DNA from: Trichomonas vaginalis G3
Lineage: Eukaryota; Parabasalia; Trichomonadida; Trichomonadidae
Reading direction: 5' to 3'
Assembly (NCBI RefSeq): GCF_026262505.1
Contig: NC_067207.1
Coordinates: 34,378,082 to 34,442,081, forward strand
DNA: 64,000 bases
Shown: piece by piece, positions 1-64,000 of the stretch
Layout: each line of letters opens with the position of its first letter
Position numbering within the stretch: the stretch's first letter is position 1
The notes under the pieces: model-generated
The model's database searches: none
Seen by the model: the letters and a program-made list of their open reading frames with translations, nothing else
Told to the model about the DNA's origin: nothing
Made by a program: the position numbers and the translations under genes

Positions 1-45
1 CCGAAATTCATCACACGTTTTAACCATGTAAAACGCTATAGAAAT

Positions 46-715
46 AACTGGGGTAGAAAACAGGTTAGAAACAACAGGTTAGATCTAACTCTCTACCCAA
101 AAGTTATTTTTGCTGATAGAGTTGCAGTCCAAAATTCTGAGTAAAATATTTTTTTAGGGCATGGTGTCAACCGTTGAGTTTTTCTACAAAATTCACAAAA
201 CTACGGTTTCACATCTTGTAAGATACGCTTATATAAATAACTGGGGTAAAGAACGAGGTTAAAAAGAGGTTAGCTTACCTTCCCTAAACATTATTTATTG
301 TCCTGAATTTACCGCCATTACGATGAAGAAAGTTTTGACAAAACCATTTACGAAGAGTTTGAGACAAAGACATGTAAGTAAGGAAGTCTTATGACAAAGA
401 CATTACGATGAATCATGAACAATTCAAGAGGGTAGAAAAAGGTTTAAGAAAACAGGTTAGATCTAAACCTTCTACCTAAACATATATTTTGGTTGTCTGA
501 TTTACGCTCATTACGAAGAAGTCTTGGACAAACATCATACGATGAAATCATGACAAAAGCATGTACGAAGAAGTCTTGACAAAACATGTACGAAAAGTCT
601 TTGACAAAGCATGTACGAAGAAGTCACTTGACAAAATTCAAGAGCGGTAGAAAACAAAGGTTTAACAAAACAGTTAATTAACCTTTCTTACCCTGTCTAA
701 AATAATATTTTTTTG
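46..715 (+). repeat. Four degraded hairpin repeat units with 25-bp minisatellite between
   Basis: Units lie at about 50-117, 241-300, 430-490 and 651-715. Each has G-rich direct hexamers (GGTAGA or GGTTAG), a central palindrome (GTTAGATCTAAC or GTTAATTAAC), the inverse hexamers, then an AT tail of the AAATATATTTTT type. Between them lie copies of the ACGAAGAAGTCTTGACAAAAC minisatellite. In the first unit the outer arms (GGGTAGA/TCTACCC) and inner arms (GTTAGA/TCTAAC) use different hexamers, showing which parts pair. Confidence 0.65.
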
Positions 716-1007
716 CTGAATTCAGTCACAAAAATATCTGAGTATAAATGGCATAAGATCTGACTGGACTGCCTCGAAAAACTGAAGAAGAGATTCCGTA
801 TCGAAAACCAGTGAAGAACAGCGAGTAGGTAAGAAACTAGTCGCCAAAACTCTTCAATCTATCATGGAAGCACTAGCGAACCCGTGGACTTTATTAATCT
901 GGGGTCCAAAACTCTAATGAAATCTGAATTTTCCTTAAGACTAGAAAAAAATAAAGTTTAGTTTTTATTTTATTTATTTTTTTATTTTTGTATTTGTAAT
1001 GGAAATT

Positions 1008-1944
1008 ATGTCAACACAGTAGAACACACACCGTTATAGTCCCATGAAGGCCTATCAATCGAAGAATATGACGTTACATCATTAACCAACACTCCGTCTC
1101 ATTCTTCGGTCCAAGAACGGATATATGTTAAGCAAATCGGGCGAACAAGGTAAATTTTTTAGAACAGCATGTTTTGCTCCCAGATACTAAAAGACCATCA
1201 AGACTGGTTTATGGAAAGCAAAGACTATTGAACTATTAAATGAAAGCTGAAAATTCGACTACGGATTTTTTCGTAGTCGCAAAAACTCGAGTAGAAAAAA
1301 CCCCAGTCGCCAAAACTCTATGAAAACAGTGAAAACAGCGAGTAAGTAAAAAAGCCCAGTCGCCAAAAGACTCTATGAAATCGGTGAACAAATTGCAAAA
1401 ACTAACGTTTGAGAGATATTAATGTACTATAGATTCTTGTAAATGCTGTTGCCAATGTTGGGTTCGCCTCGTTGATGTCTGGTATTATTTACAGACTTCT
1501 TGACGAAATTCATAGACAAGAACGTGAAGAGAAATGACAACAAGCTTGAGCCAAAAGCACAAAAAACATTCAGAAGAATACCACGTTCGTACCAAAGGAA
1601 AGGAAAAGAACTATAATGTATAATGGAATAAATTTTAATACTGAAGAGATGAAAATGAAGAAGATAAAGATATGGTGTATGTTGCATTGTAGTCAGAAGA
1701 AACAACAAGAGATTCTTACGACTTGCTAAGATTTACAAATCTGACAGAAATTGGTTTCTAATCGCGAAACCTTAACCGATTTCAATGACCCCAAACTGAA
1801 GATGTGAAACAAATAGTCTCAAGATACGTTACCTCAAACACCACCATGAATGAAAGTTACATATTTACATTCCAAAGAGAATTTCCATTGTTAGAAGGAA
1901 AAATAATCAGAGTATTTTGAAGGCGAACTTCAACAAGTAGAGTA
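1008..1944 (+). pseudogene. KilA-N protein gene, broken copy
   Basis: The ATG at 1008 begins a stretch matching the gene at 40666-41472, ending at the same relative stop near 1943. The block at 1160-1215 resembles the neighbouring shorter KilA-N gene (40188-40577), so the copy is mosaic. The middle (about 1215-1410) is replaced by unrelated sequence with two copies of an AGTCGCCAAAACTCTATGAA repeat and a small GACTACG/CGTAGTC hairpin (1257-1278). Many frame changes prevent translation. Confidence 0.6.
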
Positions 1945-1999
1945 AATGAACTCTTTATTTTCATAGATGCTTGACTGTTCAGAGGCTCTCAAAGTAGCT

Positions 2000-2470
2000 C
2001 AAATTAGGTAAATTGCCTCGTCAAATCCTTCTGGCTTCCGAGTCCTTCTTTCCGACAGAAATAATATTTTCCTCGACAACTGGAAAAAAATTTCCTTGTG
2101 CACGACAGGAAAAAATTTTCTAGTTCGTCGTCGGTAAACAATATCAATTTGACAAAATTGAGAAATTTTTTGGTCAGAACTCAGAAAAAGTTTTTCCTTC
2201 CAAACAGGAAAAAATTGTTCCCGAAAACGGAAAATTCCGCCGAACCTGAAAAATTAATACGTCCCTGACAACGGAAAAGTTTTCCTTCCGACAGGAAAGT
2301 TTTTGTCCTTCCGACAGGAAAGTTTTTCTTCACACGATCAAGAAACACACATTTCCGCGTTCAAGGAAAAAATTCCCACAGATCCGATCTGACGTATCCT
2401 CTTCCTGAATGCGCTCCAAAAGGCCAGAGACCGAACGCAGCCCGTACGCCAGCAACTAGACTTACTGAAG
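2000..2470. repeat. GGAAAA/TTTCC minisatellite, degraded copy
   Basis: It repeats units built on TTCCGACAGGAAA and AATTTTCC, equivalent to 41550-41815 in element A but with many indels. No reading frame is supported. Confidence 0.55.
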
Positions 2471-2479
2471 ACTAAACAC

Positions 2480-3440
2480 TTATCATTTTTTCAAAGCTTT
2501 GACTTTTTACAATTTGAACTTTGTTTGGTAGATATGCAAATTCTGAAAGAAGTATGAGGGTCTTGTATTGCTTTGTACTTCTCACCATAGTTCATGTCTT
2601 GTCAAACCTTACCTGCCATGGACGTCTTCTTCATAACGTTCCATGAAATCGTCCCCTTCGGACAATCCGGGAAAAGTAATTCCTATGTCAGTAAAGACTT
2701 ATTGGCTTTTAACATCTTACTTTAAACTCTTTTGCCTGTCTGTAACACAAATGACGAACTGAGTGTTTAAAGTTGTCTGAGCGTTCTTGAATTCGGACAC
2801 AGGTGTCTTGTTCTCTTGTTCTTTAACTAGGAGCAAGGATGAGAACGAAATCTCATGCTAAAATATGAAGAGCCCGCTTATGAGGGTATGTCTTCCAATC
2901 GTAAGATTGCGAATTTTCTTTCGAAATGTATTCCTATCTCTTTCTGTTGTTGTTTTCTGAAGTGTTTTATCTCTTCTAATTGCTCATGCATTTCCTCATT
3001 AGGGATTTTGAACTGTAGAATTTACTTATAATCTCATTTATATAGCCATTAACTTCAAAACCTCCATTCTTTGGTAACTTTTTTCTTAACAATCTAATCA
3101 ACTCCAAGTATGCCCTTTATACATAACTAACTTAGACCTTTTGTATAACTACTTTGGAAACGAATTGACGGGGTTTGGTCAAATGACAGAAGTCGACAAA
3201 TAACAACGTAACTATAGAATAGGGTTTTTCTCATCTAGTTCCTTGTTGTTGTGCAGCATTTTCAGTATCAGTGAAAGTCATAGATTGACCTACGACCGAG
3301 GTGGTGCATATAGAACCTGTTATAGAAACCGCATCTGAGCAGATAGATATCTTGTCCATGTTAGGCTTTATCTTTGAGCATTTTCTAAACTTTCTCTTGT
3401 TCTTATTTAACAACATCTCAACCATTGTTCTCTGTCAATG
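2480..3440 (-). pseudogene. Packaging ATPase gene, broken copy
   Basis: It aligns along its length with the ATPase gene of element A (41911-42777) on the same strand, including the region around the Walker A segment near 3270-3300. Frequent insertions destroy the frame. It is divergently followed by the copy of the 42814-43239 gene, which preserves the element A gene order. Confidence 0.6.
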
Positions 3441-3504
3441 GTCAGCCAAACTCTTTTTTTTTAACACTATGATTGCTAGAAACAATTAAAATGTTTTATC
3501 TTTT

Positions 3505-3960
3505 AGAAAATGTTTAGCGAGTTTCGCATATCTATATCGAACGTCTTATGCGTTTCGACAGCAAAATAATCTGTCGACCATAAAATCTTACACATGTGTA
3601 AACAAGAAGGTGAATGGTTGTTCTAAAGTTGCTGTTTCTGGAATATGACAAGACATAAATAACAATTAAGCAGAGCAGTCCTTAAATTTGTCAATTGAAT
3701 CAGACCCTTGTTTGACAGAGATGACACCCGGATCTGCAGAAAAGATGAAACACAAAGTTTGCTTAGATATGCAAGAAGACACACTTTGTGCGCTGTTCTT
3801 GAAGATGAAATAGAAACAGACATAGATGAGCGTACTTTAAAGGCAAAAGACAACTTTTACATAAACTATGGTTCGGAGAATTTGACATAACTCCACGAGA
3901 AAAGAGAAAGAAGAAGAAAAGAAAGAAAGAAAGTAGAAGAAAGAGAAGAAAGAACCAGAG
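3505..3960 (+). pseudogene. Broken copy of charged unknown protein (as at 42814-43239)
   Basis: The segment around 3708-3890 encodes the same charged stretch as the element A gene, including an alternating Glu/Asp-rich region and the GSE-F-DIT tail, but in several frames. It ends in the same purine-rich GAAAGAAGAAG tract. Confidence 0.55.
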
Positions 3961-4014
3961 CCAGTTCCCGAGAGAAAAAGAAATTTGACTATGTTAAAAT
4001 AAATTTTATTTTTA

Positions 4015-4460
4015 GAACAGTTTCAGTGGTCAATAGTCAAGTGTTCTTCCGTCTTTAGATGTAAAACACCGCTTAGACTCTATAAGATCTTTTATAGCGT
4101 GAGGTGCAATTTACCTTGAACTTCTAAACGTAGGACTCATAATAGTTCATCAGCTTCTATCTTCTTTGGTTCATAAGATTAACAAGTTTAGTAATGCTAT
4201 GCTTCTTTAAGGTTTTGAGAACCAGAACCTTTCTGTCAAACTTTCTTGATGCTAACAACTTTTTATGTATAAGTCTTGTACAAATTTCGTCACCATTTTT
4301 AGTCACAATAGCCAACTTACCTGGTTCTGATTGTTCCAAACTTGCTGAATGAAGATTTCAAAATGGTAGAGGCAGTAACCATTCAAAATATGTAATGGGT
4401 CTAGTTCTTTCTTTAAGTCCTGACATGTACTTGTTTTACGTGGATGAATTTTCGTCATCT
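4015..4460 (-). pseudogene. Broken copy of unknown protein (as at 43290-43709)
   Basis: The clearest block is 4157-4339, which matches the middle of the element A gene (TKNG, the RKFDRKV-like stretch). It ends near 4460 with the same TTTTCTATCGGATAAAAAA promoter-like sequence seen at 43712-43730. Confidence 0.55.
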
Positions 4461-4639
4461 TTTCTATCGGATAAAAAATATTTTTTTTTTAAATTTGACC
4501 TCATTAAAAATTTTTCTTCTGTATATACAAACCATTCTGGAACATCTAAAAGACTTTTTGAACATTTTGCCAGAATGTCTCGTTAGCACGCTGTATATAC
4601 CATATTCTTACAGACAATTATTGTTTATACGAACGTGAA

Positions 4640-5730
4640 CAATGACCTCCTTCTCTATAACACTGTCAAAGGTCAGTTTCATCTATGAAACAGTTTCATA
4701 TACACTCTTGTTTGCTTCTAACTAATGTTTGTCTTCTCTTCGTAATTGAGAATTTGTCTTGGTCTGACTTTTGAAATCTCTAATTCATAAAATATGAGAA
4801 CAAGTGGTTGTAAAAGTCAGATGTCAAAATTTCTGCTAAGTCGTCAAAAATATTCTGTATCTTGCATATGAGAATCTGACGTCTGACAACTACATATTTC
4901 TGTCAGAACTTCTAACTTCATCGGAAACAGCATTGTTTTTGAAACCCATAATGAAGTTTGCAACATTTCTCACAAAATCTTCTGGTCTTTTATTTTTCTT
5001 TCACAACTCCAACTTTGTCTGTTATAGAGACCTTCAAAGCATCTGAGTTTAAAATTTTTGTTGTATCTATACTTTGAAGTTCATGTAAACAATAAGTTTC
5101 ATATTCTCTATTAGGAGGCTTAAACTTGCCAGCAGGATGTTCTAAGTCTTGTCATATTAGGAGTTCGAATAACTTCATAACAGTTTGCACAAATAATCAC
5201 TGTAAAGATTGTTCTTACCAGTTCCTTGTTTTCCCAATTATAATGGAGAGCGGTTTTCATTTTCTAGCAACTTGGATGTTGTAATCAATATTTGCAAAAA
5301 CCAGACATAAATATACTCATAACACCTTTTCGTTTCATTGCTATATAGATTTCTTTGACAGTGTCTAACCAAAGCTTCTATATATATTTCTTTCCATTCT
5401 ACTTGTTCGTATTTAATATCGTGAAGATAGAATAGAAGTTTTGGAGAGAGGTGTATAGAACTTTATAACCTCGACCTGAAAAGATCTTCTAACTTTTGAA
5501 CAATAAGATATCCCAATGATCTAACATCTTCATGTCCAACTTGTAGTTTGACACTTTATTTTCTTAAAGTTCTGTCTACAATTTGTTCTGAGACTATGTA
5601 GTATGCTCTTGGTTTTGTTAAGATGACAACATCCCATTCTTTCTATGACATAAATTCTGGGCAGGAGAAGTCGACATAAATGACCTAAAGACGTTTCAAA
5701 TTTCTCGAGCTGCTTGTTTATAGTCCTCGA
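4640..5730 (-). pseudogene. SF3 (D5-like) primase-helicase, C-terminal remnant
   Basis: On the minus strand, broken frames contain a P-loop near 5225-5250 (G-K-Q-G-T-G-K-N) and, near 5020-5095, an NELQSID-type stretch with downstream LNSDALK. These are features of superfamily 3 helicases of Maverick and giant-virus primase-helicases. No such gene exists in element A. The fragment ends where element B begins. A matching primase N-terminal fragment lies on the same strand at 9303-9560. Function assignment is by motif recognition only. Confidence 0.55.
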
Positions 5731-6143
5731 AATGGACATTCTATCGTTTGTTTTATTTCTTTTTGTTCCCCACTATCCGGATCGGTCATTGTAATTGTTT
5801 TTGTTATAGTATCAGCTTTATCTTTAACTTCAATCTTTTTTCCATCGGGATATTTAAACCAAAATTCCAAAAATTCGATATTGTCAATCTGTTCATATTT
5901 TAATCTATCAATTACATTTTTAATACCATCTGAAAATCTTATGAAATGGTCATTATATGGGTTTGATTGAACTAAATTTGAATGAAGTGAAATATAACCT
6001 GATGATGAATATGACATCGACTCATATTTTCTGAAAACACTAAAATTTATAACATGAATGAATTTCTTATTCGTTGAATTTATGAATTCTTGAGGTAATC
6101 TTATTCTAGTTTTATTTATCACTGGAAAATAACGCTTTACCAT
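5718..6143 (-). CDS. Putative Maverick virion structural protein
   Basis: The product is 141 residues with no signal peptide or membrane segment. The middle carries a YISLHSNLV stretch followed by a hydrophobic EFWFKYPDG segment. I recall this layout from small jelly-roll-like virion proteins of Polintons, so I infer a minor capsid role rather than demonstrating it. It is transcribed divergently from the 6165 gene across only 21 bp, which suggests a shared promoter. Its 3' end lies at the junction with the indel-rich copy, so the last residues could be foreign or the protein could be truncated. Confidence 0.5.
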   Translation of the reverse strand: MVKRYFPVINKTRIRLPQEFINSTNKKFIHVINFSVFRKYESMSYSSSGYISLHSNLVQSNPYNDHFIRFSDGIKNVIDRLKYEQIDNIEFLEFWFKYPDGKKIEVKDKADTITKTITMTDPDSGEQKEIKQTIECPFRGL

Positions 6144-6164
6144 ATTTTTAATCGTAATAAAAAA
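6144..6164. promoter_or_regulatory. Bidirectional promoter-like spacer
   Basis: The 21 bp between divergent ATGs reads ATTTTTAATCGTAATAAAAA. The same ATCGTAATAA block directly precedes the ATG at 6927, and TTCGTA variants precede starts at 10525 and 16873. This points to an element-specific promoter core. Confidence 0.5.
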
Positions 6165-6902
6165 ATGTCAATTATCAATATTATTTCGAATAATAACTGT
6201 GAATTAAATTTAACAGTTAGCGGAATTTATAATGTTACTCTCGTTTCTGTGAGTGGTAAATTTAATCCCATTCTTTTAGACCCTTCAGATTATATATCAT
6301 TTATTAAAGATGACCATGAGCCGCATAGCGGCGGGGTCGTAGACCTAAAAACGTATGATATGTATATAAATAATGTGATAACGAAATGGGATATTAACAT
6401 GATTTTAAGTTATTTAAATGAATCATTTATCGTATGGTATGAAGAAAATTTTAAATCAAAACCTGATAAACTTTTTGAACTTGATGAAATAAATAACCTT
6501 ATTAAATTTCCGCTGAAAATTAAATTTTGTACTCCTCGTCTTCGTTCATTGTTGGGGATATTAAATTTTGAAAAAGATGTTGGGGATGTTTTGTATTCTG
6601 ACACTGGTTCTAATTTCATTTTAATCAAATGTGATAAAGTTAATACCCCAATGAGATTTTCACATCAAACATTAGACCCTAACTCTTACCCATCAATACA
6701 AAACATTTTATCCATCAACTTAAACATATTTTCTTTATCATATCCGTTTCAATTATCCGGGAATTCATTTATTCTTCATTCAAAAGATTTATCAAATATT
6801 AAATTTAGAATAACTGACCTATTTGATTGTGATTTAGAATTTATGAATGAAATATTATGGCAATTTCAAATAGAAAAAATAGCTGATGAGATAACAGATT
6901 AA
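6165..6902 (+). CDS. Polinton capsid-associated protein (PRL..LLG family)
   Basis: The product is 245 residues. Residues of about 125-140 read TPRLRSLLGI, followed by FILIKCDKV, and the C-terminal third has a beta-rich F-ILHSKDLSNIKFRI segment. This order (P-x-L-x-x-x-LG, a cytosolic -CD- strand, then a terminal N-I-x-F-x-I strand) matches a family often seen next to capsid genes in animal Polintons and is presumed a virion component. The start codon follows a T-tract/ATCGTAATAA motif. The gene is intact and leads straight into the fibre gene with a 24-bp gap. Confidence 0.5.
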   Translation: MSIINIISNNNCELNLTVSGIYNVTLVSVSGKFNPILLDPSDYISFIKDDHEPHSGGVVDLKTYDMYINNVITKWDINMILSYLNESFIVWYEENFKSKPDKLFELDEINNLIKFPLKIKFCTPRLRSLLGILNFEKDVGDVLYSDTGSNFILIKCDKVNTPMRFSHQTLDPNSYPSIQNILSINLNIFSLSYPFQLSGNSFILHSKDLSNIKFRITDLFDCDLEFMNEILWQFQIEKIADEITD

Positions 6903-6926
6903 ATATTTATTTTTAAATCGTAATAA

Positions 6927-8815
6927 ATGATTAAACAACAGCAACCACAGACCATTACATACGCCATATATGCATATAATTCAAAGACGGCAGAACAAAC
7001 GCAAATGTTGAAATATGGAGATTTGGAGATAGTATTGAAAAATGACCATTTCGAATTCGTTTGCAAAGGTGGTGCAGTGATATCAAATATAAAAGAAATT
7101 TTATTTATGAATTCAAAAATTAAAGGAATAACGGATGATATAACATCAATTCCACCAGAAGAACAAAGATATTACGCATTAAATGCATTTCCTAAAGTTT
7201 TGAAGATTGGAAGATTTAATTTAAATGAGGAATTCATAAAAGGTTTCCTAAATGACATAATGAAGAAAGCAGATAAGGAATATGTTAACGATGAGTTAGC
7301 AAAGAAAGCAGATATATCATTTGTTAACGATGAGTTAGCAAAGAAAGCAGATAAAACTTATGTTAACGATGAGTTAGCAAAGAAAGCAGATAAAACTTAT
7401 GTTAACGATGAGTTAGCAAAGAAAGCAGATAAAACTTATGTTAACGATGAGTTAGCAAAGAAGGCAGATAAGGACTTGTGCTAGTGAATTAATGAAGAAG
7501 GCAGATAAGGAATATGTTAATGAAAAAGATAATGAAATTATAGAAAGGGTTGAATGGTATCATGAACGGACATCGAAGATTCTTAAAACTAAAGCTGATA
7601 CAGGATGGGTTTCAGAATGTTTAGACCTTAAAGCAGATAAACTTATGTTAACAATGAGTTAGGGAAGAAAGCAGATATATCATGTTAACGATGAGTTAGC
7701 AAAGAAAGCAGATAAAATATGTTAACGATGAGTTAGCAAAGAAGCAGATATAATTTGTTAACGATGAGTTAGCAAAGAAAGCAGATATATCATTTGTTAA
7801 CGAAATATACCAAAGTTTAGTTGGAACAAAAAATATTGAAACTATTGTTGGCGACTTTTCTGTCAATGAAGAAAACAAATATTTTAGATGGGAGTTTGTA
7901 CAGTCCTTAAGAAATGGTATACGGTATAAACTCATTCCGAAAAATAACAATGAAATGTATGTAGGCTATATAAAGAATAATGGCACACAAGTTAAAGTTC
8001 CATTAGACAACAACTGCTACTTAAACTTATATGGAGACGAACAAAAGAAATATTTAAGAGTTTATGAAATGACGGATATGACATTGTCTAACGTAGCTCC
8101 AGCACCGTATTATTATGACTATGGTGTTGACGCACATGTAGACCCAAAAAAGCAAACATTATATTTAGATTATTATAGATATAAAAGATATAATGCAATA
8201 GAAAAAACGAGAATAGTATACTATTATGAAGATGACAAAAATAAATATTATAGTCAAGATTTTACATACCCTGAAAACATAAGATTATATTATAAAAAAT
8301 ATTCTGACACAAACCAGAAGAAACCCGAAATAGTTACACTATATTTTAAGTTCAAAAGAGACAATCCTATAATATCTCATATGTTTGATTTAATGAACCC
8401 AGTAGGTTCTATTTATACATCTATGGATGTGAGAGGTCCTCAAGCAATGTTTGGTGTTGGTGCATGGGAACAAATAGTCGACAGGTTTTTGTATTGTGCA
8501 AACTCTTCAAAGGAAACAGGGGGAAGTAAAACAATTACGGGTGAAAATTTACCTGCACACAGTCACTACATAGATTTAAGCACATCTCAAGCAGGTTGGC
8601 ATAAGCATAGATATTGGGATTGGTCAGGAATGACAAAAGGTAAAGGATATGATGTTAAAGATGATGTTAAATTTGCCATAAATTGTTACTGGAGTGACAC
8701 TCAGGGAGAAGGAAACCATACACATCGCGTTTCAGGATATACACAAACAACGGGACAAAGTAAAGATTACATGCCACCATTTATGACTGTATTCGCATGG
8801 TATAGAGTTCAATGA
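6927..8815 (+). pseudogene. Phage-tail-fibre-like protein with ADK repeats, frameshifted
   Basis: The N-terminal part (6927-7484) ends in tandem 39-bp units encoding KADKTYVNDELAK. The repeat continues through 7490-7850 in shifting frames. The C-terminal part (open from 7955) ends in a receptor-binding-like domain with GSIYTSMD, FLYCANSSKETGGS, NLPAHSHYI and NHTHRVSGY motifs, resembling phage T4 short-fibre/baseplate gp10-gp12 collar domains rich in metal-binding H-x-H. The last 138 residues are almost identical to those of the intact fibre gene at 32386-33708. The repeat tract looks like slippage-prone DNA, and the break may be genuine or a sequence error. The likely role is a virion attachment fibre. 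Confidence 0.75.
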
Positions 8816-8894
8816 ATTCAGTCCAAAAATAATTAATTTCATTAGTTTTAAAATTATTTTTATTTTATTTTTTATTTTGTATGTAAGAACAGTA

Positions 8895-9310
8895 ATGTCG
8901 GTCGAAGCACAGACGTTCACGAACAAATCTAATGGCGAAACATTCACAAAAGCACTTATAATGGTATTGAAGTCTTACGTAGAGACAAGGATGGTTACAT
9001 TAATGCAACAAAGATGGCAAGAGAAGCGGGAAGGTTAAACCATTTAAACAGATTTCTCAATAGTACTAAAATGCAGGAAATTCTTGAGTTTTGGATGAAC
9101 GAATACGGTGGAGCCAAAAGTGGCTCGACCTCAAAACAAGCATTTTATGAGCTTACAAAGGGCGTTATGAATGAATTCAAAGGTATTTACATACATGCTG
9201 ACCTCGTTCATTTTGTTGCTGAATGGTGCTCTGTAAAGTATGCATTTAATCATTCTGTTCGAAACTGCATAGAAGAAATTAGTGTTACAATAAATGTGAA
9301 GACCTCCTGA
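8895..9310 (+). pseudogene. KilA-N DNA-binding domain protein, frameshifted
   Basis: From about 8947 the frame encodes a typical KilA-N domain: DKDGYINATKMAR, LNRFLNSTKMQEI, then GIYIHADLVHFVAEWCSVKYA. The ATG at 8895 follows a TATGTAAGAACAGTA promoter-like stretch like those at 37800 and 40160, but its frame (TFTNKSNGETF) joins the domain only after a one-base shift near 8945. The C-terminal end is cut where primase sequence on the opposite strand starts (about 9303). KilA-N proteins are sequence-specific regulators common in large DNA viruses and Mavericks. Confidence 0.65.
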
Positions 9311-9560
9311 AGCGGTTTTAACGATAACATCTTTATCCGAAAGTTTTGATAAAATGTCTTTTCTAACTGTTTCTTTAAGTTCATCATTGTACGATTTATT
9401 GATATCAACAATAATCGTTAAATTTGATATTTTATTTACTAATAAAGCCATACCAGTTTTCCTTCCTCTTCCTCCATCATGTTTGAGTAGTTATGTAAAT
9501 CAATCCTGTTTTCACCAATTCTTTCGTGAGGGTTTTAGTTTCTGCCACAACTAATTCCTC
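9303..9560 (-). pseudogene. Primase (AEP prim-pol) N-terminal fragment
   Basis: On the minus strand, 9451-9305 encodes GMALLVNKISNLTIIVDIN and then VIVKTASGGLHIYCN. This is the D-x-D/N strand followed by the S-G-G-x-H motif of archaeo-eukaryotic primases that are fused to SF3 helicases. The upstream residues (a GGRGRKTG stretch) lie in the same frame, while earlier residues need a frame change near 9490. The rest of the gene is missing here. The SF3 helicase remnant at 4640-5730 lies downstream on the same strand. Confidence 0.55.
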
Positions 9561-9691
9561 AGCTAATGAATCAATTTTTCATCAGAAACGATATAGTTGC
9601 TGTTGTTGTTTGTTGCTGTCATTTATATAGGAATAAAAAAATAAAAATAATTTTAAAACTAACTTTATTTTTGGACTGCATCATATTTTCC

Positions 9692-10035
9692 TGTACTGTT
9701 GTCAAAATGTCATGTTGTCTCATTTTTTCAGAGAAGTTAAATGACCTGGTAGCACATGGTAACATGGTAGCACCTTCAGTTCTTCAATAATTAATTCATA
9801 ACTACCTTCCTCCTGAACTGTTGTCAAATGTCATGTTGTCTCATTTTTTCAGAAGTTAAATGACCTGGTAGCACATGGTAACATGGTAGCACCTTCAGTT
9901 CTTCAATAATTAATTCATAACTACCTTCCTCCTGAACTGTTTGTCAAAAATGTCATGTGTCTCATTTTTTCAGAGAAGTTAAATGACCTGGTAGCACATG
10001 GTACATGGTAGCACTTCAGTTCTTCAATAATTAAT
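9692..10035. repeat. Three tandem copies of a ~120-bp unit
   Basis: Copies start near 9692, 9814 and 9932. Each contains TGTCATGTTGTCTCATTTTT, a duplicated GGTAGCACATGGTAACATGG stretch and a TTCTTCAATAATTAATT end. Copies differ by short indels. The third runs into the palindrome TTCAATAATTAATTAATTATTGAA (10022-10045, written here as half-sites TTCAATAATTAA and TTAATTATTGAA). Confidence 0.8.
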
Positions 10036-10151
10036 TAATTATTGAATAACCTAAAACATTCACGATAAAATAAGTGATAACAAATTTTATTTTTATCATA
10101 AATGAATCCCCACAAGCTCAAAATTTACCACGAATCATAACAAGGGAGGAA

Positions 10152-10271
10152 ATGATAAAAATGATGCAAGAACATGTTAAAAATAACAAACCACTAAAAT
10201 TGAGAAAATGTTATGCAGTAATGATGGAAAGAGAGATGTTGTCGAAGAGGAAAAAAATTAAATTGGATTGA
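10152..10271 (+). CDS. Small basic protein, possibly 5'-truncated
   Basis: From the ATG at 10152 the product is 39 residues, strongly basic, with a KLRKCYAVMMEREML core and a SKRKKIKLD tail. The frame is open without an ATG back to 10074, encoding an NLPRIITREE segment that looks continuous with it. The true start may therefore lie upstream in another frame. I do not recognise the family. It sits between the tandem repeat and the integrase and could be a fragment. Confidence 0.35.
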   Translation: MIKMMQEHVKNNKPLKLRKCYAVMMEREMLSKRKKIKLD

Positions 10272-10317
10272 GTTTAAAAATTCATCTTATTAAATTCATC
10301 TCTTCCAATCAATTTAT

Positions 10318-10525
10318 TTATTCTATTAAATTCTTTATTTTTGCTTCACTCAGTTTAAGGATTGAACGGTAAGTTTCTAATTTTTCGATTATTTCTTTCC
10401 TCTCTTTATCGTTTTCAACCCACCGCATTGTGGCTTCTTTTTGTAATAGCATATTTTTGATTTAATTCGTTTAGTTTCTTTTTATATTCATCGTCTGGAC
10501 TCTTGACTGCTTCGTTGTCACTCAT
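10318..10525 (-). pseudogene. Small coiled-coil protein, one frame change
   Basis: The ATG at 10525 follows a T-tract/TTCGTAAGA promoter-like motif and encodes MSDNEAVKSPDDEYKKKLN. After about residue 27 the frame shifts by one base and continues as a charged helix (EATMRWVENDKERKEI through SEAKIKNLIE) to a stop at 10318. Together this gives about 68 residues with heptad-like leucine spacing. Function unknown. Confidence 0.4.
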
Positions 10526-10615
10526 TCTTACGAAATAAAAAAAATTAAATATTATTTAAATATAATGAGTAATAAAATAAATCGGAATTTCTATTAATTT
10601 ATTGTTAAACTTCAA

Positions 10616-12056
10616 CTAATGCATTGCCGTTAAATATCTAACAAATTCAGCTATTGTGTCAAATCTTCGTCTTCTTTTTGTCATTAATTTATCAGTTTTC
10701 CATAATCGAGATGAATTAAAACTTATTTCCTTGTTTAAAATTCATTGAGCCCTGAATTAATTTGTTCACGTTTAACATCATTCAACCTTTCCATTTGCTT
10801 TCTAATATATTCCCATTCTTTTGAAATATCATTTTTCATTTCCACTGGTTTCATGTTTATTGTTCTATGCCATGTATTATTGTAATAATATACTAACTGT
10901 TGTATGATGGAGTCATGATTTCCATCCCAGTATATCTGACCGTTAACCCTAACGCATCTCTAAGAGTTCTCATTACCGCATCAACTATTTTATTATGAAA
11001 CGTATATGGAGAGGATGAAAAGTAAAAATTAATTTGTGGGAAATAATGAGTCATAGCTGCCTGAAATCCTTTATCACCATCACCCCTTATATTATCTACT
11101 CTTTCATGATCTAGTAAGTATTGAATAGCTCTTCTTGTTTCCTGTTCTGTTTTCCCTTTCACCGGAATGCAATATAAATATCTGGTGTTAATGTTAATGG
11201 CAAATAAATAAGTAACGTTTCCTCTTGAATATTCTAAATGATCGATTTCGTATGAATATGGATATGGTGCAAATGAAGGGCGACTAAATTTTTCCTTTAA
11301 CGGTTGAATTTTTGGGTCAATTGGTTTATTTAATATCTTGAAATCCTTTTTAAAATCTTTTTGCTTCTTAAATGTTTGAAATGGATATAATAAAGTGAAT
11401 GATGAAGGATTAACTGAAGGAGGAGGCGGTACTGTCGTTGGAGGGTTTGGTGTTGCAGGTGGTTTAATTTTATCTGCTTTGATTTTGGATTTCATTCCCC
11501 CCTTCATTAATTCTGGATGTATTCTATTCATTTGTTTTAAATATGCTGTATATAAAGGTTTGATATACTTTCCCGCTTCGAGTTTATGTTGAAGGATGAA
11601 TTCCAAAAGTTGATCTTCATTTAAAAGTCGGGCTGAATATGGTTTAACTAATGAATCATAAATTAAAGCTTGTGCTTCATTTATGGTCTGAATGACCTGG
11701 GCGTTTTGCACCTTTGTTTTTTGCGGCTCAGGATTATATAATTTATATAATTTATATAATTCATCAATATCTTCTTCTGTTAATACTTTATTTTTGAAAT
11801 CTTTCAATTGTTTAAGTTGTGATTTACTTTTTCCCTTTGAATATTCATTATTTTTAATTTTGTCTTTAATTTTAGAAATTATTTTATCATGATATTTCAA
11901 AACTTCATTTTTATAATACGAATAATAATAATCCATATCATCACCCGTTATATTGTTATCATGTTTTTGGAGATATGATTTTAATTCATAATAATTAAGA
12001 AAATTTTGATTAAGTACTAAATCATCAATTAAAATTTTTAAATCTACGCTATTCAT
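10616..12056 (-). pseudogene. Maverick integrase (DDE/rve family), two frame changes
   Basis: The first 387 codons hold a long charged, lysine-rich N-terminal region, a proline linker and an RNase H-fold integrase core. The presumed catalytic acids are Asp in EIDHLEY, Asp in IRGDGDKGF and, 32 residues later, Asp in KIVDAVMRTLRD where retroviral-type enzymes have Glu. The frame shifts near 10910 and continues with a QQLVYYYNNTWH stretch, the usual integrase helix, then shifts again near 10745 before a stop at 10616. A comparable Asp is present in element A's integrase. The enzyme would insert the element into host DNA. As sequenced it is broken. Confidence 0.75.
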
Positions 12057-12155
12057 TTATATAAAAATAAAATAAATGTTTAAGGGTGCTCACCTCTTTG
12101 ATCAAGAATCACAACCATTATTTACGGTTCCTTTTGTCTCTTCTGTGGCATTTTA

Positions 12156-15100
12156 TTAAATAAATGGCATACAACATCCATTTTCACAACATACAGCCTT
12201 AGTGTGTGCTCCTGTTAATGCAGTCTTACCGATTGTTAAGCGAGTCATTGACCCGTTTTTAAGTTGTAAATTAATATTCTGACCATCGAAAATAACTTTA
12301 TCATTTATTATATCCAAATAATTTTTAGGTGTTAATTGTTTATTTTGTCGTAAACTAACACCCTTCATTTTTTGTGCAATCTTTTTAAAATCACTTCCAT
12401 CAATTGAACCGTTGAATGAAGTATAACACTTAGGACATAAAGCAACCATGTTATCACCTTGTTTCTCAATTGCTAAACCCAATAACTTCTTCTCATGTGC
12501 TTTTTCTTCAGCTTTATTCTTTAATTTAGGTTTAAATTTCTCATTAAAACAAAAGAAATCAAAAGGTGCGAATTTGTAAATGTTTTTATCATAAAATTTT
12601 TTATCGGTTACAATTGCTTGAAATGCTTGAGTGTTAGGAAGATTTGGGTCGCCAGCGATTGCCCAATAAGATGAATCAGTATCACCTTCAATGAAATGAA
12701 AACGATTAACATCCATGCATTTATACATAAAATCATAAATGAAAACCAAATACCAGTATTTTGCGTTATCTAAAGTGAAGAATGCCTCTTGTAAACATGT
12801 ATCACATCTATAAAATCTATCTTTAAGCATCACTTGATACGTATCTTCACCTATTTCTCTTATGTTTTTAAACTTATTTGACATACATGCAACGCGTGCC
12901 TTCTGTGCATTCATTATTTTAGTCTTTGCGTAATTTTGTGTATTCATTGCATCGTAACCATATGATCCATTAAGTGAAATCTTGCAAAATAAACTTTTTC
13001 CTTTATTTCCTTCTAATTCAGCCTTTTGTCTTTCGTTCATAAATTCGTTCGCAAATTCATTAAAACAAGTGTTTTTCGTAAATGTTAAAATTGATTGAAT
13101 GTCATCAATGATAAAATGAAATCTGTCTATTAGATACCAAAGATAATAAGAAGAAAATGGTTGATATTGGTTGTGTGTTGATGCTAACTGAGTTAATTTT
13201 CTGTTTCTGGTCAACTGGTAGATTGTTTGATTTCATGTAATTATACATAAAACTGCCAATTGTTTTTTCATCTGTGATAATATCTAAGTTTCTTATTATT
13301 GGTAAAAAGTTTATGTAATCATTAATGTATTTTTCATCAATGTGACCCTTTACTTCAGCCACGAATAAAGTATTTTTCTTCTTAATTATTCCCAGTGCTT
13401 TTGCTTTCTTTGTTGCTGTATCACAAATGATAACACCATTCAATCTTCCCGGCATATACATTTTATGGTCAGTATATTGAATGAAATCATGAGGATTAGA
13501 TGAAAATGATGAAGGATATAATGAATTAAAGTCAACACCAACGAAATGAGTCATAATGTTGGAAGTGTCCTCATTTGATACAGTTTTAGTTTCTGGATTA
13601 TATGAAAGTTTATTAATGTGCGTGATTCCTTTAAGATTTACTCTATGTTGAACATTTGATAAACCACCAGTAATTCCATTACGGAGGATGTGATAAGCTT
13701 CAACTGAATCTAGAGTCATTGGTAAATTATTTTTTAATGTATAATTTCTTAAATTATTCTTAAACGTTGAACATCTTCATCTTTATTTGATTTTACGACA
13801 TTGCAATAACAACACATTAACTGACAATTTTCTTTGGTATGTGGTTTTTCATTATCGATTCTATCTAATGTTGGTTTATTAGCATATGTAAACGCTTTAC
13901 CACACATTTTGCATTTAGATGAAAGGATTAAATCGTGATAGTATTGATAGTCATCCATTGAAACATTGTTTTTAGTATCCCTTTCTGCTTTTTCATCTTG
14001 TTTCTTATATGAATCAATTTTATATTTCCAATACTTTTTTGTTAATTCAAAACTTGATTCCACATTTTCTTCTTCTGGATATGTTTCGTTAGGATTGAAG
14101 TTCTTATATGCTAACGCGTAACGAATCATTTGATGCATTTCGATGATAAAGAAAGATTATGAAGCATGTCAATTTTATAAACAAATGTTTCTTCAATAAT
14201 TTTATCAATTGGGTCAATCATAATTTCAACGTCTTTATTGCAATAATGAATAAAATATTCTAATCTATTCTCAAAATTTTTAGCATCATTGAGATATATT
14301 TGATAATCTGAATCGGATATTGTTTCTTGAGTTAATGCTGAATAAAATGAATCTTGAGTGAATGGTTCCACTTTATATAATTCATCTTCGTAATTCTCCC
14401 ATGTGATGAATTGATAAGGGAAAAAGGATTTAACACGTGATTTATTGTTTCCGAAATCTTGAGTGAATTGGTCTAATGTTCCACCCGCTATATAATTTCT
14501 GATGTCAATAAATCTTAATTCATATGGACAGTTTGTTTTCTTTACAATGATTTGCTTAAATTGAGAAGAAGAACCCAGCATTGATTTTATTTTCCATTTT
14601 GCAGTGTTTAAATCACGAAGAATTAAATTTAAATCAAACTTTCCCGAATTAAAACCTATGATATTCACTTTATTGAATTCCTCATCTAGAAGTTCTTTAA
14701 ATGCTTCCTTCTGTTTTTCATTTAATGTATGGGACAAAGTCCCCGCCGTTTGGTCCGTTTGCGGCTTCATTAATTCTTCATATTGTTCAATATTTGATTT
14801 AGCAACTAATGAACAGGTTGAAAATAAAAATTCAATCCAATCAGAGATGAACGAATCACTTGATGTTAAGCAAAAATTCCTCGTAAATGTTTTATCACGG
14901 TCTACGACCTCGCCGCTTCGGTCTGAAAGACCTTCAGGACTCAAAGAGTCCGTTTGCGGCTTTATTTTGACAGTTGATGATACCATAAATGGTTTTAAGT
15001 AAGCGTTCAAAGTTGCACATTCAGAAAGTTGAAGTTCTTCTTTAGTCTCTAATGTTTCGAAGTCAAAAGTAATATAATATCTTGTTGGTTTATAATATTC

Positions 15101-15697
15101 CTGCAAATTGTGAGCTAATAGCCATTGATATATCTTCTGTTTCGTGATATGTGGTGCATATGGTTGTTGTGTGTTTTGCAATTGAACGTCTTGAATTAAT
15201 CTTCCATTATTTTCTTTACATTTCTCACAATGTTTTAAAAATCTTCTTTGGTTTTTCCTTTCTGGGTCATCACGGATAGAATATACTTCTTCTTTGCAAA
15301 AGGGGCAAACTTTATATCCTGTGAGTGCTTCAACGTCTGTAATTCTGTCAGCGTGAAGTTTTCCACATGGACTCTGTGTTAATAAAATATTTACTGTTTC
15401 AAATTCTGGATCTATCATTATTGATTCCACTAATGGAAAGTCTACCTTATTTATGTCTACGTCTTCTGGTTGAGGGTCACAATAATAAAAATCAATATTA
15501 ACGTTTAACATTCTTGCTAACCTCTCACTTTCTGATGAAATGTCAAATCCTTCATATGCATCTATGGCTTCATTTAAATAACTTCTACGAGTTTTAGGAT
15601 TAACACCATCAGGAATGTTATAGAAGCGTTTAAATAACCTTCTACCTTCGGCTCTTATTTGATTATCATTCATTTTAGCTGTTCCGTTTTTGTTCAT
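12156..15697 (-). pseudogene. Protein-primed family B DNA polymerase, frameshifted
   Basis: Exonuclease motifs are ExoI YITFDFETLE, ExoII NIIGFNSGKFDLN and ExoIII YCNKDVEI (14126-15697). Polymerase motif A DFNSLYPSSF lies near 13530, motif B KISLNGSYGY near 12980 and motif C GDTDSSY near 12675. A cysteine-rich tail (CCENGCC) ends the protein. An N-terminal zinc-like cluster (CPFCKEE and HCEKCKEN) is also visible. One-base frame changes lie near 14130, 13755 and 13205, so four frames are needed. The arrangement is that of Maverick replicative polymerases. The breaks mean it is not functional as sequenced unless they are read errors. Confidence 0.85.
13749..14138 (-). other. HNH nuclease-like module inside the polymerase gene
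   Basis: Between ExoIII and motif A lies a zinc-binding HNH-like segment: CKMCGKAF, then TLDRIDNEKPHTKENCQLMCC and CNVVKSNKDED, resembling HNH/endonuclease VII folds. It sits in its own frame only because of one-base shifts on both sides. Residues before it (MIRYALAYKNF) and after it continue polymerase sequence, so it seems to be part of one long protein rather than an inserted gene. No intein splice motifs are seen. Confidence 0.6.
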
Positions 15698-15760
15698 TTA
15701 TGTAAGAATAAAAAATTAAAAAATAAATAAAAATAAAGTTTATTTTTTTAAAGTCCAGGG

Positions 15761-16873
15761 CTAAAGTCCATAAAATGAATTAAGAACACATAAATTTTTA
15801 TCATCTGCGACGTGACGAATACATTTTAATTTACTCAAGAATGCGTACCCTGATACATTAAATCTAATTCCTGTCTTATTTAATTTCACAACTTTGAAAA
15901 GGAATGTATGAATAGCTATAAAATGATGAGATGATGTTTTATGGGTTGCTTCCATTTTTTCTGAAATAAATGAATAAATATAATGTTTATAAGTTTTCAT
16001 ATCTTTTATATTCTTAATAACGAATGGTATAGACCTTTCAACTTCGTCTTCCTTCGGTGCTGTTCTTTCATATGAAACATTATTAGTATCTTCAATAATG
16101 AAACCACAATCGCATAAAATTTTATATGTACCAATTGTTTCTTTTGATATTTTATCTAACAAATCAAAAACTTTATCAACACCTGCACATTTATTTAAAT
16201 AATAATTTGTGTAAATATCATGGTCTTCTTTCTTAATCGTATTTGTTGCATATGTTACATTTTTCAGTGCTTTTTTGAATTTTTCAGAATCAAGAGGAGG
16301 TGAAAGTAATATACATGGATAATCTCCATCGTCAATAAATTGTAACTTATGTTTATGAATAAATTTTGTGCCTTCTTCTGAAAGTGTTTCATCTATTTCA
16401 CCATCTAATAAATTTTTAGTAGATTCCAAAAAGTAATTTTTATATCTTTCTTCATGAGATTTTTGAACTTCTGATTCTGAAGCTGGGATATTCATTAAAC
16501 CCTCTACTTCATTCTCATTATATTTTTCAACTTCTCTTAATTCCTTAATTTTTTCATCTATTTCATCTCTTATTTTTTCCAGTCTTTCAATTTCATCATA
16601 TTCATCATCTTTAATCCGTTCTTCATAATATTCAGGGAAAACATCAGGTTCTTTAGGTTTTTCTTCTTCAGATGTGGGATATAAGAAATTTATAACATCA
16701 TCTTTATTCATTTTTCCATCATAATCTAAATCATTTAATAACTCCGCGAATTTTTGACAATTTCTTAAATAATATTTATTAACTTCATAACTCGCCTCCT
16801 CTAATATATCCTTTATTTCCTCGTTTGTGAATCCCAATTTTTTAACGTCGTTAGTCTTGACACTCATTTTCAT
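15761..16873 (-). CDS. Unknown acidic element B protein
   Basis: The product is 370 residues. The N-terminal half is acidic with a predicted coiled coil (EIERLEKIRDEIDEKIKEL, about residues 95-115) and an EF-like LDYDGKMNKDD stretch (about 50-60). The C-terminal half is more globular and ends CIRHVADDKNLCVLNSFYGL. I recall a similar C-N-L-C pattern near the N-terminus of Maverick polymerases, so this might be material once fused to the downstream polymerase, whose start is 63 bp away. The start at 16873 follows a T-tract/TTCGTA motif. Function not assigned. Confidence 0.55.
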   Translation of the reverse strand: MKMSVKTNDVKKLGFTNEEIKDILEEASYEVNKYYLRNCQKFAELLNDLDYDGKMNKDDVINFLYPTSEEEKPKEPDVFPEYYEERIKDDEYDEIERLEKIRDEIDEKIKELREVEKYNENEVEGLMNIPASESEVQKSHEERYKNYFLESTKNLLDGEIDETLSEEGTKFIHKHKLQFIDDGDYPCILLSPPLDSEKFKKALKNVTYATNTIKKEDHDIYTNYYLNKCAGVDKVFDLLDKISKETIGTYKILCDCGFIIEDTNNVSYERTAPKEDEVERSIPFVIKNIKDMKTYKHYIYSFISEKMEATHKTSSHHFIAIHTFLFKVVKLNKTGIRFNVSGYAFLSKLKCIRHVADDKNLCVLNSFYGL

Positions 16874-16937
16874 ACGAATTAAAAAAATAAATTATTCAAA
16901 AAATGTAAGACATGAATTTTTAAAGTTTATTTTTCAT

Positions 16938-17525
16938 TCATGAATGATAATTATATCTGATTTCTTTTACTCTCTCATACATACTAGATTTGAAGAATTC
17001 GGAACTTTTACCATAATCTCCTAAATGTTTTCTTATCCCCAACGTGTGCCAGTTATTATATGAAACTGAATAAACTTTATCTTTATCTTTACACCTTTCA
17101 TCACTTCCAATATATTTATATCTCAGTTTTGATTTAGCATTTTCATATTCATTAACGTTTAATAATTCACAGTCTTCCTTTTTAAATTGATGTTTAAGAT
17201 ATTCAGGATTTAATACTCTACGTTTATATGCTCCTAACTTAGTTCTAAAGGTTTTTCTACAAAATTTAGGAATTCCATCCTCTTTAATGTCATCAATGAT
17301 TTCCATTTCATTATTTTCAATTTCTTCTTCTCGTTTATGAGGTCTTTGATTATGACTCCATTGATTCCATGAAATTAAATATTCTTTATCATTATATTTA
17401 TACCTCATTAGCTTATTTTGGCTTTCATATTCATTTAATAATTCACAATCTTCATTTTTAAATTGAAGTTTAACCCATTCAGGATTTAAACAATGTTTAA
17501 TTAATCGCGGAATATCTGACATCAT
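16938..17525 (-). CDS. Protein with two copies of an LNPE-CELLN domain
   Basis: The product is 195 residues with an internal duplication. CLNPEWVKLQFKNEDCELLN and a second LNPEYLKHQFKKEDCELLN are each followed by a K-L-(M)RYKY segment and a YxxSxNxW strand. Similar GCELL-x-EY, K-L-x-Y-K and ISW-N patterns occur in nuclease-associated modules of phages and giant viruses, sometimes as zinc ribbons. Here the cysteines of a ribbon are missing. A DNA-binding role is a guess. It is the last gene on the right side of element B. Confidence 0.5.
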   Translation of the reverse strand: MMSDIPRLIKHCLNPEWVKLQFKNEDCELLNEYESQNKLMRYKYNDKEYLISWNQWSHNQRPHKREEEIENNEMEIIDDIKEDGIPKFCRKTFRTKLGAYKRRVLNPEYLKHQFKKEDCELLNVNEYENAKSKLRYKYIGSDERCKDKDKVYSVSYNNWHTLGIRKHLGDYGKSSEFFKSSMYERVKEIRYNYHS

Positions 17526-18444
17526 CTATATATAGCTTCTTTTATAAAAGATAAAAAAATAAATTATTTTAAAATTAATGTTAATTTTTTTAATGATTTA
17601 TAAATAAATATATTTTAATGCATCGTCTATATATAGATGCAACAAAAAAAGTCACACAACCCGCACTCATATACTACTTCTGTAAACTGTTCACAAAACC
17701 ATTTTGCATGGTATAAAAAGGAGTCTAAGAAAAAAGTATAAAAATTAATGAAGAATATAAGTAATGTTTACAAGTAGTCAGCAAATATGGATAAAAAAAT
17801 TTCAAGCTAAGTCGGATAATTTCAATGTTTCGTAATTATGTAATAATTACAATGCCTATAACATTGGTCTAAATCAAATCCAATTAAAAACCATAGATTT
17901 TGTAAAAAATGAGATTTAATGCAAATATTTTCGCCGTTATTCAAAGATTAAGAGTTGTAGTTTGGTGCCTAGGTTTATTTATGCTTGAAGTTTATTGTTG
18001 TTATAACATTTTTAGATGAAAGTTCTTTTTTGCGTAGATGCGATTTGAATTTTTTGAGAACTTTGAGTTTTTTCGCGCCTATAATGAGCACTTTCAACAA
18101 AAATTGTTTGGAATTGCATACAAATGAGTTTGGCCTTAAAATTGTCGATAGTGTCTGCATAACTATGGATATGCTCGATCAAATGAGGAGCAAAAAGGTC
18201 CAAAAAAGGGGCTTTTTGCAAGATTTTCACTCTCGAGCTTTTATATTTTAATATACCGGCACTGTATTTTATCAAAGATTTAAGTGCCTTTATAGAAGCA
18301 TATACTGTTCTACCATAAAAAATATAATAATCGTTTATCTCAGAAATTTTATGGGGGTGGTAAAAGTAAAGCAAATCTGGGTAATTCAATACAACCACTT
18401 TTTAAATAAAATTTAAAAAGTGTTTGTGTTGAATGTGTAAATCC
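17526..18444. other. AT-rich spacer, element B edge to host DNA
   Basis: The end of element B lies somewhere near 17540-17640, where a small palindrome (GCATCGTCTATATATAGATGC with a one-base bulge, 17620-17641) occurs. No terminal repeat pairs with it in this window. The rest is AT-rich. A 128-codon minus-strand open frame at 18012-18398 has no recognisable domain and I do not call it a gene. Confidence 0.4.
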
Positions 18445-18653
18445 AAATTTATTCCAATTGAGTTGCAAAAAAAATTGAGAGACTCTCAAATGACTCAATT
18501 GGAATAAATTTTTAAATCTCTGCATACTTTTTCAATGCTCGATTTTTAAAATCTATTTAAAAATGAAGCTTATATTGAAATAATGCAGAGATACTAAATT
18601 TTAACAGACTATTTCAGAGAATTGAGCGGGAGCTCAATTCTCTGAAAAGTCTG
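18445..18653. repeat. Cluster of three long imperfect palindromes
   Basis: Hairpin 1 has 19-bp perfect arms (18445-18463 with 18493-18511) and a second palindrome TTGAGAGACTCTCAA in its loop. Hairpin 2 pairs ATCTCTGCAT (18516-18525) with ATGCAGAGAT (18583-18592), flanked by further imperfect pairing. Hairpin 3 pairs 18605-18627 with 18631-18653 around a three-base loop. All three arms carry AATTGAG- or CAGAGA-like blocks, so they may derive from one element. Confidence 0.7.
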
Positions 18654-19066
18654 CAAAAATTCGTATATTTAAAAAAAAGTCTGTCACCATTTTTCATTGC
18701 ATGATTGAGTATTTTGTTTTGTCCTCAATGAGAACAACTGTATCCTCGACTTAGAGTAGGAAAATTGACAAGATAGATCTAAATGTCAGATATTTTCAGT
18801 AAACTGTCAAAAAAATAATAAAGAATTAAGGTTTTTATATTATCATTTAAAGTACTCACAAAATCTAGATTGTGAGACTTTGAATTAACTTTTCAGGGAA
18901 AATTTTCAATCTTTAGTAATATTAAGTTATATGTAAAGATGATCATATTAATAAAAGTAATCAATTTTCTCAAAATTTGAAATGTTTTCAAATTTAATAA
19001 CTTAAACAAACATATAATATCAGGGATATCATACAGAACATTTTTTCAAAATGTAATATTTTTTAA

Positions 19067-19500
19067 GGGTGCACTTACCACTTTCTGACATTCTCTCAAT
19101 TTTTTTTTGACATTCAAGTTTTCTATACAAATTTCTAGGGTAAAAAGTTATTAACTTTGTTCGGGAAGAAGTTATTTTAAATCACTACTTAGTACCTTAT
19201 ATTACTGTAATACTTTTTTGCAATCACAATAAAGATATAAGGTAGGTAAAATCACTCGTAACACGAAATTTTGGCATTAACACTTTCAAATTTGAGTACT
19301 TTACGCGTTGTAAAGCGTTTACAAATGTAAACTGTTTACAAATGTAATGTTTATTTATTTTGAAATCGGCAAAATTCACAAGCGCTCCCGCCAATAACAA
19401 TACAAAATTGAGAGTGTTACGAACGGTAGTTTTAGCAGCGATTATTTTAACCTCCCTTATTGATATTATGGGAGCATGTCAGAAAGTGGTAAGTGCACCC
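19067..19500. mobile_element. 434-bp MITE with perfect 25-bp inverted repeats, TTAA target duplication
   Basis: The left end GGGTGCACTTACCACTTTCT (25 bp, 19067-19091) is the exact reverse complement of 19476-19500, and each end is flanked by TTAA (19063-19066 and 19501-19504). No coding frame lies inside. The TTAA target and the GGGTGCAC terminus are shared with the larger element at 58214-59254. The perfect arms suggest recent movement or strong constraint. Confidence 0.9.
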
Positions 19501-19504
19501 TTAA

Positions 19505-20155
19505 GATTTTGGAAATGTCATGTTAATGGTTAAAACATGTTTTAATAATGAAATAAATCCTGTTGCTCATATGTAATTCTGTAAAATTTTCATCTTTTTA
19601 AAATTGAATCAATAAATTCCCAGATTGTGGGTTGTTTTTATTATAAATAGTCAAGTTTTCTGCATGCAAAGATTAGTTTATGTTCAGTATTCGAAACTTT
19701 TGAATGTTTTTATGAGATAGTTGAGAAAATTGTCTAAAACAGATTAAATAACGTTTTTAAGATATATTGCCAATTGCAGTTACTACTTTCTTAGGGTACC
19801 AAAATTTCTGATATAAATGTCCAAAATTTCACTCTTTCAAAATTGGAAATATCTCCATAACCTGAAATTTTATCTATTACTAAAAGCTGATATATATTCT
19901 GATTCTTTTCTCAATTTGAACCAGAGATTATACAATCAACTTTTGCTTAAAAAAATATGAATAATCATATTTCAATGAAAAACAAAATTTACTACATAAA
20001 ACATAATTTAAAATATAAATAATTAGTTATGACACTTTTTAGGACTTATATATAAGCCCGAAAAAGTATCAAGCAACTATTAAAATATATATCCTCACTT
20101 TTTTAATTGTCGCTCCTCCTCTCAAAAAGTGACTAATATGTTTTGAATTAAATTG
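19505..20155. other. Intergenic, downstream of the BEACH gene
   Basis: AT-rich sequence after the MITE and before the stop codon of the BEACH gene. I see no gene, RNA or clear repeat here. Confidence 0.5.
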
Positions 20156-23100
20156 TCAATTTATGCAAAGTGGAATAAAAAGAGCAATTCCACTGTTGGT
20201 AACTGCAATGCAAATTGAATTTTCCCAATCATATTCAAGTTCAACAACACTCGAAATCATCACAGATGAGGTAGTTGCAGACGATGCAGAGAAAAATGGT
20301 TGACCAATATCAAGATAAAACGCTTCGAAGCAATAAAGATTTGAAATATCATCGCTCATCAAGATATAATCGAATCCATCAGGAGATCTAACAGTTTCAA
20401 AAGATGTAATACTTCTTTCAATATCACACGATTTCAGGAATTCTCCATTGACTGAATATAGGAACAATTTATTGTTTAAAATTCCATTTTCATCAATCAT
20501 TGTCGCAAATATTAAAATAAATCCCCATGTCGGTGTTATTATAACAGATACTGGATGCCATTTTTCTCCAATCGAAAATGTCTTAACAATCTTATACGAA
20601 GAGAGAGAAACAATAATAGTGTCACCATCTCTAGTGCATAATACACTCATATGGAAATTTTGGGAAATAGCAGAGCATCTTACATCAGAAGTGAATGATT
20701 GAACTGAGAATTTCGGATGAAGTAGGTTATCGGAAGTGTAGAATGAAACTGTTGCATCTTTATTGGATACAACAACCCACTCGCCACCGCAACTCAATGA
20801 TAAGACATGACTTCGCTGAGGAATTAAAACATCACATTTGGAATCATCTCTTTCTAATATTTTAATAACGCGAAGACATTGTTCATCATTTTCTGATGGA
20901 TAAGTAATAATGAATGAGTCAATACTACTTGAATACTGCGCTTTCAATTTCCTCTCATTAATTAAAGCGAAGTCTCTAAGATTCTTTGATGTCATTACGA
21001 ATTCCCTTCTATCAACAACATCAATATTAACTTTCTCTCTGTCTATCAATGAATGTCTAGCATGACGAGGAGAAGATAGAACATTTGAAGGGTATCTCTC
21101 ACTTCCACTTCTGGATCTCTGTAATTTATGAGGTGATAATACATCTTCCAATGGAATTTGTCTTGAATTGATAAGTTTGATTTTTGTTGCAATAGATACA
21201 GCATCAATTAAGCATGCATTTGATAAACCTAGTCTGTCAATAATGTTGATCCTATATTTATGGCTCTGTGTCACACGAATTGCACTAATGATAACTGATT
21301 TGGACTCGCACAAGCAGACTGAAAGTGGTTTATCTATTGAGTTTGTTTGTTTCATTGATGCCATTCTTCGAGGATGCATTTCTTTGAACAGTGGCGTAGG
21401 AATTTGTCCAACATGGTATAAAATAGCTTCAATTGAAGCTCGTCTTTCAGCATTTTTCATGTTTTCTTTATCGTTCCAAATATCTGAATACATTTCTTCC
21501 ATGAAAATATTGTCTTCCCTCTTCTGATCAACCCCGAAAACTAGATCGATCCAAGAATTTAAATGCTGACTAACGTAATCGCTTTCTAATGCCTTTCTGT
21601 GCAAATAAACAAATTCTGTTGGATTTGCAGCCCAGTTTGGTAGTTCGACATCTGAATTTTTCGATCCTAAATCAAAATGATTTTTATTTTCAAAAATTTC
21701 TGGAGAAAAGAAAAACTCGGGTATCAATTCTTTGTAGTTATTAGTTCCTGTTGTACTATTATCATAAGACTTATCAATTGATGTGAATAATCTTGCTGTT
21801 TTGTCAAATGCTCCATCTTGGAGATCAATGTGGAGCGATGTAAAAGGTTCAACTCTAATAAGATAATGATAGACAGCTAAAAAGCAGCTCATTCCACTTC
21901 CATAGAGATATTGAATAGAGGGGAATGACTCAAGTAATTTCTGGTATCGATCCTTGCCAATCGCGCCAATTGGTTTGGTTAAATCTCTATACGTTTCAGG
22001 ATCTTCTAAAGAAAGAATTTGAGACTTGTAATCTTTGATGATCCATGGGAAAATTGGATATTGGCTTGTATCATTGAAACTTCTTCCGCTGTAAACATTC
22101 AAGACCATCAGATATTCAAAGTTGGATATTTGTCTGTGAATCCAAAGATCTGTGAAATTTGATTCCATGAAATGTTCCATGAAATCAAGTTTTTGAAAAA
22201 TTTGTATTCTTGGCAATTTCAGTTTTTCTAGTTCTAAAATAATGTAAATCGAATTTATTATTTTGAAATCAATGAAATACGATTTGCCATCATATGTGAA
22301 AACTTCAATTGCAGTTTTATGATGTAATCGTGATCTCCTAAAAATGTTTTTAATTTGATTCAAATTTACAATTTTTGTCCTGTTCTTAGTTGTTAAAATG
22401 AATTCATTTGTCATTAATGTAAATGTTGACTTCGTTGTTGAATCTACTTTAATTAAGTCACAATGGAGTTCCAAAATACAGCGAACGATATTTTTGTCAC
22501 CTAATTCAGTACTGTTTTCTTCATCGGAAGAAATGTAGTTATAACTGTCCTGTGTCAAGCTATCATTTTTGATAAGTATTGATTTTGAATATTCTTCAGC
22601 TAGCTTGCGTCTATAATCTTCTAACTTTGACATCATCACATTCTTTGATCCAGTATCTCTCAATAAGGATGCATCCATATGGTCAGAAAAGTCTTTGCTC
22701 TGCTTTTGTTTCATTGGACAAAAGAAAGGACAAATGCAAGAATCTCTCTTGAAATGTTCATTATTCCGCATTTTTTCAGGCAGGGATTTTAGCCATGGAG
22801 CATTGTTTGAAGTATTTGTCTGCCAATACCTATTCCAAAGTTTTTCGCTATCAAGAATTTGTTTTTGCCAAATTGATATGAACTCTGCCATGACATTCAC
22901 GCCGATTGAAACGACTTCATCCGAGATCATTCCAAAAATTCCCATAGCCTTCCTTGATGCATCTTCTTGTTCTCTGATGAAATGCTTAATATATCGCAAA
23001 GGAGATGCATTGATATTTTTGGCCTCTCTTTGTGAAAGAGACTTGATGTATTCGAAGCTCTTTGGTTCAAAAGAAGAATGTTGTTGATCAAAATATACAT

Positions 23101-26100
23101 CTGTTTTTGTTTCTGATGCATGATGATAGAAAAAGTTCATTGCGTTCAAAACTAGTGGCGTCTGAAGGATTTTTGACATAGCTAGAGAAACATCAACTCC
23201 TTCATGTAGTAAGAATGAGCAAAGTATAATCACTATTTCTGAGTAATTTTGATCAGGAATTTTCTCAAAAATTGAAATCGCCTGAGCAGCTAATTCAATG
23301 TCTGACCATTTTCCAGATTGAGAAAATCTTAATCCGATGTTATAGTCGAAGCTGCAATTGGATAGAAATCCGATTGACTCATTTAATTCAGATGGACTGA
23401 GTTTAGTAATTTTTATATCTTGGTGTTGACTTATTGAGCAACTACATTCGATGTTCTTTCTCTTCTTATTCAAAAGAGGACTCCTTTCCGTTTTGTTTGT
23501 AATCGTTTCAAAAGCTAACTTAGACAAAACAGGAGAGTAACTTTCTTGATTCAACTGGAATTCTTCATAATCAATATTTATTGAGTACCTGCTTCTTCTC
23601 CTGTTCTTTGGTGATGCAGTGTTCGGAATTGATTTCTTTTGGTTGCTTTTGGTTGAAAATGTGTTATAATAGTCATTGTACAGCTTAAGAATTGCGTTGT
23701 TCTCTGATTTTTGCCTGAACAATATGAAATTTGTGACGAATGTAAAATATTGATTAGTATTTTCGCTTTCATCTTTATAAATCATTTGTCCATATGCAAG
23801 AAGTAATTGGCATATCACATCTTCGTAGTTCTTGTTTAAGGAAAGTCCAATAATGTAAAATGATGCATAAATTGAAAGAATATTACTTTTTCCGCAATTG
23901 AGAATATATTTAATGACATCTTGTTTAAGCTGTTTGTTTTTCTCAAGATTGAATATTGCAACAACTAGCCAATTCATCCAAAATGCTGGCTTTGTATAAT
24001 TAATTGAAGGTTTTACATTATTTATCAATTTCGATAAGGAATTTTCTCCCAAGTTAACTGCCATCCAAGATACAAATGGAAATAGTTCTGGTGTTTGCTC
24101 TAACATCTCTAAAATAGATGTATAAAAATCAACTGTAATGCTTTCAATTGGAATTTGATGCATTATAATGTCAATATGCCTGTTAATATCAATATCATTT
24201 ATTAAATCAGCTTTGTGACTTTCAATGATAACAGAAATAGTCGCAGCAGAAATTTTATCATTGCGGAGGTTGAAAAGATATTGTAGTAGGGGAAGAATGG
24301 AAATTGATTGTATTTGGAACTTTTTAAGGATAATATTCTCAACAATGATTTCTCTCAGAAAAATCAATAGGTCTGGTGTTTGTTTGTGGTCATTAACTGT
24401 TAAAATATGACTGATCAGTGTTTTGAAATCAAGCTCATTAAATGATTCGATAGATATAATATGTGAAATTATGAAAAGCTGCTTTCTTGCATCTAATACA
24501 TCAAATTGTTGTCCACGGATTCTATTTGGGCATCTTATTATTCCCTTTTCAATTCCATCATAGTAGTAGTAGGATCTTAATAAACTTAGAATGAAATGGA
24601 ATGGGAATAACTCACACATCATTGCTTTTCTAGCTGGTAAAAGAACTCGACTCCAATGTCTTGTAATCCTCTTGTGATTTTCACTGTCAGTTTTCAGCCA
24701 AATTTCAACATTAAACAAAATGTAAAGAAGTAAATTCTTTTGCAATTCTTTGTTTGTAATAAGGCCAAAAATATTAAAAAATCGCTGGTAGATCGAGTAA
24801 TTGATATTATTGTCCCCGCTCTGCCTTAATAAATGAGAAATAATTTGGAATCCATTTTTCTCCAAAAACATCTTTTGTCCTTCACTGTTTATGACAAGTG
24901 CATTTTCGAGCAAATCAATAACCAATTCTGGATAAAATTTAAAGTTTGTTTTGTCAGAAAAGGTCAAATCAAATTGAGCGAAAAGTGGTAGTAATAAATC
25001 TACTCCACATTTATTAACTAAAACGTCACTAAGTGTCAAAGGTGTATTATTCGTTCTTTTTGCATGCTTGATCTTTAAATTGCTGTTATTAAGAGTATCA
25101 ATAATTGCAAACGTTCCGTCTCTATCTTTTGGAACTATATGCATAACGAGGGATTCTCCTTTGATAAAAACAGGTTGGGAAATGAGTGACTTATCAAACA
25201 AGCTTTTCATTACTTGAATTTTCAAATCTCCTGAATATACAGAAAATGAGCTCATGAGAAGAGGTTTCTTTGGCTGGACTGAATCATTTATGGTGCCTGC
25301 AATTGTCAGTGTTAATCCTGGCGAATTACTTTGATCATTCAAATCTGGGTAGTTTAAAAATAGTGTTGCAGGTTCTTCGTCATTTAACATTGGATTGGCA
25401 ATGCATTTCTTGAGTGCATTGTCAAATTTAAAAGAAATTGCCAAGAGACACCATTTCTTGGTTGGTATAGCAAAATTCGGTCTAATAGACCAATTTTTTT
25501 CATTAGATTGAACATAAATAACGCAAGAATTTCCTTGTAGAAACACTCCAACTTCTTGTTTGGTAACAGTATCAGAAATATTGAAAATGGGCGGTTTGTA
25601 TTGAGGATCAAAATGATTCAAATAAAGCCACGTAGAAATGGTGAAACCATTTGTGATTTGTTGCCTATCAAATCCATTAACTTCAATAACTGAATCCATA
25701 TCAATTGGAAAAGCGCAGCTTGGCTTCAGGCGTGATTTGGAAAGGACTTCATTCAATGCAGCCATTGTTATTTGATGATGCCTTGGAAATAGTTCTCCAT
25801 CTATTGGGCATAATACTGAAACAAACTGTCTTACAATTATGACTGAAGAAATGCTTGACATGAGAGTCATTAGAAGTTTTATTGCACTTTCATAAATTGA
25901 ACTTTCTATATCCTGACTATCTCTCCATTTGAAAATTATTTGTATCAAAAAATTGTCAAATGAGCTTTTATGAGCGGCTTCACAATTTTTGGAAGAAAAT
26001 GTGAATAGCGAAGAAATGAAAGTGAAAACTTCAATTATTTCAGATGAATTCTTAAAGATATTAATAAATGTTTGGAGAACTTTTGGTTGCTTAATCTTAA

Positions 26101-28156
26101 ATGAGGGATGAATGTTAGTTAGGCTCCTTCCACTCAAAAGTTGAATAATTTTAGTGAAAATTTGTTTTGGTGGCTGAATTCCAAAAATTTTCCGAACTAC
26201 AGCTTCGATCAAAGCAAGCTCCGGTGTTGTTAGAGGTCTTTCAAGAGAGCAGCATATGATCAATCCTAATGATTGAATAATATATTCTTCGGAATTTTCT
26301 CCTTTCTCTACATCATTAAAACTATCACAAACATCTCCTATAACTGTAGAAATATTCAATGACAGTTCTGGGTTTTGGATCATTGCCTCATTAATAATCT
26401 TGAATAAGTCTACAAGAATTAATAGAGATTCATTATCATTTGCTTTATCGCATTCTTTCAAGATGATTCCTGTTACCTTTTCAATTAAATTTTCGTTGTC
26501 AACTGCATCTTTTGAAGTAAGATACTTCAAGAATGGAATTCTAATATAGGAAATATCATTGTGATCATATAATAATGTACTGAAATATTCAATGAAAAAC
26601 TGATCATTGAATAGCATTTTTGATATATTCTTATCAAGTAAATAGTTATTCATATACTGAAAAATGCAAAATCTAGCCATTGAAGATTCTTTTGTAAATG
26701 AATTCGATGATTTATAGAAGAACATTGGATATAGCGTCATTTGTGCAAATGTTGGAGCGCAGTTATCTAAAAATAGTGTTATTGGAGATTGCTTGATCAG
26801 TCTTTGAAGAACCTCACAGAAGAGCAATGGATATCCCATCACATTATATAGAGTAAACATGATTGACTCTAAGCCATTTGCTGAGATAAAATCGATTGCA
26901 ATAGAGCGTAGTGTGTGGATGTCGTTTGGTAATTCAGATCCATATACTGTGATCTGTGGATTGAAAAGAGATTTGTGACTTGAAATTTGAACTGGAATCG
27001 AAAAAGGAAACTGTTTTCTTATCTCAATGAAAAGTGCAAAAAAAGTTGCGAACTTTTTGATGGAAATTTCTTTGTCTTGGTCAAAAGCTGTTTTACACAT
27101 CTCTATGAATGATGCGCAAACATGTTTATTCACAATCAGAGCTTGAGAAACAATACGCATTTTTGTGAAAATTTCTGAGCCAATGATTTCAAATAATTCA
27201 ATTTTTCTTGGAAACTGTGGAGTGTTTTCTAATGGAGGAATATCACATTGCACATCTGATAAGCGTTCAATATCTGTTTTGTGATATTCAATGAAAGGAA
27301 TTTTTTCAATTGAATTGTGAATTGAATTTTGGGTATCATCTTTAACCGAATTTTGTATGCCGATCACAATTAGCTTCTCTACTTCATTCATTCTCTCTTC
27401 ACTAACAGAATTTGAAAGATGTGAGAAAAATAATAACGCATCAACTGAAAGTTCAAGAATATAAATGCTCAGATCTGTAATTATTTCATTAATGTAACGA
27501 TTTGGTAAATATCCTCCGAGTTGTAATGTAATTCCATCGAGTATTGATATGAATTCTGTGGAATATCGTCTATCTGAGAGAATAACATGGCTTGATGATA
27601 TTAAAAGATCGAATGTATATGTTGGTAAGCTTGATGGATGGAAAAATATAAAGGATAAAAAAGGGATCAAAAGAGAATAATCGAAATTTTCATTTGAATT
27701 AAAGATATTGCTTAATAGATTATACACTGAGCTTTTTATAATTGTTGAAATGATTTGATTCGATGAATTTACATATATTGCCAACATTCCTTTCATAACT
27801 GGTAGAGAAAGCTCAAGGTTTAGGTATAATTTCGGTGTTTGTATCAATGAGATATAAGAGTAGAGAACAGTGAGCTGAAAAATTTCAATATTTGAGTCAA
27901 TTAAAGAATGATTTGTCAGAAACGTTTCGATTAGATAAGGATTAAATGTAAACATGTATTTGTGTAGTTTAAGTGTTTCTTCAATTCCGATTTTATCAAG
28001 AGAATCTTTGATTTCTCGTAATTCAAATGAATCATAATGTGGGAAATACATGGTCCTAAATTGAGATTTGATATTCTCGGGCATATCAGCTGTTTCAATA
28101 TTATAATTGAACTGAAGACTTAAAATCGAATAACAGATTTCGCAGTCATTCAGCAT
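20156..28156 (-). CDS. Very large BEACH-domain protein
   Basis: The product is 2,666 residues in one uninterrupted frame, a normal size for neurobeachin/LYST/Lvs proteins. The N-terminal half is alpha-helical repeat-like. A concanavalin A-like segment (FTISTWLYL, about 830-905) follows. A PH-like domain (about 1885-1990) leads into the BEACH domain (about 2000-2215), recognised from FEYLMVLNVYSGRSFND, YPIFPWII, LIPEFFFSPEIF and LPNWAANPTEFVYLHRKALES. The C-terminal 280 residues look like a WD40 propeller. BEACH proteins act in vesicle fusion/fission and lysosome size control. This is a host gene in ordinary condition, starting MLNDCEI at 28156. Confidence 0.9.
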   Translation of the reverse strand: MLNDCEICYSILSLQFNYNIETADMPENIKSQFRTMYFPHYDSFELREIKDSLDKIGIEETLKLHKYMFTFNPYLIETFLTNHSLIDSNIEIFQLTVLYSYISLIQTPKLYLNLELSLPVMKGMLAIYVNSSNQIISTIIKSSVYNLLSNIFNSNENFDYSLLIPFLSFIFFHPSSLPTYTFDLLISSSHVILSDRRYSTEFISILDGITLQLGGYLPNRYINEIITDLSIYILELSVDALLFFSHLSNSVSEERMNEVEKLIVIGIQNSVKDDTQNSIHNSIEKIPFIEYHKTDIERLSDVQCDIPPLENTPQFPRKIELFEIIGSEIFTKMRIVSQALIVNKHVCASFIEMCKTAFDQDKEISIKKFATFFALFIEIRKQFPFSIPVQISSHKSLFNPQITVYGSELPNDIHTLRSIAIDFISANGLESIMFTLYNVMGYPLLFCEVLQRLIKQSPITLFLDNCAPTFAQMTLYPMFFYKSSNSFTKESSMARFCIFQYMNNYLLDKNISKMLFNDQFFIEYFSTLLYDHNDISYIRIPFLKYLTSKDAVDNENLIEKVTGIILKECDKANDNESLLILVDLFKIINEAMIQNPELSLNISTVIGDVCDSFNDVEKGENSEEYIIQSLGLIICCSLERPLTTPELALIEAVVRKIFGIQPPKQIFTKIIQLLSGRSLTNIHPSFKIKQPKVLQTFINIFKNSSEIIEVFTFISSLFTFSSKNCEAAHKSSFDNFLIQIIFKWRDSQDIESSIYESAIKLLMTLMSSISSVIIVRQFVSVLCPIDGELFPRHHQITMAALNEVLSKSRLKPSCAFPIDMDSVIEVNGFDRQQITNGFTISTWLYLNHFDPQYKPPIFNISDTVTKQEVGVFLQGNSCVIYVQSNEKNWSIRPNFAIPTKKWCLLAISFKFDNALKKCIANPMLNDEEPATLFLNYPDLNDQSNSPGLTLTIAGTINDSVQPKKPLLMSSFSVYSGDLKIQVMKSLFDKSLISQPVFIKGESLVMHIVPKDRDGTFAIIDTLNNSNLKIKHAKRTNNTPLTLSDVLVNKCGVDLLLPLFAQFDLTFSDKTNFKFYPELVIDLLENALVINSEGQKMFLEKNGFQIISHLLRQSGDNNINYSIYQRFFNIFGLITNKELQKNLLLYILFNVEIWLKTDSENHKRITRHWSRVLLPARKAMMCELFPFHFILSLLRSYYYYDGIEKGIIRCPNRIRGQQFDVLDARKQLFIISHIISIESFNELDFKTLISHILTVNDHKQTPDLLIFLREIIVENIILKKFQIQSISILPLLQYLFNLRNDKISAATISVIIESHKADLINDIDINRHIDIIMHQIPIESITVDFYTSILEMLEQTPELFPFVSWMAVNLGENSLSKLINNVKPSINYTKPAFWMNWLVVAIFNLEKNKQLKQDVIKYILNCGKSNILSIYASFYIIGLSLNKNYEDVICQLLLAYGQMIYKDESENTNQYFTFVTNFILFRQKSENNAILKLYNDYYNTFSTKSNQKKSIPNTASPKNRRRSRYSINIDYEEFQLNQESYSPVLSKLAFETITNKTERSPLLNKKRKNIECSCSISQHQDIKITKLSPSELNESIGFLSNCSFDYNIGLRFSQSGKWSDIELAAQAISIFEKIPDQNYSEIVIILCSFLLHEGVDVSLAMSKILQTPLVLNAMNFFYHHASETKTDVYFDQQHSSFEPKSFEYIKSLSQREAKNINASPLRYIKHFIREQEDASRKAMGIFGMISDEVVSIGVNVMAEFISIWQKQILDSEKLWNRYWQTNTSNNAPWLKSLPEKMRNNEHFKRDSCICPFFCPMKQKQSKDFSDHMDASLLRDTGSKNVMMSKLEDYRRKLAEEYSKSILIKNDSLTQDSYNYISSDEENSTELGDKNIVRCILELHCDLIKVDSTTKSTFTLMTNEFILTTKNRTKIVNLNQIKNIFRRSRLHHKTAIEVFTYDGKSYFIDFKIINSIYIILELEKLKLPRIQIFQKLDFMEHFMESNFTDLWIHRQISNFEYLMVLNVYSGRSFNDTSQYPIFPWIIKDYKSQILSLEDPETYRDLTKPIGAIGKDRYQKLLESFPSIQYLYGSGMSCFLAVYHYLIRVEPFTSLHIDLQDGAFDKTARLFTSIDKSYDNSTTGTNNYKELIPEFFFSPEIFENKNHFDLGSKNSDVELPNWAANPTEFVYLHRKALESDYVSQHLNSWIDLVFGVDQKREDNIFMEEMYSDIWNDKENMKNAERRASIEAILYHVGQIPTPLFKEMHPRRMASMKQTNSIDKPLSVCLCESKSVIISAIRVTQSHKYRINIIDRLGLSNACLIDAVSIATKIKLINSRQIPLEDVLSPHKLQRSRSGSERYPSNVLSSPRHARHSLIDREKVNIDVVDRREFVMTSKNLRDFALINERKLKAQYSSSIDSFIITYPSENDEQCLRVIKILERDDSKCDVLIPQRSHVLSLSCGGEWVVVSNKDATVSFYTSDNLLHPKFSVQSFTSDVRCSAISQNFHMSVLCTRDGDTIIVSLSSYKIVKTFSIGEKWHPVSVIITPTWGFILIFATMIDENGILNNKLFLYSVNGEFLKSCDIERSITSFETVRSPDGFDYILMSDDISNLYCFEAFYLDIGQPFFSASSATTSSVMISSVVELEYDWENSICIAVTNSGIALFIPLCIN

Positions 28157-28565
28157 TCACAGCTTTACAAACAAGAAAAAAAAACATAACAAGAATTATT
28201 TTTAATTAGATATTTTAAAAACAGCTAAGTATTCTATATTATAATCTAAATTTCCTCTTTAAATAAAACCATCTAAGGAATCATACCAATTGGAAACAAA
28301 ATGATGAAGATAGGCTTCACTAATCTGGGTGACATTGCGCCATCTGTTAGAGAAATTTATAAAATCATTATTATTTTGTTATTGGATCGGATTTCAAATA
28401 ATAACAAAATGACATAAGCAAAATTTATTTTCGATAACAGTTTTTAATAATAATATTTGAAAACACGATATATTTCATGCAGACATGGGTTAGATGATTG
28501 CAATCTTCAAAGAAAAACTTTTACGATTATATTCAGAAATTTCAAAGACAAAATTTAGCGGCTTT
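28157..28565. other. Intergenic, between BEACH start and element A
   Basis: About 400 bp of AT-rich DNA holding the BEACH promoter region. No gene seen. I could not fix a TCAYW initiator with confidence. Confidence 0.4.
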
Positions 28566-28573
28566 AAAAAAAA

Positions 28574-28608
<35 letters not shown>

Positions 28609-28652
28609 AGTGGGGCTTCCAGGCACTTCGTGCCTTCTAGCCCTGAAGATGT
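28566..28652 (+). repeat. Left terminal inverted repeat of element A
   Basis: About 40 A residues are followed by AGTGGGGCTTCCAGGCACTT and on to CTAGCCCTGAAGATG. The AGGCACTTCGTGCCT stretch is a perfect hairpin. It is repeated inverted at 52258-52329 with one substitution (CTGAAGATG against CTGAGGATG) and a GGG/GTA difference next to the homopolymer. Confidence 0.9.
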
Positions 28653-28669
28653 TTAGTATAAATGAAGTC

Positions 28670-28749
28670 TTAGAGGACAAACATGACTATGAGTTTTGAT
28701 ATGACAAGATAGAATATGAGAGAGGTCCTATAAACCGGAGAAAGTGTTA
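28670..28749 (+). pseudogene. Duplicated 3' fragment of the methylase gene
   Basis: Eighty bases match 30636-30715 at nearly every position, covering the segment that encodes EDIHDYEFRYDKIEYERGP. The fragment lies immediately inside the left terminal repeat and is in the same orientation as the full gene. It looks like a leftover of a rearrangement that moved the terminus next to methylase sequence. Confidence 0.8.
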
Positions 28750-28796
28750 TATAAACATCTGTCATATTACTCAGAATATTATACAGAATTCAATAA

Positions 28797-29822
28797 AAAT
28801 ATATTTTAGGTGAAGAGGTGAGATTTCACCTGTTTTTTCACCTCATTTTTCACCTCTTGAATTTTCATGAATTTCATCGTAAAGACTTTGTCAAGATTTC
28901 ATCGTAAAGACTTTGTCAAGATTTCATCGTAAAGACTTTGTCAAAACTTCATCGTAAAGACTTTGTCAAAACTTCATCGTAAAGACTTTGTCAAGACTTC
29001 TTCGTAAATGTTTTGTCAAGACTTCTTCTTCGTAAATGTTTTGTCAAGACTTCTTCGTAAAATCAGACAAAAATATATTTTAGGTGAAGAGGTGAGATTT
29101 CACCTGTTTTTTCACCTAATTTTTCACCCTCTTGAATTTTACACCAAAAATATATTTTAGGTGAAGAGGTGAGATTTCACCTGTTTTTTCACCTAATTTT
29201 TCACCCTCTTGAATTTTCATGAAATTTACACCAAAAATATATTTTAGGTGAAGAGGTGAGATTTCACCTGTTTTTTCACCTAATTTTTCACCCTCTTGAA
29301 TTTTCATGAAATTTACACCAAAAATATACTACTAGGGTCATTTACGAAGAAATCTCAACAAAGTCTTTACGAAGAAATCTCAACAAAACATAGACAAGAA
29401 AGTTCATGAGAAATTAGATGAAGAAGTCTTAACAAAGTCTTTACGAAGAAATTCATGAAAATTCAAGAGGTGAGAAATGAGGTGAAAAAAGAGGTGAAAT
29501 CTCACCTCTTCACCTAAAATATATTTTTGGGTCATTTACGAAGAAATCTCAACAAAGTCTTTACGATGAAATCTTGACAAAACATAGACAAGAAAGTTCA
29601 TGAGAAATTAGATGAAGAAGTCTTAACAAAGTCTTTACGAAGAAATTCATGAAAATTCAAGAGGTGAGAAATGAGGTGAAAAAAGAGGTGAAATCTCACC
29701 TCTTCACCTAAAATATATTTTTGGTGTAAATTTCATGAAAATTCAAGAGGGTAGAAAAGAGGGTAGAAAACAGGTGAAATCTCACCTCATATGTCCTTAC
29801 TGAAAAAGTATGTGTTCCATCT
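28797..29822. repeat. Left subterminal array of hairpin units and 25-bp minisatellite
   Basis: Hairpin units lie at about 28807-28858, 29081-29140, 29151-29216 and 29238-29300 in one orientation and 29471-29527, 29661-29719 and 29747-29790 in the other. Cores are GAGGTGAGATTTCACCT or its complement. They are joined by TTCATCGTAAAGACTTTGTC 25-bp repeats (28871-29062). Three units are nearly identical, indicating recent conversion or duplication. The orientation flips near 29335. Confidence 0.85.
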
Positions 29823-29936
29823 GAAGTTCTTATATACGGGTCTTCCAGGAGCTTTTCACAAAATATATATGTTTTCATGTTTTGTCACTTTTCTGTCACT
29901 TTTCAGGTAAAAACATTTTTATTATATATATATAAA

Positions 29937-30755
29937 ATGAATTTTACAAAACCACCGTTACCCTTCTTTGGAAATAAGAGTAGATGTAAAGATATTCTAT
30001 TGAGAGAACTTAAGAAACTACCGAATGGTCTAACATTTGTAGATTTGTTCGGTGGAAGTTTCTATATATCCCATTTGTGCCATATAATATTTCCAGACTC
30101 AAAGATTATATGCAATGACTTCGACAACTATATGAACCGTCTCAAACATATACCAGACACAAACAAAATATTGAAAGAGTTAAAAGAAAAGATACCTATA
30201 GGTAAGATGGAACGTATACCATTAGATAAGAAAAATACTGTCAGAGAGGTTTTGAAAAAGGCAGAATATATTGACTGGGATAGTATATCTGCTAGACTAT
30301 TATATAGTGGTTCTATAAGAGTTCATGACATTGAAACACTTATGTCAAAAGTTTTATATCTTAACTATACAAAGGTTTTCAAAGAGAACATAGAAAAATA
30401 TACTGAGGGTATAGAGTTTGTGAGATGTCATTGGACAGAGTTGTATGAAAAATATAAAGACAAGGAAAATGTTTTCTTTATAGTAGACCCGCCGTTCTAT
30501 AACACATATGATTTTCAATACCAAGTAGACTGGACTTTGAGAGACTCTTTAGAAACTTTAGACGTTGTACATAACCATCCATGCTTTTACTTTACATCCG
30601 ATAAAAGTGGTTTGGAAAGTGTCATGAGATGGTTAGAGGACATACATGACTATGAGTTTAGATATGACAAGATAGAATATGAGAGAGGTCCTATAAACCG
30701 GAAAAAGTGTCATAACAAAGAAATTTTATTGGTAAGTAAATGTGGTTTGAAATAG
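29937..30755 (+). CDS. DNA adenine-N6 methyltransferase (Dam/D12 class)
   Basis: I start at the ATG at 29937, just after a TATATATATAAA tract. An earlier in-frame ATG at 29877 would add a hydrophobic stretch from the promoter region. The product is 272 residues. FFGNKSR (10-16) and FVDLFGGS (34-41) are the D12-class SAM-binding motifs, and DPPFYNTY (184-191) is the catalytic DPPY-type motif with Phe as fourth residue. It would methylate adenine in element or host DNA, perhaps for self-marking. A fragment of its 3' end is duplicated at 28670. Its end overlaps the next small gene by 16 bp. Confidence 0.88.
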   Translation: MNFTKPPLPFFGNKSRCKDILLRELKKLPNGLTFVDLFGGSFYISHLCHIIFPDSKIICNDFDNYMNRLKHIPDTNKILKELKEKIPIGKMERIPLDKKNTVREVLKKAEYIDWDSISARLLYSGSIRVHDIETLMSKVLYLNYTKVFKENIEKYTEGIEFVRCHWTELYEKYKDKENVFFIVDPPFYNTYDFQYQVDWTLRDSLETLDVVHNHPCFYFTSDKSGLESVMRWLEDIHDYEFRYDKIEYERGPINRKKCHNKEILLVSKCGLK

Positions 30756-30871
30756 GACTACTTGTTTTAGGTTTTTTCCATTGTGTCATTTACTTATTTG
30801 ACGTGGCAGAAAAGTACAGAGAATATGAAGATGAACCAATACCAGCAAATGTTCAGCATATGTACTCGTAA
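30740..30871 (+). CDS. 43-residue single-pass membrane protein
   Basis: The ATG at 30740 overlaps the methylase stop in another frame. The product begins MWFEIGLLVLGFFHCVIYLF, one hydrophobic helix, then a charged tail (AEKYREYEDEPIP) ending at a stop 23 bp before the next gene. The helix/acidic-tail layout is typical of small virion or host-membrane proteins. No family is recognised. The overlap and compact spacing support it as real. Confidence 0.5.
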   Translation: MWFEIGLLVLGFFHCVIYLFDVAEKYREYEDEPIPANVQHMYS

Positions 30872-30894
30872 GAGATATTTTTATCTAATATTAA

Positions 30895-39661: not shown

Positions 39662-40140
39662 AATAACAGGTGAAAAAAGAGGTGAAAAAAGAGGTGAAAT
39701 CTCACCTCTTCACCTAAAATATATTTTTATTGAATTCTGTATAAAATTCTGAGTAAAATGACATATGGAACACATACTTTTTCAGTAAGGACATATGGGG
39801 TAGAAATGAGGGTAGAAAACGGGGTAGATATACCCTTCTACCCTAAAATATATTTTTGTCTGTTTTACACTCATTGACGATTAAAGTCTTGACAAAACAT
39901 ATACGATGAAGTCTTGACAAAACATATACGAAGAAGTCTTGACAAAACATATACGAAGAAGTCTTGACAAAACATATACGAAGAAGTCTTGACAAAACAT
40001 TTACGATGAAATCATGAAAATTCATGAGGTGAAAAAAGAGGTGAAAAAACAGGTGAAATCTCACCTCTTCACCTAAAATATATTTTTGCTGAAAAAAATG
40101 ACCAAATTTCATGAATTTCCTTAAGACAGAAAAAATAACG
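39662..40140. repeat. Three hairpin units with 25-bp minisatellite
   Basis: Units lie at 39668-39727 (GGTGAAATCTCACC), 39801-39857 (GGGTAGATATACCC) and 40026-40085 (GGTGAAATCTCACC). Five ACGAAGAAGTCTTGACAAAA repeats fill 39877-40010. At 39765-39797 a 33-bp segment is the exact reverse complement of 29788-29820 in the left subterminal array. Confidence 0.85.
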
Positions 40141-40187
40141 CTAGTTTTTTATAAAATATTTTTTTTATTTTGTATGTAAAGACAGAT

Positions 40188-40577
40188 ATGTCAACATCAG
40201 AGAACACAACAACTGCTATCGTTCATGAAGCCATAAATGAAGAATATGAGTACATACAGTTTAACAAACAACTCCGTCTCATTCGTTCGGTCAAAGATGA
40301 CATGTACCAAATGCAAAGTATTTTGACAGCATGTTTTGCTCCAGATACTAAGAAACCACAAGACTGGTTTGAATTAAATAGCACTCATGAACTCCTCAGT
40401 GAGTTTGAACATGTAGAACTTAAAAAGATGTACCAAGACAGACAAAACTTACCATCACATCTAAAAGGTATATATGTTCATAAGTTCCTAGTTAGTTCAA
40501 TAGCAATGTGGGCTTCGCCTCGCTATGCTTGGTATATTTACAGACTTCTTGACGAAGTTGCTGAAAAATACATGTAA
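40188..40577 (+). CDS. Short KilA-N-like protein
   Basis: I use the ATG at 40188 after TATGTAAAGACAGAT. The product is 129 residues. It shares EAINEEYEYIQ-NKQLRLIR and SVKDDMYQMQSIL with the next gene. The C-terminal half carries the KilA-N-like LKGIYVHKFLVSSIAMWASPRYA and ends DEVAEKYM. The domain is divergent, lacking the INATK core. It is one of three related genes in tandem (37831, 40188, 40666), so local duplication is likely. Confidence 0.6.
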   Translation: MSTSENTTTAIVHEAINEEYEYIQFNKQLRLIRSVKDDMYQMQSILTACFAPDTKKPQDWFELNSTHELLSEFEHVELKKMYQDRQNLPSHLKGIYVHKFLVSSIAMWASPRYAWYIYRLLDEVAEKYM

Positions 40578-40665
40578 AGCGTTTATTTTTGGTCTTTTAT
40601 ACAAGATAGAAAATAACGCTAGTTTTATTTTTATTTATTTTTTTATTTTGTATGTAAAGACAGAT

Positions 40666-41472
40666 ATGTCAACAACAGAGAACACAACAACAGTTATAGT
40701 CCATGAAGCTATAAATGAAGAATACGAGTACATACAATATAACAAACAGTTACGTCTCATTCGTTCGGTCAAAGATGACATGTACCAAATGCAAAGTATT
40801 TTGAATGCTCTTCGTTCTACAAAGCAAGCACGTCATTGGTTTGAAAACCAGCAGGCAAAAGAACTTTTAGAAGAATTTCCTCATATGTTTGCGAGTGGTA
40901 GAAAACCGCGGAACGAGATTCCGTACGAAAATCGTAAAAATTTGCCAAATAGTTTGAGAGGTTGGTATGTACATAGACTTCTTGTAAATGCTGTTGCAAT
41001 GTGGGCTTCACCTCGCTATGCTTGTTATATTTTCATGATGTTAGATGAAATTCATAGACAAGAACGTGAAGAGCTAGAGAACAAGCTTGAAGCAAAAGAC
41101 AAAAACATACAGAAAAGAATACCACGTTCGGTACCAAAAGGAAAGGAAAAGAACTATAAGTATATGATTTATACTGAAGAGATGGAAAATGAAGAAGACA
41201 GAGATATGGTTATGTTGCATTTAGTCAGAAGAAACAACAAAAGCTTTTACGACCTTGCTAAGATTTACAAATCTGACAGAAATTGGTTCTATCGCGAAAA
41301 CTTACCGATTTCAATGACACCGAATGAAGATGTGAAACAAATAGTTCAAGATACGTTACCTCAAACACACTATGATATTAAAGGTTGTACAATACTTACC
41401 TTCAAAGAAGATTTGCCATTGTTAAAGGAAAAAATAACAGAGTATTTTGACAACTTCAAACAAGCAGAGTAG
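40666..41472 (+). CDS. KilA-N-like protein with additional C-terminal domain
   Basis: I use the ATG at 40666. In-frame residues before it derive from the end of the previous gene. The product is 268 residues: a KilA-N-like half (LRGWYVHRLLVNAVAMWASPRYA, about 95-118), a charged coiled-coil linker (DEIHRQEREELENKLEAK) and a C-terminal domain with NYKYMIYTEEMENEEDRD and LHLVRRNNKSFYDLAKIY, reminiscent of the DUF3627-type extension in insect DNA virus proteins. A broken copy lies at 1008-1944. Probably a DNA-binding regulator. Confidence 0.6.
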   Translation: MSTTENTTTVIVHEAINEEYEYIQYNKQLRLIRSVKDDMYQMQSILNALRSTKQARHWFENQQAKELLEEFPHMFASGRKPRNEIPYENRKNLPNSLRGWYVHRLLVNAVAMWASPRYACYIFMMLDEIHRQEREELENKLEAKDKNIQKRIPRSVPKGKEKNYKYMIYTEEMENEEDRDMVMLHLVRRNNKSFYDLAKIYKSDRNWFYRENLPISMTPNEDVKQIVQDTLPQTHYDIKGCTILTFKEDLPLLKEKITEYFDNFKQAE

Positions 41473-41475
41473 ATG

Positions 41476-41815
41476 AACTCTTTATTTTTCAAGCTTGACT
41501 TCAGATGGCTCAGGTAGCTCTATAAGGTAAATTGTCTTGTCAAATCCTTCTGGCATTCCGAGTCCTTCCATCCGACATTCCGAGTCCTTCCATCCGACAA
41601 GAAAAAAATTTCCCGACAACTGGAAAAAAATTTCCCGACAACTGGAAAAATTTTTCCTGTTGTTCGTCCGTAAACCATTCAAATTTTCGAAAATTGAGAA
41701 CTTTTTGGTCGAACTTCAGGAAAAAAATTTCCCGACAACTGGAAAAAAATTTCCCGACAACAGGAAAAGTTCTTCCTTCCGACAGGAAAAGTTCTTCCTT
41801 CCAACAGGACACAAA
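41476..41815. repeat. Palindromic GGAAAAAAATTTCC minisatellite
   Basis: Variants of AATTTCCCGACAACTGGAAA and TTCTTCCTTCCGACAGGAAA recur, plus two direct copies of ATTCCGAGTCCTTCCATCCG (41552-41598). Several frames stay open but only because the unit lacks stops. The minus-strand end (about 41482-41555, MPEGFDKTIYLIELPEPSEV) could be a gene tail, not supported further. An older copy is at 2000-2470. Confidence 0.7.
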
Positions 41816-41818
41816 CGA

Positions 41819-41920
41819 ATGTCCGACGTACCACCAACCGAGTCCATTCCAAAGCCAGAAGAACCGACAGCCCCAGCACCACAACAGACTAAGACTCAAC
41901 ACTTACATTTTTACGCTTGA
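41819..41920 (+). CDS. Possible 33-residue proline-rich peptide
   Basis: MSDVPPTESIPKPEEPTAPA opens this short frame, which overlaps the end of the ATPase gene. The corresponding stretch in the first copy (about 2390-2480) does not keep the frame. It is weakly supported. Confidence 0.2.
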   Translation: MSDVPPTESIPKPEEPTAPAPQQTKTQHLHFYA

Positions 41921-42777
41921 CTTTTTACAATTTGAACTTTGTTTGCGTAGATATGAATTCTGAAAGAAGTATGAGGGTCTTGTATGACTTTGTACTTCTC
42001 CCATAGTTCATGTCTGTCAAACTTACCTGCCATGGACTCTTTCATAAGTTCCAATCTTCGGACAATCCAGGAAAAGTACAATGTCAGTAAGTATTCTCTT
42101 TACATCCTTACTTAAACTCTTTGCTGTCTGTACACATATTACGACTGAGATGTTAAAGTGTCTGAGCTTCTTAAGAATTCGACACATGTCTTGTTCTCTG
42201 TTCTTTAACAAAGGATGAGAGGCGAAATCATCTAAGATAAGAAGACATCTATGAGGGTAAGTCTTCCAATCGTAAGATTGCAATTTCTTCGAAATGTATT
42301 CTATCTCTTTCTGTTTGTTTCTGAAGTGTTTCTTCTCTAATATTCTCTGCATTTCCTCATTTGGGTCTTTAAACTTCGAATTGACATACTCATTTATAGC
42401 ATTGTACTTCAAAACTCTTCTTTGGTACTTCTTTATCCAATCTAACAACTCAGTATCTTTATACATACTAACTTAGACTTTTTATATAATTCTTTGAACG
42501 AATTGACGGTTTGATCGAATTGACCAGAAGTACTACAAATAACAACTAACTCATAGAATGGGTTCTTCTCATCTAGTTCTTGTTGTTGTGCAGCCATTTT
42601 AAGATAAGTGAAAGTCTTACCCGACCCAGGTGGTGCGATTAGACCTGTTATACCATTCTGAGCAAATAGGAACTTGTCATGTATGGGTTTTATCTGAGCA
42701 TTTTCTAACTTCCTCTTGTTCTTGTTTAAAACATTCTCAAATTTCTTGTCAATGTCAGCAAACTTTTTTTCTAACAT
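41911..42777 (-). pseudogene. Genome-packaging ATPase (FtsK/HerA-type), two frame changes
   Basis: The ATG at 42777 begins MLEKKFADIDKKFEN. Walker A is GLIAPPGSGKT and Walker B is CLLILDDFA, with a downstream ICVQTAKSL stretch (sensor-like Gln). The frame shifts near 42455 and again near 42065, then continues LELMKESMAGKFDRHELWE to the stop at 41911, about 289 codons in total, normal for Maverick/NCLDV packaging ATPases. It pumps DNA into capsids. A broken copy is at 2480-3440. It is divergent from the 42814 gene. Confidence 0.8.
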
Positions 42778-42813
42778 ATTTTTAGAAAAATTAAAATTTT
42801 TATCTTTTTGAAA
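42778..42813. promoter_or_regulatory. Bidirectional promoter-like spacer, ATPase and 42814 gene
   Basis: These 36 bp of AT-rich DNA (ATTTTTAGAAAAATTAAAAT then TTTTATCTTTTTGAAA) lie between divergent start codons and are conserved in order in the first copy (about 3440-3510). Confidence 0.4.
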
Positions 42814-43239
42814 ATGTCTAGCGATTTCGCTATCTATATTCGAGACAAACTTTTCGACAGCAAAACATCTGTCGACCATAAAATCTTACATAGTGTAAAC
42901 AAGAAAGGTGAATTTGTTCTAAAGTTCTGTTTCTGGGAATATGACAAGAACCATAAAACATTACAAAGAGCAGTCTTAAAATTTGTCAATGACAGACTTG
43001 TTGACAGAGATGACGCCTCTTGGAGAGATGAAGTCCAACAAAAGTTCTTAGAATGCAAAGAAGACACATGCGCTGTTCTTGAAGATGAAATAGAAAACAG
43101 AATAGAAGAGCTATTAAAGGACAAAGAACTTTTACATAAATATGGTTCTGAGAAATTTGACATAACTCCACCAGAAAGAAGAAGAAGAGAGAAAGAAAGA
43201 AAAGAAAGAAAAGAAAGTAGAAGAGAAGAAAGAACCTGA
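42814..43239 (+). CDS. Unknown charged protein, 141 residues
   Basis: Start ATG at 42814. The product has a globular N-terminal half (SSDFAIYIRDKLFD, FCFWEYDKNHKTLQRAVLKF), an acidic helix (EDTCAVLEDEIENRIEELLKD) and a very basic Arg/Glu/Lys tail (PERRRREKERKERKESRRE). A broken copy follows the ATPase in the first segment too, so the pairing is ancestral. Function unknown. The tail could bind DNA or be a low-complexity linker. Confidence 0.55.
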   Translation: MSSDFAIYIRDKLFDSKTSVDHKILHSVNKKGEFVLKFCFWEYDKNHKTLQRAVLKFVNDRLVDRDDASWRDEVQQKFLECKEDTCAVLEDEIENRIEELLKDKELLHKYGSEKFDITPPERRRREKERKERKESRREERT

Positions 43240-43289
43240 ACCAGTTCCAGAGAAGGTGAGATATGACATGTAAAAATAAACTTTTATTT

Positions 43290-43709
43290 TTAGAACATTT
43301 CTGGGTCAATGTCAATGTTCTCTTCCTCTTTAGGAGCAAACACTGGCTTAGACTCTAAAATCTTTTTACCCAATTTACCTTGAACTTCAACTATCTTAGA
43401 CTCATAATATTCATAGTCGTCTGCTTTCTTTGGTTCATAAGGTATAACAAGTTTGTATGCTTTGCCTTCTTTAAGGTTTGAAAACCTTCTGTCAAAATTT
43501 TCCTTGACTGTTAACAAACCTTCTATGTCTAAGTCTTCAAATTTCGCACCATTTTTAGTCACAATAGCAAACTTAACTGGTTCGATGTTCCAAACTTTGT
43601 CAAATGTAGACTTTTCAAAATGGTAGAAGTAAACATTCAAATAAGCGAATGGAGCTAACTTATCTTTGACTTCTGTCATATACTTGTTGACTGAGATGAA
43701 TTTCATCAT
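43290..43709 (-). CDS. Unknown protein, 139 residues
   Basis: The product begins MMKFISVNKYMTEVKDKL and has a beta-rich centre (FAYLNVYFYHFEKSTFDKVW, PVKFAIVTKNG). It ends in an acidic tail (KEEENIDIDPEMF). Convergent with the 42814 gene (50 bp apart). A broken copy is at 4015-4460. The composition recalls small single-strand-binding or OB-like proteins, but no motif proves it. Confidence 0.5.
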   Translation of the reverse strand: MMKFISVNKYMTEVKDKLAPFAYLNVYFYHFEKSTFDKVWNIEPVKFAIVTKNGAKFEDLDIEGLLTVKENFDRRFSNLKEGKAYKLVIPYEPKKADDYEYYESKIVEVQGKLGKKILESKPVFAPKEEENIDIDPEMF

Positions 43710-43750
43710 CTTTTCTATCGGATAAAAAAATATTTTTTTTAAAAAACGTT

Positions 43751-44335
43751 TTAAAATGGTATGCCATATAGCTTCTTGAATTTGTTAAGAAGTATTTTAA
43801 CGTATTTTCCATCTGTATCTCTAGTGTTTACATAAGCATAGCCATCCTTAGTAAAACATACTTGTAATTTCCTATAGTTTACGCCGGTATAAAAGTAGAA
43901 AGAGTCTTGTTCTTCGCTATAGTAGTAAAACTCAAACGTATGCTTGCCATAGTCTGTAATTTCAATTGCTTCATCTTCTAGTTCGTCGACAAATTCGAAT
44001 ACAATATCTCTAAATTTGCTTTTGTTCTTATTGTTTTCAGAACGAGTAACCCAACGTAAATTTTCAAGTCTATTGTCATTTCTTATACGGTTTATATGGT
44101 CTACAAAAGGTAGATTGTTAGGGTTCGGTATAAAATGAGTTGCAATGACAACATGTTTTAAATAGTGTTTTCCACCCATCTTCATCCTAGCATATCCTTT
44201 ATTTTGCTCCCATTCGCTTAAAACTCTTTTTGTCTTTTTGTTTCTGACTTCAAATGACTCACAACAGTGAATTTCATATTTCTCATCTAACAAACAAGTT
44301 TTCCAACAGTCTTTTCCGACAAACTCAGCGTACAT
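43751..44335 (-). CDS. HNH endonuclease (NUMOD4-like plus HNH)
   Basis: I start at the ATG at 44335. The product is 194 residues with an N-terminal NUMOD4-like segment (W-x-x-CLLDEKYEIH, RVLSEWEQNKGYARMKM). The HNH core follows: VVIATHFIPNPNNLPFVDHI, then RNDNRLENLRWVTRSENNKN with the catalytic H of VDHI and the two Asn. A C-terminal domain with YAYVNTRDTDGKYVKI follows. Such enzymes behave as homing-type nucleases in phages and giant viruses. A deleted sister copy lies directly upstream (44391-44489). Confidence 0.85.
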   Translation of the reverse strand: MYAEFVGKDCWKTCLLDEKYEIHCCESFEVRNKKTKRVLSEWEQNKGYARMKMGGKHYLKHVVIATHFIPNPNNLPFVDHINRIRNDNRLENLRWVTRSENNKNKSKFRDIVFEFVDELEDEAIEITDYGKHTFEFYYYSEEQDSFYFYTGVNYRKLQVCFTKDGYAYVNTRDTDGKYVKILLNKFKKLYGIPF

Positions 44336-44390
44336 TTCAAATAAAATAAAAAAATGTTTTTTTGAAAAAAATGTTTTAAAATGGTATGCC

Positions 44391-44489
44391 ATATTTTACT
44401 ATTTCATGCAATGTTTTACTTCTCATCTAACAAACATGTTGTCTGACGGTCTTCTCCAACAAAACTCAGCGTACATTTCAAATAAAATA
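44391..44489 (-). pseudogene. Deletion remnant of a second HNH gene
   Basis: It begins with the same start region as the intact gene (TTTGAAATGTACGCTGAGTT on the minus strand) and after about 60 bp ends with its 3' end (TATGGCATACCATTTTAAAA). Flanking T-tracts are also duplicated. A tandem copy apparently lost its interior. Confidence 0.7.
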
Positions 44490-44501
44490 AAAATATTTTT
44501 T

Positions 44502-45308
44502 TTATTCTTGACTTTGTTGTTGCATTTGTTCCATTTGTTGCATTTGTTGTTCTTGAGCTATTTGTTGTTGAAGTTGTTCTTGTAGTACAATACTTTCACC
44601 AGTTGCATCTTCCAATTCGAAACTTTCTGCCGTCATTGACAAATACATAGGACATAAAAGTTTTACAGGAACAAAGTTTGCGTCAACTAAGGTTAAGTTT
44701 ATGTTTGCTAAAGTGTTTGAGTTCACTAAAGCTGAAAACTCTGCATTCGAATGAACAATAGGCAAACCAGCAGAGAAAGTGTTGTTTATACGCATGAGTA
44801 TCTTTTGGTCATAGTAGTTTCTGTCGACATTCGAATAGCACTTTGAACCTAAGTTTGAAACAATATATAAAATAGGTGTACTTAAAGTCAATGGAACAGA
44901 CAAACCTTGTATGACACCTTTTCCTGTTATAGGAAACTGTTGGTAGTAAAAACCAGATATAAGTTTTGTATTATAGCTCATATCGTTTATACTAAACTCA
45001 GTCGGACATCCAAACATAATGAAACCTGCTCTAGTTGCAGCACATGTTACATCCGTCCTTAAAGTATTAAATAAGTCAACAAAACCTGTTGGTGGTATAT
45101 CTGAGTAAGTATCTTCAAAGAAGTATTTTTTACCATTCACAACAACAAAGTCTTCTGGTGTCAAAAGAGCAAAACAGGCTTTAGTCGTCATCGTGTTTAA
45201 GGTCAGTTTACAATATCGTCCTTGAGGACTTTGTAAGTTTGTTGTTATAGAATTATATGACTCAGGGTTTTTAGTCGTAATAGTATAAACCACTATGTCT
45301 TCTGCCAT
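44502..45308 (-). CDS. Putative minor capsid (penton-like) protein
   Basis: The product is 268 residues, beta-strand-rich, with repeated small hydrophobic strands (DIVVYTITTKNPESYNSI, GFIMFGCPTEF, TPILYIVSNLGSK) and a Gln/Met-rich C-terminal tail (QQIAQEQQMQQMEQMQQQ). It lies in the capsid gene block, near the major capsid gene and on its strand. Polintons usually place a single jelly-roll penton here, so the role is inferred from size, strand pattern and position. Confidence 0.55.
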   Translation of the reverse strand: MAEDIVVYTITTKNPESYNSITTNLQSPQGRYCKLTLNTMTTKACFALLTPEDFVVVNGKKYFFEDTYSDIPPTGFVDLFNTLRTDVTCAATRAGFIMFGCPTEFSINDMSYNTKLISGFYYQQFPITGKGVIQGLSVPLTLSTPILYIVSNLGSKCYSNVDRNYYDQKILMRINNTFSAGLPIVHSNAEFSALVNSNTLANINLTLVDANFVPVKLLCPMYLSMTAESFELEDATGESIVLQEQLQQQIAQEQQMQQMEQMQQQSQE

Positions 45309-45312
45309 TTAC

Positions 45313-45588
45313 TTAGCAACTAAATTTTAATGAAATGTTGTGGTCGTCAAATATTTTTATGACGTCTGGGAAACTATATTTTAAGTTCAACGTTTCACCT
45401 CCTTTCATAACGTATATCTTGTCAATGACATTATATGAAACACCACAGCAAGCAATGTCGGGTTCTATTTCTTTGATGTTTATATCGTCTGCCTCTGTCA
45501 AAAGTTTCAATAGTTCTTTCAAAATTTCATGAGGTGCGATGACATATGAGTTCACTTTTACAGGGTTGTGTTCGACCAAGTTTAACAT
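45313..45588 (-). CDS. Unknown small protein, 91 residues
   Basis: The first ATG is at 45588 (MLNLVEHNPVKVNSYVIAPH). The product has an acidic centre (LLTEADDINIKEIEPDIACC) and a beta-rich end (YVMKGGETLNLKYSFPDVI). It lies within a tight minus-strand block, 5 bp from the next upstream stop. Function unknown. Confidence 0.5.
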   Translation of the reverse strand: MLNLVEHNPVKVNSYVIAPHEILKELLKLLTEADDINIKEIEPDIACCGVSYNVIDKIYVMKGGETLNLKYSFPDVIKIFDDHNISLKFSC

Positions 45589-45592
45589 TATA

Positions 45593-45891
45593 CTAAAGCT
45601 TGACAAATCTTCTCCTGAGTTTTAAGTTTCTTTCAGTTGTGTAGTCGTTTCGAATATCTGCAACAGAACTTAAGTCTCTGCTAACTTCAGGATATGTTGG
45701 TTGTTCTTTTACAGGAACTATTGTTATACCATCTTCGTCTTCGTATGGTTTCCCCACTTCAACATCTCTGTCTTTGACATTGACAACAACACTTTGACTG
45801 TTTGTTTGAGTTGGTGAATTTAACTTCACATCTGCCACCGCCATTAAACCTTTTGAAACACTTACGCTTCTATTTTTCGGAAATGACATTT
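45593..45891 (-). CDS. Unknown small protein, 99 residues
   Basis: I start at MSFPKNRSVSVSK (45891) because a promoter-like spacer lies directly upstream and a plus-strand gene starts 17 bp away. The product is Val/Asp-rich in the middle (SVVVNVKDRDVEVGKPYEDE) and ends basic (LKLRRRFVKL). No domain seen. Confidence 0.5.
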
Positions 45892-45907
45892 TACTTAGAA
45901 TAAAAAG
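45892..45907. promoter_or_regulatory. 16-bp bidirectional promoter-like spacer
   Basis: Core CTTAGAATAAAAAG lies between divergent ATGs, the same core as the 32368-32385 spacer (TCTAGAATAAAA). Confidence 0.55.
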
Positions 45908-46327
45908 ATGGACGTATTCGAGTATCTCTTCGAATTGAAGCAGAACAAAGTTTACACACACAAACAATACAAATACATTGACAGAATAGTTCTTTATACA
46001 AACAATGGAAAATGTTATAGAATAGCAGTCTTTGCTGAACCAAAATATTTTCATAAAGCAAAGAAAGTTGGTATAACTGAAATGGTGAAAGTTCTTGAAG
46101 CAGACAAAAATATAACAACAAAACTGACCGATATTTCTAAAGGAAAGTTTTTAATACAATATTATATCAAAACTGGCGTACTGTCAATATTTGACGGAGA
46201 GAAGTCAGTTCAAGAACAACTTACTGACCTGCTGCCAAAATCTGCTCGATGGAAGCTGTCGTTATACCAATCTGAGGAGCCCCAGCAGGTTTCATCGAAC
46301 GAATTTTCAAAAGAGCATCTTCCGTGA
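45908..46327 (+). CDS. Unknown protein, 139 residues
   Basis: The product is Lys/Tyr-rich with beta-like segments (YKYIDRIVLYTNNGKCYRIA, GKFLIQYYIKTGVLSIF). Its last 35 codons overlap the end of the major capsid gene in antisense, so the exact 3' end is constrained by both. No family is recognised. It is the only plus-strand gene in this block. Confidence 0.5.
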   Translation: MDVFEYLFELKQNKVYTHKQYKYIDRIVLYTNNGKCYRIAVFAEPKYFHKAKKVGITEMVKVLEADKNITTKLTDISKGKFLIQYYIKTGVLSIFDGEKSVQEQLTDLLPKSARWKLSLYQSEEPQQVSSNEFSKEHLP

Positions 46328-47827
46328 AAAGTGCTATTGGTTTTGTAAACTTCTTTGCTTTCAATTCATTTGGACCGTCTCTGTCACCAGTATATTGTAT
46401 TTGAACTGTACCAACAGTTGAAATACCACCCATAAAGTCTTCTGAGTCAGCAAATGGAATGCCAAGCCAAAAGTTTGAACGGTCTCCATTTGTATATTGA
46501 GTTTTTTGACCTCCTGTATGAGTCCATACTTTCACATATGGCATAATAGAACTTTGCATTTCAGGGTTAATGGTTGTTGTGAAGTTGTTGTTAAAGTTCA
46601 TAGCATCTAATGTCAAGTTGTATGACCTCATATCCTCAACTGTAGAATATTCTTCTCTTGGATAATATTTGCCATCTATGTTTATATGGTATTTAATACC
46701 AGGGTTGTAGAAGCAAGAATAGTCATTTATAGTTCGTCTGAACAGTACAAACATAGTATCTGCATGTTTCATTGCAGTTGTTAAGGCAATATCTGTTCTT
46801 GCACCTGGGTCAGCACTTTGGTTTCCAACTTCACCTGCAAAGTCTTTGACAGATATTTGGTGTATAGGGAACATAAGTGGAACTGCAATATATTTGGCAG
46901 CTAAAGCATTTGAAATATCTGGGTCCAACATATAGACTGCAAGTCTGCTTTCTATTCTCTTGCATTCAAACTTTTCGCATGTAAACTTAACTGGGTCCCA
47001 AGCAGTTCCAGCAGCATTGAAATAATAGTTTACTTCAGTGTTGAGGTTTGAGAAACCAAAGTCTAAGTCAACTTTGTCTTTGCAAAATTCGGCGAATGAC
47101 GTTTGATTTGCTCCCTTTACGTCTGTAAGAGTGAATGGGTCTTGTGTTGGTGCAATGACTAAGTTATTTTTGCTTGGAGTAAGTTCGATAGAAATTTTTC
47201 CTGCCCAGTTTGGCAAGTATCTTAAAAACCTGAAGATGAGGAAAGATGACAAAGGAACTCTAAGTTTCATTTTACTTTGGTTACTGCTGCTGCATTTTGT
47301 CCAGAAAGGTTAACATAAACTCCTGGAACGTTAGGGTCAAGTCTTCTTATTTTCTCAATAGTTGCATACTGGTCTGTTTGTTCTCTAGCTTGTGGTTGTA
47401 CTGAGTTTCTCAAAGCGAACCATTCATAGTTTGCCCATGTTACTGTTTGAACTAAGTCAGAGTTAGAATATATCTTATATCCCATGAAAACTTCTGGAGC
47501 ATATTGGTATCCGACATAGAAAATTCCATTGCAACCTTTCTTGTCAGACAACTTGGCAGAAGGTTTTATTTCAATGTCTTGTTCCACGTATAAGAAAGAG
47601 TTGTCAATAGAAATTATATGAAACCTGTCGCAAGCAATATCTACTGTTGTTGAAGAACCTTCTCCAAACTCACCTACGTTTCCATAAGAAACAGCAGTTG
47701 TATATTCGTAAGTTCCAGGAACTATTTCTGACCTTCTAATGGCATTGTCGCATTCGTTATACCATTCGGAAACATTTCCATTCATAGCATCCAAAACTGT
47801 TGGCGTTATATTCTGAGCGGCGTACAT
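46221..47827 (-). pseudogene. Major capsid protein, split into two overlapping frames
   Basis: The upstream part (47267-47827, 186 codons) carries N-terminal MYAAQNITPTVLDAMNG and strands such as NSFLYVEQDIEIKP. The downstream part (46221-47270, 349 codons) begins KLRVPLSSFLIFRFLRYLPN, the conserved centre of Polinton double jelly-roll capsid proteins, and ends QIGITTASIEQILAAG. The frames meet at AAAATGA, where the stop TGA overlaps an ATG. The total of about 535 residues equals the usual single protein, so the break is probably a one-base loss. Reinitiation at the overlapping ATG is an alternative. Confidence 0.7.
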
Positions 47828-47859
47828 TTCATATGAGTAAAAATATAGAATAGTTGGAT

Positions 47860-50800
47860 TTATATGTCATAATAGAACCCACGTGGACCAAGCTTTACTT
47901 TCTTCCTGACTGAGTTTTTAACTCTTCTTTTTCCTTCATTGCCCTCTGCTTGAAGTTGTTGCATCTTTGCATTATGTTCATCTAGTATGTTGCAAATTTC
48001 CCATGTCCTTTTTGCCTTTTGGCTCTGGTCGCCCATCTCAGGTAACCTATATCCTAGAAAGAGTTTGTCATAGTCTGTATTTGAGTCTTCGCGTATTGTT
48101 TGCATGACTCTTTCCTGAGTTTCCGGTTCAAGCTCTTCAAACAGTGCCTGTCCATATGGAATATGCTCGTTTCCAAATATATGTTTTTGTAGCCATTCTG
48201 GTTTTCTTTCCATGTTACCAACTATATCTTTTGTGAATGGGAAAGCTTTACCCAATCTTTCAGTCTTGCGTCGTTTATTTCTGTAGTTGGTTTTATTTTG
48301 TCAAGGAACATGTTTTTCAATACTAACATTTCATTTGGTACTGTCCATTTGAGTTTTCTTAAATATTCATCCCTTCTCAGTTCATTGTCTGCAAAGTAAG
48401 TTTTTATGACATTTTGTAAACTTTCGTTTGCAAGGTCATGTACAATAGGTTCTCTTCCTTCGCTGTCCTAACTTTCTTTCTAAACTCTTCACCAAATATA
48501 CCATCTCTATGGTTCTGTGTAGTTCTTTGAGATAAATGTTCTAGAACGTCAGGTGTTATATTTCCATCAGCCATGTTCATTTCATACTGGTTCAAAATAT
48601 CTGCATCTTTCATATCTTTCAATGGCATTAAAGCCGCGCTGAAAATACCAGCTATATCTGGTTCACCATTCACTTCCATTGCGTCTACAACTTCTTGGAA
48701 TTGGTTGTAAGTTTATGAACCACCTATCCGGATTAGCTTTATGACCCCATCTCATTGTAGTTCCATCGTCTGCAGAAACAAAAGTAGGTTTGTTTCCATC
48801 TTGGCTAGGTTCTGAATGAACTTTAAACAATGTTTCATTTCTATATGTTTTCTTGAAATTTAACCTTTTATCTTCACCGAGTTCATCCGAAGATTGAACG
48901 TTAAATGCTCGTAAGTAAAAAGGGTTGTTGTATTTGTGTACATTTTTTTTCAGTTCTTCCATTCTATGCTGAATATTTTCATCTGGTGTTGGAGTCTTTT
49001 GTATGTCGGCAAACATTTTTCGATATTCTTCTACTATGTCAGCCGAATTTTTTTTAGACTCTTGGAAATATTCCATATTCTCCGCATACTCTTGTTGAGG
49101 GTCAAGATTTTTCGGCTGTTCCAAATCTTCATCTAGTTCTGTGAAGTTAGTTTCCAAAGGAGGACTTGTTCGTTTCCTTCAGGCTCTTCTAGCTGTTGTT
49201 GCTGAACTATTTCTTCCATGTCTGGTTGTATCTGAACTTCTTCCTGTGGAGTTTCTTGTACCTCATCTGCTGGCATTTCATATATTCCGAGACCGTTTTC
49301 AACAATTTCCCTATCTACGTCATCCGCATTCATAAGCTTTTGTTCTTTCGTTCCGTCTCTATTTTTTACGCGTTTCATGACGAAAGTTGAATTGTCATTT
49401 AGCTCTGACATCAAATATCTCGGAGTAAATTCATCCATGTCATTTGGATGATATGCTATTAAATCATATCCCTTAGCGAGCTTGTATTTTCCAGGTTTGA
49501 GATTATATCCGTTTTGGTGCTGAGCCATAAAGCTAAATAGGTTCGGGTCAGTATTTCCATCCTTGAACTTTCCAATAGCTTCTTTATATCTGTCACTAAA
49601 GTCAATACTATCTGGGAAACCACACTCTTCTTTAAGCATTTTTAAGAATTCTTGGTTTCCTTGTTCTCTACTTCTTTTATGTCCTTGCTCTGTTTGTGGA
49701 GGTGGTTGTTGTGCAGGGTTTTGAACTGTTGGTTGCTGTGCTGGTTGTTGTGTTGGTTGTTGTGCTGGTTGTTGTTGTTGTTGTGTTGGTTTTGGTGCAT
49801 GCCTGTGTCTGTGTCCATGTGACGATGTAAATGTTTTAGGTAGTCCTGGTGCAGGTGCTTCTCTTGGAGGGTTTGGTGGTATATAAGTTCCACCAGCTGG
49901 CACATATGTTCCATCTGCAGCGTAATGTCCTACCTGACTTTTCGTTTTTAAGAAAGCATTTACTAGGTCTGTTTTGGTCTGTTGTAACTCTTTTTCTTGA
50001 CTTTTCACAACAGTTGCTCTAACGGCGTCATAGGCACTTTGAACTGCCTGTCTCGTTGCTGCATCTGTTATTTTCGTCATATTTTGTGCTACTTCTTTTA
50101 ACTCTTTGTCGAAACCTTCAGACTTCAGTTTCTTTCCAGATGAGAAGTCGTTCACTTGTTTCACCTTACTATGAAGAGCTTCGAAGGCGTTCTTAAAGTC
50201 AGCATTTGTTAAAGCTTCATTTGAACTGTCTTCATCCGCTTGTATTTTTGTCCTTATTGACCCTATAAGTTGGGCTGCTTTAGCGTTGGCTTGGGCATCT
50301 AACCAGTCATTGTTAGCTTTTATATATTCTGCGCTTTTCATTGCCTTTTGCATGGCTGCGTCGTTATTTTTACTTTCTTGTGCTAAGTTTTCATACTGTA
50401 CGGTTTGGTTTTGCAACTGTAAAAGTTTTTCTGCCTTTACATTTGCTTCAACTTCTTTTTTATACTCATCGCTATCCATATATGTCTTCAGGGCTTTTTG
50501 TTTTATCTCTTCATCTTTCAGTACTTTATATTGAGTAGTATGGTTTTTCAAATTTATAACATCTTGTTCCATTTTTGCTACTTCTGCTGCTTTTTCTGAC
50601 ACTTTTTTCGCATATTCCTCTGTACTTAGTTCTTTCAGTTGTTCTTCTTTCTTCTTTTTCTCTACGTTTAACTCATTGAGTTTCTTTGTGTGTCTGTCAT
50701 ATTCTAGTTTCTTTTCGTTTTCACCTATTTGCTTCTGTATGTCTATGTTTGACTTTTTGACATCTGTTATTTGATTTTTGAGTGAACTCAAATTCATTTG

Positions 50801-51055
50801 ACTTTGAGGGTTATAAGCTGTTCCGTCTGCAGCTCCACCATAGCCTGCCATTTTCGCTAAAAGTGCCGCTCTTAAACCTCCACTCTGTGCACCAATGACT
50901 CGGTTTAAGAGCATAGGGTTGCTTGACATTTGTTGCAACATAGTGGGGTCATTCATCATTTGTTGTTGCAACTGTTGTTGTGGTGTCAGTTTTACTATTG
51001 GATGTTTCAATGCTCTCTTCCTCTTACGTATATTCTTACGTAGCTTACGTGGCAT
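47860..51055 (-). pseudogene. Large coiled-coil structural protein, frameshifted
   Basis: The first 640 codons (49133-51055) begin very basic (MPRKLRKNIRKRKRALKHP), then Gln/Met repeats, then a long coiled coil (NEKKLEYDRHTKKLNELNVE, about 130-310) and a Pro/Gln linker (QQQQPAQQPTQQPAQQPT). Downstream pieces continue in other frames: about 48663-49157 (NPDRWFINLQPIP), 48404-48679 (MKDADILNQYEMNMADG), an unlabelled frame at 48240-48470 (FADNELRRDEYLRKLKW) and 47860-48255 (NMERKPEWLQKHIFGNE). Joined length would be about 1,060 residues with roughly four frame changes. Likely a virion or scaffold protein; family unknown. Confidence 0.6.
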
Positions 51056-52257
51056 TTTAAGTGAAGTTAAAAAGCGGTTTTTGACAGATGTTTATATGAC
51101 ACTTCTTCGTAAAGACTTTGTTAAGACTTCTTCATAAATGAGTGTAAATGACCCAAAAATATATTTTAGGTGAAGAGGTGAGATTTCACCTGTTTTTTCA
51201 CCTAATTTTTCACCTCTTGAATTTTCATGAATTTCTTCGTAAAGACTTTGTTAAGACTTCTTCATCTAATTTCTCATGAACTTTCTTGTCTATGTTTTGT
51301 CAAGATTTCTTCGTAAAGACTTTGTTGAGATTTCTTCGTAAATGAGTGTAAATGACCCAAAAATATATTTTAGGTGAAGAGGTGAGATTTCACCTGTTTT
51401 TTCACCTAATTTTTCACCTCTTGAATTTTCATGAATTTCTTCGTAAAGACTTTGTTAAGACTTCTTCATCTAATTTCTCATGAACTTTCTTGTCTATGTT
51501 TTGTCAAGATTTCATCGTAAAGACTTTGTTGAGATTTCTTCGTAAATGAGTGTAAATGACCCAAAAATATATTTTAGGTGAAGAGGTGAGATTTCACCTC
51601 TTTTTTCACCTCATTTCTCACCTCTTGAATTTTCATGAAAAGACTTTGTTAAGACTTCTTCATCTAATTTCTCATGAACTTTCTTGTCTATGTTTTGTCA
51701 AGATTTCATCGTAAAGACTTTGTTGAGATTTCTTCGTAAATGACCCTAGTAGTATATTTTTGGTGTAAATTTCATGAAAATTCAAGAGGGTGAGAAATGA
51801 GGTGAAAAAAGAGGTGAAATCTCACCTCTTCACCTAAACATTATTTTTGTCTGATTTTACGAAGAAGTCTTGACAAAACATTTACGAAGAAGTCTTGACA
51901 AAACATTTACGATGAAGAAGTCTTGACAAAACATTTACGATGAAATCATGAGTTTTCTACGATGTTAGAAAAGAGGTTAGAAAAGAGGTTAGATCTAACA
52001 TTCTAACATAAACATTATTTTTGTCTGATTTTACGAAGAAGTCTTGACAAAACATTTACGATGAAGAAGTCTTGACAAAACATTTACGAAGAAATCATGA
52101 CAAAACATTTACGTTCATGTTTGACAAAACATTTACGAAGAAGTCTTGACAAAACATTTACGAAGAAGTCTTGACAAAACATTTACGAAGAAGTCTTGAC
52201 AAAACATTTACGAAGAAGTCTTGACAAAACATTTACGATGAAGAAGTCTTGACAAAA
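51056..52257. repeat. Right subterminal array of hairpin units and 25-bp minisatellite
   Basis: Hairpin units lie at 51161-51222, 51365-51425, 51565-51630 and, in the opposite orientation, 51787-51848 and 51968-52022 (the last with core GTTAGATCTAAC). A roughly 205-bp segment is repeated three times (51100-51740). The end (51857-52257) is mostly ACGAAGAAGTCTTGACAAAAC repeats. It mirrors the left array. Confidence 0.85.
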
Positions 52258-52301
52258 CATCCTCAGGGCTAGAAGGCACGAAGTGCCTGGAAGCCCCACT
52301 A

Positions 52302-52329
<28 letters not shown>
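52258..52329 (-). repeat. Right terminal inverted repeat of element A
   Basis: The mirror image of 28566-28652: CATCCTCAGGGCTAG, the AGGCACGAAGTGCCT hairpin, GGAAGCCCCACTAC, then 27 T residues. Host DNA begins after the T run with AAAACTGTG. Confidence 0.9.
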
Positions 52330-52334
<5 letters not shown>

Positions 52335-52885
52335 TGTGAAGAATTTCAACAAAGCTTGCATATATTGAAATTCAACTGTTAAAAATTTTCATATCAATTG
52401 AAATTTTCTGATATTCTTTTAACCTATCATAGTTATATAAATTTTATGTAAATAATTGCCCGTTAAAACCTCCATTTTTCCACAGAAAATGAATTGTTAT
52501 TAAAATAGATATATAATTTAAATTATAATTAGAGACTTTCACTATATTTTTCTGAAAGTAATTCTATCAAAAAATAATTAAATTAAAATCACACTAATTC
52601 CTATATATTATATGATTTTATATGGTATTATTGATACGATTATTGATTTTCTCATAAAATTGATATGAATTTTGAATCAATAAAAATCTGTGTCATATAT
52701 TATTTGATTGTAATATATCATTATTGACGGTTGAATTAACAATTTTTTGTAGTCCTTCAAAATTGAATGCCTATTCCCATTCAAAATTAATTATTTAGAA
52801 CTGCGAAGTTTACATGTATGTAGTTATAAATTAAAATAATGTCGATTTCTCAAATTTGATTTGCCATTCAAAACAACTTTTAATA
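52330..52885. other. Intergenic, element A to nitroreductase
   Basis: AT-rich host DNA without a gene. A TTCAAAACAACTTTTAATA leader lies just before the nitroreductase ATG. No clear TCAYW initiator was fixed. Confidence 0.45.
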
Positions 52886-53713
52886 ATGGTTCTTTTGAAC
52901 ATCGTCGATACTTTTAAAGTACGCCGCTCTGTTCGGAGCTTTACAGGTCAAATATCAAAAGAAAACAGCCAGATTATTGAGAATATCATTAAGGAATGTA
53001 ACGCACTTAAATCTCCATTTGGAAAGAATACCGAAATTTCGCTAACTGAGCCTGGTATCGGAACTTATGGTGTAATAAGTAATGAATCTGGTTGGATAGC
53101 AATTAAAATTCCAGTAGGTGTAGAAAAAAAGGAAGATTACTATCAATACTTAATCGATGGTGCATTCAAAGGCTCGGTTGCTGTTATGAAACTAACCCAA
53201 AATGGAATTGGAACGGTTTGGGTTGGCGGGTCTTTCAATGAAAAAATTGTCGAATCCAGATTTCCAGGATATCATATTCCTTGCGTAATAGCGTATGGCA
53301 TCTCATCTGATAAAACTAAAATAATGGATCATTGCATGAAAATACTGCGCGGAAGATCAAGATTTGATTATACTTATTTATTTTATGACGAAAAGGCTCA
53401 TACATCACTAAAAAAGCAGCCTGAAGGCAAGATTGGAGAAATACTGGAATGTGTTCGTTGGCTTCCTTCAGGTATTAACAAACAATCCTGGAGAATTTCT
53501 TTCAATGAAAATGAAAGGAAATTCAGAATATTCGATTACTATAACCTATCCAACGGATATTCTCCATTTGATATAGGAATCATGATTGGAGGATTTTATT
53601 TTTATTCCCAAGGACATTATAAAGTTGAATTTGAAAATTATCAAGAGTCTTATCCATCTGGAGGAAAATATATATGTTCAATAATTCTTGATGAATCGTT
53701 GTTTAACACGTAA
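52886..53713 (+). CDS. Nitroreductase-family protein (TM1586-like)
   Basis: I start at ATG 52886 (MVLLNIVDTFKVRRSVRSFT). The product is 275 residues. RRSVRSF is the FMN phosphate-binding segment of nitroreductases, a second half carries RWLPSGINKQSWRI (a pseudo-repeat of the FMN-binding start with the conserved S-x-x-N-x-Q-x-W/P element), and GIGTVWVGGSFNEK and FDIGIMIGGFYFY follow. The doubled layout matches the TM1586 subfamily, which packs two half-domains into one chain. Reduction of flavin-linked substrates is expected. Relatives in trichomonads are discussed in nitroimidazole drug activation. Confidence 0.75.
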   Translation: MVLLNIVDTFKVRRSVRSFTGQISKENSQIIENIIKECNALKSPFGKNTEISLTEPGIGTYGVISNESGWIAIKIPVGVEKKEDYYQYLIDGAFKGSVAVMKLTQNGIGTVWVGGSFNEKIVESRFPGYHIPCVIAYGISSDKTKIMDHCMKILRGRSRFDYTYLFYDEKAHTSLKKQPEGKIGEILECVRWLPSGINKQSWRISFNENERKFRIFDYYNLSNGYSPFDIGIMIGGFYFYSQGHYKVEFENYQESYPSGGKYICSIILDESLFNT

Positions 53714-53846
53714 AATTGTTTTTACAAATTTTTCTTGTACTTAGTTCTCACCTCCATTGTTGTTTTTAAATATAAAAATTTAAGAATTTTTGAATTCATT
53801 TGATCAAATAAAATTTGATGACATTTTTTTATAGGCAAATTGAAAG

Positions 53847-56800
53847 ATGACAGAATTGGATGCCGAAAACCAAATTTTTAAGGATGTACATCCTCGGATA
53901 GCTCCTGTTGATGCTTCAACATTTGAATATGCACCTGATAGCCTAATATATGCAGTTAAAAAGAAAAATAAAAATGATCTCGATCGTTTACTTGCTAGTG
54001 GTTTTCAAATCAACAGCAGAGATTCAGAAGATGTATCGTTACTTCATTATGCTGTTAAAACTGGTGATCCTGAATTTTTTGAATACGTTATTTCCAAAAA
54101 CCCTCATGTAAATGTAGTTTCCAGGGATGAAACAATTCTCATGACAGCAGCAAGTAAAAAGAATGAGCAGATTATACGTATTTTAATTGAAAAAGGTGCG
54201 ACTCAAGATTACGTAACAGCAAAAGGAAAAATTGCCTTAGATTTTGGCAATGAATCTGCTAGAAAGGTGCTTGTTAACTATACAGGTGATGATTTAAAGT
54301 CAAAGCGCAAAATATGTGAAGCAGCTAGAGAAAATAATACAGAAGAAGTTCTATATCTACTTGCAAAAGGCTCTTCTATCAACGAAAAGGATAAAGATGG
54401 TATGACGCCATACTTATATGCTTGCAAAAATGGCAATCTTAGCCTATTATCAATCCTCACGAAACTTGGATGCAATGAAGAAGTATCTGATAATGACGGT
54501 AACAACGGAGCGTTTTTAGCTACTCTAAATAGACAGCACAAAATTCTCAAATTCTTATATTTACGTGGCATTGATTTTAAATTTGCTATTAAAGGCGAAA
54601 CTATGCTACATGTTGCTATAATTAATAACGATTTCGATACTGTGAAGTATCTACTTGATCTTAAATTTGATCAATCTATCAGAAACAAAGATGGATTGGG
54701 TTCATTATTTTATGCAATTTCGCTCGATAGAGATAAAATTATCCCTCTCCTCTACAACGAGAAGTCAAAGGATGAGACATATAATGACATGAATCCTGTG
54801 ATGTTTGCAGTCGAGAAAAACCGACTCAACACTGTAAAAAAGCTCGTTGAACTTAAAAGTGACACCAGATATCGAAATCAGCAAGGATTTGATTCATTCA
54901 CTCAAGCCGTTAAGAATGGTTTTATCGATATAGCCAACTTTTTGATAGAATCTGGAATTGATGTCAACGAAAACGGTCCTGGAGGTGACTCTGCCTTAAT
55001 GACCGCAATTAGATACTCAAACTTGGAGATGCAGAAATTTATCCTGTATAAAAACTGTTCACTCACGACTGAAAACAAAACAGGAGAGAATTGCTATCAA
55101 TATTGCGTTCTCTACAAGAAATATGATATTATAAATCTTCTACTTCAAAAAGTTAATGATGATCAAACATACAAAATGGCAAGGAAGTCACTCTACATGG
55201 CAATCGAAGCAAATGATTTTGATTCCACAAAGATTCTCCTTGATTTCTTCAATCGTGAAAATAAAGATCCATATGATTGTCTTGTGAAATACGCGAAGAC
55301 GCAAGAGATGCGAGCACTTCTAATTAAAGCTGACCAAAATGATGTAAAGCTAAAAGTTAAAAAGGGTAGAACAATATTTGATAGCTGCTCAGAAAATTTT
55401 GTTCAGGAAATCAAATATTTTATAGTTCAAAACGAAGGAAACTTAGAAATGCGTAATCCTAGCGGATGGACTCCATTAATTATGGCGGCTGGTTGCGGAC
55501 AAATAGATTCTGTTAAATACCTTGTATCAATCGGCGCTGACAGATTTGCCAAAACAAACGGCGGTTCAACAGCTATTTCAATCGCAACTCAGTATGGATA
55601 TACCAAAATAATTGACTATTTAATGTCAGTTGGCCTCAGTCCAAACGATTTCGTTTCTGGTGGTCAAAATTGCTTATGTTTGGCAGCATCTGAAGGAAAA
55701 ATTGATGTCGTAAGGTTCCTCGTTGAAGAAAAATCTATTGACATCAATGAGAAAAATCAATACGGCAAGAAAGCCATCTTCTGTGCAACAGAAAAAGGCA
55801 GAAATGAAGTCGTTCAGTATTTAATCTCAAAAGGAGCTGATGTCAATGATATCGGCTTTGATGGAATTCCTCTTGCTTTTCTTGCATATCAGAAAGGGCA
55901 AAATGAGGTTTACAAAACATTAATAGAAAACGGTGCGCAAACAAATGTTAACGATAAGAATGGCCTAAATATGTTTCATTATGCCGCAACGAGAAATGAT
56001 ATTGAAACAGCTCAGAAATGTATCGAAAGCGGTGCCGATATCAATGAAGCCAGAGAATCAGATCATCTGACACCATACCTTATAGCTTGTTACAGCGGAT
56101 CACTTGAATTCTTGCAATTCCTGGAACAGAAAGGTGCTGTTTTTGATTTGGAAAGTTGTAATGGCGTTGGTCCCCTTTATGCAGCAAGCGAGGGTGGTCA
56201 TTTAAACGTTGTTCAATATTTAATAGAAGTCAAGAATATTACAAGTAAAAAGGATATCCATGGAATGACACCACTTCTTGTAGCATGCAAATTTGGTCAT
56301 GAAAATATTGTTGATTATTTATTGACCAAAGGCTCTGATTATAGTGAGCGAGATAATGAAAACTGCAGCGCCCTTTATTATGCATGCCAAAATGGATCAT
56401 TATCACTTGTCAAAAAACTTGTGGAATCGAAGAAATTTGATGTTAATGAAAAATGCTGGAATGGAAACACTTGTTTGCATGTAGCTTGTCTCAACGGAAA
56501 TGCAGATGTAGTGAAATATTTGATTAGGAAGAAAGCATCCCTTGATCAACGTACAAAAAGTGATAGTTTGCCGATTCACCTAGCTGCTCAAAATAATCAT
56601 TCAGGTGTTTTGAAAGTTTTACTGAATGCTAATAAAGAGATGATAGATGAAAGAGGATATAACTACAACACTCCTTTAACCATTGCATGCCTGAATGAAG
56701 CCTATGAAGCGGCAAAGTTTTTATTACAAAATGGTGCCAAAATCAATGCAAGAAACGCAACAAGGCTCTCTGTGATGCACCTTGCTGCTGCAGAAGGCAG

Positions 56801-59526
56801 AATTTATTTAATAAGAGAACTCCTCAAGCTTGGTTTCGACGTTAACGAGAAACTAGATAATGAAACTCCTCTTGGTAGGGCATCAATGCATTGTCAATGG
56901 GATACTGTTACATTTTTGCTTTCAAATGGAGCTGTAAAAGAAAATACAAAGGCATATTCAGCACTCCATAGATGTGTTGCTGAAGATAGAATGAGTCATT
57001 TCAAGAAGCTATTAACACTTGGATTCAAGATGGAAGAAAAAGGAATCAAAGGAAGAACACCTATTGTCACTGCTATTCTCAACAAAAACATGGATTTCAT
57101 TGACTATTTTATTGAAAACAATGTCGAATTAAACGCGAAAGATGATGAAAACATGACTCCAATTTATCATGCAATAACTGTTGGCTCTAAAGATATTCTT
57201 GAAAAATTGATTCAGAATGGATCTCTTGTAAATTATCAAAGACTTCAAGATACTCCTGTTATGTTTGCTATTTCTAATTCAAATTCAGAGATGCTCAAAA
57301 TCCTCTTGGACAATGGAGCAGATCCGAATCTTGACTCTAAAATTGGAAAATTCCCGGCCCATTTCGCTGTCCTCAAGGATGATTCGAATTTTCTTCAGAT
57401 ATTATCTGGTTATGAAACAAACTATAATGTCAAAGATAGAGAATTTGAATTTTCTCCACTTGTAATGTTAATAGTTAATAAAAAGGAAGTCAACACTAAG
57501 TAGCTGCTCGATCGCAAAGTTGATGTCACTATCAAAGATAAAAAAGGAAAATCTGCTTTTTATTACGCACTTTCAAGCTCGTTGCTTGACACTGCAGAGG
57601 AAATTAGAAAACTAGGAGGTGACGTAAATGAAAAAGATGCTAATGATGAACCTATCATTATTCATTGCCTCAAGCACAACTTGAGAGATTCTGTTTTTTA
57701 TTTACTAGACCATGATGTTGATGTCAACACAAAATCAAAATCAGGAAACACAATTTTGATTAAGGCATTGACAAAGAAATCTGACAAAGAAATGGCAATC
57801 AAAATTATCGAAAAAGGAGCTGATCTTAATATTCCAAGTAAAACAGGTGATTATCCTATCCACATATGTATTAAAAATAATTATCCTGATATTGTCAAAC
57901 TTTTAATTTCCCATGATTGCAATTTGAATGTACAAAATAAAGCTGGTCAATACCCATTAACATTAACAAATTGGGAAACTGTTGATGATAAATCACTTGC
58001 AAAACTCTTAAAGAAGAATGGCGCTAAAGATCTTTGTTTCGAAAAGATGTGTGAAGATAAGAAACTTCAATTCGAGCACCAGGAAGCAATCAATGAAAAG
58101 AGAAAGCAAATGCTTGAGCAAACCTCCATTGAATTAGACAAGGATTATGAAACAATCGAAAAACAAAAAGATGAGAAAATGGCAGAAGTTTCTAAACTCG
58201 AAAACGATCTTAAGGGTGCACCCGCATGTACGTTTATTTGAGAGGAAGAGGATTACCCTCTCAATTTTGAAAGCTTCGTTAACTTAATATCTCGATGAAT
58301 ATTGGATTAAAATTGAATTTGCCCATACCAATATATCTGATACAATATCCTTAAGTTTTACTAAAAAGAATTTTTTAAAATCCCTGCAGATTCGGGGATT
58401 TTTAAATTTTTTGATTTTTTTCGAAAATTTTTCGAGAAAAAAATATTTTCAGAAGAGCCTTAACGGCTAAGTTTTATGTTTAATGTTGAGTATCAAAAAG
58501 AATGGGCATCTGATATAGCCATCATATATCCCAGAAGCAAATAAAAATTCTGACTTTTTAAGCATAAAAAATGAAATTTTATTTTTTGCAAAAAACAGGC
58601 CCCCCTGATGTACGTTTATTTGAGAGGAGGAGGATTAAATTTTTGAAAGCACTAAAATTTGTAAATATGCTAGTTATATAATAATATGCATTATTTTAAA
58701 AAATAAAAATTAAAGCACGTTAAAATCTTTTTTGATGAATTTTTACAAAAGCTACTCAGGATAATGCAAGATATGAGTAGTTAAACATAAATTTCAAATC
58801 AGATTTTACTTATAATAAATATTTTAAATTTCCGAAAATTAAGTTCAGATCGACTCTATACGTAGTAAATACTAAATAAGGTGCCAAAAACCTATTAAAC
58901 AGTATCAAAACTATCAAGATTGTAATGTTTTTGAAGAAAAATTTATAGAATTATGGACTTCAAACAGATATTATGTAAATAAAAATAATATAATGAATTT
59001 ATTTATTCGTATAATAGCAGTAATAAGTCGATTATTCACTTCTACTTCTGAGATTTGAATTTAATTTCGACAGAAAAAGAGATTCAAGAGGAAAATACTA
59101 GGGGATACAAACAGCCACCATGACAGGATTATTATGGAGCCAAGTTGTATTTTTTGATATTTTTAGAGTTTTCCTACCTATTTAGGTACCAAGTTATTGC
59201 TTAAAAATTAAGGTTCTAAATTCTGAAGTTTACATGATCCTCCCGGGCGCACCCTTAAAGAAAATCAGGCCAAAAAAGAAGTTCAACCGCCTCCAGAGCA
59301 GTCTGAAATTGAAAAAATTGATGCCGCTATTGTCCAAATTCAAAGTGAGCTCACTAAGAAAGGAGTTGAATTGAATAGCATCCTTGATTCAGAGCATGAA
59401 ATTATTAGAAAGAAAGAAGTCTATAACGCAGATGTTAACAAGTTACAAACTGATAACGAGCAATTGAAGACAGATAAAGAGAATCTGCAAAAACGAATTG
59501 AGGCATATGATGCTTTAGATAATTAA
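53847..59526 (+). pseudogene. Ankyrin-repeat protein gene broken by a stop codon and an insertion
   Basis: From ATG 53847 the frame encodes 1,218 residues of about 30 ankyrin repeats (TPLLVACKFGHENIVDYLL, GMTPYLYACKNGNLSLLSIL). An in-frame TAG at 57501-57503 interrupts it. The same frame continues with repeats (KGKSAFYYALSSSLLDTAEE) through 58209, where a 1,041-bp TTAA-flanked element is inserted. The frame resumes on the far side at 59259 as a coiled coil (KLQTDNEQLKTDKENLQKRI) to a stop at 59526. The length without the insertion and one TTAA is divisible by three (1,544 residues). The host promoter may be the TCATTT near 53795. Confidence 0.85.
58214..59254. mobile_element. 1,041-bp TTAA-flanked insertion element in the ankyrin gene
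   Basis: Flanked by TTAA on both sides (58210-58213, 59255-59258). The left end GGGTGCACCCGCATG and the reverse complement of the right end GGGTGCGCCCGGGAG match at 11 of the first 12 bases. Inside, a left-end block (ATGTACGTTTATTTGAGAGG) is repeated at 58610-58630, about 385 bp on. No transposase frame is seen, so it is non-autonomous. It shares GGGTGCAC ends with the MITE at 19067-19500. Confidence 0.85.
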
Positions 59527-59712
59527 TTATTTAAATAATTTTTATTATTATTAGTAATATTGATATTGAATTTTGTAGAGTTTTGAAGGTTTCAATTTTG
59601 AATGCAATTCAATTTTTTATAAATAACATATTGAAGAAATAATAAATATTTTGGTACGGCAACTCTATAAATATTGAATAAAAATTTTGTGAAACAAAAG
59701 TGACAACTTAAT
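59527..59712. other. Short host spacer, probable original ferredoxin promoter
   Basis: AT-rich sequence between the ankyrin stop and the next element. It ends AAAGTGACAACTTAAT, the sequence that would have preceded the ferredoxin ATG before the insertion. Confidence 0.5.
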
Positions 59713-60771
59713 GTAAGGGTTTCGTTTTGCGAAAAAAACGTACAATACGCAATTTCGCTAAAAAAAACATTTAGCTAGCAATTTCGACCTTTGACTCCAC
59801 TCAAGACGTCACTTTTTTAATTTTGCGGTATCATATTTTTGGAAAATCTTTATGAATATTATATAAAAAGTCTCTTTAATATCTATATTTCATATTTTTA
59901 TCGATTTTTAAAGTTTTTGCGAAAAGTATTCAATTATTTTTGCTATTTGGTCGGGTAAATGTCAGATTTGCGACATTTTCTGATATGATATTCAGATTCT
60001 ACGTTGATAATAATGCATATAGAACCCTCTTGCTATTGTGTCAAAATTGCGAAACCGATAGCAAAAATATCTCGCAATATCAAAATTGAGATATTGAGTG
60101 AATTATGCATTATAGAGATTAAAAATCTGATTTGTGAAAACATCTCATCAGTTTCTAGCTAATTCAAAAATCTTTACTATCTTATTCGATTAAAATGAAA
60201 AGGGAATAGTTTCATTATGCTTTAAATGACAGCCTTATAATATAATCATAGTTTTCGCTCAATATGCAGCATTTTTTTTTCGAAATCTATGGTCAATATC
60301 CTAAATACTGATTGCTTTGCATTCATATCTCTTACATTTTCTATACCCACATCACTATTCATTGCTATTCCTATCTTTTTCATTTTTGTTTGTTTCTCAT
60401 AATTTCTCAAAAAACATGATAACTTGATATTTGTAAATATCATACTTTATAACGTAAATAAGAACTTGACCTATTAAGAAAAGCAGTAATGAAAAGAAAA
60501 TCTGAAATTCATAAAAATTACAAGTTTCTGATGACAATTAGCTTAATTAAACCAGGTACAAGATTATATAATTGTATTTTCTATCCAATTATCCATATAA
60601 TATCTTATCCAGAAAAAATAACTTGATCAATACCAAATGATTTTTTAACTAGTAAATAAAGTATTTTCTTTACACACACATTGTATATCATAGTTTTTTT
60701 TTTGGTTTCGCAAAACATCCAAAAACAAATATGCTATAAAAGTGACAATTTTAGCAAAACGAAACCCTTAC
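59713..60771. mobile_element. 1,059-bp element with 18-bp inverted repeats, target duplication TTAAT
   Basis: Ends are GTAAGGGTTTCGTTTTGC (59713-59730) and its exact reverse complement (60754-60771). TTAAT flanks both sides (59708-59712, 60772-60776). The interior has no convincing gene. A 65-codon minus-strand frame at 60246-60443 has no domain. The right end lies three bases before the ferredoxin ATG at 60775, so the element separates that gene from its earlier upstream DNA. Confidence 0.85.
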
Positions 60772-60774
60772 TTA

Positions 60775-61107
60775 ATGCTTTGTCAACAATCGAATATTCG
60801 GTACTTTCCTTCCTTAACAATAGTAAATTCAAAAGGAGAAAAAACGAAAGTTGATTTCGAAGATGGACAAAGACTTTTTGATGCAGTTGAAGGAACCAAG
60901 GCAGAATATATTCGTGGAGAATGCGGTGGCAATATGTCCTGCGGTCTATGCTTTGTCGAGGTACCCCCTAATGCTTTCAAACAGCCTGATGTTAAAGAAA
61001 TGGATTTATTAGAAGAAACGGATGGTACTACAAAATACTCAAGACTTGCTTGTCAGTTAATTCTTGGACCTCAGTTCGAAGATGTCGAAATTCATGTACG
61101 TCAATAA
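60775..61107 (+). CDS. Hydrogenosomal-type [2Fe-2S] ferredoxin
   Basis: I start at ATG 60775. The product is 110 residues with cluster ligands C50, C56, C59 and C93 (ECGGNMSCGLC and RLAC), the spacing of adrenodoxin-like plant/mitochondrial ferredoxins. The first 11 residues (MLCQQSNIRYF) resemble the short hydrogenosomal presequences of trichomonads, which begin ML and carry a basic residue before an aromatic cleavage site. It would carry electrons from pyruvate:ferredoxin oxidoreductase to hydrogenase. A 1.06-kb element sits directly before its start. A GTG-led frame upstream lies inside that element and is unlikely to be used. Confidence 0.85.
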   Translation: MLCQQSNIRYFPSLTIVNSKGEKTKVDFEDGQRLFDAVEGTKAEYIRGECGGNMSCGLCFVEVPPNAFKQPDVKEMDLLEETDGTTKYSRLACQLILGPQFEDVEIHVRQ

Positions 61108-61383
61108 GATTAAATAATTATATATGTTATAATTTTTATTTTTATAAAACTAAACAAGTACAAAAACATAAAATTAAGCCAGATCGATTAACACTTCTAA
61201 TTGGGATTTTTAATGCTAGATAAGTATATTAGAAATGTTTAATTAAAAGGTCTCTTGATCCCAAAATGATAGATTGGTATTTTTCGTCTCAAAAGAAATA
61301 TAATACTGATGAAAATTACCAAAAATACAGATCTGATTTTTTTTTTACACAAGTGAACTTCACTTTAAATTAATTAATTTCAG
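61108..61383. promoter_or_regulatory. Spacer and probable TCACT initiator of the ankyrin gene
   Basis: AT-rich. TTCACTTT near 61360 lies some 20 bp before the ATG, matching the trichomonad TCAYW initiator, and is followed by TTAATTTCAG. No other feature seen. Confidence 0.45.
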
Positions 61384-63702
61384 ATGGATTTTATTACAAG
61401 CACATATTCATTTACTCATACTTTCAGAAGATTAAATGATGGTCCATTCAGTCAAGAAGATTCCAATGCAATATATCGCTGTATTGTTGAGGATAATGCA
61501 GATGAATTAGCATCAATTGTTTCAAACTATCAAAATGCCAGTATTCCTCTTCGCACTCCCACAGATTACAAGTACCCTGCTATAATATCTAGTAGCCCAT
61601 ATGCTATTCATATTGCGGCATTTATGGGTGCCGAAAACTGCTATGATTGTCTCATTAATATGAATGTCGATGAGGAAGTTTGCGATTCCTGTGGTCGAAA
61701 TGTCCGTCATTTTGCTGCAGCTGGCGGGAAGATGTCAATCTTACGTAAATTCTCAAATTTTCAAGTTACAAAAGAACCTACTCCATTAAGAAGATATCCC
61801 TATTCATACGAACTTGATCCTATGATATATGCAATTGCATTTGGAAATCTTGATTGCATTAAGTACATGTGGTCCAAAGGCATTGATTTCTCAAGTGAGA
61901 ACAGTCCTTATATTCATGCTGCATGTGCATCTGGCTCCATAGAAATTGTCAAATTTATTTATGATCAGTGTCCAAACTTTTTCCAAATTGTTGTACAATT
62001 CATCAATGATAAAAATGGTTTAATGTACGCTGCTTCCAGTGGCTCAGTTGACATTGTCAAATTTCTCATTAATTTGGATGTTAATCTCAACGAGATTGCG
62101 TCAAATGGCTACACTGCTATTGTTATTGCTGCCAGAGTTGGATCTCTCTCTTGTGTTCAAGCCCTTATTGAAGCCGGTGCCTCTTTCAACATTCGTAACA
62201 GGAAGTACAACTGCTTTGTCGAAGCTGCGACTCAAGGTCACTTAGACATTGTCAAGTACTTGATTGACCAAGGAGTCAACATCAATCTCAATACGAGCGA
62301 TAACTACGACGCAATCACTTGTGCTGTTGAAGCCGGTAGAGTTTCAGTTATCAAATATCTGCTGATGAAAGGAGCATCATTCACTCCATATAAGGATACA
62401 ATGGCAAAAACAACTCCAGAAGTATATGAACTTGTGAAGAACGAAATGGGCATAAAGGCGAAAACTGTTTCTATATTAGAGGCTGCTATTGGAATACATA
62501 ATGTGAAGCTCATCAAACACTTATTAGAAAATTATGTAACGTTGAAAGACCTCTCCAAAGATAAAATTCAAGAGATATTTAATATACAGCATTATTACTT
62601 CAGAGGAAGATTTAACCATCATGATATTTTCAAGGAAGTCTGCAGAACAAAAGGCTTTTTATCAGCGAAATCTGATGAAAAGAATAATCCGATCAAATAC
62701 TGTACGAACGAAAAGCAGCTAACAACCCTTCTCGAATTGGGATTCAAGCTTTCTCAGCAGGCCATCATTGATGGAAAGATGATTGAAAATTCTATCACTA
62801 AGTACAGAAATTACAAAATTGTTAAAACACTACTTGATTTTGTTGATGATGTAGAATCACTAGATCAAAGCGCGATCCTAAATGAACTCATTTCAAGATA
62901 CAATCAAATTGATGATGAATTCAAGAAAATGAATGAGTATATTATTAATAAGTTCAGAAACCATATCAAAAATTTCAAATTGGTAAGCAATCAATTGTTT
63001 AGATATCCATATTTTGAGGTAATTTACGATGCCATGAATGAAAGCGATAGACAAAACATATTCTCATTGACAAACAAAAGTCTCTCTTATGATTGCCTCA
63101 GCAATTACGAGTATATGCTCAATAACGGATTTGATGCGACAGAAACAGATGAAGAGGGAAACTGCATTCTTCACTATCTACATCATGCGAAGTTTAATTT
63201 GGTGGAAGAATGTAAGAAGGTCATTGACTTGTTCATTGCACATGGATGTGATATCAATCAAAAGAACTTAGAAGGATTAAGTCCCATACAACTTGTAAAG
63301 GATATAAATGTGTTGCAAGCTTTGCTTGAATATGGAGCAGATCCAAATTCTGAAGATTCAAATGGTGTCATAGTTTTGCATAGAAAATGCGGATTTGATA
63401 GAGCTAAAATTAATTTTCACAATGTAATCTTTGGCCGTTTTAATAGAACAAATCTGTATGCTGTGAAACTTCTGCTAGATTATGGAGCAGATTTGGATAA
63501 AAAGACAAAGCTTAAAGAACCTCCATTGTACTTTTGTATCCAAAATTCCCCGGAAATCGCACTTTACCTCATTCAGCATGGAGCTAAGGTGAGTGAGTTC
63601 CCTGGCGGAAGTGCGATTTGTCTAGCACGGGCAAGAGAAATTGATAGCTCTCACCCTGATACTTTGAAAGATTTAATAGATGTCATTACTTCTAAACTTT
63701 AA
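61384..63702 (+). CDS. Ankyrin-repeat protein, 772 residues
   Basis: Ankyrin repeats occur throughout (SPYAIHIAAFMGAENCYDCL, NGLMYAASSGSVDIVKFLIN, NCILHYLHHAKFN, SPIQLVKDINVLQALLEYG). The first 75 residues are non-repetitive and carry a DUF3447-like helical start as seen in many trichomonad ankyrin proteins. The frame is intact. Residues 370-560 are poorly conserved repeats. Such proteins form large families in trichomonads and act as protein-binding scaffolds. The partner is unknown. Confidence 0.85.
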   Translation: MDFITSTYSFTHTFRRLNDGPFSQEDSNAIYRCIVEDNADELASIVSNYQNASIPLRTPTDYKYPAIISSSPYAIHIAAFMGAENCYDCLINMNVDEEVCDSCGRNVRHFAAAGGKMSILRKFSNFQVTKEPTPLRRYPYSYELDPMIYAIAFGNLDCIKYMWSKGIDFSSENSPYIHAACASGSIEIVKFIYDQCPNFFQIVVQFINDKNGLMYAASSGSVDIVKFLINLDVNLNEIASNGYTAIVIAARVGSLSCVQALIEAGASFNIRNRKYNCFVEAATQGHLDIVKYLIDQGVNINLNTSDNYDAITCAVEAGRVSVIKYLLMKGASFTPYKDTMAKTTPEVYELVKNEMGIKAKTVSILEAAIGIHNVKLIKHLLENYVTLKDLSKDKIQEIFNIQHYYFRGRFNHHDIFKEVCRTKGFLSAKSDEKNNPIKYCTNEKQLTTLLELGFKLSQQAIIDGKMIENSITKYRNYKIVKTLLDFVDDVESLDQSAILNELISRYNQIDDEFKKMNEYIINKFRNHIKNFKLVSNQLFRYPYFEVIYDAMNESDRQNIFSLTNKSLSYDCLSNYEYMLNNGFDATETDEEGNCILHYLHHAKFNLVEECKKVIDLFIAHGCDINQKNLEGLSPIQLVKDINVLQALLEYGADPNSEDSNGVIVLHRKCGFDRAKINFHNVIFGRFNRTNLYAVKLLLDYGADLDKKTKLKEPPLYFCIQNSPEIALYLIQHGAKVSEFPGGSAICLARAREIDSSHPDTLKDLIDVITSKL

Positions 63703-64000
63703 ATTTTTATTATTTTGATAATTTCTACCCTTTTTTATATCATAAAATATCTAAACCTATGGGTTTCGATCTCAAATGGAAGCTAAAATAGTTTAGTGAA
63801 TCATTTAGTTGGAGAAATAAATGGATTAAAAGGGTTCTCTTTATTGGAATGTTTAATAAATTTATTACAACATCTAAAAAACTTATAGGAAAATTCTTAT
63901 ATCAATTTATTCTAAAATGAAATTGTGCATATAATGAATATTTCAATATCAAAAGGATGCAAGTCTTCCGCCGTGAGAAAAGGTAATTTATGAGTATCGA
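63703..64000. other. Intergenic AT-rich DNA at the window edge
   Basis: No gene, repeat or RNA recognised in these 298 bases. Confidence 0.5.

What the first reader, a model, noticed from the sequence alone, without database searches (positions are those of the whole stretch)
28797..52257. Hairpin repeats whose palindromic cores vary between units but match within each unit
About 20 units share one layout: two or three direct hexamers, a central palindrome, one or two inverted hexamers, then AAATATATTTTT. In most units the hexamer is GGTGAA (core GGTGAAATCTCACC). At 39801-39857 it is GGTAGA (core GGGTAGATATACCC). At 38529-38578 and 51968-52022 it is GTTAGA (core GTTAGATCTAAC). In the first copy (50-117) the outer arms use GGGTAGA/TCTACCC and the inner arms GTTAGA/TCTAAC. 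Arms change together, which argues for selection on pairing or on dimeric protein binding. They could be origin, packaging or transcription sites with swappable specificity, perhaps read by the KilA-N proteins nearby.
Basis: partly seen in the sequence, partly recalled or inferred. Interest (0 to 1): 0.75.

Follow-up and report, generated by a model that had tools for sequence, protein, structure and literature searches.

The report
DNA repeats matched to DUF3839's tail
Thousands of virus-like mobile elements in the genome of the parasite Trichomonas vaginalis carry repeated DNA sites in four sequence versions, and the DUF3839 protein beside them usually ends in one of four matching short tails, as if protein and site had changed together like a lock and key.

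Summary
The repeats are real. Each unit holds five 7-base half-sites at fixed spacing and an AT-rich end. Half-sites fall into classes (A GGTGAAA, B GGTGAGA, C TGTTAGA, D GGKTAGA); all five agree in 229 of 307 sampled units, A and B pooled (shuffles 4.0). Exact cores number 13,914 genome-wide, backward controls 0. The host is a Maverick/Polinton of Trichomonas vaginalis. Units flank its DUF3839 gene and occur in some terminal repeats. New finding: the last ~10 residues of DUF3839 come in four discrete types that match the unit class, in 68 of 75 loci for the left unit and 73 of 77 for the right. The gene body between left unit and tail is only weakly associated, and DNA beside the left unit is less tied to it than the tail about 1 kb away, which simple linkage does not predict. 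Tails A and B differ by one residue (H/R); their sites by one base (A/G). Best reading: DUF3839, not KilA-N, reads the units. Neither DNA binding nor the biological role (repressor/immunity group, replication, packaging) is shown; both structure models were uninformative.

The parts
28616..52293 (.). Maverick/Polinton element, from end motif to end motif; an A run (28575-28605) and a T run (52303-52329) lie just outside the motifs
   Evidence: end motif + at 28616 and - at 52272; inverted terminal similarity 28873-29724 vs 52217-51357 (84%) and 28580-28657 vs 52329-52252 (95%); rve integrase 34091-34663 and Pox_A32-like ATPase 42023-42466
28795..29292 (-). four class A units in the left terminal repeat (28795-28854, 29069-29128, 29146-29205, 29233-29292)
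29469..29786 (+). two class A units (29469-29528, 29663-29722) and a partial mixed unit (about 29749-29786) in the left terminal repeat
37523..37582 (-). class A unit between DUF7777 and T5orf172 genes
   Evidence: genes
38516..38575 (-). class C unit (TGTTAGA x5), non-cognate to this element's A tail
38613..38672 (-). innermost left class A unit, upstream of the DUF3839 start codon
38756..39661 (+). DUF3839 gene (PF12943, 524 bits), proposed reader of the units
39623..39658 (+). class A tail SNIHHTIHVKRL, proposed specificity segment
39669..39728 (+). innermost right class A unit, just after the DUF3839 stop codon
39798..39857 (+). class D unit (GGGTAGA), non-cognate to this element's A tail
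40028..40087 (+). class A unit upstream of the first KilA-N ORF
   Evidence: KilA-N
51155..51622 (-). three class A units in the right terminal repeat (51155-51214, 51359-51418, 51563-51622)
51789..52022 (+). class A unit (51789-51848) and mixed C/D unit (51963-52022) in the right terminal repeat
50..117 (+). class D unit of a neighbouring decayed element; the DNA just before it resembles a decayed DUF3839 3' end (read by eye)

Best explanation
The units are binding platforms for the protein encoded between them, DUF3839. Each 7-base half-site would be bound by one DUF3839 C-terminal segment, the 14-bp dyad by a pair, and the fixed 12- and 8-bp spacings would arrange about five copies. The last ~10 residues decide which half-site class is read (A NIHHTI-GGTGAAA, B NIHRTI-GGTGAGA, C NHRNIY-TGTTAGA, D RIHNVY-GGKTAGA), so sites and tail must stay matched. 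Shown here: the site layout, the classes, the four tails and their association beyond linkage. Inferred: that the protein binds, that the tail contacts DNA, and that the element uses the platform to regulate itself (units sit upstream and downstream of DUF3839) and, in elements with units in their ends, to act on the ends. I put about 0.4 on a regulator or repressor, 0.3 on replication or packaging, the rest on other roles.
For: Tail matches the innermost left unit class in 68 of 75 loci and the right in 73 of 77. After keeping one locus per group of same-tail genes within 3% body divergence, 47 of 53 match; the best of 100,000 permutations is 29. Uncertainty coefficient given the left unit: 0.09-0.15 per 90-bp bin over most of the gene, 0.54 at the far 3' end; label-shuffle mean 0.057. 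DNA next to the left unit scores 0.34-0.38, the tail 0.61 in the same 62 loci. 25 of 71 loci have a nearest body relative with another tail: in 22 the left unit follows the locus's own tail, in 0 the neighbour's, in 3 neither, e.g. L014 (C,C,C) and L013 (A,A,A) with bodies 0.7% apart. Tail class changes at least 22 times on the body tree; 7 independent pairs on supported branches, 6.5 same way, 0 opposite, median p 0.016 for AB vs CD. Tails are four discrete types with a few single variants in 120 listed proteins. H/R at one residue goes with A/G at half-site position 6: tail A 18 of 18 A, tail B 25 G and 10 A. Orientation left -, right + in 76 of 79 loci; in 2 only the right unit was found, in 1 neither. 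Class agreement between cores reaches 3-15 kb (191 of 276, shuffle 0.27) and is at background beyond 27 kb.
Against: No binding data and no fold: the full-length model has mean pLDDT 44, and a 66-aa single-sequence model is mostly one long helix, not a winged helix. No DNA-binding family is matched; the only structured hits are weak ones to LicT (E 0.011 and 0.0077, below cut-off). Seven of 75 left units and four of 77 right units do not match. Whole-body similarity alone also predicts left class at 0.61 (tail 0.79, chance 0.26). Other pairings of the independent-pairs test are weaker (C vs rest p 0.031; B and D 0.0625; A only 2 pairs). E16 has tail B but class A units in its ends. Two supposedly non-cognate classes occur in the window element itself.
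Confidence: 0.7

Rival explanations
1. Neutral block inheritance: units and tail descend together as old flank lineages, while gene conversion within the conserved gene body erased the association in the middle. No protein-DNA recognition is needed.
For: The tail lies within about 50 bp of the right unit; body similarity predicts left class at 0.61; DNA beside the left unit is also somewhat class-associated.
Against: DNA touching the left unit should then be at least as associated with it as the tail 1 kb away; it is less (0.34-0.38 vs 0.61, nearest-neighbour 0.53 and 0.64 vs 0.77). Only the last ~10 codons are diagnostic. With at least 22 tail changes on the body tree, one-sided exchanges should be commoner than 7 mismatches in 71-75 loci.
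Confidence: 0.15
2. The units act as RNA hairpins (3'-end formation, terminator or small RNA precursors), and the arms covary to keep pairing.
For: Class A and D units fold better than all shuffles as RNA (z -5.0 and -3.3); one unit lies right after the DUF3839 stop codon.
Against: The mixed C/D unit at 51964-52023 folds weakly (-8.9 kcal/mol, z -1.45). The outermost-left half-site is unpaired in the A and D folds but shares the core's class in 271 of 307 units. RNA pairing does not predict a match to the DUF3839 tail. Units occur in both orientations and in terminal repeats away from gene ends.
Confidence: 0.06
3. KilA-N proteins read the units.
For: KilA-N is a DNA-binding domain family (recalled) and two KilA-N ORFs lie next to units.
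Against: No class-linked KilA-N residue seen in 8 aligned rows (by eye); units centre on DUF3839 in all sampled DUF3839 loci but one.
Confidence: 0.04
4. Unit-DUF3839-unit is a mobile cassette inside Mavericks and the units are its ends.
For: Inverted units bracket the gene in 76 of 79 loci; one element (848209) shows no DUF3839 in the 5 kb fetched and a different repeat pair there.
Against: In the multi-gene loci L039-L043 and the window, DUF3839 keeps the same place and orientation next to DUF7777; several units often stand on each side, and further units lie in the terminal repeats.
Confidence: 0.05

Closest known systems
Cluster A mycobacteriophage immunity repressor and stoperators (PMC6550527: abstract and one section read; PMC9283540: search listing only)
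   Same: One protein at a syntenic place, many repeated sites across the element, site motifs and protein diverging together into specificity groups.
   Different: Eukaryotic Maverick, not a tailed phage; five-half-site platforms with a dyad instead of single asymmetric sites; four discrete classes within one genome; specificity in a ~10-residue C-terminus; repression and immunity untested.
Plasmid iterons and Rep initiators (recalled)
   Same: Tandem direct repeats at helical-turn-like spacing, inverted copies near the gene of the cognate protein.
   Different: No origin shown; units absent from the ends of 4 of 10 elements examined.
Transposase and terminal inverted repeat co-evolution (recalled)
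   Same: A protein matched to sites at element ends.
   Different: The element has an rve integrase for that job, and the units lie mostly around DUF3839.
Maverick/Polinton elements of T. vaginalis (PMC7845603: passages and one section read; PMC10120064: passages read)
   Same: The host element: integrase, KilA-N, ATPase, terminal inverted repeats.
   Different: None of the passages I read describes the units, DUF3839 or specificity classes.

Membership tests
Maverick/Polinton | retrovirus-like integrase (rve) | tested here: met
   PF00665, E 3.4e-8, 34.1 bits against cut-off 32.6, at 34091-34663
Maverick/Polinton | A32-like packaging ATPase | tested here: met
   PF04665, 23.4 bits against cut-off 22.8, at 42023-42466, the gene split over two ORFs
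Maverick/Polinton | terminal inverted repeats | tested here: met
[quoted passage not shown]
   no PolB match among the 20 window ORFs scanned against Pfam; not searched further
Repressor/stoperator-like immunity system | many copies of one site per element with a cognate protein | tested here: met
   (association, not binding)
Repressor/stoperator-like immunity system | protein binds the site specifically | not testable with these tools
   needs a binding assay
Repressor/stoperator-like immunity system | represses the element and excludes like elements | not testable with these tools
   no experiment; published RNA-seq finds only 25 of 38,656 Mariner and Maverick ORFs above threshold (PMC7845603, section 8 read), which neither supports nor refutes it
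Winged-helix DNA-binding protein | recognisable fold or family match | tested here: not met
   no family match; helix-helix-hairpin order at the C-terminus of a poor model, contradicted by a single-sequence model
Iteron/Rep replicon | sites located at a replication origin | not tested
   no origin data

The most novel reading that the evidence does not exclude
Mavericks of T. vaginalis are divided into at least four compatibility or immunity groups. Each carries a DUF3839 regulator whose short C-terminus reads only its own group's sites, so thousands of copies in one nucleus regulate or exclude like copies and ignore others, and new groups arise by matched single-residue, single-base steps (H to R with A to G).
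Probability: 0.28. Interest if true: 0.9.

Novelty: new variant of a known kind. Interest (0 to 1): 0.75.

Why it matters
If DUF3839 reads these sites, one genome offers thousands of natural replicates of protein and site changing together, with matched one-residue and one-base differences: a natural data set for a DNA recognition code. It would also give a first function to a family of unknown function with more than 3,000 candidate copies in one genome and point to phage-like specificity groups among the integrated viruses or giant transposons that make up about a third of this genome (PMC10120064, passage read). I found no description of it in print in searches for Trichomonas vaginalis with Mavericks and inverted repeat, with KilA-N, with palindrom and Maverick, with Polinton or winged helix, for DUF3839, and for Polinton with superinfection and repressor; that library lacks most subscription papers, and I read only passages of the papers listed.

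Tried and rejected
KilA-N or T5orf172 as reader: no class-linked residues seen in small alignments. RNA hairpin only: folds differ by class and the unpaired outer half-site covaries too. Winged-helix fold: recalled resemblance to the C-terminal domain of D5-like primases, not borne out by Pfam, PHROGs, NCBIfam or PDB sequence searches, and the two models disagree; I ran no fold search because the models are too poor. Relatives outside T. vaginalis: none in viral contigs; the 120 proteins listed of 330 found are all named T. vaginalis G3. A first arm count used a tail pattern that missed the commonest AT tail; one search replaces it. Searches failed on a wrong reading frame and were repeated as 37-39.

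Rows dropped: of 79 DUF3839 loci, L021, L068 and L097 have no left unit found, L022 has no tail read by my pattern, L045 and L048 have broken genes and were left out; 73 loci gave 71 distinct ones. L057 (about 36% identical, broken) is not among the 79. Sampling is biased to intact, high-scoring genes: loci come from the best 150 and best 127 hits, several picked by class or because they lie inside paired end motifs.

Full report
What and where. The window is G000:C5:34378082-34442081 of a 180.9-Mb, 86-contig genome. It is Trichomonas vaginalis G3 or very near: the DUF3839 hits are named T. vaginalis G3 and lie on contigs of the same lengths as five of this genome's large contigs. The element at 28616-52293 is a Maverick/Polinton with inverted terminal similarity, an rve integrase and an A32-like ATPase in two ORFs, two KilA-N ORFs, T5orf172, HNH and DUF3839 (PF12943) genes.

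The units. A detector that asks only for geometry and partial identity finds 17 units in the element. Layout: half-sites 1, 2 and 3 direct and 12 bp apart; the third is the left arm of a 14-bp dyad; the fifth is inverted, 8 bp beyond the fourth; then mostly TAAAATATATTTTT or TAAACATTATTTTT. In 307 distinct units from the sampled loci, filtered on G at position 2, A at position 5 and an AT tail but not on the variable positions, all five half-sites fall in one class in 229 (A and B pooled) against 4.0 in arm shuffles; by distinct half-site quintets 36 of 85 against 1.0. Exact cores in the genome: A 2,649, B 4,103, C 2,989, D 3,504 plus 669 of a second D form; the patterns read backwards give 0 each. 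Mixed units exist: the second half-site is of another class in 18 otherwise C units, for example.

Where units lie. In the window they lie in both terminal repeats and around the T5orf172-DUF3839-KilA-N block, with none detected from 29.8 to 37.5 kb and only one chance hit from 40.1 to 51.1 kb. In 79 DUF3839 loci the innermost units are oriented - on the left and + on the right in 76; in two only the right one was found, in one neither. Of ten elements whose two ends I read (1.3 kb each), six have units in the ends and four do not. Ends and DUF3839 tail agree in class for the window (10 of 11 end units A-type), 34124 (4 of 5 D), 18637072 (3 of 4 D) and 15391929 (3 of 3 D); 19443591 has tail B but A-type end units (6 of 8, the other two D); 2296912 has a broken DUF3839 and D (4 of 6) and B ends. 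On the first 2.95 Mb of contig 1, where all five core lists are complete, cores 3-15 kb apart share class in 191 of 276 pairs (shuffle 0.27), 15-27 kb 161 of 388, and 27-60 kb 229 of 945, that is background. The class is thus largely a property of the element.

The tail. DUF3839 is nearly invariant (35 aligned proteins, mean column identity 90%), but its last ~10 residues before HVKRL come in four types. Among 79 loci: MNHRNIY 26, SRIHNVY 22, SNIHRTI 18, SNIHHTI 12, one not read; the 120 listed database proteins show the same four with a few single variants. Tail against innermost unit: left A 12 of 12, B 16 of 17, C 21 of 25, D 19 of 21; right A 12 of 12, B 14 of 17, C 25 of 26, D 22 of 22. 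The left mismatches are L031, L060, L063, L067, L070, L093 and L098.

Is it linkage? The tail lies within about 50 bp of the right unit, so the right side alone proves little. The left unit lies about 1 kb from the tail. In 71 distinct loci the share of site entropy explained by left class is 0.20 in the first 90 bp, 0.09-0.15 across the gene, and 0.54 (up to 0.79) at the tail, with a shuffle mean of 0.057. Beside the left unit itself it is 0.34-0.38, against 0.61 for the tail in the same 62 loci. When the nearest relative by gene body has another tail (25 loci), the left unit follows the locus's own tail in 22, the neighbour's in none. On a body tree the tail class changes at least 22 times; phylogenetically independent pairs on supported branches go the same way in 6.5 of 7, never opposite, median p 0.016 (other groupings are weaker, see evidence against). 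With near relatives of the same tail thinned out, 47 of 53 match, permutation maximum 29 in 100,000. Body similarity alone predicts left class at 0.61 against 0.79 for the tail and 0.26 by chance, so relatedness is part of the signal.

A possible code. Tails A and B differ by H or R at one position; their half-sites differ by A or G at position 6. In thinned loci, tail A has 18 of 18 A at that position in the three direct half-sites of the left unit; tail B has 25 G and 10 A (Fisher p 0.0004 for left class). Arginine reading guanine is a textbook contact (recalled). C and D share T at position 4 and the [IV]Y pair in the tail. This is inference from covariation; nothing here shows contact.

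Structure. The 35-sequence model is poor (pLDDT 44); its C-terminal order helix-helix-strand-strand would put the tail in a hairpin. A single-sequence model of 66 residues gives mainly one helix. Neither is usable. No DNA-binding family is matched.

Controls and alternatives. KilA-N and T5orf172 rows do not sort by class by eye, but the sample is small. As RNA, units of class A and D fold well (z -5.0, -3.3), the mixed C/D unit does not (z -1.45); the outermost half-site, unpaired in the A and D folds, still shares the core's class in 271 of 307 units. One element without DUF3839 in the 5 kb fetched has at the same place an inverted pair of a quite different repeat that keeps the AT tail, which may be a further site family with another reader.

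Known systems. The nearest parallel is the Cluster A mycobacteriophage repressor with stoperators, where repressor and site motif diverge together and set immunity groups (PMC6550527, abstract and one section read). It works like that at most by analogy: binding, repression and exclusion are untested here. I rate the recognition claim at 0.7 and the immunity-group reading at 0.28.

Noticed in passing
L051 (C1:857800-862800), about 1250-1830: Element without DUF3839 in the fetched stretch carries an inverted pair of a different repeat (GGGACCGA type, ending GGTTCCACCTAAAATATATTTTT) where others have DUF3839 and its units.
   Followed up: partly
28575-28616 and 52272-52329: A run and T run of about 30 bases flank the end motif CTTCCAGGCACTTCGTGCCTTC, itself an imperfect palindrome, with 1,102 exact copies genome-wide.
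   Followed up: partly
window 32386-33708: Maverick ORF with phage tail repeats and a Gp10 baseplate C-terminal domain (E 7.6e-26): a tail-fibre-like protein in a eukaryotic element.
   Followed up: no
L040 6293-6576, L042 5417-5763: Tandem arrays built on CTACTGACAGTAG beside a KilA-N-like ORF, between DUF3839 and DUF7777; similar arrays in L012, L031 and L034.
   Followed up: no
window 38432-38450, 40570-40590, 39645-39661: The 3' ends of T5orf172, the first KilA-N ORF and DUF3839 share CATGTAAARCG, overlapping or next to the stop codon; perhaps a 3'-end signal.
   Followed up: no
window 38756-39658: DUF3839 has an invariant CSKC and a conserved H-C-N-H, a possible metal site; some database entries of it are named organellar and viral DNA polymerase type B, for which I saw no support.
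   Followed up: no
window 1-700: Remnant of another element with four decayed D-like units; the first follows a decayed DUF3839-like 3' end.
   Followed up: partly
window 20156-28156 and 53847-57503: Flanking host genes: a 2,666-aa ORF (not examined) and a 1,218-aa ankyrin-repeat protein.
   Followed up: no
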